A stretch of DNA of 64,000 nucleotides from Alteromonas naphthalenivorans. Lineage in GTDB: Bacteria; Pseudomonadota; Gammaproteobacteria; Enterobacterales; Alteromonadaceae. The translations under genes were made by a program, and so were the position numbers. Shown piece by piece: positions 1 to 64,000 of this stretch. The stretch spans positions 1,550,001 to 1,614,000 of the forward strand of contig NC_015554.1 of assembly GCF_000213655.1 (NCBI RefSeq). The letters run 5' to 3'. The notes under the pieces were generated by a model. That model did no database searches. It was not told the DNA's origin and saw only the letters and a list, made by a program, of their open reading frames with translations. Position 1 is the stretch's first letter, and each line of letters opens with the position of its first letter.

Positions 1-101
1 AAACTCGCAGCAATATTACGCGTATTTTAAATGCCAGTCAGTACCACTTAGTGGGTGATTATTTACGTTATATGGCAACGGAAGTTAAAACGGAGCGGTA
101 A
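1..101 (+). CDS. C-terminal end of a SatD-like protein (partial)
   Basis: The frame that ends at the TAA of 99-101 is open to the left edge and encodes about 32 residues, ending YMATEVKTER. Only the tail is present, so function cannot be read from the sequence. The stop lies 2 nt before the ATG of a DUF3307 membrane protein. DUF3307 genes are often paired with a SatD-family gene, so this is probably that partner; the identification rests on context. The tight spacing suggests one transcription unit. Confidence 0.5.
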   Translation, partial: TRSNITRILNASQYHLVGDYLRYMATEVKTER

Positions 102-103
102 GC

Positions 104-922
104 ATGGAGCAACTTAGCATAGTGATAGGGCTGTTAGTTGCCCATTTGCTTGGAGATTTTTATTTTCAGCCAAGCAGGTGGGTAGAGAGCCGAAATAGCA
201 AACACCTGAAATCGCCAGCATTGTATCTCCACTCTTTATTACATGGTGTGTTGGCATTAACGGCATTGGTAACTCTATCCGTACTAACCGCAGTTGCATC
301 AAAAGAAGCTGGCTTAGATAGCATTGACGTTGGGCCGCTACTTTTGGTTGCAGGTGGGGTGTTGATAAGCCATTTTATTATCGATGCAGTAAAGTCTTAC
401 GCGGGGCCTAGTACCTTGGCTTTCGCAATTGATCAGGCCGCGCATATTGGGGCTATTGTAATTTTGTGGGCACTGCTGACCAACCAGCTTGGGCAGCTAT
501 TTAAGCAAGTTCTAATGATTAACCATCATCATTTGGCAGTGCTATTGGCTTATATGGTTATTTTGAAGCCCACCTCCATATTTATTAAGCAGCTTCTTTC
601 GCCTTGGACTAAAGAGCTTGATGAAGATGCTAAACCACACAACTCGTCCACGTTAGTTCAGCTTCCTATCCAAAATACTCTGGCCATGGCTGGGCAACGA
701 ATTGGTTATTTAGAGCGCCTTCTTATTCTTACCTTTGTGTTAATAAATCAATTTGCCGCTATAGGTTTCTTACTTGCTGCTAAATCTATCTTTAGATTTG
801 GCGATCTAACCAAAAGCGAAGACAAAAAACTAACGGAATATGTATTGTTGGGCACATTAACTAGCGTAGTAATTACTATTGCAGTGGGGCTTACTACACG
901 TATGTATATGGGCAAGCTTTAA
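104..922 (+). CDS. DUF3307 domain membrane protein
   Basis: This is a 272-residue hydrophobic protein of unknown function. The N-terminal third has the DUF3307 look: helices with the signatures HLLGDFYFQPSRW (about residues 14-26) and HFIIDAVKSYAG (about 89-100). Further membrane segments lie near 112-130, 140-155, 205-225 and 245-265, so it sits in the inner membrane. The ATG follows the preceding gene's stop by 2 nt with a purine-rich GGAGCGG upstream, which supports this start and translational coupling to the SatD-like partner. No catalytic motif is visible. The family call is fairly sure; the role is not known. Confidence 0.8.
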   Translation: MEQLSIVIGLLVAHLLGDFYFQPSRWVESRNSKHLKSPALYLHSLLHGVLALTALVTLSVLTAVASKEAGLDSIDVGPLLLVAGGVLISHFIIDAVKSYAGPSTLAFAIDQAAHIGAIVILWALLTNQLGQLFKQVLMINHHHLAVLLAYMVILKPTSIFIKQLLSPWTKELDEDAKPHNSSTLVQLPIQNTLAMAGQRIGYLERLLILTFVLINQFAAIGFLLAAKSIFRFGDLTKSEDKKLTEYVLLGTLTSVVITIAVGLTTRMYMGKL

Positions 923-998
923 TCTCCGCAAGCCTAAAGAATAAATTTCCTCTCAGCGTGTTAAGCAAGCGTTCGGATTTACTTTTTTGTTTAATCAA

Positions 999-1039
999 CC
1001 TCTAGTAATCAACAGATTTTTAGTATTGCTTACTAGAGG
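999..1039. terminator. Inverted repeat between convergent genes
   Basis: CCTCTAGTAA at 999-1008 is perfectly complementary to TTACTAGAGG at 1030-1039, with a 21-nt loop. It lies between the converging ends of the DUF3307 gene and the cupin gene. There is no long T-tract beside the stem, so it may be a weak bidirectional terminator or a protein site. Confidence 0.35.
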
Positions 1040-1101
1040 CATTCATTAAATAACAGAAAGCTAATTTATAAATATCAATAGGTTATTGTAAATATATAAT
1101 G

Positions 1102-1947
1102 CTAGCGCACTTGGTAATCGCTATCAGTACGAATATAAATAGTTTCTTCGCCTTTACCTTCATTAACAATTTGATGTTCAAATGCGCCTGTCGACTCTAC
1201 ATAGCTTCCTGCGCTTAAGGTGATAGGTGAACTAACATCTTCAGATTGATATTTAACTTCGCCTGCTATTACCACAGCACGGAACTCACTAGCATCAGTA
1301 CTTATAGAGCCGTTAAAACCGACGGGTAGCTTCACCATTGAGCCGTTCATATCGGCGGCGCTGCCCCACACGTAGGTAGATGACACACCTGGTGCACTTA
1401 CATCGTGCAATTCGCTATCGTTAAGCCACACAATATTGTCTTTATGCAGGTTTAGCGGGCGTTCACCATTATCAAAATGCTCACTAGATGGTTGTACTAA
1501 ATAAGGCCCAGAATCAATTTCTAAATAGATTAAATTGGCGCTACCGTTTGCTGCTGTGGTGTGATCTTCGCCAGCAGGTTGGGTCCAAAAAGAACCAGCA
1601 GGCATCCACATTTTACCTGCAGTAGGATCGTCGTTGTGCATAGCACCTTCAATCACGATGCCGCGATACGTAATATTATGAATATGCGGTGGAGATTCAA
1701 AACCTTTATTAAAGCGTACCAGCATACCGGTTGCGGTATCTTTAGTGCGGTCTCCCCAAAGGTCTGCTGCGCCTGGGCTCTTATCACCACGAAGAGGGTT
1801 AAGGTAACCCCATTCAATATCATCTGCTGCTACGACCCTAGATGCTGTTTCTGCGGCAAAAACTGTTGTACTTGTAAATGATATTGAAAGTGCCACTGCG
1901 CTTGATAATGCAAGTGCGAGTGTTGTTGCTTTAATTGTGAATTTCAT
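1102..1947 (-). CDS. Secreted DUF4437/cupin-type protein
   Basis: The 281-residue product starts with a clear Sec signal peptide (KFTIKATTLALALSSAVA, cleavage near FAA). The mature part has two cupin-like halves: one with GMLVRFNKGFESPPHIHN (metal-ligand histidines) and TQPAGEDHTT, the second near the C-terminus with ITLSAGSYVESTGAFEHQ. This fits the DUF4437 (ChrR-like cupin) family of periplasmic proteins of unknown role. A longer frame extends upstream to 2133, but the ATG at 1947 sits directly before the signal peptide, so I use it. The gene is divergent from a LysR regulator, which may control it. A non-enzymatic, metal-binding or sensing role is possible. Confidence 0.75.
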   Translation of the reverse strand: MKFTIKATTLALALSSAVALSISFTSTTVFAAETASRVVAADDIEWGYLNPLRGDKSPGAADLWGDRTKDTATGMLVRFNKGFESPPHIHNITYRGIVIEGAMHNDDPTAGKMWMPAGSFWTQPAGEDHTTAANGSANLIYLEIDSGPYLVQPSSEHFDNGERPLNLHKDNIVWLNDSELHDVSAPGVSSTYVWGSAADMNGSMVKLPVGFNGSISTDASEFRAVVIAGEVKYQSEDVSSPITLSAGSYVESTGAFEHQIVNEGKGEETIYIRTDSDYQVR

Positions 1948-2181
1948 TTTTAAACCCTTTAACTTGATTGCTTGGGTGTATTTTATGTGCAGAAAGACGG
2001 TGGATAAATGGGCAAATCGCCAATACACTTTCGCTAAAACGTGGATAATAGTTGCCGTGTTTGAAGATATTGATTCGATTTTAGCTATAATAAAATGAAC
2101 CTGGCTAAAGTTTATGCCATTGTAGTTACACAACCATAGCGTTAATAAAACTAAATTCTACTAAATAAGAAAGAAGATGTT

Positions 2182-3147
2182 ATGAAGATAGAAGACTTGC
2201 AAGTATTGCTCAAGGTGGCAGAACTGCATTCAATAACTGCTGCAGCGAACCAGCTAGACATAAGTTCCTCTGCCGCAAGCGTAGCTTTAAAACGGTTAGA
2301 GCAAGACGTTGGCACTCAACTGTTTGTGCGAACTACCCGCAAAATACGGCTATCTCCTGAAGGTGAGCGTTTTCTACCCTTATGTCAGCAAGCATTAGAC
2401 TTGCTGCAACAAGGTGTTATGCGCATCAGTGAAGAGCAGCAAGACATTAACGGCGAAGTGAAAATGGCCATGTCTTCGGAGATGGGACGTAACCTAATGC
2501 GGGTTTTGCTAAACGATATTATGGCGGAACATGAAGACGTATCAGTTAGGTTACAGGTAAGTGACAGTCGTGTGGATTTCTACCGCGACGGGGTAGACGT
2601 TGCGCTAAGAGCCATGACCAAAAGCGCGGTTCAAGAGCTCAATATGTATGGGTTCAAAATTTGTAATATTCCACACTTTATTTGTGCTTCGCCACGCTAT
2701 ATTGAAAAGTATGGAGAACCTACTAGCCCCGAAGAATTAGCAAATCACAATGCATTGCTTTACAAATTGTACGAGCTAACCCACGACGGTTGGGATCTCT
2801 ACAAAGGTGGCGAGAAAGGTAAAGAGAAATTCAAAGTTAAAGTAAAAAGTAACCGCGCAGTGAACGATGGCGACATTGTGCGCCGGTGGTGTGTTGATGG
2901 GGTGGGTATCGCAAAGAAGTCAGTTATTGATATTGCAGAGGATTTACTGGCGGGGCGCCTTCAGCGGGTTATGCCTGCTTATCACGTACCGCTTACTGAA
3001 ATGTGGCTAGTGCTACCTAGCCGTCAACTTATCACGCCTGCAATTCGTTTAATCCGTGATGAACTCAAGATGAAAATAAATACGCTTAGAAAGGCGTTGA
3101 TTTCCAAAGGTATACTTGATGAATCTGAATGGCCAAATGCCGACTAG
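2182..3147 (+). CDS. LysR-family transcriptional regulator
   Basis: The 321-residue product has a canonical LysR N-terminal winged helix-turn-helix (residues about 1-60; SITAAANQLDISSSAASVAL followed by LEQDVGTQLFVRTTRK) and a C-terminal periplasmic-binding-like effector domain (about 90-300). It belongs to the CrgA/DhcR-like branch with a long C-terminal tail. The ATG follows AAGAAAGAAGATGTT. The gene is divergent from the secreted cupin gene across about 235 bp, the usual arrangement for a LysR protein and its target. The effector is unknown. The next gene downstream is iron-related but is separated by a Fur-like box, so co-regulation is not implied. Confidence 0.9.
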   Translation: MKIEDLQVLLKVAELHSITAAANQLDISSSAASVALKRLEQDVGTQLFVRTTRKIRLSPEGERFLPLCQQALDLLQQGVMRISEEQQDINGEVKMAMSSEMGRNLMRVLLNDIMAEHEDVSVRLQVSDSRVDFYRDGVDVALRAMTKSAVQELNMYGFKICNIPHFICASPRYIEKYGEPTSPEELANHNALLYKLYELTHDGWDLYKGGEKGKEKFKVKVKSNRAVNDGDIVRRWCVDGVGIAKKSVIDIAEDLLAGRLQRVMPAYHVPLTEMWLVLPSRQLITPAIRLIRDELKMKINTLRKALISKGILDESEWPNAD

Positions 3148-3260
3148 CCTCGCTTGTATTCGCCAAACACTGATTAGTTACAAGTAGAGGGAGTAGTAAA
3201 ATAAGGATTTTGTGTAAATTTAGTTGAACTTAATAGTGTGTTTAAATACCATGTGCGCCT

Positions 3261-3288
3261 GATAATAAAAGTGATTATCATTTGCAAT
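3261..3288 (+). promoter_or_regulatory. Fur-box-like operator before the siderophore receptor
   Basis: GATAATAAAAGTGATTATCATTTGCAAT contains overlapping GATAAT-like hexamers in both orientations (GATAAT, GATTATCATT), as in Fur boxes. It lies about 20-45 nt upstream of the receptor start. Iron-repressed expression is an inference from this match and from the iron-related genes downstream. Confidence 0.55.
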
Positions 3289-3306
3289 TAATAAAGCGGA
3301 CACACA

Positions 3307-5766
3307 ATGCACATAGACTTCACACACACAACCAAAGTTAGCGCAGCTACTGCGATTTTCTCCCTTTTTTATACCACTGCAATCTCGGCCCAAGCTGTTC
3401 AATCTCAGGATTTTACGTCCTTAGAGCAAAGTGGTGAAGAAGCACAACAAGAACAAGCTGTAACGGACGAAAACCTAGATATCATTACCGTTTACGGTCG
3501 TCACAACAGATTGATATTAGAATCTGGTACGGCTACTAAGTCGAACATGAGTTTGATGGAAACGCCTGCCGCTGTAGTATTGGTTGATGGAACATTATTA
3601 AAAGAACAAGGCGTCGACACGCTACAAGAAAGTATTCGTAACATTAGTGGTTTAACCCAAGATGGCAATAACTACGGGGTAGGCGATAACCTTGCTATTC
3701 GTGGCTTAGGTGTAAATTACACCTACGATGGTATTTATGCTGGTGCAGATTTAGGTAATAGCTACAACCCAACACGTTCAATGACTAATGTAGAAAGCAT
3801 TGAAGTGTTAAAAGGCCCTGCAACGGGTCTTTACGGTATGGGTGAAGCAGGCGGGATTATCAACCTTATTGAGAAAAAGCCACAGTTTGAAGAGCGATAC
3901 GAGATAGAAGCATCGTTAGGTAGTTGGGACAGTTACTCACTAATGTTTGATGCAACAAACGCCATTAATGACTCATTGGCTTATCGCGTAGTGGCTAATC
4001 ATGAACAATCAGACGGCTATCGTGGACTTAGTGATGAACGAAGCGAGCTTTATACTTCATTGCGATATGACTATTCTCCCGACAACAAATTTTTAATTTC
4101 CGCTGCATATATCGACGATGCAGTGCAGATTGACTCTATCGGTCATCCGGTACGCTTAATCGACTTAACCTTATTAGATGCTGAGGCTGGTAGTGTTACC
4201 GCGTCAGATTTAGTTAATGGCGACGTAGATAGCGGTGGATTGCAACTAACCGATGAGCAAATAGCAGAGCTTGCAGCTTCGCTAACCTCTACAGATGGTG
4301 TTCAACCCTATGATTTAGGTGATACTAGCCTTATTTCACCATTGTCAGAGCCAAACGAAGGAAAAGAGTTTCGTATCAAAATACGCCAAGATGTGAACTT
4401 AGCGGATAACTGGTCACTGACTCAGCAATTACAATACCGTACATACGAGACTGACTATATTCGCCAAACCAGTGCATACAACTATGTGTATGCAGAACGT
4501 ACAGATGTAATCAACTTGGAGCCACGTGCGCCGTTAGTTATTGACGATGTGTTGTACCCGTTTGCCGCTCGTAGACAGGAATACCGAAACATTGTGGCTG
4601 ACGAAAAAGTATGGCAATACTTTATTGATGTTACGAATACGTGGTCGGCTGGCAGCGTTGAAGGTGAGCATCTGTTTAGCGCGAACTACGAAGATCACGA
4701 AATGTCCTACGCGCAGTGGTCTATTTGGGATGCTGACGATACTCGAAGTGATGCAGTGCCTTACATTTTAGATATTCGTAATCCAAACTGACCAACGGGT
4801 ACGTTCGATGATTACAACCCATCGCTTCGCAGCAAGTATGAAAAAGACGTATCTAGCTGGGGCGTAAGTTTTCAAGAAGTGTTGTACTTTAATGAATACC
4901 TAACAGGTCGTTTCGGCGGTGCTTATGGTGCGGTTAAACAAACCTATTTGAACCAATATAGCGATGGTAACCCAGAGTACGATGCCGACGATGATGGTTT
5001 CACTTACAACTTAGGCTTAACCTACAAAGTAACACCGAATATCTCTACCTTTATAAACCATTCAAAAGGTAGAACCGCTTACAGTGTTTTAGGTTCACTG
5101 AGCGAAGAAGATAACCGCCCTGACTCAGAGTCAATCTCGTGGGATTTAGGGTTACGCTTTACCGCGTTATCTGAACAGTTACTTGGTTCAATCGTAGTGT
5201 TCGATACCGCAAGAACGAACCTGCAATACACTAACCCATTGTATGAAGACAATATTGACGACCCTGCTTACAACATTGATGTACCAGAGTTCTACTACGA
5301 TGAGCAAGAGCGTACTACCGGTGTTGAAATTGATATTAACTTCGACATTAATGAGCAATGGGCGCTTAACACTAATGCTACGTACCAAGAGCCAGTAACG
5401 GAACCGGGTAATTTTGCTAGTAGTACTGATGAAGAACAAACCAAAGGTATTGCCGAAAAAACGGCAAGTACGTGGTTGACCTACAGCCATTCATTCAGCG
5501 CATTACCTGCACCCGTTAAATTCAGTGTGGGTGTGTCTTATGAAGATGAGCGTACTATTTCAGCATCTGCGTTTGGTATTTACTATGCCTTCGTAGATTC
5601 ATACACAGTATGGGATGCTGCAATTAGCTATGTGTCTGACGACTGGGATGTTCAGCTAAATATCAAAAACCTTGATAATACCGATTACTATAGTAGCGCT
5701 ATGTACCTTGGTGGTCTTCCTGGTGAAGAACGAAATGCCAAGTTAACGGTTGCGTACCGCTTTTAA
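3307..5766 (+). pseudogene. TonB-dependent siderophore receptor split by an in-frame TGA
   Basis: This is one continuous reading frame of about 819 codons for an outer-membrane ferric-siderophore receptor, interrupted only by TGA at 4789-4791. The first part (494 codons) has a signal peptide, the TonB-box region LDIITVYGR, and a plug domain with IRGLGVNYTYDGIY and VEVLKGP-like VESIEVLKGPATGLYGMGEAGGIIN. The second part, in the same frame, holds the rest of the barrel and ends in the aromatic residue of VAYRF, as barrels usually do. A tryptophan TGG-to-TGA change is the simplest explanation. Downstream lie three genes typical of siderophore uptake loci. Without readthrough the barrel is truncated and the receptor should be inactive. 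A base-call error is the alternative. Confidence 0.8.
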
Positions 5767-5802
5767 TCCTAGGCATTTATAGTAAGACAGGTATTAAACC
5801 GC

Positions 5803-6084
5803 TTGAATAAAAACGTAGCTATTATACTGCGTAGCATAGTCGCCATCATTGGCGGCTATGCGTTATCCGCACTGTTATCCATTTACTTAACCTATTCTTT
5901 CGTGCATTTATTGCATATCAACAAAGGCGTAGCTGTGCTCACTGCTAGCATGATGAGTTATGTCGCTTTTTTTATTCTATTTATTTCTAGTTTCGCGGTA
6001 TCGAACATTGTGAGATGGCTGATTAGCTGTACTCTGATTATCGCGTTAGCCGTGCTATTTTTGCCCTTGGTAGAGGTATTGTGA
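5803..6084 (+). CDS. DUF3649-like small membrane protein
   Basis: The 93-residue protein has about three membrane helices (residues 7-30, 42-62, 66-90). It starts with TTG at 5803; no in-frame ATG precedes the first helix. Its last codons overlap the next gene by 4 nt (GTGA), so translation is coupled. Small DUF3649 proteins are found between a siderophore receptor and a PepSY protein in pseudomonads and alteromonads. The family call rests on size, topology and this order. It probably assists iron release from siderophores in the inner membrane; the exact role is not known. Confidence 0.6.
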   Translation: MNKNVAIILRSIVAIIGGYALSALLSIYLTYSFVHLLHINKGVAVLTASMMSYVAFFILFISSFAVSNIVRWLISCTLIIALAVLFLPLVEVL

Positions 6085-7790
6085 AAACAACATTCAGAAA
6101 AACAATGATTTGGCTTCATACCTACTTAGGCATTATTTCTGGCTGGTTGTTATTCGTTATTTTCGTAACGGGTACGCTAAGTTACTTTACCCCAGAAATT
6201 ACGTATTGGATGATGCCAGAGCGGCAGGTTATTGTAAGTGATGGGTTTGACCGAAATATTGTGGTAGACGAGGCGAGCTATACGCAAACCAAGACGCAAA
6301 CCAATACTCAGACCAAGACAAAGGGGGCGCAAGAGAGTCAGCGATTCCAGATAGAACAATCGTTAAACTACTTACAACATCATGCCAAAAACGCTAGTTC
6401 ATGGCGAATTTACCTACCTACCGCCCGAGAGCAACATTGGTATGTTCAGTGGCGTGAGGGAAAAATACGTCATACGGTGAGTTTTAACAAAGACGCTACG
6501 CTTCTTGGGTCAACAACCGACACCAAAGGGGGATTGTTCTTCAGGAATTTCCACTATACCTTGCAGCTTAGAGGTTACGGCGGCCGCTATATCGCCGGAA
6601 TAGCCGCTATGGCTATGCTGCTTACTCTTTTCAGTGGAATTTATACTCATAGGCGTTTCTTCAAAGACTTTTTTACCTTACGCAAAGGCAAGATATCAAA
6701 ATGGACTTCCGATCTTCATGCATTAGTCGGCATTGTAACGCTACCTTTTTGCTTAATGATTTGTATAAGTGCCATTATGATTTACGCCATTATGTACACG
6801 CCTTTTTCGGCAAATATGCATTTTGAACAAGGCGAGCGGGGCGTAAATAAAGCAATCATCCCATCGCTTCCGCCACTTACTAATAGTACAAGTACGGCAG
6901 CAAACTCGGTAAAAAGCTCGGCAGCAGGCGCCTCTGAATATATGCTAAGCAAATCGATAGCGTACTCAGCCATACTGACTAGCTTAAAAGCACAATGGCA
7001 AGAGCCACACGCGATTAAGCGAATCACGGTAGAAGCGCCGGGTAACGAAAATAGCCGCTTTATTATTGAACGCACTAAAAGCCTAACGGTTTCGAACCGC
7101 GCCGACCGACTTGTTTATTCAAGTTATACTGCAACGCCTCTTGAAGGCTATGAAGATGAAAGTGCACCCGCCACTTTCAGGCGAATAATGTATGGGTTAC
7201 ACCAAGCGAACTTTGCTACCACTGGCTTAAGATGGTTACTCTTTGGCTTAGGTGTATTGAGCTGCGTGCTTATAGCGTCGGGGTTAATTATTTGGGTTAA
7301 TCAGCGGCGTACAAACCTTAGTAAAGGACAAAAGCGTATTCCCTTATCGTTACACATTATGGAAAAGGGCAACATCGCTTCCATTATGGGAATGGCCATT
7401 GCAACGCCCGTTTTTTTGCTTGCTAACCGGCTTATCCCTGCCGACACCTTAAACCGAGCTAACATGGAAATTAGTGCGTTTTTTGTTGCTTGGCTATACT
7501 GCTTGGTACACGTCATTTTTAGGCCTGCAAAAAACGCGTGGTTTGAACAGACATTGGTTGCTGTCGTAAGCTTTATAAGTCTAGCAGTGGTTGGAATATG
7601 TATGCCTTTTGAAAGAATAAAAGGTGCCGTTGGTACCGCAGACATTACTTACTTAAGTTTCTTTCTAGGGTTTGTATTATGCGGCGCTGTTTTTTCAGCA
7701 CTAGCGTATTGGCTAAGAGTTCGTTTGTCCGCCTCCTCTTTAAGTGGCGCAACGTGTAATCAAGATAACCTAGAAACAAAAAAAGAGTAG
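6081..7790 (+). CDS. PepSY-associated membrane protein, FpvG-like siderophore reductase candidate
   Basis: The 569-residue inner-membrane protein has the PepSY-TM layout: an N-terminal helix (WLHTYLGIISGWLLFVIFVTG), a periplasmic domain, further helices around 170-190 and 205-230 (with the conserved SDLHALVGIV histidine), a second periplasmic loop, then several C-terminal helices. Conserved histidines (LHTYLG, FHYTLQL, LHALVG, GLHQANF) suit haem or metal binding. The FpvG group of this family helps reduce ferric siderophore in the periplasm of Pseudomonas. The GTG start overlaps the previous stop, and the DUF3325 gene follows by 6 nt. A lysine/threonine/glutamine-rich stretch near residues 75-90 is low-complexity. 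The assignment to siderophore reduction is by family and context. Confidence 0.75.
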   Translation: MKTTFRKTMIWLHTYLGIISGWLLFVIFVTGTLSYFTPEITYWMMPERQVIVSDGFDRNIVVDEASYTQTKTQTNTQTKTKGAQESQRFQIEQSLNYLQHHAKNASSWRIYLPTAREQHWYVQWREGKIRHTVSFNKDATLLGSTTDTKGGLFFRNFHYTLQLRGYGGRYIAGIAAMAMLLTLFSGIYTHRRFFKDFFTLRKGKISKWTSDLHALVGIVTLPFCLMICISAIMIYAIMYTPFSANMHFEQGERGVNKAIIPSLPPLTNSTSTAANSVKSSAAGASEYMLSKSIAYSAILTSLKAQWQEPHAIKRITVEAPGNENSRFIIERTKSLTVSNRADRLVYSSYTATPLEGYEDESAPATFRRIMYGLHQANFATTGLRWLLFGLGVLSCVLIASGLIIWVNQRRTNLSKGQKRIPLSLHIMEKGNIASIMGMAIATPVFLLANRLIPADTLNRANMEISAFFVAWLYCLVHVIFRPAKNAWFEQTLVAVVSFISLAVVGICMPFERIKGAVGTADITYLSFFLGFVLCGAVFSALAYWLRVRLSASSLSGATCNQDNLETKKE

Positions 7791-7796
7791 TTAGAC

Positions 7797-8087
7797 ATGT
7801 TAACGGTAACTATTTTAGTGGTACTTGGTATTGGTTTACTTGCATTAGCGAGCAACAAACATTTCAAACTAGTAGGGTGGTTGTATGAAAATAAAAAACG
7901 CCATACGCGTAAGGTTGATGGCAAAAAATTTATTCAAAATGGCCTGCGTATAAGTGGTTGGCTATTGGTGGTAGGGTCTTTAATAGTCGCGGTTAATGCT
8001 ACGCCTTCGCTGGCGATATCACTTGTTTGGTGGTTTAGCCTAATAAGTGGTGCTATTTTTTTAGTGGCGTTATCAATTAACAAATAA
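7797..8087 (+). CDS. DUF3325 small membrane protein
   Basis: The 96-residue protein has three predicted membrane helices (about 3-20, 47-66, 70-92) separated by a basic loop (ENKKRHTRKVDGKKF). The ATG lies 6 nt after the PepSY gene. DUF3325 proteins recur with DUF3649 and PepSY-TM genes behind siderophore receptors, which is exactly the order seen here. No catalytic residues are evident. It probably supports the neighbouring PepSY protein in the inner membrane. Confidence 0.65.
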   Translation: MLTVTILVVLGIGLLALASNKHFKLVGWLYENKKRHTRKVDGKKFIQNGLRISGWLLVVGSLIVAVNATPSLAISLVWWFSLISGAIFLVALSINK

Positions 8088-8181
8088 TAGCCAATACTAT
8101 TACTTTTTTTAATTTACTCCGAAAAATTGTTGTCACACTTTTGCTGCAGCGCGTGACTATAAATTAAAGAGGAGTGAAACC

Positions 8182-9186
8182 ATGAAATTTTTAAACTTAA
8201 TTACGCTATTTTCTGCCGCCATATTGTTAATTAATTCAGCGACCCTACACGCAGAAGATACCTCTGCGTTAGCCACTGTACCTGTCACCGTTTACGAACA
8301 AATTGATAGCGCCAAGACGCAAGTCCCCAGCACTCAAACCCCTAGTACTCAAACCATAAGCAGGAATAATGACAGCAGTTCCAACAAGCCTATCAAATAT
8401 GATGAACTAAACGTGTTATTTATACCTGGCTTAATGTCTAACGCTTCAGTTTGGTCAGAGTTATCCCACGAGCTTGGTAGTTACTATAAGGGGCAATATC
8501 GAAGCCACTTTGCCCAAGTGGCGGGTTTTGCGGACAACAAAGTTTATCCAAATAATCGGTTATCAAAAATTACCGCTGCGCTGGTATCGTATATTGAAAA
8601 TAATAACTTAAATAATGTGATAGTCGTTGGACATAGCATGGGAGGTCATATTGCTTACCAGCTTGCACTTGCGCTACCAGAAAGAGTAAGTAAAGTGGTC
8701 TCAGTAGATGGCCTGCCTTTTATTACCCCTATTTTTACTCGTAGTAATAAGGTCACAGCAGCACAGGCAGAACCTTATGCAATGAGCGTTAAATCACAGT
8801 ACGCTAATATGAATCAAGAGCAGTTAAGCGCGTATACACGTCAAGGTATCCACGTTCAAACGACCAGCGAATTGAACCAAGCTAAAGTGCTGTCTATGGC
8901 ATCAAGTTCGCACCCAGAGACAGTGGGGCAAATAATGGCAGACTTGATGACATCCGACTTACGGTCGGCTATAACCTCCAGTAATACTCCTATACTATTT
9001 CTCGGAGCCAGTGGCGGGTTTAGTGATAATGACAGTAAAGAGATGGTTAAACAGTTATACACAGAACAATTTGCCAATGCTAAGCAAGCAAAAGTGGTGA
9101 TGAACACACAATCTCGTCATTTTATTATGTACGATGATTTGCCATGGTTACTGCAACAGACAACACAGTTTATAGGAAAGGAGTAA
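8182..9186 (+). CDS. Secreted alpha/beta hydrolase
   Basis: The 334-residue protein has a signal peptide (about residues 1-24), then a proline/threonine/serine-rich linker containing a repeated PSTQT-type motif (about 48-60), then an alpha/beta-hydrolase domain. The nucleophile elbow GHSMGGH places the serine at 152; LFIPGL near 78 is the oxyanion segment, and SRHFIMYD near the C-terminus supplies the catalytic histidine. The substrate is unknown. A good Shine-Dalgarno, AAAGAGGAG, precedes the ATG. The sigma-factor gene starts 4 nt after the stop, so the two are cotranscribed. Confidence 0.85.
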   Translation: MKFLNLITLFSAAILLINSATLHAEDTSALATVPVTVYEQIDSAKTQVPSTQTPSTQTISRNNDSSSNKPIKYDELNVLFIPGLMSNASVWSELSHELGSYYKGQYRSHFAQVAGFADNKVYPNNRLSKITAALVSYIENNNLNNVIVVGHSMGGHIAYQLALALPERVSKVVSVDGLPFITPIFTRSNKVTAAQAEPYAMSVKSQYANMNQEQLSAYTRQGIHVQTTSELNQAKVLSMASSSHPETVGQIMADLMTSDLRSAITSSNTPILFLGASGGFSDNDSKEMVKQLYTEQFANAKQAKVVMNTQSRHFIMYDDLPWLLQQTTQFIGKE

Positions 9187-9190
9187 GCGC

Positions 9191-10366
9191 ATGGATGTGT
9201 ATTCTTCAGATGTCATTGCCGCGCAAAGTGGAGATATTAAAGCTTTTGAGCGCTTAATTAATGCAAGCAAAAATACGGTAAGTGCAATTGCGCTTGGTAT
9301 TGTAAAAGACATGGATGCTAGCGAAGACGTAGCGCAAAAAGTATTTATTAACTGTTGGCAAAATCTATCTACTTTGACCAACCCCAAAAGCTTTATGCCT
9401 TGGGTACGCCAAATGGCGCGTTATATGGCCATTAATTATCTACGAGACAATAAAGTTTCGAAATCGATAAAAGGTGATGAGGGCGAAAATATACTGGCAA
9501 GTTTCTGTAAAAGTGACGATGCGCTGGAAACTAAGATATCAGACGAGCAAACAAAGAAAATAATCGCAGCCCTTATAGATGAACTGCCATCGGATAGTAG
9601 AGAAGTGGTGTTGTTATATTATCGAGAGCAATGTTCTACAAAACATGTCGCGCAATTACTTGATATTTCTGATGCTGCAGTAAGAAAAAAGCTTTCGCGA
9701 GCACGAGCCATGCTTAAAACCCTAACGCTGGACAAATTCAGTCGCATTATTATTGCCACAACGCCTACGGTCACATTTACTTCAATGACGCTAACCTTAT
9801 TAGCTAACCCTAAATCTGCAACTGCGGCGGTAGCCGTAGGGGCTACGGGAAGTGCTTCTAAAGGCGGTGTATTTAACAGTCTTTGGAGTAAAGTGTTGTG
9901 GGTATTTAGTGGCGCTATGTTAGGTGCGCTTGTTGCCATGGTAGCGGTAATTGCATCACATAAGTTAGCCGAACGTCACATGAAACATGAGCCTGATAAG
10001 AAAAAACTTAAGCGGGTGCGTAATTACACCTTAGTGTGGATTTTTGTTTGGGGTATGCTATTTGCGGCCTCTTATGAATTGTCTACTGGATTTATAATTC
10101 CATTGTTAACCTACTGCGGGTTTGGTGCAGGTATCGCAATTTTAACAAAGCGGGCTCATCAGATTATTTACTCGACTTCGCAGAAACTAAATACGCCATC
10201 TTCCGATATAAAGTATGAACAGCACGGACAGCTCAAAGGGGAAAACATTCAATATGAGCAATCAATGAATGTTTCTAACATGCTAGGTCTTTACGGTGGT
10301 CTTATTCTTGGTTTTATAGGGTTAATCGCAGGGCTGATTAATAGTGGGCGATTGGTAATAGGTTAA
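9191..10366 (+). CDS. ECF sigma factor fused to a C-terminal membrane domain
   Basis: The first about 175 residues form an ECF-type sigma factor: region 2 (AFERLINASKN through MPWVRQMARYMAINYLRD) and region 4 (LPSDSREVVLLYYREQCSTKHVAQLLDIS, then AAVRKKLSRAR). After residue 180 the protein continues for more than 200 residues with about four membrane helices (near 230-250, 275-292, 298-318 and 365-388). A standard ECF sigma factor ends near 180-200 residues. This one would be tethered to the inner membrane and may combine sigma and regulatory roles. There is no separate anti-sigma gene next to it. Its 3' end overlaps the convergent neighbour by 4 bp. Confidence 0.75.
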   Translation: MDVYSSDVIAAQSGDIKAFERLINASKNTVSAIALGIVKDMDASEDVAQKVFINCWQNLSTLTNPKSFMPWVRQMARYMAINYLRDNKVSKSIKGDEGENILASFCKSDDALETKISDEQTKKIIAALIDELPSDSREVVLLYYREQCSTKHVAQLLDISDAAVRKKLSRARAMLKTLTLDKFSRIIIATTPTVTFTSMTLTLLANPKSATAAVAVGATGSASKGGVFNSLWSKVLWVFSGAMLGALVAMVAVIASHKLAERHMKHEPDKKKLKRVRNYTLVWIFVWGMLFAASYELSTGFIIPLLTYCGFGAGIAILTKRAHQIIYSTSQKLNTPSSDIKYEQHGQLKGENIQYEQSMNVSNMLGLYGGLILGFIGLIAGLINSGRLVIG

Positions 10367-11736
10367 TCTGCTTCACGTACTTCCAGCGCTTCAATATTGA
10401 TAATAGTAGAGCGGTTTAGGGTTATCTTAAATCGCTGTACTTGCTGGTGCTTTTGCTTGTCAGTATGCATGAGCACTACATTTATTTGATAGCGTCGCTC
10501 TACAGCCTGCTTAGTAATTTTATTGTTTTCTAGCGAATACAGCCTACCTTCGCCTTTTTTGAGAAAGCGAACAAAAGGGGTGAGGTTAAAATAAATACGC
10601 TGTTGTATATCATCGTAACCTGGCAAGAAGCTTTTCGCATTTACGCGAGTGTCACTACGAAAATGTAACAGCTGAGCGGCTTGTTTGTTTTGCTGCCTAC
10701 GGGTTTGATACAGTCTATCAACCTGCTTAGGTAAATCTCTATTACGAATGTATTCAAGCCAAATAGTTTGGGTGGCTATTCTGCTTTTATTTACGCTGTG
10801 GCTATAAATAATTTTCCACTTCGGTAAACCTTTTTGAATACGCCTCCAAATTACCCGCGTAATGTCTTCTTTAAAGATTTCCCGTAGCCCATAAATAACC
10901 CCCAGAATACCTACGAAGGCCACCGTCACCTCAGTGAAATTAGTACGAGCGTTTAGCACTAAAACCATCACTGCAGCCATGATCACAGCGGTTACCGTAC
11001 CTTTAACCAAGCGGTTTAAATAAGTATTAAGGCTTTTCGTTTTCTTTTGAAATACCACACCGTATTCAATTAAACGCTGTAATAGCCGCATTTTGTTCGT
11101 AATGCGGTTTGGGTCATCTAACGTAATCTGCGAATTGTACTGATTATCTGCGCGGTACTGACTTTCTCGTCTACAAAAATCGAAAAGAAATTTCCGCTCA
11201 CTGGAATAATCGCTACTTTTAGGGGCAGAGGATAATAGCTTTAAAAAAGACTGCTCTACCTGCCAACTCAAATAATTATCGGCATTCTCAAAATACGCCC
11301 GGAGTTTTTCGTCAGAAGGGGTGTAGCGCCTAAGTTTTTTTAACAGAGCTGAGGTTTGCTCTGCTAGCACGATAGCTTGAGGATAAAACGTTTTGCTATC
11401 TTTAATCTTCAGCGTTTGCTTAACGTCTGTGTCGAGTGCGGTACGGATTTGATACGAGTATAAGTTTAAATTTAAGCGGTAATCACTTTGCTCGCCTTTT
11501 TTCTGACTGATAAAGCGGCTTCGAACCAAAGGAACATGCAACTGATCTGAATAATAGGCGCTGTGGTTTTGAATACTGTGGTGAAAATACTGTTCTTCGG
11601 TAAGGGTCTTCGAGCTAATACCCATTTCATCAGGCAGTGAAAAAAACAGGTCGAGACGCTGATGATCACTCGGTAATAGCTGATAATCGACTCTAAAAGA
11701 CAGGTTTTCATCTTGCGTGAGTTTAATTTTGTGCAC
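10363..11736 (-). CDS. Unknown membrane protein, 457 residues
   Basis: I do not recognise this protein. The N-terminal half (1-240) is soluble and charged, the middle has two adjacent membrane helices (about 243-282; LNARTNFTEVTVAFVGILG is the second), and the C-terminal part is basic and soluble. A hairpin of two helices with both large domains on the cytoplasmic side is the likely topology. Its first ATG lies just after an AT-rich region. The stop overlaps the end of the sigma-factor gene on the other strand, so the two genes converge with no room for a terminator. Confidence 0.65.
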   Translation of the reverse strand: MHKIKLTQDENLSFRVDYQLLPSDHQRLDLFFSLPDEMGISSKTLTEEQYFHHSIQNHSAYYSDQLHVPLVRSRFISQKKGEQSDYRLNLNLYSYQIRTALDTDVKQTLKIKDSKTFYPQAIVLAEQTSALLKKLRRYTPSDEKLRAYFENADNYLSWQVEQSFLKLLSSAPKSSDYSSERKFLFDFCRRESQYRADNQYNSQITLDDPNRITNKMRLLQRLIEYGVVFQKKTKSLNTYLNRLVKGTVTAVIMAAVMVLVLNARTNFTEVTVAFVGILGVIYGLREIFKEDITRVIWRRIQKGLPKWKIIYSHSVNKSRIATQTIWLEYIRNRDLPKQVDRLYQTRRQQNKQAAQLLHFRSDTRVNAKSFLPGYDDIQQRIYFNLTPFVRFLKKGEGRLYSLENNKITKQAVERRYQINVVLMHTDKQKHQQVQRFKITLNRSTIINIEALEVREAD

Positions 11737-12003
11737 TTAGGTAATTTTCGCCTTATTCATCACTGTGTTACCGCTTCTTACGAAAGTATGCACTATTTTG
11801 GTTTTGTTACGAAGAATACTACGAATTAAATTGCACTAATATCGCCACTGATAGCACGCTACTACACGTTGAAACCATTCGAACTAAACAATTCTGTCTG
11901 TCCACTTATGAAATACTCTTATGAAATAAGACTAACTTCTTCGGATTTTTCTGGTTGTTTTGTAATCTTCTTATAGGCTGGTACTTAGTGTAAGGAATTG
12001 TTC

Positions 12004-12081
12004 GTGTTCAATCTAATCGGTAATTCTAAAAAGCGAATGTTGTCGAAGGCCATGATAACTACCCCTTTAAATTGTATATAA
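12004..12081 (+). CDS. Possible 25-residue basic peptide
   Basis: A GTG at 12004 opens a frame of 25 codons ending in TAA, reading MFNLIGNSKKRMLSKAM followed by ITTPLNCI. AAGGA at 11992-11996 stands 7 nt before the GTG, which is canonical ribosome-binding spacing. Nothing is recognised. It might be a leader peptide or a chance frame; only the good ribosome site makes it worth listing. Confidence 0.25.
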   Translation: MFNLIGNSKKRMLSKAMITTPLNCI

Positions 12082-12251
12082 ATAAATCTAAATCGAAAGA
12101 ATTAAGCTAATAAAACAGCGTATTGTGCGCATTTTAACCTTTGTGTTTGGGTTCAAACAAAGCGCCTTAGATTTAGCTCAAATCATTTTTAAATAAATTC
12201 AGCCTTTGTCAACGTTGAATTATTAGTGTTAATCCCTTAGTATTTATTTTT

Positions 12252-12269
12252 ATTGAACGATCAATTAAT
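12252..12269. promoter_or_regulatory. BetI-like operator upstream of betBA
   Basis: ATTGAACGATCAATTAAT is an imperfect palindrome close to the BetI operator type (ATTGAACG followed by CAAT and AAT, as between betT and betI in E. coli). It lies about 310 bp before betB. No betI gene is in the window, so the repressor would be encoded elsewhere. Choline-inducible control is an inference. Confidence 0.4.
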
Positions 12270-12576
12270 AAAAAATACACATTTCTCAGATAGAGTTAGA
12301 TTTCTTTTTTAGTCTTCAATACACAATAGAGGGGCTTCTTTAATCTATCTTTCAGTTAGCCGCTGTATAACGGTTGCAAAGCATTTGTAGGCGTTAGTGA
12401 AAACGCTGTTTGTAAACGTTTTAAGCATAAATAACGGATTCAAGACGTTAATTAAGCAGTATGTGTGTTATTTCGAGCGATCAGGCCTGCGTGAAGCGGT
12501 AAGCACGCCTGACGAAGTAAATTTGAACAATATCAGTGGGTTCTAAGCTGCTGATAGTTATCAAAATAGGTTTAAT

Positions 12577-14040
12577 GTGACGACTCCAGTTTATCAAAAT
12601 TTTATTCACGGCAAGTTCATTGCTAATAGCAGTGGTGAGACGTTTGCGGTTAAAAACCCTGCTACCGACGACGTTATTTACCATGTTGAAGTGGCAGACG
12701 AAGCGGTACAACAAGCGGCAATAGCAAGCGCAAAAGAAGGCTTTGCTATTTGGTCTGCTATGACACCGGTTGAGCGCAGCCGTATTCTATTAAAAGCGGT
12801 AGCGTTACTTCGTGAACGAAATGATGAGCTGGCTAAAATTGAAGTGCTAGATACCGGTAAACCTTGGCAAGAAGCCGAGTGTGTAGACGTTGTAACCGGT
12901 GCTGATGTCATTGAGTACTTTGCTGGCCTTGCTCCTACGCAAGTAGGTCAACAGCAGATGGTAGGCGACGACTTCTACTATACACGTAAAGAGCCACTTG
13001 GCATTTGTGCAGGTATTGGTGCCTGGAACTACCCATTACAAATTGCATGTTGGAAGTCTGGCCCAGCCTTAGCGGCAGGTAACGCCTTACTATTTAAACC
13101 TTCAGAAGAAACACCATTAGGTGCTATTAAACTTGCTGAAATTTTCTTTGAAGCGGGCGTACCCGCTGGCGTGTTCAATGTTGTACAAGGTGCAGCAGAA
13201 GTTGGCCAATGGTTAACCCAACACCCAGATATTGAAAAAGTGTCTTTTACTGGCGAAGTCGGTACAGGCAAAAAAGTAGTGGCGAATGCAGCCGGTTCAT
13301 TAAAAGACGTCACCATGGAACTTGGTGGTAAATCGCCATTGTTGGTGTTTGAAGACGCCGACGTATCGCAAGCAGTAAGCGCAGCCATGCTGGGTAACTT
13401 TTATACCCAAGGTGAAGTTTGCACAAACTGTACACGGGTTTACGTGCATAAATCGGTATACCAAGCCTTTATTGACGAACTTAAAACCCGTACAGAACAA
13501 AACATAGTGGCTGGCGACCCGCTCGATCCAAACGTGAATTTAGGCGCACTTATTTCTAAAAATCACCAAGACTTAGTGATGAGCTACATCAATAAAGGTG
13601 TTGAAGAAGGCGCTACCGTGCTAACGGGCGGTACAACGCTTAACCCTGAATCAGCGCCAAACGGCTACTTTGTAGCACCTACTGTATTCACCGATTGCAC
13701 CGACGAAATGACTATTGTTAAAGAAGAAATCTTTGGCCCAGTCATGAGTGTGTTGGTGTTTGAAGACGAAGCCGATGTTATTCAGCGTGCTAACAATACC
13801 CACTTAGGTTTGGCTGCAGGTGTGTTTACCAAAGATATTAAACGGGCACATCGCGTTATCCATAAGCTGCAAGCCGGTATTTGTTGGATAAACAGCTATG
13901 GTAATTCACCGGCTGAAATGCCAGTGGGCGGCTATAAGCAGTCTGGTATTGGCCGCGAAAATGGAATTGAAACGCTAGATCACTACACCCAGACCAAATC
14001 TGTATATGTGGGCATGACCGACATAGAGAGCCCGTTTTAA
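12577..14040 (+). CDS. betB: Betaine aldehyde dehydrogenase
   Basis: The 487-residue protein is a full-length NAD(P)-dependent aldehyde dehydrogenase that oxidises betaine aldehyde to glycine betaine in the cytoplasm. Visible family parts are [19 protein letters not shown], the cofactor motif FTGEVGTGK, the glutamate motif [16 protein letters not shown], and the catalytic-cysteine segment [10 protein letters not shown]. BetB proteins usually have glycine where the second cysteine stands (CTNC). Translation starts with GTG at 12577. The stop overlaps the start of betA (TAATG), so the two are translationally coupled. A BetI-like site lies upstream. The identification relies on this pairing with choline dehydrogenase; related aldehyde dehydrogenases are the alternative. 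Confidence 0.9.
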
Positions 14041-15710
14041 TGAGTAAGCAAGCATATGATTACATCATAGTGGGTGCTGGCTCTGCAGGGTGTGTGTTGG
14101 CTAACCGACTATCAGAAGACGCAAATAATAACGTGCTTTTGCTAGAAACCGGCGGCAGTGATAAAAGCATTTTTATTAAAATGCCCACGGCGTTATCTAT
14201 TCCCATGAATACCGACAAATATGCATGGCAGTTCCACACCGAAGAAGAGCCGTTTCTAGATAACCGCAAAATGCATTGCCCACGAGGTAAGGTATTGGGT
14301 GGTTCCTCATCAATTAACGGTATGGTGTACGTTCGCGGCCATGCAAAAGATTTCGATGAGTGGGAAGAACACGGCGCCCAAGGCTGGAACTACCAAGCTT
14401 GTTTACCTTATTTTCAAAAAGCCGAGTCATTTTATTTAGGTAATGATGACTACCGTGGTGGAAAGGGCCCTTTAGGGGTTAACAATGGCAACGAAATGGC
14501 CAACCCTTTATACACCGCCTTTATAGAAGCGGGAAAGGAAGCGGGCTACGCTACAACGGCTGATTATAACGCCGCCCAGCAGGAAGGCTTTGGTCCAATG
14601 CACATGACCGTGAAAGACGGCGTGCGCAGTTCGGCTAGCCGTGAATACCTAGACCCGGTTAAATCGCGGAAAAACCTAACGCTTGTTACCGGTGCCCTGG
14701 CTGAAAAAGTCATACTTGAAGGTAAAAAAGCGGTGGGTGTGCAGTACAGCGTAAACGGTAAACGTGTTACCGCAAAAGCCAATAAAGAGGTGGTGTTAAG
14801 TGCCGGTTCTATTGGCTCGCCACACCTTTTACAACTTTCTGGCATTGGCGACAGCGAAACGCTTAAAGCAGCAGGCGTTGACGTTAAGCACCATTTGCCA
14901 GGGGTAGGGCAGAACCTACAAGATCACTTGGAGTTTTACTTTCAATATAAGTGCAAACAGCCTATTACGCTTAACGGTAAATTAGGGCTGATTTCAAAAG
15001 GACTAATTGGTGCACGTTGGATGTTTACCCGCAAAGGGTTAGGCGCCACCAACCATTTTGAGTCTTGCGCGTTTATTCGCTCGAAGCCTGGTGTTGAATG
15101 GCCAGATATTCAGTATCACTTCTTACCAGCGGCCATGCGTTACGACGGGCTCAGTGCCTTTGATGGCCATGGTTTTCAGGTGCATGTTGGTCACAACAAG
15201 CCTAAAAGCCGCGGTGCCGTTACTATTAAAACGGCTAATCCTACCGACGCACCCAAAATTCAATTTAACTACTTGCAGCATCAAGACGACATTGAAGGCT
15301 TTCGTGCCTGCGTGCGTTTAACCCGTGAAATCATTGAACAAAGCGCGTTTGACGACTACCGAGAAGATGAAATTCAACCTGGTAAGCATATTCAAACCGA
15401 TGAAGAAATTGACGCCTTCGTGCGCCAAGCGGTTGAAAGCGCTTATCACCCGTCTTGCTCGTGCAAAATGGGTGAAGATGCCATGGCAGTAGTGAATTCC
15501 AATACGCAAGTACATGGTATTGAGAGCCTACGTGTTGTGGATTCTTCAATTTTCCCAACCGTACCTAATGGCAACTTAAACGCGCCTACCATTATGGTGG
15601 CAGAAAAAGCGGCTGATTTAATACTGGGCAAGCCTGCGCTAGCACATTCACCGGTTAACGTTGCTACATCAAATAATTGGGAAACGGTTCAGCGTAATTC
15701 AACGATTTAA
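14040..15710 (+). CDS. betA: Choline dehydrogenase (GMC oxidoreductase)
   Basis: The 556-residue flavoprotein has the GMC fold. The N-terminal FAD motif is [16 protein letters not shown]; the first GMC signature is [18 protein letters not shown], with the second near [20 protein letters not shown]. The catalytic histidine sits in [11 protein letters not shown], and the C-terminus has [19 protein letters not shown]. It oxidises choline to betaine aldehyde at the membrane, feeding BetB. Length and motifs match BetA. The ATG overlaps the betB stop by one base. Other GMC alcohol dehydrogenases are possible in principle, but the order betB-betA makes the choline role likely. Confidence 0.92.
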
Positions 15711-15724
15711 TCTGAGCGGCCTAC

Positions 15725-15752
15725 ACGTACCAAAAAGGCATTTTTGGTACGT
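15725..15752. terminator. Perfect 12-bp hairpin between betA and the carrier gene
   Basis: ACGTACCAAAAA (15725-15736) and TTTTTGGTACGT (15741-15752) are exact complements around a GGCA loop. It lies 15 nt after the betA stop, with no T-tract after the stem on the + strand. It could be a partial terminator or an RNA-stability element that lowers expression of the downstream carrier relative to betBA. Confidence 0.5.
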
Positions 15753-15813
15753 ATGAAAAATATAACAACAGGAAGAAAGATGAAGCATTATCGATTGTTT
15801 TGGGGAGGTAGTA

Positions 15814-17031
15814 ATGACCTTATGGCTTAATGCTGGGATCATTTTCACCCTATTAGCCATTGTGGTTATTCTTGTTAAATGGGGAAATGTGAAGTGTATC
15901 GGTGTCACCCCGGTTAGGCTTTTCACTTTTATCGCCATTCTATTTACCTCGGGCCTAGACGTTGGCCTAATCATGTTTCCGCTTACCGAGTTCGGTGGCT
16001 ATGCAAACATAGCAGCGAACCCTGAATACGCCTTTACTAACCCTATTGCCATTGAGTTTGGCTATTGGGGCTTTCTAATATGGGGCTTTTACTTTCTTAC
16101 CTGTTTTTATTTTTGCGTGGTAGAGCCCAAGGTTAAGTTCTTCGAAATACCACTGGTTAAATTCATTAATAACGTGGTGATTATTGGTACCTGCGCCTTT
16201 ACCGCATTTTTACTACTGTCGAATTTACCCTGGTATTTACCCGCTATCGGCGATGGCGAATCTATCATTCCAATTTTCTATTTCATCGTGTTCGCGGCTA
16301 TCTGCTTTGCGGTTTACTCGAGCACCGACATTAAATATGTACGGCTATTAAGTATCTCTACCACATGGTTGTTTATTGCGTTAATTGGCTTCATGTGGGC
16401 GGGCGCCTTCTTGGGAAGTCACAGCCAAATTGCCGCATTTACACATAATTTAGAACTCATCGGTAGTTACTTTGGAAACATTGAACACTTCGTATTGCCG
16501 CTAAACGAATACCACGAGTTTTACCTATTTTGGTGGTTCGCGTGGAGCATCATGATTGGGCAGTTCACTTCGCGTTTTGTAGGTGGTTTACGCACCTATC
16601 AAGTGCTAGGTGCCATGCTGATATTTCCCTCAATACCTATCGCGGTATGGTTTAGCGTTATTTATCAATATCACGAAGCTGGCATACCCACCACGGGCTT
16701 AAAGAATTTTGCGATGGCCTTCGTAGGGATTGTATTTGTTATTAACTCATTAGATTCGCTAATTCGCCTGTACACAGACAACTTAAATTTAACGGTGAAG
16801 CGCTTTGGCAGATTTAAATATATTGCCATGAATGTCGTCATGCTTTCCTTGCTGACACTGCTTTTTAAATTCGAGTTTTTACAAATTCAGTGGGTAGGGG
16901 CGTTAGTCATCGGCCTGTTTTTCAGCTGTGCGTTTTTCATGCTGTATCGCAAACCTAAAACCGTAAAAAATATCGATAGTTCTCCTGAAGACAACGAAAT
17001 CGATTTTACAAAAATAGATTCAGGGCCTTAA
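15814..17031 (+). CDS. Divergent short BCCT-type carrier
   Basis: The 405-residue protein has about eleven membrane helices. Two segments align with betaine/choline/carnitine carriers: FTSGLDVGLIMFPLTEFGGY matches the glycine-rich TM3 region (FAAGMGIGLMFFGVAEPL in the BCCT protein at 39 kb), and FYLFWWFAWSIMIGQFTSRF (from residue 236) matches the tryptophan-rich TM8 motif. It lacks the long termini of osmotic BetT/BetP proteins and is about 100 residues shorter than a minimal BCCT. A strong Shine-Dalgarno, GGGGAGG, precedes the ATG. Placement after betBA suggests uptake of choline or a related compound, but the substrate cannot be read from the sequence. Confidence 0.7.
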   Translation: MTLWLNAGIIFTLLAIVVILVKWGNVKCIGVTPVRLFTFIAILFTSGLDVGLIMFPLTEFGGYANIAANPEYAFTNPIAIEFGYWGFLIWGFYFLTCFYFCVVEPKVKFFEIPLVKFINNVVIIGTCAFTAFLLLSNLPWYLPAIGDGESIIPIFYFIVFAAICFAVYSSTDIKYVRLLSISTTWLFIALIGFMWAGAFLGSHSQIAAFTHNLELIGSYFGNIEHFVLPLNEYHEFYLFWWFAWSIMIGQFTSRFVGGLRTYQVLGAMLIFPSIPIAVWFSVIYQYHEAGIPTTGLKNFAMAFVGIVFVINSLDSLIRLYTDNLNLTVKRFGRFKYIAMNVVMLSLLTLLFKFEFLQIQWVGALVIGLFFSCAFFMLYRKPKTVKNIDSSPEDNEIDFTKIDSGP

Positions 17032-17101
17032 GAGCCTCAAATAAAAACATCACTATCTATCTAATAACAGAAAATAAAACACAACACACAACGGGAGTTT
17101 T

Positions 17102-19459
17102 ATGAACACTTATGTGCCAAAAAAACGAAGCTTAATCGCTTTATCTGTACTTGCAGCGACGTCATTAACGTCAATGCATGCGCTAGCTCAAGAAGCAGAA
17201 ACGCAAGCAGCTGAAGAAGACAAAGATGTTGAATCAATATTAGTAACTGGGCGTAATGTTTCATACGCTAACAGTGCAACTTCAACAGAAATGAAAAAGC
17301 AACAAACCCCGATGACTAGCGCATTGGCACTTATCGACAATTTACCAGGTGTATTGGTAACTGAAGGCGACCCTTTTGGTTCTGATGAATGGTCTACTAC
17401 GATTTCAATTCGTGGTTTTCAGGTTAACCTTGACTCTCAGCAAATTGGGATGACCGTTGATGGCATCGCCAACGGTAACTCTAACTACGGTGGTGGTACT
17501 AAAGCCAGCCGATATATTGATACCGAAAACTTACGTGGCACGGTTGTTTCACAGGGTACCGCTGATATTAGCTCTCGTTCGAATGAAGCGCTAGGCGGTA
17601 CGATGGATTTCACAACCATCATGCCTGCACTAGACGAGCAACTAACAGTAAGCACTACGTTTGCAGAATACAATGCCAGTAAAGTGTATGTTCGTTATGA
17701 TACCGGCGAGATTGCTCCAGATACGTTTGCATGGATTTCGTTATCTACTCAGCAAAATGATGATTACATGGATGGGTCAGTGACTAATACCCGTGACCAT
17801 TTAGAAGGTAAAATCATTAGCACAATAGGTGAAGTAGACCTTACCGGCTACGTGAGTTACGACGATGCACAAGAATACACTTATCAACGTGTTTATGGGT
17901 TAGCCCAGTATGCTCAAAACCCGGAATGGGATGGACTAACTGATACGTGGTCTGGTATTCCTTATCAAGATCAGGTTTTTCGCGAAGGGTGGGTTACCGA
18001 GCGCGAGAATTTTTTTACCTATCTAAAAGCCGATTTCTCAGTAGGAAGCGTTGATTTTAGTACTAACGTTTATTATCACGAAAACGAAGGTGCAGGTAAG
18101 TGGAACCCATACTATATTGCCGATGTAACTGATGACGGCGCAGGTAATGCAAACTCTGAATTAAATACTTCAAGCACCGTAAACGGCGGCAGCACCTTAG
18201 GCCTAATCTACTTTGTTAATAGTGCTGGCGAAGCCCTTTCACCTATTGATAACTGTGTCAGTTCAATCAGTTCACCTTACGGTGGTGGTGGCGCTGAAGT
18301 TGATCCAAATTGCTATGAGCAAGGCGCTATTGCAGTAAGCTCTAACCGTCATACACATTACAACAAAAAGCGCTACGGTATTAACGGCGACTTCGTATGG
18401 AACACAACCATTGCCGATATGGACAACGTAGTTCGTGGTGGTTTTTGGTATGAAGATTATCAGCGTGACGAATACCGCGATTGGCACAAAACCATTGACG
18501 CTTCAACAAGCGCTCGCTACGAAAACACCCCTTATTGGATTCAGTACGACCGAGAGTTTCCTGTTGAAACCCTTATGTACTATGTTGAAAACGAACTCGA
18601 TGCAGGCTTCGCTAAAATTCGTTTAGGGGCAAAGCAGTTTAACGTTGATGTGTCTAAAGAAGACCAATTTACCCCTGAAAATAACTTAAACATATCCTCT
18701 GATTCCGATGTACTTATTTCAGCTGGTTTCGTTGCACCATTACCGGTTAATGGTTTAGAGCTTTTCGGTGGATATGCAGAGAACTTTGCAGCGGTTAAAG
18801 ATGCGGTATTAGAGCGTGACGACACTGATATCAGTACGGTAGAGCCAGAAACCGCAGACAATATCGATTTCGGTTTGCGTTATTCAACGCCTGGGTTCAA
18901 TGCAAGCTTAACGTATTACACGATTGAATTTGAAAACCGCATTACCTTTGTAAGTAACGAAGACGTAAATGGTATCGACTTCTTAGAATCTGCTGCAGGC
19001 GGCTACATCAATGACGGTGGTATTGAATCCGATGGTATAGAAGCATCTATTGATTACAACATTACTGATTCATTAGGCATCTATGTTTCATATACTAAAA
19101 ACGACTCGACTTACACTGACGAAGGCGTAAGCGGTAACACCGTAATCGGTTCGCCAGAAGACATGGCCGTAGTTAGTTTTGATTACACCAAAGGTGATTT
19201 CTACGCTGGCTTTAGCACAAAATACGTAGGTGAGCGTTTCCTAGACCAAGCTAATACACAAGAAACTGACTCTTACATTGTAAGTGACTTGTATTTAGGT
19301 AAAACGGCTTACGACATTGGCGGTAGCATTGATAGCGTGGAGCTAAGCTTTACCGTAAACAATGTGTTCGATGAAGATTACCTTGGTTCTATTGCTGCAA
19401 ACGCCGGATGGATTGGTGCCCCTCGCATCGCTTCTTTCAACGTACGCGTTGCTATGTAA
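17102..19459 (+). CDS. TonB-dependent outer-membrane receptor (choline locus)
   Basis: The 785-residue protein has a signal peptide (to about residue 29, HALAQ), a TonB-box-like VESILVTGR, a plug domain with TTISIRGFQVNLDSQQIGMTVDGI, and a 22-strand-type barrel ending in NVRVAM. GGGAG lies 7 nt before the ATG. It imports a substrate too large or scarce for porins. It stands between the BCCT-like carrier and a secreted PHP hydrolase, so its substrate may be a choline-containing compound; that is inference only. A strong terminator follows 50 bp after the stop. Confidence 0.88.
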   Translation: MNTYVPKKRSLIALSVLAATSLTSMHALAQEAETQAAEEDKDVESILVTGRNVSYANSATSTEMKKQQTPMTSALALIDNLPGVLVTEGDPFGSDEWSTTISIRGFQVNLDSQQIGMTVDGIANGNSNYGGGTKASRYIDTENLRGTVVSQGTADISSRSNEALGGTMDFTTIMPALDEQLTVSTTFAEYNASKVYVRYDTGEIAPDTFAWISLSTQQNDDYMDGSVTNTRDHLEGKIISTIGEVDLTGYVSYDDAQEYTYQRVYGLAQYAQNPEWDGLTDTWSGIPYQDQVFREGWVTERENFFTYLKADFSVGSVDFSTNVYYHENEGAGKWNPYYIADVTDDGAGNANSELNTSSTVNGGSTLGLIYFVNSAGEALSPIDNCVSSISSPYGGGGAEVDPNCYEQGAIAVSSNRHTHYNKKRYGINGDFVWNTTIADMDNVVRGGFWYEDYQRDEYRDWHKTIDASTSARYENTPYWIQYDREFPVETLMYYVENELDAGFAKIRLGAKQFNVDVSKEDQFTPENNLNISSDSDVLISAGFVAPLPVNGLELFGGYAENFAAVKDAVLERDDTDISTVEPETADNIDFGLRYSTPGFNASLTYYTIEFENRITFVSNEDVNGIDFLESAAGGYINDGGIESDGIEASIDYNITDSLGIYVSYTKNDSTYTDEGVSGNTVIGSPEDMAVVSFDYTKGDFYAGFSTKYVGERFLDQANTQETDSYIVSDLYLGKTAYDIGGSIDSVELSFTVNNVFDEDYLGSIAANAGWIGAPRIASFNVRVAM

Positions 19460-19506
19460 TTAAAGAGGTGTAAAAGCGTTATTCAATAGCGCTTTAGAAT
19501 AAAAAT

Positions 19507-19545
19507 AATAAAGCCGCAACCAGGCTTACTGGCTGCGGCTTTATT
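19507..19545 (+). terminator. Rho-independent terminator after the TonB receptor
   Basis: AATAAAGCCGCA (19507-19518) pairs exactly with TGCGGCTTTATT (19534-19545), and the stem can be extended inside by CCAG/CTGG. The T-rich 3' arm acts as the U-tract. It ends the transcription unit that begins at betB or at the carrier gene. Confidence 0.85.
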
Positions 19546-19644
19546 CTTAAGTGTTATCACACGGTTTACATACTAACGCGCTATTGTTGTCTTTTTCATG
19601 CGCCATTCACTCAAACGACTTGTATTACCACATAAGGTGTTTTT

Positions 19645-21960
19645 ATGAAGTTTTCGACGCTAAGTCCTGCATTATTGGGTATTTCATTATTGGTATCGGG
19701 GAGTCTTTTATCACAAACAAGTCATGCCTCGGTGAGTATCACAAAAGGGAAAACGGCCATTCCACATGGGAATGCTATTTCCAACGAAGATTTAACCATT
19801 CAAAACGATAAACTCGCATTCGCTATTGCAGTAGATTCAGCGCCGCCGTGGGGCTTAGCTAGAGGCTGTATAGTTGACATTGCTAATGTGAAAGAGGATG
19901 GAACACTTAGCAATGACCGCGTTGCTTTTGCTGATTTCATTCCAAATAATTGGTCAAGTTGGCCTAATACCTACACTAAAATTGATATTCTTAAAGACAC
20001 TGCTCAAGAAGCGGTCGTGAATATCAAAAGAGACTTTGGCGAAACTGAAATAAGTACAACGTACAGCCTTTCTGAGGGCTCCGATCTTATTCATGTTGAA
20101 ACCACAATGACCAATAAAGGTGATAGCGATATCGACGCGCTTTCAGGCTACACCTTATGGCCAGATTCCGGATACAAATTCGCGGTTCCTCGTAGTCACA
20201 CTACCGAAAAATCATCTGAAAATGTATGGTTATCAGACCGTTTCGTGGGTTACGACAAAGAATGGGCGGTTGCATTGCACGCACCTTATATGCGCGAAAC
20301 TAAAAATCAGTCACGTGATTTATACGCGGCACATACCCTTGGCCCTTCACAAAATATGACTTTTTCGGGTGATTATCAGGTATTGCCCCGTGGTAACTTA
20401 GCGCCCGTTGTGAGTGCCGAAATAAAGCGAAAGGCACTTAAAAGTGGAACAATAGAAGCGAACGTAAGTACACAGGAAGGGCAAACCGTTGAGCAAGCCG
20501 CCATTGTAGTGTCGCAAAATGGTGTGCCTTATATGTGGGCCATGGGTAACGGCAAGAATGTGGATTTCACGCTGCCGGTAGGCGACTATGAAGTTTACGC
20601 TACGGGCAAACAACATTCAGACAGTAAAACGCGCCTGATTACCGTTGAAGAGAACGTGACGCAGAAACTCTCATTCGATGCGCTTCGCGCCCCAGGTGAA
20701 ATAAGCCTTAATGTAATCGATGGGAAGAGTCAGCAGCCCATAGATGCAAAAATTAAAATAGAGCAGGGCAATCAACCACTCATCGAATATTTAGGGGCAC
20801 GAACCTTCTTCACCGACCTTGATAATATTGGCAGCGCCGTATTTGGTTTGGCACCAGGGGAATACGAATTAAGCGTTTCACATGGCGCGGGCTTTAACGC
20901 CAAAAGTACTTTGATTTCGGCAAGCGTTAACGCAAATGAAACCACGACCTTAGCAAGTGCTATTGATGTAAAAACGTACCCTACGAAATACGGTTGGTAC
21001 GCAGGCGACCTGCACCATCATGCCGATGTATTAGAAGGGTCAACAAACCCGACAAATCTGGTGCGTTCTCAACTAGCCGCTGGGTTAAACGTGTTATTTG
21101 TAAGTGATCATGATTCCACTAAAAATAACGACACCATTCAAACTCTAGCCGATGCACGCGATGTGCCCTTTATACCGTCTATTGAAGTGTCGCCGTCTTG
21201 GGGTCATTTCAACGCATTTCCTATCGATAGTGGCGCGCAATTAACGGTCGATCCAGGTGTAGATGATATACATACCATTATTGAAGATGTGCGGCGTATG
21301 GGCGCTACCGTTATTGCGTCAAATCACCCCTACATACCTTATGGCTATTTAAGCAGTTTAGATAAAGGCACAGCGCCGGGCGGCTTTAACCCTAGCATAG
21401 ATTTATTTGAGTTAAATGCCGTGGTGAATAACGAGCCAACTATTAATAAAGCGCATCAGTTTTGGAATGAAGGATTACCCTACTATTTTACCGCAGGATC
21501 AGACACTCACGATGTGTTAAACCAAACCAGTGGCTTAAACCGGTTGTTTGTATATACCGGCAGTAAACCGACGGCTAAGGGCTTCGCACAGGCCGCAAAA
21601 GATGGCCATTCGTACGTGTCTTACGGCCCAGTCATTTACCCTAAAAACGTAATGTTTGGCGATACAATGAAGCTAGCAAAGGCACAAGCGCGAACGATTA
21701 CTTTCGATTTGGTGGCGGTAAATGGGCTTAAGTCGGTGCAGTTGATTGGTAGTGATAACGCTGCCACTGCTACCAATACGCAAAGTGCCGCGAACAGCGT
21801 AGTGCTTGAAGATAAAACGCTTACTGGGGATCACGACTCCGTTAACTTTGAAGTTCCACAAGTTTCGGGCTGGGTTGCTTTGGTCGTAGAAGATATTGAA
21901 GGCCGTAAAGCCTTCACAAATCCTATTTGGCTTGAGTTGGTTGATGAGAGCCAGTTTTAG
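19645..21960 (+). CDS. Secreted CehA/McbA-type PHP metallohydrolase
   Basis: The 771-residue protein has a signal peptide (cleavage near SHASV), an N-terminal half rich in beta structure (including carboxypeptidase-regulatory-like segments around 270-430), and a C-terminal PHP-fold hydrolase domain. Metal ligands are visible in AGDLHHHADV (histidines 457-459), FVSDHDSTKN, IPSIEVSPSWGHFNAFP, ASNHPYIPYG and TAGSDTHDV. CehA/McbA proteins hydrolyse phosphodiesters, phosphonates or carbamates; this one acts in the periplasm or outside. It follows the receptor's terminator, so it has its own promoter. A role in releasing choline from an ester is an attractive but unproved link to betBA. Confidence 0.82.
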   Translation: MKFSTLSPALLGISLLVSGSLLSQTSHASVSITKGKTAIPHGNAISNEDLTIQNDKLAFAIAVDSAPPWGLARGCIVDIANVKEDGTLSNDRVAFADFIPNNWSSWPNTYTKIDILKDTAQEAVVNIKRDFGETEISTTYSLSEGSDLIHVETTMTNKGDSDIDALSGYTLWPDSGYKFAVPRSHTTEKSSENVWLSDRFVGYDKEWAVALHAPYMRETKNQSRDLYAAHTLGPSQNMTFSGDYQVLPRGNLAPVVSAEIKRKALKSGTIEANVSTQEGQTVEQAAIVVSQNGVPYMWAMGNGKNVDFTLPVGDYEVYATGKQHSDSKTRLITVEENVTQKLSFDALRAPGEISLNVIDGKSQQPIDAKIKIEQGNQPLIEYLGARTFFTDLDNIGSAVFGLAPGEYELSVSHGAGFNAKSTLISASVNANETTTLASAIDVKTYPTKYGWYAGDLHHHADVLEGSTNPTNLVRSQLAAGLNVLFVSDHDSTKNNDTIQTLADARDVPFIPSIEVSPSWGHFNAFPIDSGAQLTVDPGVDDIHTIIEDVRRMGATVIASNHPYIPYGYLSSLDKGTAPGGFNPSIDLFELNAVVNNEPTINKAHQFWNEGLPYYFTAGSDTHDVLNQTSGLNRLFVYTGSKPTAKGFAQAAKDGHSYVSYGPVIYPKNVMFGDTMKLAKAQARTITFDLVAVNGLKSVQLIGSDNAATATNTQSAANSVVLEDKTLTGDHDSVNFEVPQVSGWVALVVEDIEGRKAFTNPIWLELVDESQF

Positions 21961-21977
21961 TAGTTGATATTGAAAGT

Positions 21978-22017
21978 GGGGTCAGAGTGCTTTTGCTAGT
22001 AAAGGTATTCTGACCTC
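21978..22017. repeat. GGGGTCAGA inverted repeat, REP-like or terminator
   Basis: GGTCAGA (21980-21986) pairs with TCTGACC (22009-22015), extended outward by GG/TC, around a 22-nt loop. It lies between the converging ends of the PHP hydrolase and parE. The GTGGGGTCAGAGT wording resembles dispersed palindromic elements in many proteobacteria. It may also end transcription. Confidence 0.4.
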
Positions 22018-22072
22018 ATTTCTTCAGTTCTTATTCGTTAATTAATAGAAAAGCTGATAAAAACGACTGCCC

Positions 22073-22363
22073 CTAAAGGTCTTCTAAATGCTCGCGACCA
22101 ATCACTCGGCTAATTTCTATTTGGTTGCAACTTTCAATTGTACGAAAATAAATTGTGTGCACACCGTACACACTTCTGCGATATCCTGGACGAATGTGAG
22201 AGACTTTCGGGTAGGTGGCCGGTGTATGTGCTATCTGATCCAGACGAATTTCTAATCCGCTTAAGTACTTGGTAGCCTGATTGACTCCAAATCGGTCAAT
22301 ACCAAAAAGAAATAGACGTTCAATATCGTCCGCAGCATCTGGCGATAGCTTGTACTTAGCCAC
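22073..22363 (-). CDS. parE: ParE-family toxin
   Basis: The 96-residue protein is a RelE/ParE-superfamily toxin. It shows SPDAADDIERLFLFGIDRFG at the N-terminus, the middle YPKVSHIRPGYRRSVYGVHTIYFR strand region, and a C-terminal VIGREHLEDL; the last is typical of ParE (hydrophobic strand, then R-x-x-D/H). ParE toxins poison DNA gyrase. The gene starts 2 nt after the antitoxin gene ends, so the pair is one operon. Both are in a chromosomal gap between the PHP hydrolase and an MFS gene. Confidence 0.85.
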   Translation of the reverse strand: MAKYKLSPDAADDIERLFLFGIDRFGVNQATKYLSGLEIRLDQIAHTPATYPKVSHIRPGYRRSVYGVHTIYFRTIESCNQIEISRVIGREHLEDL

Positions 22364-22365
22364 GG

Positions 22366-22620
22366 TTAGCCTTTCTTATTAAGAGCAGCTTGTTTTATGT
22401 CTTCAATGCTAAGCTTGCTGTAGCCTTCTTTTTCAATTCTTTGTTCGGCTTGAATCAGTAATGCTCTAGTGCGAATTAAATCGGCCTCTTCTTCTTTACG
22501 TCGCTGCCGTATAAGATCATTAATCACTTCACTGTGGCTTGCATACTCTTGGCTTTCAACTTGAAACTTGAGCCACTCTGCATTGGGTTCATTAATACTG
22601 ATACTTTGACGATTAGCCAT
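22366..22620 (-). CDS. parD: ParD-family antitoxin
   Basis: The 84-residue protein begins with a ribbon-helix-helix DNA-binding segment (RQSISINEPNAEWLKFQVES, then HSEVINDLIRQRR) and ends in a charged helical tail that would wrap the toxin. This is the CopG/ParD layout. It lies immediately upstream of parE in the same operon and should repress its own promoter; a 12-bp palindrome overlaps the region just before the ATG. Confidence 0.85.
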   Translation of the reverse strand: MANRQSISINEPNAEWLKFQVESQEYASHSEVINDLIRQRRKEEEADLIRTRALLIQAEQRIEKEGYSKLSIEDIKQAALNKKG

Positions 22621-22624
22621 ATAA

Positions 22625-22682
22625 AAACTATAGTTTGGTGCGTTATAGGTTCAATTATACACCAATTTTAATAATGCAAAAG
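22625..22682 (-). promoter_or_regulatory. parDE promoter and operator
   Basis: Reading the minus strand, TATAAT at 22659-22654 is a perfect -10. A poor -35 (TTTTGC) lies 16 bp upstream. AAACTATAGTTT (22625-22636) is a 12-bp palindrome just before the parD ATG, and TTGGTG/CACCAA arms (22635-22640, 22660-22665) bracket the -10. These fit ParD autorepression. Confidence 0.5.
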
Positions 22683-22825
22683 CGTCTCGGTTTTAGCGAC
22701 GTAAACAATAAGCCCCGAACCTTTTAGGTTTGGGTTTTCGTATTTAGTGAAGCAAGTGAGTATTATAGATGTGTGGGGAGTCAAAAGGCACTTTATGCGC
22801 CTAAACTACCCCACTATTACATAAC

Positions 22826-24019
22826 TTAGCTAGTAGCAAGGGCAGGATTGCGATTACGCAGTTGTAAATAACTAAGCGCCCACATGATAAACCCACCAAA
22901 GAAAAGCATAGCCGATACATAGCCTGTTTCGTTGAAACTAGCGCCCGATGCCAATAGTGCGCCGCCCAGCATTGGGCCAATAGCATTTGCCGTATTAAAT
23001 GCGCACTGCACAAGCGCACCTATCATTGCATGCCCCGTGGGTGAAACATCTAACAACATCGACTGAATAACGGCGGCTAAGCCCACGCTTGCACCAAGCA
23101 GAAATACCGTAAGGTAAAGCCACCAAATATTACTTGCCGCAAACACATATATAACAGACACCCCAACACTGCATAGCAACGCAATACCTGTGGTACGAAG
23201 AGGAGATTTGTCAGCCAGTTTACTAATAAACCAATTACCGATAGTGGTACCAATACCAAACATCATCATGGCAATCGAAATGGTTACTTCTGGCGAGTTA
23301 GTCACGTTTAATATGGTATCGGCAAGGTAGGTATAAATACAAAACACACCACCAAAGCCAACAAATATGATGCCTGAAATTGACCATACGAGTTTGTTCT
23401 TAAGCACGCCAAACTCTTCCCGTAAGTTCGTTGGCGTGGTGACTGGGCTGCTAGGCACGAACATATAAATAAGTGCGATGGTGATGAGCGCAAGGGCCGC
23501 GACTAGCGCCATACACACTCGCCAACTCATATTTTGCCCTATCAGGGTTGCCATGGGCACACCGACAATAGTGGCAATAGTTAAACCAGCAAACACCATC
23601 GACATATAGCTGGCGCGTTTACCAGCAGGAGCCATACTAGCGGCAATCAATAACGCAGTACCAAAATAAGCGCCGTGGGGCAAACCAGACAATACACGAT
23701 AAAACACCAACTCTGGCAAGCTAGAGGCGATAGCACTTAAGCCATTAGCTATACACATCATTGCTGCAAAGATGATCAGAGAAGTGCGTCTGTTGGTCTT
23801 GTTAGTCAGTAACATAAACGACGGCGCGCCAATGACCACACCAATGGCATAGCCGCTTATTACATTGCCGGCCATTGATGGCGTGACAGCATAAGTTTCG
23901 GCGATAAGAGGTAACATCGACATAGATGAAAACTCTGTAAGCCCTAAAACAAATGTGCCCAGCGCCATTACGAAGATAGGCCAAACTACGGCGCTTGGGT
24001 TTGAAGGTGATGCAGACAT
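22826..24019 (-). CDS. MFS drug/sugar exporter (DHA1, AraJ-like)
   Basis: The 397-residue protein has twelve membrane helices. It has the DHA1 N-terminal look (GTFVLGLTEFSSMSMLPLIA), the MFS loop-2/3 motif region (LLTNKTNRRTSLI) and the proline/glycine-rich TM5 motif region (TIATIVGVPMATLIGQ). AraJ/YdhP-type members export sugars, nucleosides or drugs from the cytoplasm. The substrate is unknown. It lies upstream of parD in the same direction, with a weak hairpin near 22706-22733 between them. The insertion sequence ends about 215 bp upstream of its start, so its promoter region appears intact. Confidence 0.85.
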   Translation of the reverse strand: MSASPSNPSAVVWPIFVMALGTFVLGLTEFSSMSMLPLIAETYAVTPSMAGNVISGYAIGVVIGAPSFMLLTNKTNRRTSLIIFAAMMCIANGLSAIASSLPELVFYRVLSGLPHGAYFGTALLIAASMAPAGKRASYMSMVFAGLTIATIVGVPMATLIGQNMSWRVCMALVAALALITIALIYMFVPSSPVTTPTNLREEFGVLKNKLVWSISGIIFVGFGGVFCIYTYLADTILNVTNSPEVTISIAMMMFGIGTTIGNWFISKLADKSPLRTTGIALLCSVGVSVIYVFAASNIWWLYLTVFLLGASVGLAAVIQSMLLDVSPTGHAMIGALVQCAFNTANAIGPMLGGALLASGASFNETGYVSAMLFFGGFIMWALSYLQLRNRNPALATS

Positions 24020-24236
24020 AAATACCTTAAAATTTGATGGTGAGGAATAATGTAAGCCTCAGCAATCACAAATACGTTGTAAGAAATTGCGCGATAGAAA
24101 GCAATTAACGTATTTACGTTAACGTTCGATACAGCAACTTGGTGTAGTAGGGATGTTTTGAGCCAAAGGAAACCTAGAGATAAACCGGTATTCGCATTAA
24201 GCAATGAATTCTTATTAGGAAAGGTATTATATGCTA

Positions 24237-25120
24237 GGGCCTGTTGATCTTTGCTGCATATATTTCACTCAGCAGTACATGGGTAGCCACATCATCGAAA
24301 ATGCCAGTGATACCATGCTGGCATAATTCCTTGCTAACTTTTCATACCTCGTTGATATTGAACGATAATGCTTTATTCGAGCAAAGGCGTTTTCAACTAG
24401 GTGGCGATATTTATAGAGGCACCAATCAACGCTGCCTTTGTCTATATCTTGGCCATAGTTCCGTTTCGGTATGACGGAGATACCTCCTTTGGCTTCAATA
24501 TATTCTCTTAATGCGTCACTATCGTAGCCTTTGTCACCTACGAAAATGTTTACTTCCCTTAAATGGTCAACCAGACTTTGAGCCCGAGCTATATCATTTC
24601 TCTGGCCTTCTGATAGTTCAAAATAAATTGGAAGCCCACCACTATCCACGGCTAAATGAATTTTTGTGGAGTTACCACCTCGGCTTTTTCCAATGCACTC
24701 ATTATCCTTAGTAGCTGCTCCGGCACTATGCTGATGAGCTTTGACAATCGAACCATCAGCAAAGACCCAGTCGTAATCAGCCAGTTTGGCTAACTCATTG
24801 AATAACATATTCAATAAACCTTTCTTCGACCATAAATTGAATCGGCGATAAACGGCGCTCCAACCGCCGAATTCTGTTGGTAAATCACGCCAAGGAATTC
24901 CTGTTCTCAGCCGGAAGAGTATCCCTTCAAACGTCATTCTATGTTCTGGTTTATTGTAAATGCGGCCTGTACTCTTCATTACTTGAAGTAGCTTTTGCCA
25001 CCGCTTATCAGTTAGCATTAGTCTCGGCATGGTAGTGAGTTGTTCTTTTACTTTTGGCGAAGCAAATTATAACTCTTTACCATGCTGCTCAAAAACCAAT
25101 CACGAAAGATCAACACGCCT
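24237..25120 (-). mobile_element. IS5-family insertion sequence (IS427-like group)
   Basis: An 884-bp element with one transposase gene. The left end GGGCCTGTTGATCTTT (24237-24252) and the inverted right end AGGCGTGTTGATCTTT (25120-25105) match at 14 of 16 positions. TA flanks both ends (24235-24236 and 25121-25122), as expected for a 2-bp target duplication of this group. It sits between an MFS gene and a TonB receptor and does not break either. Confidence 0.85.
24269..25030 (-). CDS. IS5-family transposase
   Basis: The 253-residue DDE transposase has the N-terminal DUF4096-like segment (TDKRWQKLLQVM, then GILFRLRTGIPWRDLPTEFG). The acidic triad is seen as the aspartate in VFADGSIV, the aspartate of FVGDKGYDSD, and the glutamate in LVENAFARIKHYR with the Y(2)R(3)E(6)K-like spacing. 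It is a single uninterrupted frame, so frameshifting is not needed. It fills most of the element and appears intact, so the element may be active. Confidence 0.92.
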   Translation of the reverse strand: MPRLMLTDKRWQKLLQVMKSTGRIYNKPEHRMTFEGILFRLRTGIPWRDLPTEFGGWSAVYRRFNLWSKKGLLNMLFNELAKLADYDWVFADGSIVKAHQHSAGAATKDNECIGKSRGGNSTKIHLAVDSGGLPIYFELSEGQRNDIARAQSLVDHLREVNIFVGDKGYDSDALREYIEAKGGISVIPKRNYGQDIDKGSVDWCLYKYRHLVENAFARIKHYRSISTRYEKLARNYASMVSLAFSMMWLPMYC

Positions 25121-25423
25121 TAGGAATGCATCATATTTCTATTGCTAGCGCCACAGATAGCTTAGTTTTATCGGTCAAGTGCCCAGATAGCTTTTTTAGT
25201 TATTCACTCACCGCAACATTTTTGATAGCAATGTAGGAAAAACATAAATTAGTGAGTTACTTTTTCCATCATTAAAAAGTAAGGAAAAGCGCATTCGGAT
25301 TTGAAAGAGAAATAACCGAGTATGTTTTGTTTTAGCAATTAAAATACCAGTAACAATATAGACGCATCAGCGTAAGGCCAATAAACCTTGTCAGAATCAT
25401 TGTAAGCTGCGTGAGTTACCTAT

Positions 25424-25453
25424 AAAAAAACCGGCGAAGAAACGCCGGTTTTT
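25424..25453 (-). terminator. Terminator of the 946-residue TonB receptor
   Basis: AAAAACCGGCG (25426-25436) pairs exactly with CGCCGGTTTTT (25443-25453) around a 6-nt loop. Read on the minus strand the stem ends in a run of T. It lies 23 nt past the receptor's stop and should work in both directions. Confidence 0.88.
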
Positions 25454-25476
25454 GTCTTGACCTTATAAAAAGCAAA

Positions 25477-28317
25477 TTACATTTTATAAGCTACGGTTAC
25501 ATAACCAAAGCGGCCGATATTGTCGTATGTAGCATCGTTTGAACCAGTACCAGTGGTACCCGTAGGCAGTGCACGGTTAAACAGGTTATCAATACCCACG
25601 GTTAGGTTGACGCCATTCGCGAAGTTGTAACCTGCGGTCACGTCAGTAACTGCATATGATGGCAGTTCCATACGATTACTCGGGTTAGGGTTGAGAGCTA
25701 ACTCTTGATTATCGTAAAGGCTTGCACGTTCAATGTAGCGAGTTTTCCAACTTGCTTCCCAGTCACCGCGGCTGTAATTAAGCGTGAATACACCTTGCCA
25801 ATCAGACTCACCCGCAGTGCCCGCGTATTGGTAAAATAGGTCTGGGTTGTCTTGGAATGGGAACTCTTTGCGATCTTTTAGGTAGGTTGCGATCAGGCTT
25901 GTACGAAAGGCACCTTCTAGCGCATCAAAGTCGTAGCCTAGTTCGAAATCTACACCCTTTGCTTCTTGGCCCGCAATGTTCAACGCATAACTGCGAATTT
26001 GCGTGATTTCACCTGTTTCTGAATCACGGTCGATAAGGCCGCAATATGGGTTATCTATACCTGTTTCAGAGTCTACGCAACGATCAAGAATAGTTTGACC
26101 ATCTATGCTGGTAATTGCATCGGTAAGTTCAATTTCCCAATAGTCGACAGTAGCAGTAAAGCCTTCAAACCAACCAGGTGTGTAAACCAAGCCTAGTGTT
26201 TTAGAGATAGATTGCTCCGCTTGAAGGTCAATGTTACCACCGTTTACACCTTCCAACGTGGCTGAGTCATACTCAGAGTTAAAATCTGCTGGAACACCTA
26301 ATGCGTTACAGTTTGCGATACGCTGGTCGGCGTTGGCAAGGTTATCTAGGTTGTCTGTACGGCATGGGTCGTCAACGTTGAAGAACGTTTGGCTAGCTTC
26401 GCCGTATAGTTCACTAATATTTGGTGCGCGAAGCGCTGATGATTTAGTCGCTCTCACTCGTAAGTCTTCGAAAACCTGCCAATCTAAACCAAGCTTCCAG
26501 CTCTTCGCATTACCAATAGACGAATAGTTAGCAATACGGGCGGCCGTGTCGAACGTCAGCATATCTACGCCTGGAAGGCCTTCAAGTAGCGGTATAGTAA
26601 GTTCTGTAAATACTTCAGATACGTCATACTCACCTTTGTCTTCGCCAAGAACATTGAAGAAGGTGCCAACTGCATTATTAGGCTCTTCAATTTCGCTTTT
26701 CTCTTTGCGATATTCTACACCTGCGGCAAAACCTACGTAGCCCGCTGGTAACTCATAAATACCAGAGTTCGCAATCGTTGCGCCAGCGTTGTACTGTTCA
26801 ATTGTGCTGTTACCCACAGAGGTGGTATTCACATAATCAATAGCTTCTTGTGAAGGCTGACCGTAACCCATAATGTTAAGCGGAACACAGCCATCTGCAC
26901 TGCCTGATGCACAAACAATGTTACCATTGTCGTCTTCAATAGCGTCTATTGCGTTATAGAAGTTCTGAAGAATCAGGTTGTTGCGGTTCTCACGCTCTAG
27001 CTCAGTTTTACCGTAGTTTACGAATGCTTCGTAGTTCCACTCATCATTGATGTAACCTTCAACACCAAGTACGTAGCGATAAGTTTCACGCTCGTCCGCC
27101 TCTGTACGACGACCTAAGTCGGTCATCATGCGGTTTAGCACGATACTATCAAGATCGTTTGCGTCCATGTACTCAGCAACGCTGTCGTCTAGGAATGCGT
27201 TGTTTCGAGAGATAGTCGTTTCATCGCTATAGAAGAAGAAAGCAGGCTGCCCCATAGAAATGGCGCGAGTACGGGCGTATTTAGCTTGCGCGTAAACGGT
27301 GGTGTCGTCGTTTAATGTGTAGTTACCTTTAACATTTACGTTAGTACGGTCAAACTCAGGCTGTAGTTGCGTGAACTGGCCAAGGTTGAAAAAATCGCAG
27401 TTAGCGCAGAAAACGCCGTCTACTTGATCGCCAATATAAATGTCTTTAAGTGAACCGTCAGCGTTGAAAGTGTTGGTTCCATCACCGAACACACCTGCGT
27501 TATTTAACACGTAGTAACCGGCGTTAGCCGTGTAGATATCATCAGGGTATGCGGTTGAATCTAGTTGGTCTTCACTGCGCTCGTAACCCATGATGCTTTC
27601 AAAACTCATGTTACGATAAGACGTGGCAGTCCACGGGTTGTCTAGCGCATCTAACGATTCTTGTGAGCTATATTCAGCTGCAAAAGCGATGTTACCGCGG
27701 TCGTTGTCGAAGTTGAAACCGTAAGACGCTTGATACTTATCGTTCTTATAGCCGTTTTCCTGCGCAAAACCTTGGGTTGCGCTAATGTCGAACCCTTCAA
27801 TATTCTTTTTAAGAATGAAGTTAACTACACCGGTAACCGCGTCGGCACCGTAAACAGCAGATGCACCACCAGTTACAATTTCAACACGCTCAATCCATGA
27901 AGTTGGAATCGTGTTCGTATCAACTGCGTCTGTGCCTGCTGATGAAGATACGTGGCGTTTGCCGTCGACCAACACTAATGTGCGGTCTGTACCCATACCG
28001 CGAAGATCTAAAATGTTTAGCCCCGCAGTACCAATAAATTGTCCTGAGTTACCAAGCGAGAACGTGTTAGCTAAAGAGGGCAGTTCATTAAGCACCTCAC
28101 CAATGTTCATCGCACCTGAGTTAAGCAGTGACTCGCCAGAAATAGCGGTAACCGGCGAAGGTGCAATTGCGCCCTGACGAGAAATACGTGAACCTGTAAC
28201 TTGAATTTTTTCGACATCGGCGCCACTGGTCGCAGAGTCTTGCGCCAATACGTTGGCGGAGGTCAACGCGACGCTTCCAGCCAATGCTAACCGAACAGCA
28301 GTTGCAATATTTTTCAT
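25477..28317 (-). CDS. Large TonB-dependent receptor
   Basis: The 946-residue outer-membrane receptor has a signal peptide (ending NVLAQ), the TonB-box region VEKIQVTGSRISRQGAIAPS, a plug with LDLRGMGTDRTLVLVDGKRH and VEIVTGGASAVYGADAVTGV, and a long barrel ending VTVAYKM. The SRI-x-R and DGKRH features belong to the large receptor group of Alteromonadales and Caulobacter that takes up oligosaccharides, peptides or amino-acid derivatives rather than siderophores. AGGA precedes the ATG by 7 nt. No enzyme or regulator stands beside it to reveal the substrate. It ends at a strong terminator. Confidence 0.9.
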   Translation of the reverse strand: MKNIATAVRLALAGSVALTSANVLAQDSATSGADVEKIQVTGSRISRQGAIAPSPVTAISGESLLNSGAMNIGEVLNELPSLANTFSLGNSGQFIGTAGLNILDLRGMGTDRTLVLVDGKRHVSSSAGTDAVDTNTIPTSWIERVEIVTGGASAVYGADAVTGVVNFILKKNIEGFDISATQGFAQENGYKNDKYQASYGFNFDNDRGNIAFAAEYSSQESLDALDNPWTATSYRNMSFESIMGYERSEDQLDSTAYPDDIYTANAGYYVLNNAGVFGDGTNTFNADGSLKDIYIGDQVDGVFCANCDFFNLGQFTQLQPEFDRTNVNVKGNYTLNDDTTVYAQAKYARTRAISMGQPAFFFYSDETTISRNNAFLDDSVAEYMDANDLDSIVLNRMMTDLGRRTEADERETYRYVLGVEGYINDEWNYEAFVNYGKTELERENRNNLILQNFYNAIDAIEDDNGNIVCASGSADGCVPLNIMGYGQPSQEAIDYVNTTSVGNSTIEQYNAGATIANSGIYELPAGYVGFAAGVEYRKEKSEIEEPNNAVGTFFNVLGEDKGEYDVSEVFTELTIPLLEGLPGVDMLTFDTAARIANYSSIGNAKSWKLGLDWQVFEDLRVRATKSSALRAPNISELYGEASQTFFNVDDPCRTDNLDNLANADQRIANCNALGVPADFNSEYDSATLEGVNGGNIDLQAEQSISKTLGLVYTPGWFEGFTATVDYWEIELTDAITSIDGQTILDRCVDSETGIDNPYCGLIDRDSETGEITQIRSYALNIAGQEAKGVDFELGYDFDALEGAFRTSLIATYLKDRKEFPFQDNPDLFYQYAGTAGESDWQGVFTLNYSRGDWEASWKTRYIERASLYDNQELALNPNPSNRMELPSYAVTDVTAGYNFANGVNLTVGIDNLFNRALPTGTTGTGSNDATYDNIGRFGYVTVAYKM

Positions 28318-29315
28318 GTGTGTTCCTGGTAAATTAAATTTTCGTGCTTGTTATCAAATAAGGCCAAATTTTAGGCAAGCCTTAAAAGGTTATTTTGTGT
28401 TCAAAGTTATACTTGTGTCTAAGAGGGCGCGCATTCTAATGAGCATGAGCAGACGAAATCAATTTTTTACGAAGAAATGAATAACCCTTTTGGGAGTATT
28501 AACTTATTGTTGATTTTTATTTAAACATTAGGTTTTTGTTATATGCGGGATTTTTGGTTGAAAAATGAAAAATCTTTAGGTGTTAATTAAACTGGCGGTC
28601 AAATTTTGTTTATTTCGCGCAATTTTCATGCAGTAATTTCAGGTGTAAAACTTCAGAAATCCATCTTCTGAATCGAATAAGCTAATATTTAAGTTGTTAG
28701 TGCGATATTTAACCTGCTTAAGATTAGTTCTGCATTTCATCTTAATACTTGGGCTGCTCATCGCATGGGGAGGAATGTTAATTGAGTTGTTATTAGTTGT
28801 TTAAATAAGAAGGTATAAATAAGAAGGTATAAATAAGAAGGTTTAAATAGGAAGGTTTAAATAGGAAGGTTAAGATTACGCTAAAATTATCAGATTGATC
28901 ATTCTCGTATCGTTCTCTAGTAGGAGAACTAATAAGGCTCAATTAGTAATACCGACCAATGTGTCATTCATAATTTTTCTCATTCTGGTTACTGGGATGA
29001 TGCTTAAAGTGTATTGTATTTTGGCCGGTTTTTAGAGCCTGGTTATTTCAATCGTCACGTCTACATCTGGGCTCTCATCCCATGAATAGGTATCGGTATT
29101 CTCGTACTAACACTTAATAAAACCTTGGAACGTTTAACCGAGTGATAGCACTAATGCCACGAGCTTGGCTATGAAATTTAGTAAATTGAAAAGATTATAA
29201 ATAGTTTAATCTTCGTCGAGGGCAGTAAGCGCTTTATCTTTTCTGATTTTGTTAGTGAGGTAATAGTGGGGGGAATTCTGCTACAGCTTTAGGATATAGT
29301 GGGCTAGATAGCAAA
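28318..29315. other. 1-kb non-coding AT-rich region left of the element
   Basis: No convincing gene is seen. It contains the upstream region of the TonB receptor (about 28318-28500), a five-copy 14-bp tandem repeat (28802-28871), and further AT-rich sequence without recognisable signals up to the ssrA-type terminator at 29316. Several short frames exist but none has a good ribosome site and start together. Confidence 0.6.
28802..28871. repeat. Five tandem copies of a 14-bp repeat
   Basis: TAAATAAGAAGGTA occurs twice, then TAAATAAGAAGGTT once, then TAAATAGGAAGGTT twice, head to tail with no gaps. The gradual change from one variant to the other suggests copy-number growth by slippage. There is no gene across it, and the function is unknown. 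Confidence 0.9.
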
Positions 29316-29336
29316 AAGCCCCTAAAATAGGGGCTT
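29316..29336 (-). terminator. ssrA: Probable native ssrA terminator, now separated from ssrA
   Basis: AAGCCCCTA (29316-29324) pairs exactly with TAGGGGCTT (29328-29336); on the minus strand the stem is followed by TTTTTGC. It lies 6 nt beyond the left 31-bp repeat, on the side where ssrA sequence would have continued before insertion. It was probably the tmRNA terminator and now ends leftward transcription out of the element. Confidence 0.75.
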
Positions 29337-29341
29337 AATAC

Positions 29342-29372
29342 GAATTGGTGGAGCTGGCGGGATTTGAACCCG
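29342..29372. repeat. Left attachment repeat (ssrA 3'-end duplicate)
   Basis: The 31 bp match 35279-35309 exactly and include the tmRNA T-arm and acceptor sequence (TGGTGGAGCTGGCGGGATTT and what follows). Beyond it to the right the sequence diverges from tmRNA (TAACTATT instead of CGTCCAGA), marking the element's left junction. Confidence 0.9.
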
Positions 29373-29401
29373 TAACTATTTTCATGATTTCAATTGCTTA
29401 G

Positions 29402-29863
29402 CTAACTCTCGTCACTGCTAATGTCACCAGAATATTGAGCCGGTACACTACTAAACTTAGTTGACCTTAACAATTGTCCCGCCTGTTCAATGTGAAATTG
29501 CTTACATGCCGCCATAACTAGATATCTGACATAGTCGGTTTCAACTAAGGATTGAACAGTATTCTCTACATCCTTTGAAACAGAAGTTATATCAACAGTG
29601 AATGAAGAAACTGCCTCGAGAGTTAAGGAGAACGCAATCTCTGAGTCTTCTAAATCATGACCAACAAATCCAGTTAATTCGGATTTAGACTCAAAATGTA
29701 ATTCGATCACATTATTTTCCGAGTCTTCAGTAGTATCGATTTCTTCAAAATTAATTGCTAAAGAACTTTTAACTAAGCCTTTTTTGTTAGAGACATCTAA
29801 TCTTTTATCATCGAATGATGAATGTAAGAGCTTTGATCTCAGTAAATCTAATTGAATGTTCAT
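29402..29863 (-). CDS. Third gene of the hic operon, possible SecB-like chaperone
   Basis: The 153-residue acidic protein has an N-terminal short helix (IQLDLLRSKLLHSSFD), three or four predicted beta strands (GLVKSSLAINFEEI, NVIELHFESKSEL, EIAFSLTLEAVSSFTVDI), and C-terminal helices (VQSLVETDYVRYLVMAACK, then QAGQLLRSTKFSSVP). This order resembles the SecB fold seen in toxin-antitoxin-chaperone systems such as Rv1957. It starts 3 nt after the hicB stop, so it belongs to the same operon. The SecB assignment is my inference from topology and position; no diagnostic motif is certain. An accessory immunity or regulatory protein is the alternative. Confidence 0.45.
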   Translation of the reverse strand: MNIQLDLLRSKLLHSSFDDKRLDVSNKKGLVKSSLAINFEEIDTTEDSENNVIELHFESKSELTGFVGHDLEDSEIAFSLTLEAVSSFTVDITSVSKDVENTVQSLVETDYVRYLVMAACKQFHIEQAGQLLRSTKFSSVPAQYSGDISSDES

Positions 29864-29866
29864 TAG

Positions 29867-30343
29867 TTAATGGCAGTCCTTTGAATCATAATCAACATTC
29901 TTGGCTGAGATTGATTTATTAGCATAACTAAAGGTAGCTTCTTCTCCAAATACTACGTCTTGAGTAGTAGAAGTCCTTGTGATGTGCGTAACATTCAAAT
30001 TGATCACATCTCTAGTTATCAATTTTTCCTCGCAGGCTTTTTTGATAAAGTCATTAATTTTAATGCCCATCCTTTCGGATTGATAAGCAACCTGCCTGTG
30101 CAAGTCATTACCAAGCCGAACATTGAGTGAACCTTTAAATGTTTTATCTGGTTCAGCTCCTAATTCTTCACAAATTATCAAATAATCATCAACAGCACTT
30201 TTAAACTCTGCTTCTAGTTCCAATACTGTATCACCTGAAAAGGTAACTAGATCGTTAATATATAATATTTTCCCATAAAGATTTTTCTTATGAAGACACG
30301 TTTCTATTGAGCCTATGTACCCTTTATAATCTAAAACGTTCAT
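29867..30343 (-). CDS. hicB: HicB-family antitoxin
   Basis: The 158-residue protein opens with the HicB partial RNase-H-like domain (YKGYIGSIET through LYGKILYINDLVTFSGDTV and FKSAVDDYLIICEELG), then a ribbon-helix-helix segment (KGSLNVRLGNDLHRQVAYQS, then MGIKINDFIKKACEEKL). This is the HicB type with a C-terminal RHH domain that binds its own operator. About 40 extra residues follow the RHH domain, longer than usual and possibly where the third gene product binds, as chaperone-addiction segments do. It lies 9 nt after hicA. Confidence 0.85.
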   Translation of the reverse strand: MNVLDYKGYIGSIETCLHKKNLYGKILYINDLVTFSGDTVLELEAEFKSAVDDYLIICEELGAEPDKTFKGSLNVRLGNDLHRQVAYQSERMGIKINDFIKKACEEKLITRDVINLNVTHITRTSTTQDVVFGEEATFSYANKSISAKNVDYDSKDCH

Positions 30344-30352
30344 ATCGCACCT

Positions 30353-30613
30353 CTACAAATATCCATATTCTTTCAACTTCTGTACAACATCATTAAGTGC
30401 ACTTTGACAAACGGGATCACTGCCGTGCGGCTTATGAAGGATAATTTTATTCATTGATTCATCGAAGAAAATAATCCTACTCCCGCTGGTTTTCCCTCTA
30501 TTGTGTAATGTAAAACCGAGATTTTGTAAAAAGCTACTGAGTTTAGAAAATCTGCAGTCGCTCGGTACCGGTATTCTTTGTATGTAAATCTTGAATTTGT
30601 CTTGACTTCCCAC
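30353..30613 (-). CDS. hicA: HicA-family toxin
   Basis: The 86-residue protein has the HicA double-stranded-RNA-binding-like fold: a first helix (FSKLSSFLQNLGF), the basic strand pair with GSRIIFFDESMNKIILHKPH, and the C-terminal helix ALNDVVQKLKEYGYL. The family histidine appears in HKPHG. HicA toxins are mRNA interferases that halt growth when the antitoxin is lost. Translation starts with GTG at 30613, preceded closely by ACGGAA. It heads a hicA-hicB-third gene operon. The toxin would help retain the element. Confidence 0.78.
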   Translation of the reverse strand: MGSQDKFKIYIQRIPVPSDCRFSKLSSFLQNLGFTLHNRGKTSGSRIIFFDESMNKIILHKPHGSDPVCQSALNDVVQKLKEYGYL

Positions 30614-30646
30614 TTCCGTACTCGCATCGGTTCCATGTGATAATAG

Positions 30647-30705
30647 TGCAACTAAAAAATAGTTGCAAAGAATTTGTTGTGTTCTTGTGCCGAATCGTAC
30701 AAGAA
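30647..30705 (-). promoter_or_regulatory. Two inverted repeats upstream of hicA
   Basis: TGCAACTA (30647-30654) and TAGTTGCA (30660-30667) form a perfect 8-bp inverted repeat with an AAAAA spacer. TTCTTGT (30682-30688) and ACAAGAA (30699-30705) form another with a 10-bp spacer. The first is a good candidate HicB operator about 35 bp before hicA; the second lies just after the integrase stop and could be an operator or weak terminator. Confidence 0.5.
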
Positions 30706-30719
30706 ATACGACTAAATAA

Positions 30720-31784
30720 CTAAGACTCGTTTATCCATCTTCCATAAACTTTTCGAATCATTCCCCAATCAGCATGACCCATTTGCTTTGCAACCCACAT
30801 AGGATTTTTGCCAGATGATAGCATCATTGATGCATAAGTATGCCTACATTGGTAAGGGTAACGATAAGGAATATTTAGCTTTTTAAGAGCAGGTTTCCAA
30901 GTGTATTTACGTAACCCGTCAGCATATTTGTACTCTTTCATAGTCTTTGGGTCAATAAATACTCTTTTCGAATTAAAGAACTTTGATGATTCTATTGATG
31001 TAAGAGCCTGTAATGCCAAGCAGTGCAATTCTATAGTTCGAATGCTTCCAGCAGTTTTAGGTACTTTCTCTTTTCCAGAAGTAATATTAACCCGTATGTG
31101 TGCCAAACGTTTTTCTATATCAACGTCTTCCCAACGAAGTCCAAGTAATTCACCAGTCCGCAAGCCTGTATAAAATGCAAATTGAAAAAACTCTTTATAG
31201 GGGGACTGTAACGCATTAAGTATTTTTTTGATCTCAGACTTATTGAAGGGCTTTGGTTCATTAATTTTTTGTTTGTACCTTTCAATGCGTTCGACTGGAT
31301 TTGAGTCGATTACACCATCAAAGTATGCACGCTTGAAGATCTGACTAAGCACATTGCGAGTTTCATTAATTGATTTACCAGAGAGTAAGCATTCAGATGC
31401 CCATTCATCAAACATACTAGCTTTAAACTCATTTAAAATCAGGTGTCCCCAATTAGGCTTAATGTATGAATTGTATTTTTGTGTATAGCCCCGAATAGTT
31501 GTATGTGACCAGTTTCGCTGCTTTTGTTTAAACCAAATGTTTGAATAATCGTGAATAGTGTAAGTACAGCCATTATCAAAAGCTTTTTGCATTATCTTGC
31601 TGTTGGGAAAGCGACTCGCAATTGCTTTGTCGTTTAGTGAAATCGCCATCTTGTAAATAGCTTCTTGTTCCTCAATTCTTTTTGCAGCGGTTTTATTATG
31701 TGGGGCGGGTATCGTTTCTCTGAATCTTTCATGGTTAAGAGTGAAGTCTATTACATATCCGCCGTTTACAGCTTTAACACTCAT
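30720..31784 (-). CDS. int: Tyrosine recombinase (integrase)
   Basis: The 354-residue integrase has an N-terminal arm-binding segment, a SAM-like core-binding domain (about 75-170) and a catalytic domain. Catalytic residues are R209 (YTGLRTGELLGLRW), R314 (PYQCRHTYAS, with Y in place of the usual first H), H337 (QMGHAD) and the nucleophile Y347 (KVYGRW). The set is complete, so it should be active. It would recombine the 31-bp core in ssrA. It lies 4 nt after the excisionase-like gene and is divergent from the unknown membrane protein. Phage P4/P22-like integrases of this kind often use tmRNA or tRNA ends. Confidence 0.93.
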   Translation of the reverse strand: MSVKAVNGGYVIDFTLNHERFRETIPAPHNKTAAKRIEEQEAIYKMAISLNDKAIASRFPNSKIMQKAFDNGCTYTIHDYSNIWFKQKQRNWSHTTIRGYTQKYNSYIKPNWGHLILNEFKASMFDEWASECLLSGKSINETRNVLSQIFKRAYFDGVIDSNPVERIERYKQKINEPKPFNKSEIKKILNALQSPYKEFFQFAFYTGLRTGELLGLRWEDVDIEKRLAHIRVNITSGKEKVPKTAGSIRTIELHCLALQALTSIESSKFFNSKRVFIDPKTMKEYKYADGLRKYTWKPALKKLNIPYRYPYQCRHTYASMMLSSGKNPMWVAKQMGHADWGMIRKVYGRWINES

Positions 31785-31788
31785 TTTG

Positions 31789-31965
31789 TTATTCTCCTTT
31801 CATCCATTGGTAAATCATTTCAACGATAAAAATCAATCTGCCATCAGGCGCTTTTAGATAATGCCGCTGTTTTATCCAAACACCTTTTTTCACCTTCATT
31901 CGAATTGCTTCTTTTGAATATCCTGTCATTTCAGAAAGTTTGTCTGTTGTTACTAATCCGCTCAT
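31789..31965 (-). CDS. Excisionase-like small DNA-binding protein
   Basis: The 58-residue basic protein starts MSGLVTTDKLSEMTGYSKEA and continues with a helix, KVKKGVWIKQRHYLKAPDG, and a final strand-helix (LIFIVEMIYQWMKGE). This is the winged-helix excisionase layout. It lies directly upstream of the integrase (4-nt gap), whose start is preceded by its GGAGAATAAC end. It would direct excision and may repress the divergent promoter. A short AlpA-type regulator is the alternative. Confidence 0.75.
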   Translation of the reverse strand: MSGLVTTDKLSEMTGYSKEAIRMKVKKGVWIKQRHYLKAPDGRLIFIVEMIYQWMKGE

Positions 31966-31994
31966 AAATTTGTACTCCCGTATAAACGAAGTAC

Positions 31995-32013
31995 TAGATT
32001 GGTCTTGATTGGT
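31995..32013. repeat. GATTGGTCT direct repeats in the divergent int promoter region
   Basis: GATTGGTCT appears twice in tandem (within TAGATTGGTCTTGATTGGTC), between the excisionase start and the divergent gene. The 11-bp TAGATTGGTCT recurs at 35256-35266 beside the right attachment repeat. The shared word at the recombinase promoter and at the attachment end suggests a common binding protein, such as the integrase arm domain or the excisionase. Confidence 0.45.
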
Positions 32014-32058
32014 CTGCTAAAACAGGGGGCATACGGGTTACATACGGGTAGTGAAAAT

Positions 32059-32997
32059 ATGGAAGTTGTTGAAAAACAGGATGTTGAAGATCTAGAGAAG
32101 TCGTTAGACGTAGCGTTGCAGTTTTTTAGTGTTCACCTACCGAACATAGTTGGTGAAGAAATTGGGGCTTTTCTAATAGAACAAACTCATCGATTGATTC
32201 GACAAAATGCGGCTGATGAATCCCATTTTTACTTTACTGCTGCAGAAATATATAAGTATATGAATGGGCAAGACGATTCAGAGAAAGCAAGACGCTGGAT
32301 GAAAGGGCATGAAGAAAAACTCTCAAAGCTTTTTGCTCAAACATCTTCATTGAACGCATTACTTACAGAAAAAAATTTAAGCCCACTTAGACTAGAGCGC
32401 GTGAATTCGAAAGGTGGCATTCCTACGAAGTGGAGAATTCGCACTGGTTCTGTGAAATCGACTGGTACAGGAAATTCAAATGCCCTAAAGGTGCGGTACG
32501 TCGTCACACATATTGATGATGCATTGCCATGGGCTAAACCTTTTTCCAATCTGATTCTAACTCCAAGAAAGCTTATATTAGTTGCAATAGGTTTACTGAC
32601 GTCGATTGTACTAACACTCTACACGCTTATTGGATTGGTAGAGTGGGGCAGCAAGACGACTAATACATGTGTGGTTATTTTTGGCATAGTTGCAGGTATC
32701 ATTTTCAAGACGCTGCACGAGTTACTTAATAAAGGGATAACGACATATCCTGCATTTTGGTCTAAAAAATTAGCAAAAAATAAGCTACTAACGATTAACG
32801 CGACAGGACAAACTAACGCACCTATATGCATGAAAGCAGTTACGATTGAAGCGAAATGCTCAGTTTGTGGGGAAGACCTACTAATTGAAAAGAGCAGAGA
32901 GTTTCATAATAGGTTCGTTGGAAAGTGCAGGGTGGCACCGTCAGAACATGTGTTTTCTTTTGACCATATAACGAAGGAGGGAACATTCCTTCGTTAA
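32059..32997 (+). CDS. Unknown two-helix membrane protein with a C-terminal cysteine motif
   Basis: I do not recognise this 312-residue protein. The N-terminal 160 residues are soluble and helical, with a possible small helix-turn-helix-like stretch (FTAAEIYKYMNGQ). Two membrane helices lie near 175-200 and 208-230, and the C-terminal domain has CSVCGEDLLIEKS plus a later cysteine (VGKCRVAPSEH), suggesting a zinc site. The frame is open from a TTG at 31999, but the ATG at 32059 is the first standard start. It is the only gene on the element transcribed rightward and is a candidate cargo or defence gene. Confidence 0.7.
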   Translation: MEVVEKQDVEDLEKSLDVALQFFSVHLPNIVGEEIGAFLIEQTHRLIRQNAADESHFYFTAAEIYKYMNGQDDSEKARRWMKGHEEKLSKLFAQTSSLNALLTEKNLSPLRLERVNSKGGIPTKWRIRTGSVKSTGTGNSNALKVRYVVTHIDDALPWAKPFSNLILTPRKLILVAIGLLTSIVLTLYTLIGLVEWGSKTTNTCVVIFGIVAGIIFKTLHELLNKGITTYPAFWSKKLAKNKLLTINATGQTNAPICMKAVTIEAKCSVCGEDLLIEKSREFHNRFVGKCRVAPSEHVFSFDHITKEGTFLR

Positions 32998-33044
32998 AAA
33001 CAAGACCGTATTTTTAAAGATCATTATGAATAATGCGTTGCGGT

Positions 33045-33446
33045 TTATATGAATTCGGGTTTGCTGTGGAATCTGATAGCGCCATGCTCGATACGTGAAT
33101 ATTCAAAAGCCTCATCTAATGAACCGAACGGTCCAGCCATTTGCACATTAGAGCATTCACCAGAAGTAACGATAACCATGCCGCTAATAAAGGCGTCAGT
33201 GTTATGCATTTCATTCAGTGTATTTGCTTTTCGGCTATCTAATGTCATTACTAAACAGCAGAGGCCATCTGTAGATAAATCAAATGGTGACTCTTCGGGC
33301 AAGCGTTCTCGTGAATAACCGAGAAATTGCTGCTCTGACATAGATAGCGGAGTACTGCTTTCCCGAGTAACATTTTTATTAGCGCAGCAATGCTTGTATT
33401 TCTTGTTGCTCCCACATGGGCATTTATCATTTCTACCAATTTTCAT
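33045..33446 (-). CDS. SEC-C motif protein
   Basis: The 133-residue protein begins MKIGRNDKCPCGSNKKYKHC followed by C, the SEC-C zinc-binding motif (C-x-C, then H-C/C-C) that in SecA contacts partner proteins. The remaining about 110 residues are a small acidic domain (SPFDLSTDGLCCLVMTLDS through GPFGSLDEAFEYSRIEHG) with no match that I recognise. A longer frame reaches 33608, but those codons read back into the hairpin-rich tail of the replication gene, and the ATG at 33446 directly precedes the motif. It follows the replication gene by 31 nt on the same strand. Confidence 0.75.
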   Translation of the reverse strand: MKIGRNDKCPCGSNKKYKHCCANKNVTRESSTPLSMSEQQFLGYSRERLPEESPFDLSTDGLCCLVMTLDSRKANTLNEMHNTDAFISGMVIVTSGECSNVQMAGPFGSLDEAFEYSRIEHGAIRFHSKPEFI

Positions 33447-33477
33447 ATTTGTCTCTAGTTTGTTTTGTTCAGTACAG

Positions 33478-34884
33478 TTATTTACACAAGTCCAAGATGC
33501 CTTCGGCTTTTGGGGCTTTCCCCTCACGGGAAATCCCCAGTCGCCTTTGGCTACCCCCTGAGCCTTCGTCGACAGCCCGTCCTTCCCGTTGGGAGGGCGG
33601 GCTGTCAACTCGTTCAGCGGGTGACGAAAAGAGCTGCCAGCTTTTATCTGGTATAGCGTATGTGCCTTCAGTGAAACGGATGTGTTTTGGCTTTTGGTTG
33701 TAAGCGTGTTTCGAAAGGGTGCTTAATTCACAATGTTGATACTGTGTTTTAATTTGATTTTCATACTCGAGGGAGAAAGGGCGTTCTATACGCTTCACGT
33801 TTGCGCCACCCATCATAATTAAGTAAGAAAGCCAATCAGATTCATCTGCCGCTTTTTGAAGCTTTCCTAACGGTGTGTCACTACTTTCTAATTCTAACTT
33901 TCTTAACTGTCGCCATAACGTAACCGAAGGCAGCCCTAGAAATTGAAACTGCCTTATATTGTATAGTGATGCCCAAGCAGTGATTTTTGATGCAGACTGT
34001 TTCGCATCGTTGCCGTAGTTGTCGGTATCTAGAAATTCACCATCAATATTTTTACAAATGTATTTAGCGATATAGTCTTGCGCTGAACCCTTTTCAGGAT
34101 CTATTGGCTCTGCTTTGAATCTATTTTTGTCCGCGCCGGATTCGTCGGCATCATCTTCCATTGCATAGTGCCTTAAAATACTTGTTACACGTGCCAACTG
34201 TTCTGGCGGTGTGAATAGCAATAAATGCCAATGTGGTGTGCCGTCATGGTGTGGCTCAACAACACGCAAGCCGAACACTTCTATTCCTTCGCGATGGAAT
34301 TGTGCTCTAGCTTTGCGCCATTGGGCATTAAGATACTCATTAGCATCTTTAACAGAATAATTTAAATATTTAGGGTTCGGCTTACCCGATTGGTAGTGTG
34401 AATGGAACTTGGATGGTGTGGTGATGGTATAAAAGCACCCCACATGGTTTAGCAGTTTAGAATACTCTTCTGTTCCCTTTATTCGAACCATCAATTCGGC
34501 TCTTCTTACTTCAGGATTAGATACGTTTGCCTGATAAGCATCCAGCATAGAAATAAACTCACCATCAGCACTGCAGAACCATTTAGATTTCATAAACTCA
34601 AGGGCTTGCTCTTTTTCCCACTTAAATTGGCGCAATCGGTCACTACTGCAATAAGCACTTTTATTCTGATTCACTAAATCTAACTGTCGACGTATTTCTT
34701 CTACTTTTTGGCTGGCAATTCGTTTGAGCTTGTTGAACCAAAATTTCTCTGAACGCGCTTGAATAATGCCCTCAGTAGCTGAAATGTCGTCAGGAAGACT
34801 GATGTTGTATTTAAGTAGTTTGGCTTTGCTAAGACAGAGTGCGTGGGCTTCACTTAAATCGGCGGTATCGCGCAAGCATTCCAT
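33478..34884 (-). CDS. P2 gpA-type HUH replication endonuclease (body of gene)
   Basis: From its first ATG this frame encodes 468 residues of a rolling-circle replication initiator of the P2 gene A/phiX174 A superfamily. The metal-binding HUH motif is PHHDGTPHWHLLLF (histidines 218 and 220), and the two-tyrosine nicking motif is YIAKY (271-275). The N-terminal half has paired cysteines and long helices typical of the family. P2 gpA is about 760 residues; here the same frame continues upstream for 141 codons without any ATG, GTG or TTG. The protein therefore looks N-terminally split by the attachment site. The C-terminal tail is low-complexity and is encoded by two GC-rich hairpins. Confidence 0.88.
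   Translation of the reverse strand: MECLRDTADLSEAHALCLSKAKLLKYNISLPDDISATEGIIQARSEKFWFNKLKRIASQKVEEIRRQLDLVNQNKSAYCSSDRLRQFKWEKEQALEFMKSKWFCSADGEFISMLDAYQANVSNPEVRRAELMVRIKGTEEYSKLLNHVGCFYTITTPSKFHSHYQSGKPNPKYLNYSVKDANEYLNAQWRKARAQFHREGIEVFGLRVVEPHHDGTPHWHLLLFTPPEQLARVTSILRHYAMEDDADESGADKNRFKAEPIDPEKGSAQDYIAKYICKNIDGEFLDTDNYGNDAKQSASKITAWASLYNIRQFQFLGLPSVTLWRQLRKLELESSDTPLGKLQKAADESDWLSYLIMMGGANVKRIERPFSLEYENQIKTQYQHCELSTLSKHAYNQKPKHIRFTEGTYAIPDKSWQLFSSPAERVDSPPSQREGRAVDEGSGGSQRRLGISREGKAPKAEGILDLCK
33512..33606. repeat. Two strong GC-rich hairpins in the 3' end of the replication gene
   Basis: The first stem is GGGGCTTTCCC (33512-33522) with GGGAAATCCCC (33528-33538), one mismatch. The second is GACAGCCCG with inner CCTTCCC (33571-33587), matching GGGAGGGCGGGCTGTC (33591-33606) almost perfectly. 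They lie inside the coding end of an HUH initiator. In related phages the nicking origin lies within the initiator gene, so these may be the origin region. Confidence 0.6.
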
Positions 34885-35248
34885 AGCTTTCGATTTAGCA
34901 AAGGCTTTGAGTTCTTTGATGTCAGAAGTTAGGTTTAGATCTGCTAAGTGAAGGTGTTTATTTAGGCTGGAAAGGAAGCGGTTGGCTTGTACATAGTCAT
35001 GTTGTTTAGACAGTTTGAGGTACTTATGCGCAGCGTCATAAGCAAGAGGGGATATAAAATCGAATATCTTTTTGCGAAAAAGGTGACATTCGCGAGTACC
35101 AATACCATTTGTTAATTCATTAGGGCAGGTGACAGTCTCGCGACAGTCGAGTATAGATTCACGACACTTTTGAGCCCTATTTAGACCCTGAGAGACCGAT
35201 TGAGTAGGAAGTGATGATTCGCTGTAAGCAGCGTTATTAGAGGGATAG

Positions 35249-35274
35249 AGCGGTCTAGATTGGTCTAGACCGCT
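35249..35274. terminator. Perfect 11-bp inverted repeat beside the right attachment site
   Basis: AGCGGTCTAGA (35249-35259) and TCTAGACCGCT (35264-35274) are exact complements around TTGG. It begins 8 nt downstream of the tmRNA 3' end, inside the element and within the replication frame. It may replace the displaced ssrA terminator or be a recombination-protein site; there is no good T-tract. Confidence 0.5.
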
Positions 35275-35278
35275 TCTG

Positions 35279-35309
35279 GAATTGGTGGAGCTGGCGGGAT
35301 TTGAACCCG
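35279..35309. repeat. Right attachment repeat (within the intact ssrA 3' end)
   Basis: The 31 bp equal 29342-29372. They hold the tmRNA acceptor and T-arm, so insertion reconstituted a complete ssrA on this side. The repeat is in frame with the replication gene. Confidence 0.9.
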
Positions 35310-35640
35310 CGTCCAGAAAATGTCTACCTTTGGTACTACATGCTTAGTTTGTCTTTTCTTTAACTACTTTAGACCCCGACAAACAGGGTTCTTGGTAGCT
35401 GTCCCGATACTATTTCGCGGTTCAACCTCAGGAGAGTTTCCCTCGCTAGTTTGCTTGGATGACCTTCCGAATCCACGCTAGCAAACAAAGCTGTGGTGGA
35501 AGGGCCTATACCGGTTATTAAGCGGCTAGTGCGTAGTTTTCGTCGTTTGCGACTATTTATATGCGGCTTTTTTAAGAGGCCAGCCGCACCTCTGCATGCA
35601 CCTCCGGCTTCCAAGATCCTGTCGAATCCTAATCAGCCCC
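35283..35640 (-). ncRNA. ssrA: Transfer-messenger RNA (tmRNA)
   Basis: The 358-nt RNA rescues stalled ribosomes together with SmpB. Its 5' end reads GGGGCUGAUUAGGAUUCGAC and its 3' end closes with the T-arm GGTTCAAATCCCGCC and AGCTCCACCA, so CCA is encoded. The tag frame at 35550-35521 reads ANDENYALAA followed by TAA (35520-35518), as in many gammaproteobacteria. The 3' end is the integration target of the neighbouring element and is intact. smpB lies 1.5 kb away on the same strand. Confidence 0.97.
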
Positions 35641-35654
35641 GAGTGTGAAAGCGC

Positions 35655-35682
35655 AGTATAACATAACTTGCTTGCGGTTAAA
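35655..35682 (-). promoter_or_regulatory. ssrA: ssrA promoter
   Basis: On the minus strand, TATACT (35660-35655) is a good -10 and TTTAAC (35682-35677) a plausible -35, with 16 bp between. The -10 lies 14 nt before the mature tmRNA 5' end, leaving a short 5' leader to be trimmed. Confidence 0.6.
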
Positions 35683-35770
35683 TGATTTCTTTATATTTTG
35701 CTTTCAAAAGATGCATTTATCGGCGATAACCATTAAAGTGTACCGGCTTAAAATTACAATTGATGTGCCA

Positions 35771-37114
35771 ATGCCTTCAGACTCAATAATATATACGCCT
35801 TATACCTTACCTTGCGGGGTAGTGGTACGTAATCGTCTCGTAAAAGCGGCGATGGAAGAGAACATGTCGAGTGCGGGCAGTCTTCCTGGTAGTGCGCTGT
35901 ATACCCTTTATCGGTACTGGGCGCATGGGAACTTGGGCATGGTTATTACGGGCAACGTGATGGTCGATCGCGAGTCGATGACAGGCCCAGGTGGTGTTGT
36001 ACTAGATAAAAACTCTCCCTTAGAGCCGTTCGAGCGCTGGGCTAAAATTATCAAATCCAATGGCGCGTTAGCGGTGATGCAAATTAATCACCCTGGTCGT
36101 CAGGTATTTAAAGCCATGCAGGGTAAAGCCATTGCGCCCTCGGCTGTACCTCTTAAGATGGGTAAACACTCAAAACTGTTTGCCGTTCCAAAAGAAATGA
36201 CTTGCCAAGACATTCACGATGTGTGCAAACGCTTTGTTGAAACGGCAGTGCAAGCGCAAAAAGCGGGTTTTGATGGCGTTGAAATTCACGCGGCCCATGG
36301 TTATCTACTCACCCAATTTTTATCGCCACTAACCAATCAGCGACAAGACGAGTGGGGCGGTTCTATTATTAATCGTGCACGTTTACTGATTAATATTGTT
36401 AGCCAAATTCGCGCGGTATGCCCAAGTGGCTTTATTGTTATGGTTAAACTTAATTCTGCTGATTTTCAGCGCAATGGGTTTAGTTTTGATGATGCCTGTG
36501 AAGTGGTACGCCGTTTAGAGGCGCTAGGTGTTGATGTGGTGGAATTGTCAGGCGGTAGTTATGAAGCGCCAGCCATGCAAGGGCAAACTCGAGACGATAC
36601 TACCCTTGCTCGTGAAGCATATTTTCTTGAATTTGCGCACACCCTTGAAACCAAAACCGATATTCCGTTAATGACAACAGGTGGTATAAAGCGGGCTGAA
36701 GTTGCTGAAAAAGTGATTCAGCAAGGTTGTTCTTTGGTGGGGTTAGCCAGTGCGTTGGCCATTACGCCTGATTTAGCCAAGAAGTGGCAGCAAGAATGGC
36801 GTTATTCGGGTGTTATTCCGCACTGTACGTGGAAAGATAAGTCATTAGCAAGTTTAGCAAACATGGCTATGGTTCGCCGTCAGTTAAGGCGTTTAGGTAA
36901 TAACTTAACAACTCTGCGTTCGCCTTCGCCATTGTGGAGCTTGGTACTTGATATGATGCATCGCAAGTCGATGACTAAGCGTGATGTTAATGCTAAAAAT
37001 GGTAGTGTTCAGCTTACTAGTCAAGAAAGCAGTAATGACAAAAATGTTACCGCTAGTTCAGCTAGTGCAAGTAATGTTAGTGCAGACCAGCCCAGCAACG
37101 AGTCCAGTAAATAG
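35771..37114 (+). CDS. Old Yellow Enzyme-family flavin oxidoreductase
   Basis: The 447-residue protein has the NADH:flavin oxidoreductase TIM barrel: RNRLVKAAMEENM near the start, INHPGRQ, GFDGVEIHAAHGYLLTQFLS (substrate histidines and YLLTQFLSP), RQDEWGGSIINR, and the FMN-phosphate strand TTGGIKRAEVAEK, then GLASALA. It reduces activated alkenes or similar substrates with FMN. The C-terminal 45 residues are serine/asparagine-rich and unlike the domain. The frame opens at 35645, but that start lies over the ssrA promoter; the ATG at 35771 fits the family N-terminus better. Confidence 0.85.
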   Translation: MPSDSIIYTPYTLPCGVVVRNRLVKAAMEENMSSAGSLPGSALYTLYRYWAHGNLGMVITGNVMVDRESMTGPGGVVLDKNSPLEPFERWAKIIKSNGALAVMQINHPGRQVFKAMQGKAIAPSAVPLKMGKHSKLFAVPKEMTCQDIHDVCKRFVETAVQAQKAGFDGVEIHAAHGYLLTQFLSPLTNQRQDEWGGSIINRARLLINIVSQIRAVCPSGFIVMVKLNSADFQRNGFSFDDACEVVRRLEALGVDVVELSGGSYEAPAMQGQTRDDTTLAREAYFLEFAHTLETKTDIPLMTTGGIKRAEVAEKVIQQGCSLVGLASALAITPDLAKKWQQEWRYSGVIPHCTWKDKSLASLANMAMVRRQLRRLGNNLTTLRSPSPLWSLVLDMMHRKSMTKRDVNAKNGSVQLTSQESSNDKNVTASSASASNVSADQPSNESSK

Positions 37115-37167
37115 CCCAATAACTAGCCCAATAACTAATCCAATAGATAGAGGGGCAGTTAAAAGAA

Positions 37168-37192
37168 AAACACAGCGTTAAACGCTGTGTTT
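37168..37192 (-). terminator. Terminator at the end of smpB
   Basis: AAACACAGCGTT (37168-37179) and AACGCTGTGTTT (37181-37192) are exact complements. On the minus strand the stem is followed by TTCTTTT. It overlaps the smpB stop and separates it from the convergent oxidoreductase gene. Confidence 0.82.
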
Positions 37193-37657
37193 CATCATTC
37201 TTTCTTTCTGACGTTGCCAGTCTTGATCTTTTAACGAGTCTCGTTTGTCTCTCTCATGCTTACCTTTAGCAAGATTGATTTCTAACTTAACCCAGCATTT
37301 CTTCCAATACATGGCTGTGGCTACAATAGAATAACCTTGTCGGTCTCTTGCACCCATTAGTCGGTCTAGTTCGCGCTTTTTCAATAACAATTTACGCGCA
37401 CGTTCGGGTTCACACACAACGTGAGTAGATGCTTGGTTCAACGGGCTTATGCGACAACCTACCAAATAAGCTTCGGCATTTTGAATAATCACATAGCAAT
37501 CGGAAATGTTAACTTTACCTGAGCGGATACTTTTTATTTCCCAGCCTTGAAGCTGAATACCTGCTTCAAATTTGTCCTCTAGGAAATAGTCGTGGCGCGC
37601 TTTTTTGTTTTGCGCGATGGTACCGGTGGTGTTTTTGTTGGCTTTATTCTTTTTCAT
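37178..37657 (-). CDS. smpB: SsrA-binding protein SmpB
   Basis: The 159-residue protein binds tmRNA and brings it to stalled ribosomes. Family motifs are [51 protein letters not shown] and the C-terminal [20 protein letters not shown] tail that mimics an anticodon stem. The N-terminus carries a lysine/asparagine-rich extension. Its RNA partner ssrA lies 1.5 kb upstream on the same strand, and ratA diverges to the right, as in other gammaproteobacteria. Confidence 0.97.
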
Positions 37658-37811
37658 GCTCGCTATTATACTGATTGTCGTAAGAATGTCTGTATACCTG
37701 TAGCAATATTTATTAGTTCATTTACTAATATTTATTAGTGCAAAAAGGTATTGTGGCCTTACATAACGATGTGGGGGCGAAACCTAAAAAGCGAAGACGA
37801 GAGAAGGGGTT

Positions 37812-37840
37812 TTTCTGTGGTATTTTTTCTATGATATAAT
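37812..37840 (+). promoter_or_regulatory. Promoter of ratA-rnfH
   Basis: A perfect TATAAT (37835-37840) is preceded by TGA, an extended -10, with a weak -35-like TTTCTG 17 bp upstream. It lies 30 nt before the ratA ATG and is the obvious promoter of the pair. Confidence 0.55.
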
Positions 37841-37870
37841 GCGCCTTTAGATATTTATATAGTGAAGTAC

Positions 37871-38302
37871 ATGGCGAGTATACAACGCAGTGCATTGGTA
37901 GCACACAGCGCCCAGGCTATGTTCGACTTGGTAAATGATGTTGCGGCTTACCCGCAGTTCTTACCAGGTTGTCGAGACAGCAAGGTTTTAGAAGCATCTG
38001 GTGAAAACATGAAAGCCTCGTTGTTAGTGGCAAAAGCAGGCATTAAGCAGTGGTTCACTACCCATAACGAACTTGAACCAGGTAAGCGTATAGATATGCA
38101 GCTTGTCGATGGGCCGTTTCGCTATTTAACTGGCGGTTGGACGTTTTCAGCGTTATCTGACGAAGCCTGTAAAATAGAGTTAAACCTTGAGTTTGAATTT
38201 ACCAATAAGTTAGTAGAAATGGCATTTGGCAAAATCTTCAATAACTTGGCAGCGAATATGGTGGTTGCGTTCACTGAACGTGCTAGGAGTGTTTACGCGT
38301 GA
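37871..38302 (+). CDS. ratA: RatA-family START-like protein
   Basis: The 143-residue protein has the START/coenzyme-Q-binding fold: [20 protein letters not shown], then [15 protein letters not shown], and a long C-terminal helix ([25 protein letters not shown]). E. coli RatA was described as a toxin that blocks subunit joining; homologues of this group are also linked to ubiquinone (COQ10-like). Residue 1 is the ATG at 37871 by comparison with E. coli RatA; a GTG at 37862 would add three residues. It overlaps rnfH by 4 nt. The order smpB/ratA/rnfH is conserved. Confidence 0.9.
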
Positions 38303-38658
38303 GTGAAGGCTTAATGCACATTGAAGTAGCTTATGCACTTCCTACTAAGCAGTCTTTGGTGGATGTGTCGATAAACAAAGGTGCAACCGTAGAAGAGGTA
38401 ATTCAAGCTTCGAATCTATTAAATGAGTACCCAGATATCGATTTATCGAGCACCAAAGTAGGCATTTGGAGCCGCGTGGTTAAATTGCGCGACACGGTCA
38501 AAGATGGCGACAGAATAGAAATTTACCGCCCACTTATTGCCGACCCGAAAGAAATTAGAAAACGCCGCGCCGAAAAAGCCAAAGAAGAAGGCCGTGCCGA
38601 CAAAGTAACTGGCGGCAGGGTTAATCCGCTGAAAGCTGCAGATAAAAATACTGACTAA
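38299..38658 (+). CDS. rnfH: RnfH-family ubiquitin-like protein (UPF0125)
   Basis: The 119-residue protein has the beta-grasp RnfH core: [44 protein letters not shown] and [21 protein letters not shown] basic tail rich in lysine and alanine follows. Its role is unknown; RatB/RnfH is coupled with RatA as here (GTG start overlapping the ratA stop by 4 nt). It is soluble and cytoplasmic. A strong bidirectional terminator follows. Confidence 0.9.
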
Positions 38659-38736
38659 AGCGCTAGTCACAACCCTTGGTTGGAAACTGAGGGTATGGGC
38701 ACTAAAAGTTTAAATGTTTCCGTAAGTACAAATAAA

Positions 38737-38765
38737 AACAGCCGGCATATGCCGGCTGTTTTGTT
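38737..38765. terminator. Bidirectional terminator between rnfH and the MarR gene
   Basis: AACAGCCGGCAT (38737-38748) and ATGCCGGCTGTT (38749-38760) form a perfect 24-bp palindrome followed by TTGTTTTT, with A-rich sequence on the other side. It serves both converging genes. Confidence 0.88.
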
Positions 38766-38810
38766 TTTGTATATCGCAAATGTGTTTAAGCGAAAAAACC
38801 TAAACAGGTT

Positions 38811-39290
38811 TTAGTTTGGTTTTTCTGAAATACTACCAAGCTCGAGAAACGGTGATGCATCAATATCTTCTGCATCCATCATGCTCGCAATTCGCTGAAC
38901 AGTAGCAACCATTTGGCTTTGCTCCCATTCTTTAAGCTGCGAAAAACGTTCCACAAAGTGTTCTTGAAGTGGGCGAGGAGCATTCACAACTACTACCTTT
39001 CCTTTCTCAGTAAGGAATACGCCAACTTTGCGCTTATCCTGTGTACTTCGAATACGGGTTGCTAAATCTCTGCCTTCTAGGCGATCAAGAATATTGGTAA
39101 TGGTCGCAGGGCTCAGGTTTATGTTTTCAGCGATTTCTCGCACCATAATACCCGGCTTCTCTTGAATATTTTGCATTACCAATAATTGTGGGCCTGTTAG
39201 CCCAACATGCTTGCTCAATTGCTTGCTGCGTAGGTCTACGGCGCGGATAACGCGCCGTAGAGCAACTAACAATTCTTCTTCTTTTCGCAT
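38811..39290 (-). CDS. MarR-family transcriptional regulator
   Basis: The 159-residue protein shows the MarR winged helix-turn-helix: VGLTGPQLLVMQNIQ, then MVREIAENINLSPATITNIL and DRLEGRDLATRIRSTQDKRK (the wing with the conserved DxR-like DKR), then EKGKVVVVNAPRPLQEHF. A longer frame exists, but ATG 39290 follows TAGGAATAAA, a good ribosome site, and precedes the family N-terminus. It lies 34 nt after the BCCT carrier gene on the same strand, so it probably regulates osmolyte uptake or is only cotranscribed with it. Confidence 0.88.
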   Translation of the reverse strand: MRKEEELLVALRRVIRAVDLRSKQLSKHVGLTGPQLLVMQNIQEKPGIMVREIAENINLSPATITNILDRLEGRDLATRIRSTQDKRKVGVFLTEKGKVVVVNAPRPLQEHFVERFSQLKEWEQSQMVATVQRIASMMDAEDIDASPFLELGSISEKPN

Positions 39291-39324
39291 TTTATTCCTA
39301 ATAAATCTGCAACCCTCACCCAAA

Positions 39325-41295
39325 CTAGTTAAGCAAATGGATAAAGTGTTGATGCTTTTGAAATTGATCAATAACGTCATTAATAACTGAGATCTTCGAC
39401 CATCCCATAATGTCGTAGTTTTGACCACCTTCACTTAAATGAACTTCTGCGCGATAGTACGTGGGCTTTTCGCCTTCGTCTACCTCTGGCATGTCACTCG
39501 GGCCAAATTCTGGCTGATGAGTAACCGAAGGGTACACTGCGTATACAAAATCAGGATCGCTTCCCATAGTGACGGTTAACATTAACGCCTCTTCGGTTTC
39601 ATCAATCACGATTTCAAATTGCTGTGTTTCGAACTCTTTCCCAACTTCAGTCATTGCGGGTTTCACAATTTTCTGTAAATAGCGCCTAACTGCCGCTTCA
39701 TCGGGAAAGGTCACTATGTTTTCTAATCGGTCTTTCCAGTTTTTATCACCGTCATTATGCTGCGGCGTTCCAGCAAGTACTTGTAAGCTTTCACGCTTAT
39801 AGGCTTCTATCCGAAGTGCTTTCAATAGCCCCGCTATCGCTATGAGTAACACGATTGCGAAGGGCAACGCCGAGGCAATTGTCATAGTTTGAAGTGCCCC
39901 CAAACCACCAGCATAAAGTAAAACGGCACTTACCACACCTACACCAACGGCCCAGTAAATTCGCTGCCACAACGGCGTGTCGTTTCGACCATGCGAACAT
40001 AGCATATCTACTACCATTGCCCCTGAGTCGCACGATGTTACAAAGAACACGATCACCATTATGACGGCAATAAAGCTTAATATCGATGAGAACGGGAACT
40101 GCTCTAAGAATACAAATAGGGCGACGGCACTATCCTCGTTAACCATGGTGGCTAATATATCCTTACCATGCACTAACACTTGGTCGATAGCGCCATTACC
40201 AAATACAGTCATCCAGAAAAGTGTAAAGGCAGATGGGATCAGTAACACACCCAAGATAAATTCACGAATAGTACGGCCGTATGAGATACGCGCAATAAAC
40301 AAGCCTACGAAAGGTGCCCACGCTAACCACCAGCCCCAGTAGAAGATGGTCCAGCCACCAATCCAATCGGTTTTATCATAGGCAAATAAGTTGAACGTAT
40401 TTCTAACTAAATCAGATAAGTACGCCCCCGTATTTTGCATATAGGCTTGCAGTAAAAATACGGTTGGGCCCAACACTAGAACAATAAGAAGCAGTAAAAT
40501 GGCTAAAACCATGTTGGTTTCAGACAAAATACGAATACCTTTATCTAGTCCTGTTGCTACAGAGATGACCGCTAAGCCGATAACCGCTGCCATAATTAAT
40601 ATTTGAACAGTGGTATTTGAAGGTAAGCCGAATAAGTAATTGAAGCCGGCATTAACTTGTGATGCGCCTAACCCTAGTGATGTTGAAACACCAAACACGG
40701 TAGAAGTAACGGCAAAAATATCGACAACATGGCCTGGCCATCCGTAAATTTTGTCGCCAATTAGCGGGTAAAGCGCAGAGCGCAGCGTTAACGGTAGGTT
40801 CTGGCGATACGCAAAATAGGCCAATATTAACGCCACAACAGCATAAATTGCCCAAGCATGAACACCCCAATGGAAAAAGGTGGTTTTCATGGCTTCGCGC
40901 ACAGCATCAATACTTTCAGCTTGCGCCGTCGGTGGGGCTAAAAAGTGCATTAGGGGCTCGGCGACGCCAAAAAACATAAGTCCAATACCCATACCCGCAG
41001 CAAAAAGCATAGATAGCCAAGTAGTGAACTTAAATTCTGGTAAGGCGTGGTCGGGGCCTAGTTTTATATCGCCATAGCGAGACATGCCCAGATAAACCAC
41101 AAATAACAATACAATGGCTACTGTAAGTACATAAAACCAGCTGCCATTAGTCACAATGACTGATTGTATAGTTTTGAAAAGTGAATCTGCAGTTTCAGGC
41201 AAAGCTGCTGCAAAAATGAGCAGGCAAGCTATGATTATAGAAGACGTGTAAAACACGGGTTTATTTAAAGGTGATGTGTTCTCTGTTTCGCTCAC
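39325..41295 (-). CDS. BCCT-family betaine/choline transporter
   Basis: The 656-residue protein is a full-size betaine/choline/carnitine carrier with twelve helices. Visible motifs are the glycine-rich TM3 segment FAAGMGIGLMFFGVAEPLMH, the TM8 motif FYWGWWLAWAPFVGLFIARI with SYGRTIREF, and the helix-9 region. About 150 C-terminal residues form a soluble domain (after MTIASALPF and YKRESLQVLAG), as in BetT, where the tail senses osmotic stress. GTG 41295 follows AGGACGAG; a longer frame to 41364 is less likely. Sodium- or proton-driven import of choline or glycine betaine is expected. A MarR gene follows. Confidence 0.88.
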   Translation of the reverse strand: MSETENTSPLNKPVFYTSSIIIACLLIFAAALPETADSLFKTIQSVIVTNGSWFYVLTVAIVLLFVVYLGMSRYGDIKLGPDHALPEFKFTTWLSMLFAAGMGIGLMFFGVAEPLMHFLAPPTAQAESIDAVREAMKTTFFHWGVHAWAIYAVVALILAYFAYRQNLPLTLRSALYPLIGDKIYGWPGHVVDIFAVTSTVFGVSTSLGLGASQVNAGFNYLFGLPSNTTVQILIMAAVIGLAVISVATGLDKGIRILSETNMVLAILLLLIVLVLGPTVFLLQAYMQNTGAYLSDLVRNTFNLFAYDKTDWIGGWTIFYWGWWLAWAPFVGLFIARISYGRTIREFILGVLLIPSAFTLFWMTVFGNGAIDQVLVHGKDILATMVNEDSAVALFVFLEQFPFSSILSFIAVIMVIVFFVTSCDSGAMVVDMLCSHGRNDTPLWQRIYWAVGVGVVSAVLLYAGGLGALQTMTIASALPFAIVLLIAIAGLLKALRIEAYKRESLQVLAGTPQHNDGDKNWKDRLENIVTFPDEAAVRRYLQKIVKPAMTEVGKEFETQQFEIVIDETEEALMLTVTMGSDPDFVYAVYPSVTHQPEFGPSDMPEVDEGEKPTYYRAEVHLSEGGQNYDIMGWSKISVINDVIDQFQKHQHFIHLLN

Positions 41296-41591
41296 GCTAA
41301 TACTCGTCCTTTCTCTTTTCTGTCGAATTAGAGTTGTTACGTTGAAATATACCGCATGGAACAACTTTTATAAACTTTGATTGTAATTATTAGAACTGAT
41401 TCTTTAACTGATTGGCGCTTTTATAATTACACGTTATAGAACGGGGATAACTAAAGTATAAGTGAATAAATAATAGTTAGAGTAGAAATTAATCTTGGAT
41501 TGTGGGTTAATAGATAAGTTATTTTTGATAAGTGTTTTAAGTAAACACAGCTCAAAGAATAAAAAATCACCTAATAGGGAAAACACACATT

Positions 41592-44300
41592 ATGCGTAAA
41601 ACTCAGCTTAGCTGTGCAATTGTCGCTGCATTGGCATCTACACCGTTGCTCGCTCAAGAATCTGAAGCGCCAGCGAAACTCGAAACCATAGAAGTTACTG
41701 CCACTAAACGCGCCGAATCTATCCAAAATGTACCTGTCGCCGTTACTGCACTTAGTGGAAAAGCACTCGAAAATTTAGGCATTGATAATTTTCAAGACTA
41801 CGTTGAATTCCTTCCGAACGTAGTGTTTCAGGGCACAGGCCCGGGCCAAAACGAAATTTATATTCGTGGCGCGGCAACTACCCAATCAAACATCATGTTA
41901 TCTTCAGTTCAAGCATTACAGCCGTCTGTTGCTTTCTATGTAGATGAACAACCGGTATCCATGGCTGGCCGTAACCTAGACGTTTACGCCACTGATGTTG
42001 CGCGTGTTGAAGTGTTACCTGGGCCACAAGGTACTTTGTTCGGTGCAAGCTCTCAGGCAGGTACAATTCGTTTGATCACGAATAAACCCGATTTAAACAG
42101 TTTTGGTGCTGGTTTTGATACCAACATTGGTTTCACCAAAGGCGGTGAAATGAGTAACTCGGTAACGGCTTACTTCAATATGCCACTTACCGATAAGCTT
42201 GGTTTCCGCGTTGCGGCGTATAACGATAAGCAGGGCGGCTGGATTGATAACGTAATGAACGTGCCAGGTGAAGGTGGATACATTGGCAGTGCGGTAGTTA
42301 TCGACCGTATTTCTGGTGGCCCACTTGCCGATCCTGTTGCTATGGACGCTAATCGTGTAACTAGCCCTGGCGTTAACTCGAATGAAGAAGCCTCTGTAGT
42401 ATCGCCTCAGAATGATGCATTAGTAGAAGATGACTTCAACGATGCGTTGTACACAGGTGCTCGTTTTGGTTTGTTGTATGAATTTAACGATGATTGGGAT
42501 TTGCTAGTTCAGCACACCCAACAAACGTTAGATACAGAAGGTGTATTTGCTTACGACCCAACTCTAGAAGGCGAAAGTTCAGCTATTCGTTTTGCTCAAG
42601 AAGAAAACAAAGATGAGTTCGGCTTAACGACGTGGACACTAGAAGGTCGTTTAGAAAAACTAGACCTTGTGTACACAGGTGGTTATTTAGATCGTGAAAT
42701 CGATACATTAGCTGATTACACAGGCTACACCAATGGTGGTGCTTTCGCCGCGTATTACGTGTGTAACCACTATGAGTCGGGTGTTGAAGCTGAAGATCAG
42801 CGCTGTCTAGATCCTACTAAGTATTTTAGAGAAGACACAACGACAACGCGTTCAACTCACGAGCTTCGTTTTGTAACTACCATGGATACGCCTTGGCGTG
42901 TAACAGCTGGTTTGTTCTATGATGACCAAGAAGTAGCAACAGTAGGGCAGTTCAAAATTGCCAATACCGATGGTGAGCTAACACAATACGGCTTCAATAA
43001 CCTACAAAAAACCCTAGTAGGTACTGATGGCATTAATAGCGATGGCGGACCGTTCCCATCTGAAATCAGCTTTGTTAACGATATTACTCATACCGTTGAA
43101 CAAATTGCCGTATTTGGTCAGTTTGAATACGACATTACTGATTCACTAACCGCGAGTGTTGGTGCCCGTTGGTATCAAATTGATGATAAGTACACAGGTT
43201 CTACTACAACAGTAGATGTAACCCGTCGTGTACAAGCCTTTGGTTCACTTGACCCAGATGAGTTAGCCGCAGTTGGTTTAGATCCAGATGCAGTAAATGC
43301 TGCTATTGCCAGTGGCCAGCTAGAAACTGATTTGTTAGGTAGCGATGGTGTACTTACCGTTGACGATACTATCTTCAAGTTCTCATTAGATTGGAAGGTA
43401 AACGATGATGTTCTATTGTTTGCTAACTATTCAGAAGGTTTCCGTCCGCCAGTAACTAACCGTGTTGGTGGTGGTTTGGCGAAAAACCAAAGTGGCGCAT
43501 TTGAAAACTTCCGTATTCCAGTGTATTCAACCACAGATACCCTCGATAACTACGAGCTAGGTGTGAAGGGTGACTTCTTAGACGGTATTCTGCGTGTAAA
43601 CGCTACAGCGTATTACTCTGAAATTACTGATTTACAAACGTCACGTTTCGACCCAACTAACATCTCTTTCTTAGTCTTTACCGACAACGTTGGTGATGCA
43701 GAGATTCAAGGTATAGATGCTGATATTACGTGGTTAGCCACAGACGATTTAGTCATTAACGCTGCATTCAGTTTGCTAAGTACTGAATTAACTAGCGTAA
43801 ATTCTGAGCTTGAAGGTATTGCCGCGGGTGTAGGTTCTGAACTGCCTTACTCTGCAGGCTTCTCGGGTAACATTAACGCGCGTTATTTCTTCGAGCTAGA
43901 AGGTGACAAGCGTGGTTATGTTAACGGCTCTGTAAGCTACACGGGTGACCGTTATGCTGGCATGGTAATGGACGCTTACGTAATGGAAGATGCAACGCAA
44001 CTTATTTACGGCACAGGTTCTGGCCTTAAAATTGAAAAGCATGCTGATGTTTACGAAGGGGTAACCTATGCCGACTCTAACGGTGACGTATTTGAAGGTG
44101 GCCGTTACGTACAAGAGTCTTACATGCTAGCTAACCTAGCCGTTGGTGTGACTAACGATGTTTGGAAAGCCGAGCTTTATGTTGATAACGTGTTTGATGA
44201 AAGCGCGATATTAAATATTGATACTCAGCAGTTTACACCTAAGGTAGTAACGAATCGTCCACGCACTATTGGTGTTCGTTTCTCTTACGATTACTACTAA
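41592..44300 (+). CDS. TonB-dependent receptor, 902 residues
   Basis: The outer-membrane receptor has a signal peptide (to about residue 20, LLAQE), the TonB box LETIEVTATKRAESIQNVPV, a plug domain with FQGTGPGQNEIYIRGAATT and VARVEVLPGPQGTLFGASSQ, and a long barrel ending VRFSYDYY. The ATKRAESIQ-type start marks the large Caulobacter/Sphingomonad-like receptor group. There is no enzyme next to it to suggest a substrate. AGGGAAAACACACATT precedes the ATG. A terminator lies 64 bp past its stop. Confidence 0.9.
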   Translation: MRKTQLSCAIVAALASTPLLAQESEAPAKLETIEVTATKRAESIQNVPVAVTALSGKALENLGIDNFQDYVEFLPNVVFQGTGPGQNEIYIRGAATTQSNIMLSSVQALQPSVAFYVDEQPVSMAGRNLDVYATDVARVEVLPGPQGTLFGASSQAGTIRLITNKPDLNSFGAGFDTNIGFTKGGEMSNSVTAYFNMPLTDKLGFRVAAYNDKQGGWIDNVMNVPGEGGYIGSAVVIDRISGGPLADPVAMDANRVTSPGVNSNEEASVVSPQNDALVEDDFNDALYTGARFGLLYEFNDDWDLLVQHTQQTLDTEGVFAYDPTLEGESSAIRFAQEENKDEFGLTTWTLEGRLEKLDLVYTGGYLDREIDTLADYTGYTNGGAFAAYYVCNHYESGVEAEDQRCLDPTKYFREDTTTTRSTHELRFVTTMDTPWRVTAGLFYDDQEVATVGQFKIANTDGELTQYGFNNLQKTLVGTDGINSDGGPFPSEISFVNDITHTVEQIAVFGQFEYDITDSLTASVGARWYQIDDKYTGSTTTVDVTRRVQAFGSLDPDELAAVGLDPDAVNAAIASGQLETDLLGSDGVLTVDDTIFKFSLDWKVNDDVLLFANYSEGFRPPVTNRVGGGLAKNQSGAFENFRIPVYSTTDTLDNYELGVKGDFLDGILRVNATAYYSEITDLQTSRFDPTNISFLVFTDNVGDAEIQGIDADITWLATDDLVINAAFSLLSTELTSVNSELEGIAAGVGSELPYSAGFSGNINARYFFELEGDKRGYVNGSVSYTGDRYAGMVMDAYVMEDATQLIYGTGSGLKIEKHADVYEGVTYADSNGDVFEGGRYVQESYMLANLAVGVTNDVWKAELYVDNVFDESAILNIDTQQFTPKVVTNRPRTIGVRFSYDYY

Positions 44301-44363
44301 GCCCATTGGGTGTAATCTGACTTTGGTGTAATTTGAGTTTGATGTAACATGTTACACCTACCT

Positions 44364-44396
44364 AAAACGGCATTCCTTAGGGTATGCCGTTTTTTT
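44364..44396 (+). terminator. Terminator after the 902-residue receptor
   Basis: AAAACGGCAT (44364-44373) pairs with ATGCCGTTTT (44384-44393) around a 10-nt loop and is followed by more T. Its T-tract runs to within 24 nt of the next start codon. Confidence 0.85.
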
Positions 44397-44419
44397 ATGT
44401 TTTTAGGCATGCTGTATTT

Positions 44420-46390
44420 ATGAATTCACAAGAACAACAAACCCTTTCTGCGTTAAAACAAAGTTTGATGCAGTCTAATCATCAGCATGTTATTGCGCAG
44501 AGTAAGCAGTTTCTTGATGCTAAACCCAGCGAAGATGCAACCCGCGAAGCCATGTATGTCATGGCAGTGGCGTACCGACTATCCGGAAATATCAAAAATG
44601 CTATTACTACGCTTTCACAGTTAGTCGGTTTGTTCCCTGATTATGGTAGAGGCTTTCAAGAGTTGGGCTACTGCTATGCTCGTGACAATGCCCACAGCGA
44701 AGCCGCCAATGCTTTTTATCAAGCAACCCGTTTTAATCCAGCGTTATTAGCTGCATGGCAGCAACTTGAAGCGATATACAAGCGTGACAATCAACCCCAA
44801 GCCCTTCTATTAGCGCAGCAGCACATCAGTTTCCTGCAAAGCTTGCCCAAACCCTTGCTTGGCGCACACGACCTTATGCACGAAGGTCAATTGCATAAAG
44901 CAGAGCAGGTCTGTCGTCAGTTTTTAGCCAAAAACAAACATCACCCTGAAGCCATGATGCTACTGGCAGAGTTAGGCGTGCAGCTAAAGGTGTATCACGA
45001 CGCTGAATTTTTACTAGAAAGCTGTGTTGCACTTTACCCTGAAAACGATAAAGCCCAAGCGGCTTATCAAGGGCTACTGGCAAAACTAGGTAAATTTCCG
45101 CAAGCCGCTAAAGTTGCACAAGCACGCTTAGCGCAACAGCCAGAAAGCTTTTCCATAAAAGTTAGCTTGGCCCACGCGTTAGTGGGGGTTGGTGAGTTGG
45201 AAGAAGCGATTGGTATTTACCATAGCTTACTGGCCGATAAACAAGATCGCCCCGCACTGTGGGTAGCCCTGGGTCATGCGTTAAAAGCGAAGGGAGACGT
45301 GAAAGAGGCCATTGCTTCTTATGAAAAAGCCGCCGCGTTCGCACCTGATTTCGGCGATGCGTATTGGAGCCTAGCCAACACAAAAACTTATCGATTTGAT
45401 GATAACGCCTTGGCGGTTATGCAACTTCAAGAAGCGTTAGAAACGACAAAGCTAGACGACAGAATTCACCTTTGCTTTGCACTAGGGAAAGGCTTTGAAG
45501 ATGCCAAGCAGGCCGACAAAGCGTTTGACTATTATGCCAAAGGTAACAGCCTTAAAAAGCGCACGCATCGATTCGACATTACCCGCACAGAAGCGGCACT
45601 TGAAGCGCAAGCATTGGCCTGCGATGCCGAATTAATGAGTGAATTTAGTGGTTGTGATGCACCAGATCCTATTTTTATTGTTGGCTTGCCAAGGGCGGGC
45701 TCTACGTTGCTAGAGCAAATTTTGGCGTCTCACTCTATGATAGATGGCACCATGGAGCTACATGATATTTTAGGCATTGCCTCTAGTTTAAGTAATCAAA
45801 AGAAAACGTACCCGTATAATCTTGCCGATTTATCTGATGAAGCGTGCATTGCCCTTGGCGAAAAATACATGGCGCAAACCCAGGCTTATCGTCAATCAGC
45901 TCCTTTCTTTATTGATAAAATGCCGAATAACTTTGTGCATATTGGGCTTATTAAACGCATTTTGCCCAACGCAAAGATTATTGATGCTAGACGTGACCCC
46001 ATGGATTGTTGTTTTAGTGGCTTTAAGCAGCTATTCGGGGAAGGGCAGGAGTTTAGCTATTCATTAGATGATATTGGCCGTTATTATTGCGCTTATGAGA
46101 AGCTAATGAACCACTGGCATACCGTATTGCCCGACCACATCCTTACCGTGCAGCACGAAGATGTGCTTGAAGATTTAGAAGGTCAGGTACATCGTATTCT
46201 TGATTATTGTGGCTTGCCATTTGAACCTGCTTGTTTGTCTTTCTATGAAACCAAAAGGGTAATTAAAACCCCCAGTTCAGAACAAGTACGCCAGCCTATA
46301 TATAAAACGGGTATGCAGCAGTGGAAGCCTTTTGAAGGCTACTTAGATGAACTTAAAGTGGCATTAACAAAGCGACCGGACGTGTCTTAG
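44420..46390 (+). CDS. TPR-sulfotransferase fusion protein
   Basis: The 656-residue protein has an N-terminal array of about ten tetratricopeptide repeats (residues 1-380; for example LAHALVGVGELEEAIGIYHS, WVALGHALKAKGDVKEAIAS) and a C-terminal sulfotransferase domain. The PAPS 5'-phosphosulfate loop is FIVGLPRAGSTLLEQILASH near residue 420, and the 3'-phosphate segment is DARRDPMDCCFSGFKQLF. It transfers sulfate to a protein, glycan or small molecule not known here. The longer frame from 44384 starts inside a terminator, so ATG 44420 is preferred. The gene converges on the N-ATPase operon with only 6 nt between stops. Confidence 0.88.
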   Translation: MNSQEQQTLSALKQSLMQSNHQHVIAQSKQFLDAKPSEDATREAMYVMAVAYRLSGNIKNAITTLSQLVGLFPDYGRGFQELGYCYARDNAHSEAANAFYQATRFNPALLAAWQQLEAIYKRDNQPQALLLAQQHISFLQSLPKPLLGAHDLMHEGQLHKAEQVCRQFLAKNKHHPEAMMLLAELGVQLKVYHDAEFLLESCVALYPENDKAQAAYQGLLAKLGKFPQAAKVAQARLAQQPESFSIKVSLAHALVGVGELEEAIGIYHSLLADKQDRPALWVALGHALKAKGDVKEAIASYEKAAAFAPDFGDAYWSLANTKTYRFDDNALAVMQLQEALETTKLDDRIHLCFALGKGFEDAKQADKAFDYYAKGNSLKKRTHRFDITRTEAALEAQALACDAELMSEFSGCDAPDPIFIVGLPRAGSTLLEQILASHSMIDGTMELHDILGIASSLSNQKKTYPYNLADLSDEACIALGEKYMAQTQAYRQSAPFFIDKMPNNFVHIGLIKRILPNAKIIDARRDPMDCCFSGFKQLFGEGQEFSYSLDDIGRYYCAYEKLMNHWHTVLPDHILTVQHEDVLEDLEGQVHRILDYCGLPFEPACLSFYETKRVIKTPSSEQVRQPIYKTGMQQWKPFEGYLDELKVALTKRPDVS

Positions 46391-46396
46391 GGAATT

Positions 46397-47314
46397 TTAT
46401 GGCCGGGCTTTCACACTTGGCTTAAACGACAGGGCTTCAAATCCGCTTACTAAATCGGAAAGCTCTTCATCAATGCCTTGCTGCCGTTGGCGGTGAAATT
46501 GTCGGGAAAGTTCGGTTTGAAGTTCTTCTATGTTTTTTTCGGCTCGTTGCATGGCCGTTAATCTACTTGCGTTTTCACTGGCCAATGATTCAGTGCATGC
46601 TTTATACAAGGTAGTAAATAAATACTCGCCAATTAACGCACTAAACGTTCTCTTTGTATCAGTAAGCAACTGAGGTAAACAGCGGGAAGGCCAACGCGTT
46701 ACTGTTAGCTTTTGTTGCCATTCGCTATCAAGCGGCAATACCTTCTGAGTACATGTCTCGTATTTTGCGTTGGGTAAACTACGATTAAATACAATGTGTA
46801 GTGCACATAGTTCATTTGTTTGCTGTAGTGCTTCTATTTCTTGCAGCAATGAAGTGACCAACCCTGTTACTGCATTAATTGAATTAGGGAGCGCAAATGG
46901 CTGCTCTAGAGGTATCTTCAAACTACTTAAGTGAGTTTGAATACGTTCACCAATAGCCCACACCCGCTTTTCGCCTGGCAGCGACTTCATAGTGTTTAGC
47001 AGATGAGAAACCAAGGCATCGTTGAATTTACCGACTAGTCCCTGATCAGAACCAATGGCGATGAACCCTACCTTGCCTAAAGACGTTGTTTTGTTCACTG
47101 TTGAATAGTTTACTGCTTTGCTATTTATCTGATTACTATGAAAATAAGCTACTAATCCGAGCTGTACAGTTTTGTAATAATCATCAAGTGCTGACACCGC
47201 CGTTTCATACTGGCTAATATTCGCTGCTGCCATGGCCTTCATGGTTCTCACCACCGATTTCAAGTCGGTGGCGCTATTAATTTTGCGTTGTAAACCGCTG
47301 CTTAGCTCTCCCAT
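46397..47314 (-). CDS. atpG: N-ATPase gamma subunit
   Basis: The 305-residue gamma subunit forms the central rotor shaft. The N-terminal helix reads MGELSSGLQRKINSATDLKS with VVRTMKAMAAANISQYE, and the C-terminal helix ends with ENASRLTAMQRAEKNIEELQ. The sequence between is divergent from standard gamma subunits, as usual for N-ATPases. It is the last gene of the atpDCQRBEFAG operon. The start codon lies in the last unit of a 14-bp tandem repeat that creates three more ATGs upstream in other frames. Confidence 0.85.
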   Translation of the reverse strand: MGELSSGLQRKINSATDLKSVVRTMKAMAAANISQYETAVSALDDYYKTVQLGLVAYFHSNQINSKAVNYSTVNKTTSLGKVGFIAIGSDQGLVGKFNDALVSHLLNTMKSLPGEKRVWAIGERIQTHLSSLKIPLEQPFALPNSINAVTGLVTSLLQEIEALQQTNELCALHIVFNRSLPNAKYETCTQKVLPLDSEWQQKLTVTRWPSRCLPQLLTDTKRTFSALIGEYLFTTLYKACTESLASENASRLTAMQRAEKNIEELQTELSRQFHRQRQQGIDEELSDLVSGFEALSFKPSVKARP

Positions 47315-47356
47315 GTTAGCTCTTCCATGTTAGCTCGCCCATATTAACTCGCCCAT
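47311..47356 (-). repeat. 14-bp tandem repeat carrying four ATG starts at atpG
   Basis: On the minus strand the module GAGCTAACATGG and variants recur every 14 bp; ATGs stand at 47356, 47342, 47328 and 47314. Only the last opens atpG. The first three open eight-codon frames (such as MGELTWKS) that each end at TAA inside the next copies. Confidence 0.85.
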
Positions 47357-47408
47357 TCTAGCGCTGTACTTTGGTTTACTCATTGGCTCTGCCATAGTAG
47401 CTCCCACG

Positions 47409-48977
47409 TCAGCGCTCCGTGCCAGTTGTCGTTTTAGTATCTGCTGTTGATGCCACACTTGCCAGTTTTGTCTTTATCATCGTCATTACAGTGTCGCTTT
47501 CTTCATCGGATAATGGCTGTGCTGACGCTAATTTTTCATACAATGCTGGGGCTAGCGTACCAAGCCCATCAATGATTGAATCTTGCGCGCTATCAATTAC
47601 GTTAAGTGGAATGGTGTCAAGTAACCCCTTTGTTAGGGCGAGTAAAATGGCAATTTGTGCGGCTACTGAAAAGGGATGAGATTCCGCTTGTTTCATACAA
47701 GCTCGAATGCGTAGCCCGTGTTCAATAGCCAAAAGACTATCGGAGTCTAGTCGTGCACCAAAGCGTGCAAAGGTTTCTAGTTCTTCGAATTGGGCATACG
47801 CTAACTTTAGGGCACCTGAAACCTTTCTAAACGCTGGTTTCTGTGCTTTGCCGCCAACACGAGATACCGATTTCCCTACATCTATTGCGGGTAGCACACC
47901 AAGAGAAAACAACGTAGGCGATAAGTATATTTGCCCATCAGTAATAGAGATTAAATTAGTCGGTATATAAGCCGACATATTTTGCTCTTCAGTTTCAATG
48001 ATAGGCAGGGCGGTGAGTGAGCCGCCACCTAGTGCTTCGTTTAAGTGTGTGGATCGCTCTAGAAGCCGTGAATGCAGATAAAAAATATCTCCAGGAAAGG
48101 CTTCTCGTCCAGGTGGTCTGCGAAGGAGTAATGATAGTTCACGATAAGAGCGAGCATGCTGCGTTAAGTCATCGTAAACAATAAGAACATCTTTACCTTG
48201 TTGCGTGAAATACTCAGCAATACTGGTTGCCGCATAAGGTGCAATGTAATCGAGCCCGGGGGGATCATTTCCTTCTGTGACCATAACCACCGTGTATTCC
48301 ATGGCACTGTTGCGTTGTAATGTAGTGATGGTTTTGGCTACAGACGCCGACTTTTGACCTATGGCGCAATAAACGCAAAGTACGTTTTTGTCTTTTTGAT
48401 TTAAAATAGTGTCGATAGCTATTGCTGTTTTGCCCGTTTGACGGTCGCCCAAAATTAATTCACGTTGGCCACGACCAATGGGTAATAAAGCATCCAATGC
48501 TTTTACCCCGGTTTGTAAAGGCTCTGTAACAGGGGAACGTGACATAATGTCTGGCGCAGGTCGTTCAATAGGAAACCGCTCCCGAGTAACAATATTACCT
48601 TTAGCGTCTAGCGCATTGCCTAATGGATCGATAACTCTGCCTATCAGCCCGTTGCCCACGGCTATATCCATTACGCGGCCGGTGCGTTTAACTTCATCAC
48701 CCGCATGCAGCGCAGTGTAGTCACCTAGCATAATGACGCCAATCTCATGCTCATCAATATTAAATGCTATACCGTAAATATCGTTTGGAAAAAGCAGTAA
48801 TTCTTCAAAGCCAGCCCCGAATAAGCCTGACACAATAGCAATGCCAGCGGATACGCTTTCAACGGTGCCCATCTCTTGTAAGCTGACATCCGGAATATGC
48901 GATTCTCGAATATACTCAAGTTGATTGAACACATATTGATAGCGTTTTTTTAAGGCATTGTTGTTTGCGTCGTTCAT
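47409..48977 (-). CDS. atpA: N-ATPase alpha subunit
   Basis: The 522-residue non-catalytic F1 subunit has the P-loop GDRQTGKTAIAIDTILNQ, the preceding LLPIGRGQRELI, the visible YDDLTQHARSYRELSLLLRRPPGREAFPGD segment in two parts, and ISITDGQIYLSPTLF with the SRVGGKAQ region. Length is close to that of normal AtpA (about 510). It is the eighth gene of the operon and lies 9 nt after atpF. It has the typical N-ATPase divergence at the N-terminus. It forms the hexamer with AtpD. Confidence 0.92.
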   Translation of the reverse strand: MNDANNNALKKRYQYVFNQLEYIRESHIPDVSLQEMGTVESVSAGIAIVSGLFGAGFEELLLFPNDIYGIAFNIDEHEIGVIMLGDYTALHAGDEVKRTGRVMDIAVGNGLIGRVIDPLGNALDAKGNIVTRERFPIERPAPDIMSRSPVTEPLQTGVKALDALLPIGRGQRELILGDRQTGKTAIAIDTILNQKDKNVLCVYCAIGQKSASVAKTITTLQRNSAMEYTVVMVTEGNDPPGLDYIAPYAATSIAEYFTQQGKDVLIVYDDLTQHARSYRELSLLLRRPPGREAFPGDIFYLHSRLLERSTHLNEALGGGSLTALPIIETEEQNMSAYIPTNLISITDGQIYLSPTLFSLGVLPAIDVGKSVSRVGGKAQKPAFRKVSGALKLAYAQFEELETFARFGARLDSDSLLAIEHGLRIRACMKQAESHPFSVAAQIAILLALTKGLLDTIPLNVIDSAQDSIIDGLGTLAPALYEKLASAQPLSDEESDTVMTMIKTKLASVASTADTKTTTGTER

Positions 48978-48986
48978 GTTATGACC

Positions 48987-49853
48987 TTAACGGTTAGCGC
49001 TTAACGAATGGTGTTCGTTGTGGGCGGGCATATTTGCGCGATTTTCTTCATACTGAGCATCAATAGACAGCGCTACCTCGTACTGCAATGCACTCAACAT
49101 TTCATTAGCGCTCCAACTGAGTTTCCAACCGCCAAAGCTAAGTGCTAAACCCGCAATTAACTGAGGGTCTACCTCTAAGTTGAGGGTTATAGTCAGGCTA
49201 TCGCCGCCAGTCTGTTCCGTAGCCCGTTGGGAGGGTTGGTCAGTTAGTATGTCTTCTAAACATGCTTTTAGGTGCTCACATTGTGGTTGTGATAAAGGGG
49301 CGATACTACGTACTGTGGCTTGCCCTTGGTTTTTTTTGATAGCTAGGCATAACTCATGGTGTTGCGCTTCGTTAAGGGCCTTAAGGTGCGATAAAAGCTT
49401 GTCGAACATTTTATCTTGAAGTTGTAGGTCTGCGAGTTCACTTATTACCTTATGACTAAGGGCAAACACTTCTTTCACGCTTTTATCAATCACTTCGTTT
49501 TGTAACATTTGAATTTCAGTATTCAGCGCATTGGTGCGTTTTATTGATAATGCATCTGCTTGTGCTTTTGCATCTTGTAAGGCGGCTAAGGTTGCTTTGT
49601 GTGCTTCTGCTTTGGCTAATTCAATAATGGTTGAACGTTCAGCATCTATATTGGTTAGTTTTTCTTTATATTGAGCTTCAAGGTTCTCTGCGTGTTTCTT
49701 TTGGGTCTCGGCATTAGATAGAACACTAGCAATTTTATGTTCACGGGCATCAATGCCATCAAGAATAGGCCGGTATAAAAAGCGCTTAAGCAGCCACACT
49801 AATATCAAAAAATTGATAATTTGTGCAATAACAGTAAACCAATCGATAGGCAT
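48987..49853 (-). CDS. atpF: N-ATPase b subunit with delta-like C-terminal domain
   Basis: The 288-residue protein starts with one membrane helix (FTVIAQIINFLILVWLLKRF) and LYRPILDGIDAREHKI, then a long charged helix to about residue 155 as in b subunits (usually about 156 residues). The additional 130 residues end in a delta-like motif, LNLEVDPQLIAGLALSFGGW with LSWSANEMLSALQYEVA. The operon has no separate atpH. The extended AtpF probably provides both stalk and delta functions, as described for N-ATPases. It lies 3 nt after atpE. Confidence 0.88.
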   Translation of the reverse strand: MPIDWFTVIAQIINFLILVWLLKRFLYRPILDGIDAREHKIASVLSNAETQKKHAENLEAQYKEKLTNIDAERSTIIELAKAEAHKATLAALQDAKAQADALSIKRTNALNTEIQMLQNEVIDKSVKEVFALSHKVISELADLQLQDKMFDKLLSHLKALNEAQHHELCLAIKKNQGQATVRSIAPLSQPQCEHLKACLEDILTDQPSQRATEQTGGDSLTITLNLEVDPQLIAGLALSFGGWKLSWSANEMLSALQYEVALSIDAQYEENRANMPAHNEHHSLSANR

Positions 49854-49856
49854 GGT

Positions 49857-50135
49857 TTAGCCTCCATTTTGGGCAATAAAATAATTCCAAAACGGGTTAC
49901 TGAATAACACAATCATTGAGACTACAAAGCAATAGATAGCAGTTGACTCAATCATGGCGAGCCCTACAAATAAAGTACGGGTAATGGTGGGGGACGCATC
50001 GGGCTGTTGGGCAAGCGCGTTTAGCGCACTGGCAACTGCTTTTCCTTCTGCAAGCGATGGCCCCAGCACACCAATACCTATGGTAAGACCTGCGGTGATA
50101 ATTGAGCAAATTGCTATTAACGTAAGACTGTCCAT
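49857..50135 (-). CDS. atpE: N-ATPase c subunit (rotor ring)
   Basis: The 92-residue hairpin protein has two membrane helices and the polar loop LAQQPDAS. The ion site on helix 2 reads FVGLAMIESTAIY, giving E63, S64, T65 and Y68, the sodium-type signature. On helix 1, GVLGPSLAEGKAV places E30 where the Ilyobacter sodium ring has Gln32. Two carboxylates in the site are a known feature of N-ATPase rings and make H+ versus Na+ choice uncertain. It overlaps atpB by one base. Confidence 0.92.
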   Translation of the reverse strand: MDSLTLIAICSIITAGLTIGIGVLGPSLAEGKAVASALNALAQQPDASPTITRTLFVGLAMIESTAIYCFVVSMIVLFSNPFWNYFIAQNGG

Positions 50136-50845
50136 TATTCTGCCTTTTGTTGTGGTGGCGTTAGGGTAAGGGAGGCTTTCGCACTAACCGTGCTGGCAGC
50201 GGCAATGTAAACCGATGCCAATACAAAAAAGATATAGGCTTGAACCATACCGGTTAGCAGGCCAAGCAGTGACATAACAACAGGAAAAATTAGCGGCGAA
50301 ATAACCAGTAGAATGGCTAAGATCATGGCGCCACTCATCATGTTTCCAAACAAGCGTACGGCAAGGGCTAGGGTGCGTGACAACTCGCCTACAATATTGA
50401 AGGGCAACATGAAATACGTGGGTTCCGTGTAAGAAAGTAGATATTGTTTCACCCCTTTGTTTTTTATTCCGTAAAAAGGCACAGATACAAATACACAAAA
50501 AGCCAGCGCAAGGGTGGTGGATAAGGAGCTACTAGGCGGCTCAAATCCAGGGAAAATAGTCAGTAGATTTGCCATTGCAATGAACAAAAACAATGTGCCC
50601 AGAAACCCCATGTAGCGTCGCGGCTTATCTAAGCCTGCATCTGAAATTTGGTCATTGATGGTGATGACTATTATTTCTAAGGCATTTTGCCAGCGTGAGT
50701 GGTGATTCTTTTTATTGAGGTTACGAGTGATAAAATAGGCGCTAACCACCAGTATCGCCATAATGACCCACGTAAAAACAAGCGTAGCGCTCATTTTAAT
50801 TACGCCATATTGCCAATAAATAATTTCATCCGGGCTAAGGTGCAT
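50135..50845 (-). CDS. atpB: N-ATPase a subunit (stator channel)
   Basis: The 236-residue membrane protein has five or six helices. The essential arginine stands in LSRTLALAVRLFGNMMSGAM (R of AVRLFGNM). The AtpB signature near the N-terminus is RYMGFLGTLFLFIAMANLLT followed by FPGFEPPSSSLSTTLALA. It forms the half-channels next to the c ring. The gene start overlaps the end of atpR, and its stop touches atpE. Length is a little shorter than AtpB of standard operons (about 270). Confidence 0.92.
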   Translation of the reverse strand: MHLSPDEIIYWQYGVIKMSATLVFTWVIMAILVVSAYFITRNLNKKNHHSRWQNALEIIVITINDQISDAGLDKPRRYMGFLGTLFLFIAMANLLTIFPGFEPPSSSLSTTLALAFCVFVSVPFYGIKNKGVKQYLLSYTEPTYFMLPFNIVGELSRTLALAVRLFGNMMSGAMILAILLVISPLIFPVVMSLLGLLTGMVQAYIFFVLASVYIAAASTVSAKASLTLTPPQQKAE

Positions 50846-51161
50846 GATGTAGCGCTCCTTTCTCTGCGCCGGTAGGATTGGCGTTATTAGTGATTTTAGT
50901 CATTAATATTCTGCCTATCACAAAACCCGCCAAGCAGGCTGATAGACGCCAAATATCATTATTACCCACCCAGTAAAAAACACTGATTGCCGTCCCCATG
51001 CGTAGCAATAAGCTACTTAAGAACCATAGCGCTGGATGCGTGGCATTCATGCCTTTTTTTACGGTAAACCACAGGGCATAGAAAAAACAGCAACCTAGCA
51101 TTGTGCCTATTAGAAAAGGCAAAATAAGTGAGGTTAAACTTAAATTGTCGATGGGTATCAT
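50835..51161 (-). CDS. atpR: N-ATPase subunit AtpR
   Basis: The 108-residue membrane protein has three helices (about 10-32, 43-62, 68-86). The positive residue in the second helix (SSLLLRMGTAISVFYWV) fits AtpR, a small protein found only in N-ATPase operons and thought to interact with the c ring during assembly. It is the fourth gene in atpDCQRBEFAG. The start is AUG after AAGGAGCTACTTAGCA, a good ribosome site; it overlaps atpB by 11 nt. Confidence 0.88.
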   Translation of the reverse strand: MIPIDNLSLTSLILPFLIGTMLGCCFFYALWFTVKKGMNATHPALWFLSSLLLRMGTAISVFYWVGNNDIWRLSACLAGFVIGRILMTKITNNANPTGAEKGALHHAP

Positions 51162-51175
51162 TGCTAAGTAGCTCC

Positions 51176-51586
51176 TTATTCGTTTTCTTTACTTGTTTTC
51201 GTTTTGGGCACAGTGTTTGCCTTAGTGGGAGCTTTAGTGTTGGCCTTCATGTTGACGGTAGGGCTATGCATTGCTGCATACTCTTTGCTAACCCAATTCC
51301 ACGCAATAAAGCAGCCTAACGTTAACCCTGCCAGCAAAAATATAAGCGTATAAGCGCGAGAATCACTAATACTGGCGTCAAGCCAAATGCCTAATGCAAT
51401 ACCCAACAGCGTGGGAAGTGCCACAGACCAACCCACAACCCCCATTAATCCCAACCCAAACCATACGCCTGGGTGTTTATGGCGCTTAGCATGTAACTTT
51501 AATGCCACCTTCTTATTTACATGATGAGACATGCTGTGTGAGCGGCGCGGTGTAGTGTTTTTAGCATTGACAGTTGGTTTATCCAT
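51176..51586 (-). CDS. atpQ: N-ATPase subunit AtpQ (AtpI-like)
   Basis: The 136-residue protein has two membrane helices (about 42-67 and 80-98) in an AtpI-like arrangement (GLGLMGVVGWSVALPTLLGI, then LAGLTLGCFIAWNWV). AtpQ/AtpI proteins help in assembly or Mg2+ handling. The N-terminus is basic, and the C-terminal 25 residues are a lysine/threonine/alanine repeat (KANTKAPTKANTVPKTKT), a low-complexity extension not needed by the family. It follows atpC by 4 nt. Confidence 0.85.
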   Translation of the reverse strand: MDKPTVNAKNTTPRRSHSMSHHVNKKVALKLHAKRHKHPGVWFGLGLMGVVGWSVALPTLLGIALGIWLDASISDSRAYTLIFLLAGLTLGCFIAWNWVSKEYAAMHSPTVNMKANTKAPTKANTVPKTKTSKENE

Positions 51587-51590
51587 TAAG

Positions 51591-53436
<1,846 letters not shown>

Positions 53437-53449
53437 CTATCACACCAAT

Positions 53450-53491
53450 AGAATACGCCGTTTATTTATTGAACAATTTGACCTTTATCAA
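53450..53491 (-). promoter_or_regulatory. N-ATPase promoter with FNR-like site
   Basis: On the minus strand TTGATAAAGGTCAA (53491-53478) matches the FNR consensus TTGAT-N4-ATCAA at 9 of 10 positions. The -10-like TATTCT lies at 53455-53450. The site's centre is about 32 bp from the -10 centre, so it falls near -41.5, the class II FNR position. There is no good -35, as expected for an activated promoter. Confidence 0.5.
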
Positions 53492-53668
53492 ACATTTTGA
53501 ATGTTTGATTTAAATTCACACCCATTCAAATATAAATCTACATTGAATTTGAGTATGAACTTCAGGCGGTGATAACATAAGACAATAAGTATGGCTCATG
53601 CCTTTGTCGTGAATTTTAGTCGGGTATCTTAATCGGGTATTGGGCCGGGCAATGATACCCCTCATTAC

Positions 53669-53796
53669 CGTTCGCTACTGTGATCGGTGATTAATAGTAT
53701 CGGTGAACAATGGACCCGTTGTTGGATGGAATCGCTGATGAATGGTACCGTTGATGGATAAAACCGTTGATCAATGAAACTCTTGATGAAATCAGC
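53669..53796. repeat. Eight degenerate 16-bp tandem repeats
   Basis: Units begin every 16 bp at 53669, 53685, 53701, 53717, 53733, 53749, 53765 and 53781, with a consensus near CGTTGATGAATGGAAC. The phase is exact across 128 bp although the copies have diverged. The array lies in the noncoding region between the N-ATPase promoter and a lipoprotein gene. Confidence 0.8.
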
Positions 53797-53839
53797 ATTA
53801 GTTTGATAATGCTTACTTAATAAATGGAATTAGTAGTAT

Positions 53840-54166
53840 ATGAAAGTTTTACCTCTCGTCATCTTATCTTTAGCATGTTGCTCTTGTGCGACTGTGAAAA
53901 CAATTTCTCCTGACAACAACCATGTTCAAATTGAACATCAAGGTAAGAAAAGTTACTGCGAAGAAATACCTCGTGTATATAGTGGTTTTTCATACAATAT
54001 ATGTTTGTTAAACGGTGAACCAAGCCGACGTGAAAATATCGGTTCTACGTTTGGGAATGTCCCTTTCTTTGTTATTGATGCAGCGTTTTCTATTGTGGCT
54101 GACACTATTGTTATTCCATACACCGCAGTACAACAGATAGATAAAGGCAGCATTAACGTTAACTAA
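53840..54166 (+). CDS. YceK/YidQ-type outer-membrane lipoprotein
   Basis: The 108-residue protein has a lipoprotein signal (MKVLPLVILSLACCSCATVK; a cysteine at position 14 to 16 is lipidated) and a short domain with YSGFSYNICLLNGEPS and FFVIDAAFSIVADTIVIPYT, typical of DUF1375 YceK/YidQ lipoproteins. The function is unknown. It has weak ribosome-site sequence and probably its own promoter downstream of the 16-bp repeat array. Confidence 0.75.
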   Translation: MKVLPLVILSLACCSCATVKTISPDNNHVQIEHQGKKSYCEEIPRVYSGFSYNICLLNGEPSRRENIGSTFGNVPFFVIDAAFSIVADTIVIPYTAVQQIDKGSINVN

Positions 54167-54301
54167 ACTACACTTTCACTCGCTTCTTTATCGTTTAGCT
54201 CCTCGTGTAAAAATATTCAACTTTACGTAAAGGCGATGGTAAGACGTCCATCGCCTCCGCTAAGGTTGATTTTACCAAGATGATAAAATGGAACGCTTGT
54301 T

Positions 54302-54511
54302 ATGAATATTAATGCGACATTGTTTGGGCAAGTTATTGTTGTATTTGCTTTACTCATGGCTGCGCTTGGCTATTACTTAGGGAAGCGAAAAACCCAATCG
54401 CCTAATCTTACCGCAGTCGTAGCGTTCTTTTCTGCACTCGTGCCGCCGTTAACAATTATATTGCTAATCGTACTGGTACTAAAAAACGATGTGAAAACGT
54501 CAAAAACATAA
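54302..54511 (+). CDS. Small two-helix membrane protein
   Basis: The 69-residue protein has two membrane helices (about 8-25 and 37-60) joined by a basic loop (GKRKTQSPN). No family is recognised. The ATG follows GGAACGCTTGTT. It stands alone between two unrelated short genes, with about 135 and 260 bp of empty sequence at each side. Confidence 0.55.
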   Translation: MNINATLFGQVIVVFALLMAALGYYLGKRKTQSPNLTAVVAFFSALVPPLTIILLIVLVLKNDVKTSKT

Positions 54512-54777
54512 CCTTGGATTAACGAAGCATGCCCGCTAAAGCTTTCGTTTAGCGCAATTTAGTAGCACCAACTTATACGCCCATTTCTGAGCTTCTAGAT
54601 TACGCCTAGAAAGACTACACCTAGAAAGGCACGCAACATATCTCGTTACACCTCACTCTTTGTCAGCAAAGCAGTTATTGTCTATTCTGCTTTTAAGCTA
54701 ATTGCACCGGGCGTGTCGCTTTCAATTCACCTAGAAGCATCTATAAGCGGCTCAAACTGCGTCACATACACGTGGGA

Positions 54778-55086
54778 ATGATGATGGAAGAAGTTATTGT
54801 AGGGGAAGTAGCCAAAGGTCTCTTCAGGGCAGCTGGTTACCTAATTATTGAATTGTTTTTTTGGACAGTTTGCTATTGGGTAGGTTGGCCTATTTGCAAA
54901 GCGGTCACGTTTGGCGGATACCCAAAACAAAATAATCTACGGCGCTCAGAAAGTGAGAACGGACGGGAAAGTGAAGGCCGAAATTTTGGTGGCCGTAGTA
55001 GTAATCAGCACAGTAATGCATGGTGTGCATTGGTGGGTCTTGCCGTCGTTGTATCAGCTTTCTTGTTCATAATAACCCACTTTTAA
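54778..55086 (+). CDS. Small membrane protein with a charged glycine/asparagine loop
   Basis: The protein of about 102 residues has a first membrane region (GLFRAAGYLIIELFFWTVCY), a polar loop rich in arginine, glutamate, glycine and asparagine, and a last helix (WCALVGLAVVVSAFLFIITH). No family is recognised. Three ATGs (54778, 54781 and 54784) and an upstream GTG (54772) are possible starts; a GTGGGA stands near. Treat the exact start as uncertain. Confidence 0.5.
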   Translation: MMMEEVIVGEVAKGLFRAAGYLIIELFFWTVCYWVGWPICKAVTFGGYPKQNNLRRSESENGRESEGRNFGGRSSNQHSNAWCALVGLAVVVSAFLFIITHF

Positions 55087-55203
55087 TAGCCAACAGTTAT
55101 GCCAGTTACCGTGAATTAGGTATTTATAAGTAAATAACCTGCGACATTGAACAGGTTACATGTAATGCTTTGAACATTAGAACAATGACCTACCAGAGCT
55201 ATT

Positions 55204-55488
55204 ATGAATTTAGATAAATCGACAAAACGCATTGCTAAAAGGGTAAAGAAAGGATTTCAAGGCTACCCACAAATTACTTTAACGTATTATGGCGAAACGC
55301 CTGATTGCGCAAACGAAGTAGTGATGGGATTTATTGCCGAAGAAGGCGTTGCTCCACAAGAGCAGAAGTTTGCCAGCAAGACTGATGCAAGAACCGATGA
55401 AACTATTCAAACTACATTACTTAAAGTTATTGAACGGGCCGACGCAAAAACGGTAACAGAAGCCGAAGAGATTGTGGTCAGAAAATAG
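55204..55488 (+). CDS. Small soluble protein of unknown function
   Basis: The 94-residue protein is basic at the N-terminus (KSTKRIAKRVKKGFQGYPQI) and acidic later. Two short strands (PQITLTYYG, then NEVVMGFIAEEG) are followed by a helix (DETIQTTLLKVIERADAKT). It looks like a small conserved gammaproteobacterial protein; I do not know its role. ATG 55204 follows CCAGAGCTATT. No operon partners are evident. Confidence 0.55.
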   Translation: MNLDKSTKRIAKRVKKGFQGYPQITLTYYGETPDCANEVVMGFIAEEGVAPQEQKFASKTDARTDETIQTTLLKVIERADAKTVTEAEEIVVRK

Positions 55489-55634
55489 CGCCTGTTTAGC
55501 AACGCTGCAGTTTATTGAGAGCCTTACATAGACGTTAGTAAAACGATTTAAGTAGAAAGTCACCAATATAATTCACCATGATAATTCACAAATAGCAGCA
55601 AGCAGCGAGCCCACTTAATGGCATTCACTATTTT

Positions 55635-56828
55635 TTAATGGCGTGTTTTAAATTTTAGCGTAAAGAAAAACACCAATAAATAACAGCTGAACGAAAACCA
55701 GTAGGGCAGTGAGGCATCTATAGCATAAAGATATGAGCCTAAAAGCGGGCCTACTGCGAACCCCAAAGGCGGGCAGGCGCCAGCGATGCCTGCTACCGCA
55801 CCTTGTTCATCTGATGATACCGCTACCGATACCCCAGCCATAAACCCTGGCCCCGCTATGCCTAACCCCAAACCCAATACGCACATGGCTGACATAAATT
55901 GAAGTTTAGTTTCACCAGAAGCTAAGATAGCAAACGCTATCATCATGATGGGCATTGAGAGCCGTAATAAGGTGAAAGGGCGAAGCTTTAATCGAGGAAT
56001 AACCAGCATTTGAACCAACAACGCAGATGCGGCAGAAATCATTAAACTGAAGCCTACAATTTTGGCGGTATCGGTGCTGTTTAGTCCGAAGGTGTCTTGA
56101 AACCGAAAGGCTATAGTTTGCTGAACGATGGCAAAGCCCATAAACAACAATACGCCTGCTACTATTAATGGGAATATTCTAGGATCAGTGTATTTAAGCT
56201 TCTTGGGTGCTGAAGTATGTGTAGGCTTAGGCAATACGGGCAAAGAGTACATGGCTAATACCGCGACGGCAACGGTTACACCCACAGAAAAATAAAGCGG
56301 CGTAAGTAAACTTATACTGGCCAACAACCCACCAATGGCAGGCCCCAAAATTGAGCCAATATTGGTTGCAGCGCCTAGCGCGCCCATCCCCTTTACTCGC
56401 TCTTCTACCGTAGTGATATCTGCCATGTAGGCACTTGCTGAAGGCGATACAGCAGCCATTACCGTGGCATTGCCCACTCGCGTAATGATAAGTAAGACAA
56501 GCGCTGCTAAAGGAGCTAGCAGGCCTAATAGTGCAGCTTGGAATACACCCGCGAAAACCAAAGTACCCGCAGAATAACCAAACAATCCTATTAAGAGTAC
56601 TATTCGTCTACCCCAGCGATCGCTAGCACGCCCCCACAAAGGGCTGATTAAAAATAATGTGAGAGACGAGCAAGAAATAATGGCGCCAATTTGCACTTCT
56701 ATTAGGCCAATTTCTCTACCTAGCGGTGCTAAAATTGCGAACAGAACGGTTTGCGCAAATCCAATGGCAGCTGCGGCTAATAGCAGTGTATTTTTAGCTA
56801 ACTTATTAGACGGCATGGGTTGTGTCAT
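55635..56828 (-). CDS. MFS transporter, DHA1-like efflux pump
   Basis: The 397-residue protein has twelve helices and the major-facilitator motif A as LWGRASDRWGRRIVLLIG between helices 2 and 3. The DHA1 family exports drugs or metabolites with proton antiport. It has GSILGPAIGGLLA, a motif C-like segment, in helix 5. It is divergent from nothing near; a 215-bp gap separates it from the OYE-family gene upstream on the same strand. The substrate is unknown. Confidence 0.85.
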   Translation of the reverse strand: MTQPMPSNKLAKNTLLLAAAAIGFAQTVLFAILAPLGREIGLIEVQIGAIISCSSLTLFLISPLWGRASDRWGRRIVLLIGLFGYSAGTLVFAGVFQAALLGLLAPLAALVLLIITRVGNATVMAAVSPSASAYMADITTVEERVKGMGALGAATNIGSILGPAIGGLLASISLLTPLYFSVGVTVAVAVLAMYSLPVLPKPTHTSAPKKLKYTDPRIFPLIVAGVLLFMGFAIVQQTIAFRFQDTFGLNSTDTAKIVGFSLMISAASALLVQMLVIPRLKLRPFTLLRLSMPIMMIAFAILASGETKLQFMSAMCVLGLGLGIAGPGFMAGVSVAVSSDEQGAVAGIAGACPPLGFAVGPLLGSYLYAIDASLPYWFSFSCYLLVFFFTLKFKTRH

Positions 56829-57045
56829 AGTGAAGATTACTGCTTGGTTGTACGGTCAATGATGAGCGTAGTGTTGTCAGCCATTCTGGATGTTGCCACT
56901 CAAATAATCCCATGTGCGTTTGCAAACATTTTAGTAAGCAAGTTAGCCAGATCATTAGCGAATTTATTGAGTGAACGTGCAAAGGTTCCACAAGCATTAA
57001 TATAAATGCCTATGGAACTGCCTATGCACGAGCTTGTATAACTGC

Positions 57046-58149
57046 TTATGTAAGCGACGCGAGGGCTTTCCCTGAGAATTCCTCTAATTCATCAAGCTGG
57101 TTGTTTTTGATTTTATTTGCCCAATTGGCATCTTGGAGTAGGGCGCGGCCTACGGCTACCAAATCAAACTCGCCTTTTTCTAAACGTTCAATCAAATCAT
57201 CGATAGCACGCGTGTTCGAACCTTTCCCGGTGAAGGCACCAAAGAAATCATCGTTAAGACCTACTGAGCCTACGGTAATTGTTGGCTTGCCAGTAAGCTT
57301 TTTCGTCCATCCTGCTAGGTTTAAATCGCTACCTTCGAATTCATTTTCCCAGTAACGGCGCTGTGAACAATGGAATATGTCTACACCTGCATCACTAAGC
57401 GGGGCTAAAAATTCTTCAAGTAATTGCGGTGTTTCCGCGAGGCGCGCTGTGTAATCTTGTTGTTTCCATTGTGAATAACGCAGCACAATGGGGAAGTCAG
57501 GCGACGTAGCGGCGCGGATCGCTTTAATAATTTCTACCGCAAAGCGACCACGGTTCGCCATGCTGCCACCCCAATCATCGGTGCGCTCGTTAGTGCCGCT
57601 CCAGAAAAACTGGTCAATCAAATAGCCGTGTGCCCCGTGAATTTCAATACCATCAAAACCAATGCGTTTAGCATCTGCCGCAGCGGTTGCGAAAGCACCG
57701 ATTACAGACTCAATATGTTGTTGAGTCATTGGCTCTGCGCCTTGCTTACCAGGCTTAAATAAGCCTGAAGGCCCTGCACTAGGCAGTTCCGGGAAAGGGG
57801 CTTTTTCAGCAACACGAGCCATTCCTACGTGCCAAAGCTGAGGCATAATTTTACCACCAACACTGTGCACGGCCTTTACCGTTTCTTCCCAACCGGCAAG
57901 TGCCTTGTCACCGTGAAAAACAGGAATGCGATGGCTCATATTAGCTACCGGATCGTTTACCGTAGTGCCTTCTGTGATAATTAATCCTGTTCCACCTTCA
58001 GCGCGGCGGCGATAGTAATCAGCAACCTCTGTGGTAGGAATACCTTCAGGAGAAAATTCACGCGTCATCGGTGCCATTACAATTCTGTTGTCTACCGAAA
58101 GCCCTTTATGTTCGAAAGGGGTAAATAAGGCTTGAGTTTTAGTGGTCAT
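57046..58149 (-). CDS. Old Yellow Enzyme homologue
   Basis: The 367-residue NADH:flavin oxidoreductase shows NRIVMAPMTREFSPEGIPT at the start, the catalytic segment RIGFDGIEIHGAHGYLIDQF with FWSGTNERTDDWGGSMANRG, and the FMN strand TITVGSVG. This is the Old Yellow Enzyme type that reduces the C=C bond of enones using FMN and NADPH/NADH. Length matches the family. It is a second homologue in this window, different from the one next to ssrA. The ATG is preceded by a weak ribosome site. Confidence 0.9.
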   Translation of the reverse strand: MTTKTQALFTPFEHKGLSVDNRIVMAPMTREFSPEGIPTTEVADYYRRRAEGGTGLIITEGTTVNDPVANMSHRIPVFHGDKALAGWEETVKAVHSVGGKIMPQLWHVGMARVAEKAPFPELPSAGPSGLFKPGKQGAEPMTQQHIESVIGAFATAAADAKRIGFDGIEIHGAHGYLIDQFFWSGTNERTDDWGGSMANRGRFAVEIIKAIRAATSPDFPIVLRYSQWKQQDYTARLAETPQLLEEFLAPLSDAGVDIFHCSQRRYWENEFEGSDLNLAGWTKKLTGKPTITVGSVGLNDDFFGAFTGKGSNTRAIDDLIERLEKGEFDLVAVGRALLQDANWANKIKNNQLDELEEFSGKALASLT

Positions 58150-58525
58150 GGGTAGTTATATTCCATATATAGTGCGCAAAATGTGCTTAAAAACGCGTTA
58201 GGCTTTTAAACGAACATTCAACGCAACAAAATTCATTTGGGAAACGTTAGTAGGCCGCTTTATCGTTTTCGTATCTTTTTATTCGAGCTTATCGATACAG
58301 GCTCATTAATACGTGCTTATTTAAACGAGCTCTATGATAAGCGTACGCTGCTTAGGTTTCACCGGTCTACGAGACTGAATATAGTATTAGCAGATGACGA
58401 AGAGTCAATTTATCAATTTGAATGGTCATACCAGTGGTTGCCCGCATGCAGTTTTAATCCAGCCGTAAAAATAAATCACCCCTATTGCCATTTTGTTTCG
58501 TTATGTAAGAAAACAGGAGAGCAAT
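58150..58525. other. Intergenic region before the TonB gene
   Basis: This 376-bp region separates divergent genes and must hold promoters for the OYE homologue and the TonB operon. One TTG-started frame (58237-58548) crosses it but has no ribosome site and overlaps the TonB start. The end of the region holds CAGGAGAGCAAT, the TonB ribosome site. Confidence 0.5.
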
Positions 58526-59176
58526 ATGAACGCATTCACAGAACATGATGTACTTCGCCCCTTCAGCGTTAAGCCACTTATTTACATAGCAATGAGTGTA
58601 GTTATCACCTTTGCTTTGTTTGCCGTTATGGCTAAATTGATAGAGAACGATCAGGTTGCGGGTAAAGTGACGGAGTATCAAACTGTTGGGCCGATTGTAT
58701 TGACGTTGGACGATCCTAAAGTGATTGTACGTACGCCTATAAAACCCATGGAGAAGCCTGTAGCGCAGCCGCCTATGGAAATACCCAAAGCAGATCCTAC
58801 GCCCAATGACACCGATACAACGTTTAAGTTTACCCCTCAATTTACCAACAATACGGTGAATATAAATCCTAATTTTCAAAGTGGACAAAAGGATATGCAA
58901 GCTTCTCCGCAATTTCGAGTAGATCCCTCTTTTCCCCAAGAGGCGTTGCGAGATGGTATAGAAGGGTGGGTGAAGTTAGGTTTTACGGTAGCGTCAAATG
59001 GTACGGTACAAGATATTTATATTATTAGCGCCGAGCCCAAGCGTGTGTTCGACCGTGCAGCCCGTAGAGCCTTGTCAAAATGGAAATATAAACCAAAAAT
59101 AGAAAATGGTGTGCCAGTGGCTCAACATGATATGTTTGTTGTATTAGATTTTCGTTTTGAATCCGCTCGTCAATAG
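58526..59176 (+). CDS. TonB-family energy transducer
   Basis: The 216-residue protein has one N-terminal membrane helix (about 18-36), a proline-rich spacer (TPIKPMEKPVAQPPMEIPKA), and a C-terminal TonB domain (about 125-216) with PQFRVDPSFPQEALRDGIEG, FTVASNGTVQDIYII and FDRAARRALSKWKYKP. It transmits proton-motive force to outer-membrane receptors. ATG 58526 follows CAGGAG at the right spacing; a longer frame exists upstream. No exbB/exbD lies next to it. The sigma and anti-sigma genes follow. Confidence 0.9.
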   Translation: MNAFTEHDVLRPFSVKPLIYIAMSVVITFALFAVMAKLIENDQVAGKVTEYQTVGPIVLTLDDPKVIVRTPIKPMEKPVAQPPMEIPKADPTPNDTDTTFKFTPQFTNNTVNINPNFQSGQKDMQASPQFRVDPSFPQEALRDGIEGWVKLGFTVASNGTVQDIYIISAEPKRVFDRAARRALSKWKYKPKIENGVPVAQHDMFVVLDFRFESARQ

Positions 59177-59228
59177 CATGTTTTGATTGGTTTTTACTTA
59201 GTTCTTCAAGGTGAATAAGGGAGCGCGT

Positions 59229-59795
59229 ATGAGTTATGCCAGAGCAGGGCTGCTGATATCGGTAAAAGATTGGTTCAGTGCACCCTTAAGCGATGAAAGC
59301 TTAATGGAACGATATGCGCGTACGGGGGAACCTAAAGCGTTATCTCGTTTATACGATCGACATAGCAATGCATTGTATTACTATTTGCTGGTGTTGAGTA
59401 ACGCAGATATGGCGGCAGATATAACTCAAAAAACGTGGCTAAAGGTAATAGAAAAAAAGCACTTGTATCGCCAGGAAGGAAAATTTCTGGGCTGGCTTTT
59501 CACCCTTGGCCGCAACACCCTGCTAGATGAACTTAGAAAGCAATATCAACAAAGCAACCATTGTAATCAGGTTGAAAGCTTGGTGTCTGATAGTAATCCG
59601 TTAGATGAGGTACCTGACTTTCACCAACTATTAAAGCGGTTACCCTTCGAGCAGAAAGAAGCATTTTCCTTACAGCAAGAAGGGTTCAGCGTACACGAGA
59701 TAAGTACAATTTGTTGTGTCCCTCACGAGACAGTCAAAACACGTCTTCGTTATGCAAGGGAAAAGCTTAAAAAAGCATTGGAGTCACAATCATGA
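59229..59795 (+). CDS. ECF-family sigma factor
   Basis: The 188-residue protein has sigma region 2 (SLMERYARTGEPKALSRLYD, then ALYYYLLVLSNADMAADITQ and KTWLKVIEKK) and region 4 (LLKRLPFEQKEAFSLQQEGF with SVHEISTICCVPHETVKTRL). It would direct RNA polymerase to a small regulon, perhaps including tonB-linked genes. A GTG at 59211 is possible, but ATG 59229 follows AAGGGAGCG closely. The stop overlaps the next gene (ATGA) by 4 nt. Confidence 0.9.
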   Translation: MSYARAGLLISVKDWFSAPLSDESLMERYARTGEPKALSRLYDRHSNALYYYLLVLSNADMAADITQKTWLKVIEKKHLYRQEGKFLGWLFTLGRNTLLDELRKQYQQSNHCNQVESLVSDSNPLDEVPDFHQLLKRLPFEQKEAFSLQQEGFSVHEISTICCVPHETVKTRLRYAREKLKKALESQS

Positions 59796-60406
59796 AAGAC
59801 GAAAATGAACACTTCCGTCAGGCATATCAGCACAGCAAAAACCAACGCAAAGTGCCAAGTCGCATTAAACGTAAGGTGATAAATAATGCAAAGCACCATG
59901 AATACTCAGGTTTTGGGCAAGGTTCACGCTTTTGGCAACTTGTAGGGAGTTGGCATAAGGACTGGTTTGCATTTGGTGCGGCTGCTTTTGTATTGGTTAT
60001 ATTGGTAGGTATTTATGATTTTAAAAGCCAGGTAAGCAATACTGTAGATATTGCCACTATAGATGTTGAACTTGAAGTACACGGTTTTAGCGATGAAATA
60101 GCCGATGTAGATAGTAACGATTACAGCAAACAATATAAGGCTTATAGTAGAGCTTACGAACATCAGTTGGCCACGTTGAATGCAGTAAGAACAAGCGTAG
60201 CGACACTGACGAACATCAATAATCAATGGACGTTAGTAGATTGCTCGTCAAAGCAAATAACCCTATCTGATAATCTTGTCGCGAGTATGAGAGCGCATCA
60301 GCGTATTGCCACAGGCATTGAAATTGGTGACCAAGTAGCATTAGCGTTCAATCAAAATGGATTGATCTTAAATATTACTCCTTCTGCTGCGCCGAAGATG
60401 TGCTGA
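59792..60406 (+). CDS. Probable membrane anti-sigma factor
   Basis: The 204-residue protein has a basic cytoplasmic N-terminus (about 1-60), one membrane helix (WFAFGAAAFVLVILVGIYDF) and a periplasmic part of about 120 residues. It overlaps the sigma gene by 4 nt. This order and topology fit a cognate anti-sigma factor that releases its sigma upon a periplasmic signal. No HxxxCxxC motif of the ZAS type is visible, so the mechanism is open. Confidence 0.6.
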   Translation: MKDENEHFRQAYQHSKNQRKVPSRIKRKVINNAKHHEYSGFGQGSRFWQLVGSWHKDWFAFGAAAFVLVILVGIYDFKSQVSNTVDIATIDVELEVHGFSDEIADVDSNDYSKQYKAYSRAYEHQLATLNAVRTSVATLTNINNQWTLVDCSSKQITLSDNLVASMRAHQRIATGIEIGDQVALAFNQNGLILNITPSAAPKMC

Positions 60407-60513
60407 CAAGATCTAGTCATTAAAAAAGCACTTGGGTTGAGCGTGAATTAAGCAATGCATAAAAATAAAAAGGGGGAAAGAAACATAGAATATCGCGGGT
60501 GAAAAGCGTAAGC

Positions 60514-60551
60514 CTTACGCGGGTTTATAAAATGTAAAATAACCGCGTAAG
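60514..60551. terminator. Hairpin between the sigma operon and cdd
   Basis: CTTACGCGGGTTTAT (60514-60528) and ATAACCGCGTAAG (60539-60551) form a long stem with small bulges. It sits between the convergent sigma/anti-sigma operon and cdd. There is no strong T-tract, so it may be a bidirectional terminator of modest strength. Confidence 0.5.
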
Positions 60552-60583
60552 ATCTTATACTTAAATATCAAGCCTAAACCTAC

Positions 60584-60991
60584 CTACTTGCCTAAATCGT
60601 GCGCTCTAAACGCATTAGGCAGCAATTCACCAATGGTGGTTTCGTGGGTTTTACCCGATTTAGTGACCATCACCACAGGGGTATCGTCTGGCGCAAATTC
60701 TGCAATTTTTTGTCGACAGCCTCCGCAAGGAAAGCAAAATTCGTCATTTTGACTCGCCACCACAATAGAATGAATGCGTTTATGGCCGTGGCTAACCATA
60801 TTTCCAATGGCGCTGGCTTCAGCACATTGGCTAAGGGGGTAAGCGGCACTTTCGACATTACAGCCTGCAAAAATATCACCTGACTCGGTAAGTACAGCTG
60901 CACCCACTTTAAAATCAGAATAAGGTGAGTGCGAGTGTTGTTGAACTTCTTGTGCTTGTTCTATTAGCTTTTTTATCTTTTTATTATCCAT
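60584..60991 (-). CDS. cdd: Cytidine deaminase
   Basis: The 135-residue protein is a tetramer-type cytidine deaminase converting cytidine and deoxycytidine to uridine and deoxyuridine in pyrimidine salvage. Zinc ligands and the catalytic glutamate appear as SQCAEASAIGNM and FPCGGCRQ; NVESAAYPLSQ is the substrate region. Length is right for the short (homotetrameric) class rather than the about 294-residue E. coli dimer form. ATG 60991 is the only sensible start. It diverges from nlpI across 128 bp. Confidence 0.95.
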   Translation of the reverse strand: MDNKKIKKLIEQAQEVQQHSHSPYSDFKVGAAVLTESGDIFAGCNVESAAYPLSQCAEASAIGNMVSHGHKRIHSIVVASQNDEFCFPCGGCRQKIAEFAPDDTPVVMVTKSGKTHETTIGELLPNAFRAHDLGK

Positions 60992-61119
60992 AACTACCTA
61001 CATTCTCCCGACTTATAACTTTACTTTTTACACTAAATGCGAGAAGGTTGGCGGCATATAAAGCCGCTTACGCATCTGTAACGCGGGATGTTTTTCTTAC
61101 TTAAGAATGCTTTTTTACC

Positions 61120-62013
61120 ATGCGTCGAAACGTTAGTCTCATCTTTTTTTTCATATTTGTTGGTATTTTAGGCGGTTGTGCACAAACTCCAGAAGTTTCT
61201 CGCCAGCCACAAATGGGTAATTTACTGTTAGCAGAGCCAGCGCCAGTTAATCCTCGCTCTGAAATGGCTATTGCCCGTTACAATCAAATTTTGGGTAGCA
61301 GCGCCTTGTCTGATGAAGACAAAGCAGAACTTCACCTACAACGCGGAATGCTATACGACAGCGTTGGGTTAGGTGGGTTAGCACAGTTTGATTACAGTCA
61401 GGCTATCAACCTTAAGCCCGATTTTGCAGAAGCCTATAACTCTATGGGCATTCACTACATTCAGCAAAGTGACTTTATACAAGCCTACGATTCTTTCGAT
61501 TCTACGCTAGAAATTAACCCTGAATATGATTTCGCTTTTTTGAACCGTGGCATTGCCTTGTATTACGGCGGTAGATCGGAATTGGCTATAGAAGACTTAG
61601 GCCGGTTTTTACAAAAGGATAATTCTGACCCGTTTCGTGCCTTGTGGGCGTATTTTGCCCATTACGATTTATCGCCAGAAGAAGGTCAGGCTTATTTAGC
61701 GGCTATTCGGCCAGAATTAAATAATGAACATTGGGCCACCACACTAACCGATTTATTTTTAGGCGTGGTGGATGAAAACGCAGTGCTTAATTCGCTACTT
61801 GACGGTGTAAAGAGTCAAAAAGCATTAACTGATAGGCTGTGTGAAGCGTACTTTTATTTAGGTAAGTACCATAGCCAAGATGGCAACAATGGTATCGCTT
61901 CTAACTATTTTAAGTTGGCGCTGAGCACCAACGTCTTTGATTATGTTGAACATCGTTACGCTCGAATGGAGCTTAACCGTCTTCGTCAACGTTCGTCAGA
62001 CGCTGAAGAGTAA
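61120..62013 (+). CDS. nlpI: NlpI-family TPR lipoprotein
   Basis: The 297-residue lipoprotein has a signal with the lipobox LGGC (cysteine 20), followed by NlpI-like tetratricopeptide repeats: ELHLQRGMLYDSVGLGGLAQ, FAEAYNSMGIHYIQQSDFIQ and FAFLNRGIALYYGGRSELAI. E. coli NlpI (294 residues) acts as an adaptor of peptidoglycan hydrolases in the outer-membrane periplasmic face. Length and repeats match well. The Sel1-repeat protein follows 13 nt after the stop, so they are likely cotranscribed. Confidence 0.85.
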   Translation: MRRNVSLIFFFIFVGILGGCAQTPEVSRQPQMGNLLLAEPAPVNPRSEMAIARYNQILGSSALSDEDKAELHLQRGMLYDSVGLGGLAQFDYSQAINLKPDFAEAYNSMGIHYIQQSDFIQAYDSFDSTLEINPEYDFAFLNRGIALYYGGRSELAIEDLGRFLQKDNSDPFRALWAYFAHYDLSPEEGQAYLAAIRPELNNEHWATTLTDLFLGVVDENAVLNSLLDGVKSQKALTDRLCEAYFYLGKYHSQDGNNGIASNYFKLALSTNVFDYVEHRYARMELNRLRQRSSDAEE

Positions 62014-62026
62014 CAGCGTCTAGACA

Positions 62027-63787
62027 ATGCGTGGATTAACATTAGCGATAATAGCGCTGTTGCTGATAGCGGGCGACAGCGGCCGTTACACGCAGCAGTT
62101 AGTGCGTAATGCTACCTCGGCAATACATGCTTACGATAAGCAATTCCTCTTAGCCGAGCCTCTTTCAACCGAGCCTGATTTATCTGATGCATTGGCACCC
62201 GAACAAGCCGGTTCTGATCCACTTAGCTCTAATTCAGCCAGCGCTGATTCAACTGCTAGCGCTCCCGCGAGTAACCCACTTTCGTCAAATAAAGCTCGGC
62301 CGTTAAAGCAAAGCGTTTACGCGTTGCTATGGCTTGCGGCGCAAAATAATGAACTATCTGGTACAAGTCAGGGCAACGATAATGCCAGCGAAGAAGCACA
62401 AAACCTTCTTATCAATGTAGCAACTAAAAATAATGCCCAATATTGGCTTGAGCAGTTAGCCTCAATTAATAATGCTGACGCAGCATGGGCGTTGTACCAA
62501 TTACTTGGTGAAGAGGCCGCTTCAGATCGGCTTGTTCGTTTAGCTGCCCTTGGTAATGTCGCCGAAGCGCAACTCGCCTTTGCCATGGCGACTGAGAATC
62601 CAGAAAAACGAGAGAAATGGTTAATTAGAGCGGCTGAGCAAGGTTATATGCCTGCTCAAGCTGCACTCGCTGATTGGTATCTTTTACACGCTCAACCAGA
62701 ATTAGCAAAACCTTGGCTTCAGAAAACGGCCATGGATGATATGCAAAGTGCTTTTAAGTACGGCAGGTTATTGTGGGATGAAAATAATCGTGACGACGCA
62801 AAAGTATTTATTCAGCGCGCCGCTAAGGAAGGTCATAAATTAGCGCAGCAGATAGCATCTGTTATTAAACGGTATAGGCCAACAACACCTACTGCTGTGT
62901 CTCAATATTCATGGCAATCAAATACAATGTGCCATCAGCGAATACAACTTGTCGCTACCTCATTGGCCACGATTGCTCGTGCTGATAAGTTATATAAAGA
63001 CTATGTGAACGATGAGCGGTTGAGTGAACTTCCGCTATGTATTGCACCGCCTTTATGGCTTGAAAATAATGTGCTTGATTGTAACGCTAATTTTCAAGGG
63101 CAAGGTAATCTTGCCTGCAACGTGAAGCCACTGGCGCCAATTGTTAAGGCTCGGGATCTTACCCATGCCATCGTGGTATCGGAGCAGGGCAAAGCCAATG
63201 TTCAAAATGGGGTGATGTACTTAGATATAAGCGATGCTTACTCGGTGATGGTACACGAACTGGCGCACTTCGCGGGTTTTATTGACGAATATGCGTTGTC
63301 ACGCAACGCCGCGACGCGATACTGCTCTAACGAAGGGTTAAATACATTTGCTCCGCCTAATCTTACTATGGACGGTGCCATTGCTTATCATCCTCAAAAC
63401 ACCGTAAATCACTGGGAAACCAAAGCCAAAGAAGCGTTTTTACCTCTACGGGTAGGCACTGCGAAAACCTGTGGTGCAATAAACGTCACCAGCTACAAAC
63501 CTAGCCGTGTTATCACGTTTATGGAACACCATGATAGTGGAGTCATACCCGATTTATACTTGTCTTTGTGGCAAGACCAGTTAGCAAATCCCGCGGCGCA
63601 GCGACCTATTTCAATGAATCTGTTTCAGGCTTTTCATAAAAGCGGACAATCCCAAGAGGCCGGGCAATGGCTTGCGGCCTACGAAAGCCACAAAGCGAGT
63701 GGTGAAATAAATGCGGGTGAGGCGGCAGCAGATGCTGCTACCACTACCGATGCTAAAACAGACGCTAAAACCAATATCGAAGAATAA
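62027..63787 (+). CDS. Sel1-repeat protein with an M64-like metallopeptidase motif
   Basis: The 586-residue protein has an N-terminal membrane or signal helix (LTLAIIALLLIAG), a serine/alanine/proline-rich linker (about 60-95), Sel1-like repeats (about 155-285; for example AEQGYMPAQAALADWYLLHA), and a C-terminal zincin-like domain. The motif VHELAHFAGFIDEYAL (H410, E411, H414) fits HExxHxxG with a following DEY, seen in M64-type peptidases. It is periplasmic or membrane-anchored. Its substrate is unknown; cotranscription with NlpI suggests a cell-envelope task. The last 30 residues are low-complexity. Confidence 0.7.
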   Translation: MRGLTLAIIALLLIAGDSGRYTQQLVRNATSAIHAYDKQFLLAEPLSTEPDLSDALAPEQAGSDPLSSNSASADSTASAPASNPLSSNKARPLKQSVYALLWLAAQNNELSGTSQGNDNASEEAQNLLINVATKNNAQYWLEQLASINNADAAWALYQLLGEEAASDRLVRLAALGNVAEAQLAFAMATENPEKREKWLIRAAEQGYMPAQAALADWYLLHAQPELAKPWLQKTAMDDMQSAFKYGRLLWDENNRDDAKVFIQRAAKEGHKLAQQIASVIKRYRPTTPTAVSQYSWQSNTMCHQRIQLVATSLATIARADKLYKDYVNDERLSELPLCIAPPLWLENNVLDCNANFQGQGNLACNVKPLAPIVKARDLTHAIVVSEQGKANVQNGVMYLDISDAYSVMVHELAHFAGFIDEYALSRNAATRYCSNEGLNTFAPPNLTMDGAIAYHPQNTVNHWETKAKEAFLPLRVGTAKTCGAINVTSYKPSRVITFMEHHDSGVIPDLYLSLWQDQLANPAAQRPISMNLFQAFHKSGQSQEAGQWLAAYESHKASGEINAGEAAADAATTTDAKTDAKTNIEE

Positions 63788-63791
63788 AGCA

Positions 63792-64000
63792 TTAAACCCG
63801 GTTTCTTAATGCCTCGTCACGTAGTTCACTTACCCACATTGATGTAGCGCCACAGATGGCGACTGGCATAACGATAAAGTTCACCACGGGAATAAGTGAA
63901 AAGATATTCACCATAATGCCAAAGGACATCGATTTGCCTTTATGCTGCGACAGGTGATTTTGCATGCGCTTGAAGTCAATTTTGTGGTTATCGTAAGGGT
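63792..64000 (-). CDS. cysZ: C-terminal part of sulfate transporter CysZ (partial)
   Basis: The last 69 codons of a minus-strand gene are present, beginning PYDNHKIDFKRMQNHLSQHK and ending NRV. MSFGIMVNIFSLIPVVNFIV and MPVAICGATSMWV match the C-terminal region of CysZ, an inner-membrane sulfate importer. The gene continues beyond the right edge. It converges with the Sel1 gene with 4 nt between stops. Confidence 0.85.
   Translation of the reverse strand, partial: PYDNHKIDFKRMQNHLSQHKGKSMSFGIMVNIFSLIPVVNFIVMPVAICGATSMWVSELRDEALRNRV

Follow-up and report, generated by a model that had tools for sequence, protein, structure and literature searches.

Integrated rolling-circle elements must avoid initiating replication within the chromosome. 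The described solutions act on transcription, through a repressor in ICEBs1 and a terminator in Tn916, as far as the available text of one report goes (PMC11658703). In Tn916, which has a terminator insulator and antitermination, transcription of the rolling-circle genes is blocked when the element is integrated behind a host promoter, and these genes are expressed after excision (available text of PMC11658703). Other elements carry their attachment site within one of their own genes. In mycobacteriophage BPs, attP lies inside the repressor gene and immunity depends on integration, which changes the repressor C-terminus so that the shorter, integrated form is active (available text of PMC4557955). 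In the ‘suicidal’ integrases of the SSV type, described in the available text for archaea only, attP lies in the integrase gene itself, which integration splits and excision rejoins (PMC8371274). SGI1 is an integrative island with its own rep, whose helper-dependent replication was seen for the excised circle (PMC7826253); a 6.1-kb PICMI island carries an integrase, AlpA and a replication gene, PICMIs lying beside fis and having a primase (PMC10803314); and islands moved by a jumbo phage integrate just downstream of tmRNA, with the integrase gene near their 5′ end (PMC12595487). The accessible portions of these last three reports mention no start codon supplied at a junction.

Here we analyse a 64,000-nucleotide stretch of Alteromonas naphthalenivorans (NC_015554.1, positions 1,550,001–1,614,000; hereafter the window), which on its sequence carries a 5.9-kb integrative element seated at ssrA. 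Like BPs, it has attP within an element gene, and integration would, in our proposal, alter both a protein and the state of the element; here, however, an initiator would lose its start and the circle would hold the complete gene. Its gene is parted and rejoined as in the SSV type, but the integrase is intact, the detached part of the replication gene, rep, is limited to its start and initial codons, and the host belongs to the Proteobacteria. Like Tn916, it would keep a rolling-circle gene downstream of a host promoter silent until excision, although what would be missing is the start of translation. It shares an own rep with SGI1, an integrase and replication gene with PICMIs, and the tmRNA site with the jumbo-phage-moved islands. 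A gene split by its own att site is thus of a known kind, while excision that supplies the start of a replication initiator appears to be new; we found no report of one in the open-licence literature, represented mostly by titles and the openings of abstracts and including few subscription journals or bioRxiv preprints.

An integrative element at ssrA

The element is bounded by an exact 31-bp repeat that occurs at two sites only in the whole window, at 29342–29372 (the far att copy) and 35279–35309. The second copy overlaps codons of rep and the 3′ end of ssrA (35283–35640, minus strand), the tmRNA gene that is the integration target and that lies directly upstream of rep on the same strand. 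The integrated part of rep (33478–35309, minus strand) matches GPA-family HUH endonucleases (PF05840, 2.2e-87; phrog_91, 1.8e-148) and has no NCBIfam match; the preliminary description of this DNA had named it an HUH endonuclease. In a 12-row alignment H359, H361, Y412 and Y416 are invariant; we take the first two to be the H-x-H metal motif and the others the two catalytic tyrosines, and both the profile and the motif residues place the protein among GPA/HUH replication endonucleases. The best matches of a PDB fold search include HUH proteins, and no match reached E ≤ 1e-3.

Also on the minus strand are genes for a tyrosine integrase (30720–31784; PF00589, 1.5e-18; phrog_1, 6.4e-63), a small excisionase-like protein (31789–31965; phrog_539, 5.6e-7, no Pfam match), a HicA-like protein (30353–30613; PF07927, 1.7e-6) and a HicB-like protein (29867–30343; PF05534, 9.4e-13), and a 153-amino-acid ORF (29402–29863) that matches nothing in Pfam, PHROG, PADLOC or NCBIfam. 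Also within the repeats is a SEC-C protein, the sole PADLOC match and one restricted to its SEC-C motif; ORFs without a family match number two in all. Phage structural genes are absent among the eight element ORFs searched with Pfam and PHROG profiles. A P2-like prophage was rejected for an element of 5.9 kb with eight searched ORFs and no capsid or tail match, as was a PICMI satellite (fis-adjacent, with int, alpA and primase) for one at ssrA with a GPA endonuclease instead.

A replication gene divided by its attachment site

The first ATG of the integrated rep ORF (34882–34884, minus strand; residue 142 of the frame) would give a protein of 468 amino acids. Above it the frame runs for 141 codons, as far as 35307, none of which is a stop or an ATG, GTG or TTG; 12 more codons, likewise lacking these triplets, lead to a TAA inside ssrA. 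At the 4.1% frequency of start-like codons over the other 468 rep codons, the chance of finding none in 141 is about 0.003. Non-standard candidates in the frame are a CTG at 35316 and further ATA, ATT and CTG codons. At the far end, the rep frame reads TAA (29400–29398) GCA ATT GAA ATC ATG (29385–29383, minus strand) AAA ATA GTT, and the next base, 29373, is the first base of the junction codon. Read through the att core, the far-end ATG shares the frame of rep, and this frame is unchanged whatever the crossover point within the repeat. Reading the two ends as separate pieces, 609 residues plus MKIVT make 614. The preliminary description had proposed just this: an open frame of 141 codons passing through the att repeat into ssrA, a join at the 31-bp repeat that keeps the frame and brings in an ATG after an in-frame TAA, and a joined gene of 614 residues. 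The sequence agrees with it base for base. The att core sits within the rep coding frame in the window and in relatives, and in joined form in one contig described below, so integration parts the gene.

A true start at 34884, which the same description had named as one counter-case, is not supported by the homologues and was rejected, because homology and fold both reach higher, the fold by about 80 residues. PHROG homology starts at residue 94, and the conserved columns and the predicted fold start at about residues 60–70. In the predicted structure of the whole frame (mean pLDDT 83.8), residues 1–58 are disordered and the fold extends over residues ~62–563; residue 142 lies within it, and a start there would drop four helices and cut a fifth.

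Far-end starts in relatives

A rep match was found in 19 of 59 genomes of the genus, and in seven, the window's included, it extends from residue 1 inside the ssrA repeat. All seven of these loci have a tmRNA gene (ARAGORN), and the frame is open from its 3′ end. Both att copies are present in six, the seventh (L027) reaching a contig end, and each of the six elements has an in-frame far-end start (five ATG, one GTG) 2–9 codons before the att core. In 6/7 genus members the first ATG, GTG or TTG of the integrated frame comes at residue 85 or beyond.

For a wider sample, 80 genome-contig loci were taken from at least 579 confirmed relatives; the far att was sought in 41, of which 13 were also scanned with a tRNA-end pattern, and both copies were placed in 24. 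Adding the window, L024 and L026 brings the set to 27 distinct elements, with att positions entered by hand (L022, L023 and L025, the same elements as L029, L028 and L030, were counted once). Loci in which no att pair was located were left out (L027, L032–L034, L036, L041, L043, L051, L054, L056–L058, L060, L061, L064 and others); L051 and L056 among them have a far-end start of the same kind beside a near side without a recognised tRNA end. The 27 include elements from Alteromonas, Aliiglaciecola, Marinobacterium, Nitrosomonas, Pseudocolwellia, Thiothrix and Rheinheimera, and they are related to each other, 10 of the 27 being Nitrosomonas-type. ARAGORN placed a tmRNA at the near att in 19/27 and a tRNA-Ser in one (L047), and no tRNA or tmRNA there in seven (L038, L039, L040, L044, L045, L046 and L050), several of which lie at contig starts. 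A class-wide sample searched with P0092 gave matches in 17 of 369 genomes.

At the far end, the rep frame contains an ATG or GTG before any stop in all 27 elements (ATG in 25), against 3/27 and 0/27 for the other two frames, and the nearest start lies 1–12 codons from the att core. On the tRNA side, the same frame holds an ATG or GTG in three elements (L045, L047 and L055), and six if TTG is counted. The tRNA end is read in one frame by 25 of the 27, while L062 and L045 use the two others; in L062, which has a 28-bp repeat, the far-end ATG shifts with the different frame. The ATG of L045 also follows its frame, in an element with a far copy of 16 matched bases and an ATG on the tRNA side as well; the far copies of L038, L039, L045, L052 and L093 have 12–16 exactly matched bases.

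After the rule had been fixed, 12 further regions were fetched. Four repeated earlier loci (L279, L280, L286 and L289) and eight were new, three of them without an att pair (L282, L287 and L288). The five with a pair, of which L284 and L285 come from one genus and are much alike, all have an in-frame far-end ATG or GTG, and their tRNA sides lack all three of ATG, GTG and TTG. In total, an in-frame far-end start was present in 32/32 elements with both att copies placed.

Codons downstream of the tRNA end

In 35 elements, the 56 codons past the tRNA end are free of stops in the rep frame in every case, whereas the other two frames have stops in 33/35 and 35/35 (shuffles: mean 32.5, minimum 27). 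ATG and GTG together account for 8 of 1960 codons in the rep frame; the other frames have 73 and 41, and shuffles average 43 (0/1000 as low as 8). The 22 non-Nitrosomonas elements alone gave 8 versus 43 and 28, again with none of 1000 shuffles as low. TTG is not depleted, at 41 against a shuffle mean of 21.5 (maximum 38), and this excess comes mainly from the Nitrosomonas-type reps, all 13 of which have TTGs at residues 47 and 55 that are a possible alternative start. Overall, in 25/35 elements the stretch from the tRNA end to residue 62 contains an ATG, a GTG or, mostly, a TTG, and seven have an ATG or GTG there (for example L031, ATG at 39, and L036, ATG at 27). These internal codons argue against a strict lock in every relative. 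The earlier claim that the start comes only by excision is therefore strict for the window and the nine other elements that lack such codons before residue 62, and not for the other 25.

Selection on the gene is uneven. Codons 65–480 are under purifying selection (pN/pS 0.14–0.28), and codons 481–600 have a pN/pS of 0.33–0.49. Codons 9–64 combine ratios of 0.80 and 0.66 in two groups with low synonymous divergence, so that constraint appears to act on the DNA and selection on the protein looks weak, as an overlap between the gene and attP arm sites would predict. Taken with the stop-free codons and the predicted disorder of residues 1–58, this makes the N-terminal tail look like a translated linker laid over attP. 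In the translated frame, a conserved GTxxC-like motif lies at nine different distances from att, ranging over 62–76 codons, in 27 of the 35 elements, the motif pattern missing the other eight. A motif similar to the far-end TGACACAAA-like motif seems by eye to be present at about codons 47–58 of the early Nitrosomonas-type rep; the TGACACAAA-like motif in Nitrosomonas-type far ends (L037–L056) is a possible arm-type integrase or Rep site.

The weak protein-level constraint on codons 9–64 and the disorder of residues 1–58 would also suit a Rep that begins inside the element in both states, at a TTG or another codon around residues 37–70, with the open frame being a chance stop-free attP arm. 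The start-like codons before residue 62 in 25/35 elements, the TTGs kept at residues 47 and 55 in 13/13 Nitrosomonas-type reps, and a homologue (P0002, 98% identical over the aligned part) whose listed start corresponds to residue 65 point the same way. Such a start would nevertheless find no ATG, GTG or TTG before residue 62 in the window and nine other elements, and in 6/7 genus members the first candidate comes only at residue 85 or later. Nor does it account for the matching frame of 32/32 far-end starts, the frame switch of L062 or the absence of stops in 35/35 elements, and we regard it as unlikely.

Start signals, terminator and stem-loop

The far-end ATG of the window has weak anti-Shine-Dalgarno pairing (−0.5 kcal/mol; 62% of shuffles were as good), and other Alteromonas-type far ends did no better than shuffles, so Shine-Dalgarno strength was rejected as general support for the Alteromonas-type far ends. 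Nitrosomonas-type far ends have the start 27 nt before the att core in 12/12, with AGAGG or AAGGAG upstream in eight; the start in the window sits nearer the core than this. The TAG of the 153-amino-acid ORF ends 16 nt above the far-end ATG, and in the circle the two could possibly be translationally coupled.

A terminator-like hairpin with a T run (29316–29336, minus strand) lies just beyond the far att, one of four such sites in the region, which are no more than in shuffles (mean 5.4). It is probably the terminator of ssrA itself, displaced by integration, and a hairpin with a T run was seen by eye in the same place in 8 of 14 relatives inspected. With rep directly downstream of ssrA and the hairpin beyond the far att, transcription of ssrA may enter the integrated rep.

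A perfect 11-bp stem-loop, AGCGGTCTAGA-CCAA-TCTAGACCGCT (35249–35274, minus strand; MFE −19.2, z −6.8 against mononucleotide shuffles), lies inside the rep coding sequence, 8 nt beyond the 3′ end of the tmRNA. It recurs in Alteromonas-type elements, with exact stems of 10–13 bp in 7/8; L031 has an exact arm of only 4 bp, yet low folding energy. Different stems occupy that place in L055, L057, L064, L069, L083, L093 and L042, though not in all elements. The stem-loop may serve as an origin hairpin, as an insulator or as a site for the integrase.

Joined forms and protein N-termini

One contig, L042, carries rep in joined form. It is a 6501-bp metagenome-bin contig with 141 identical bases at both ends, giving a 6360-bp unit; ARAGORN finds no tRNA gene in it, and the att core occurs in one exact copy. 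Across the junction the sequence is GTG ATT GAT TTA ACA AGC AAT ACT GAA|GGT TCG ATC, in frame into rep, and the contig could represent either a free circle or a tandem array that has been collapsed. At 4046–5837 (minus strand) it also has an ATPase-like gene and a neighbour that by eye look like an accessory or defence pair.

Free circles were sought among viral contigs as well; a broad scan left 80 loci, and a match from residue 1 was seen in L108 alone, which by length and end overlap is L044 again. A DNA pattern for the far-end module had six matches in viral contigs, none with a P0001-like rep in the stretch fetched; a P0018 query of viral contigs gave five loci, none matching the N-terminus; and an N-terminal protein search with P0018 returned only itself. 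Two further contigs have related features. L044 (Marinobacterium iners, 1–16630) has a 113-bp end overlap and by eye filamentous-phage-like genes, and it also holds a related element flanked by att copies, at 8794 and 14192, where no tRNA gene was found. L190, a 5677-bp viral contig without a P0001-like rep, reads TAA GTG ATT GAT ... before a tRNA-end-like core (188–225, minus strand).

Among the 120 homologous proteins listed, 33 show the tRNA-end pattern near the N-terminus. By eye, five of them look junction-derived (P0008, P0018, P0024, P0031 and P0041, whose longest contigs are 4648, 7260, 6508, 5882 and 11041 bp, respectively). The other 28 look as though they begin inside a tRNA or tmRNA; P0022, P0023, P0032, P0043, P0092 and others begin in a reading of the T-arm (LDAG, MLTDSG, MTDAG), and these starts may be misplaced.

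Taken at face value, those 28 of 33 N-termini would suggest that the integrated Rep begins inside ssrA or the tRNA, at a CTG, TTG or GTG of the T-arm reached by read-through, so that integration swaps the start instead of removing it. The hairpin beyond the far att makes read-through plausible, and 6/27 tRNA sides do offer an in-frame ATG, GTG or TTG, so the claim of a start supplied only by excision is not strict for these either. The other 21, the window among them, and all five later elements have none of the three codons on the tRNA side. Moreover, maturation of tmRNA at the CCA end would sever a message begun within ssrA. We consider this reading improbable, still more so than a start inside the element. 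That the far-end start belongs to another short gene and matches the rep frame by coincidence can practically be dismissed: the stretch from start to att core is short (1–12 codons), but the frame matches in 32/32 elements, with 3/27 and 0/27 for the other frames.

Discussion

We think it highly probable that excision joins a start codon to rep, making translation of the replication initiator subject to recombination; this best explains the geometry, the frame, their conservation and the one contig with overlapping ends and a joined frame. From these we infer that translation would begin from the junction. The attachment site lies inside the 5′ end of the element's own rep. While integrated, the element has the far-end start codon, three more codons and one base of the next at one of its ends and the remaining 609 codons at the other, downstream of ssrA. 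Integration would remove the normal start of full-length Rep, so that no complete Rep would be made even given read-through from ssrA; transcripts could reach rep, and the lack of a start codon would be the barrier. Excision, or arrival as a circle, would join both parts and restore the start in a circle carrying the complete 614-codon rep. The likely purpose would be to keep the chromosome out of reach of a rolling-circle initiator for as long as the element stays integrated.

With less confidence, though we lean towards it, we propose that a family of small elements in Gammaproteobacteria and Nitrosomonas uses site-specific recombination as a translational on-switch. With rep placed after an ssrA or tRNA gene, only the ribosome-binding site and start would be withheld until excision gave them back, the host terminator moved away, and ATG and GTG excluded from the stretch left behind, as a lock against chromosomal rolling-circle replication.

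If this is true, the lock is built into the DNA rearrangement and needs no regulator, and complete Rep from the normal start is impossible until the element is free. Gene callers would then misplace the starts of many such replication genes. Element boundaries and circular forms could be found by a sequence signature, namely a start at the far att together with an N-terminus reading a tRNA end.
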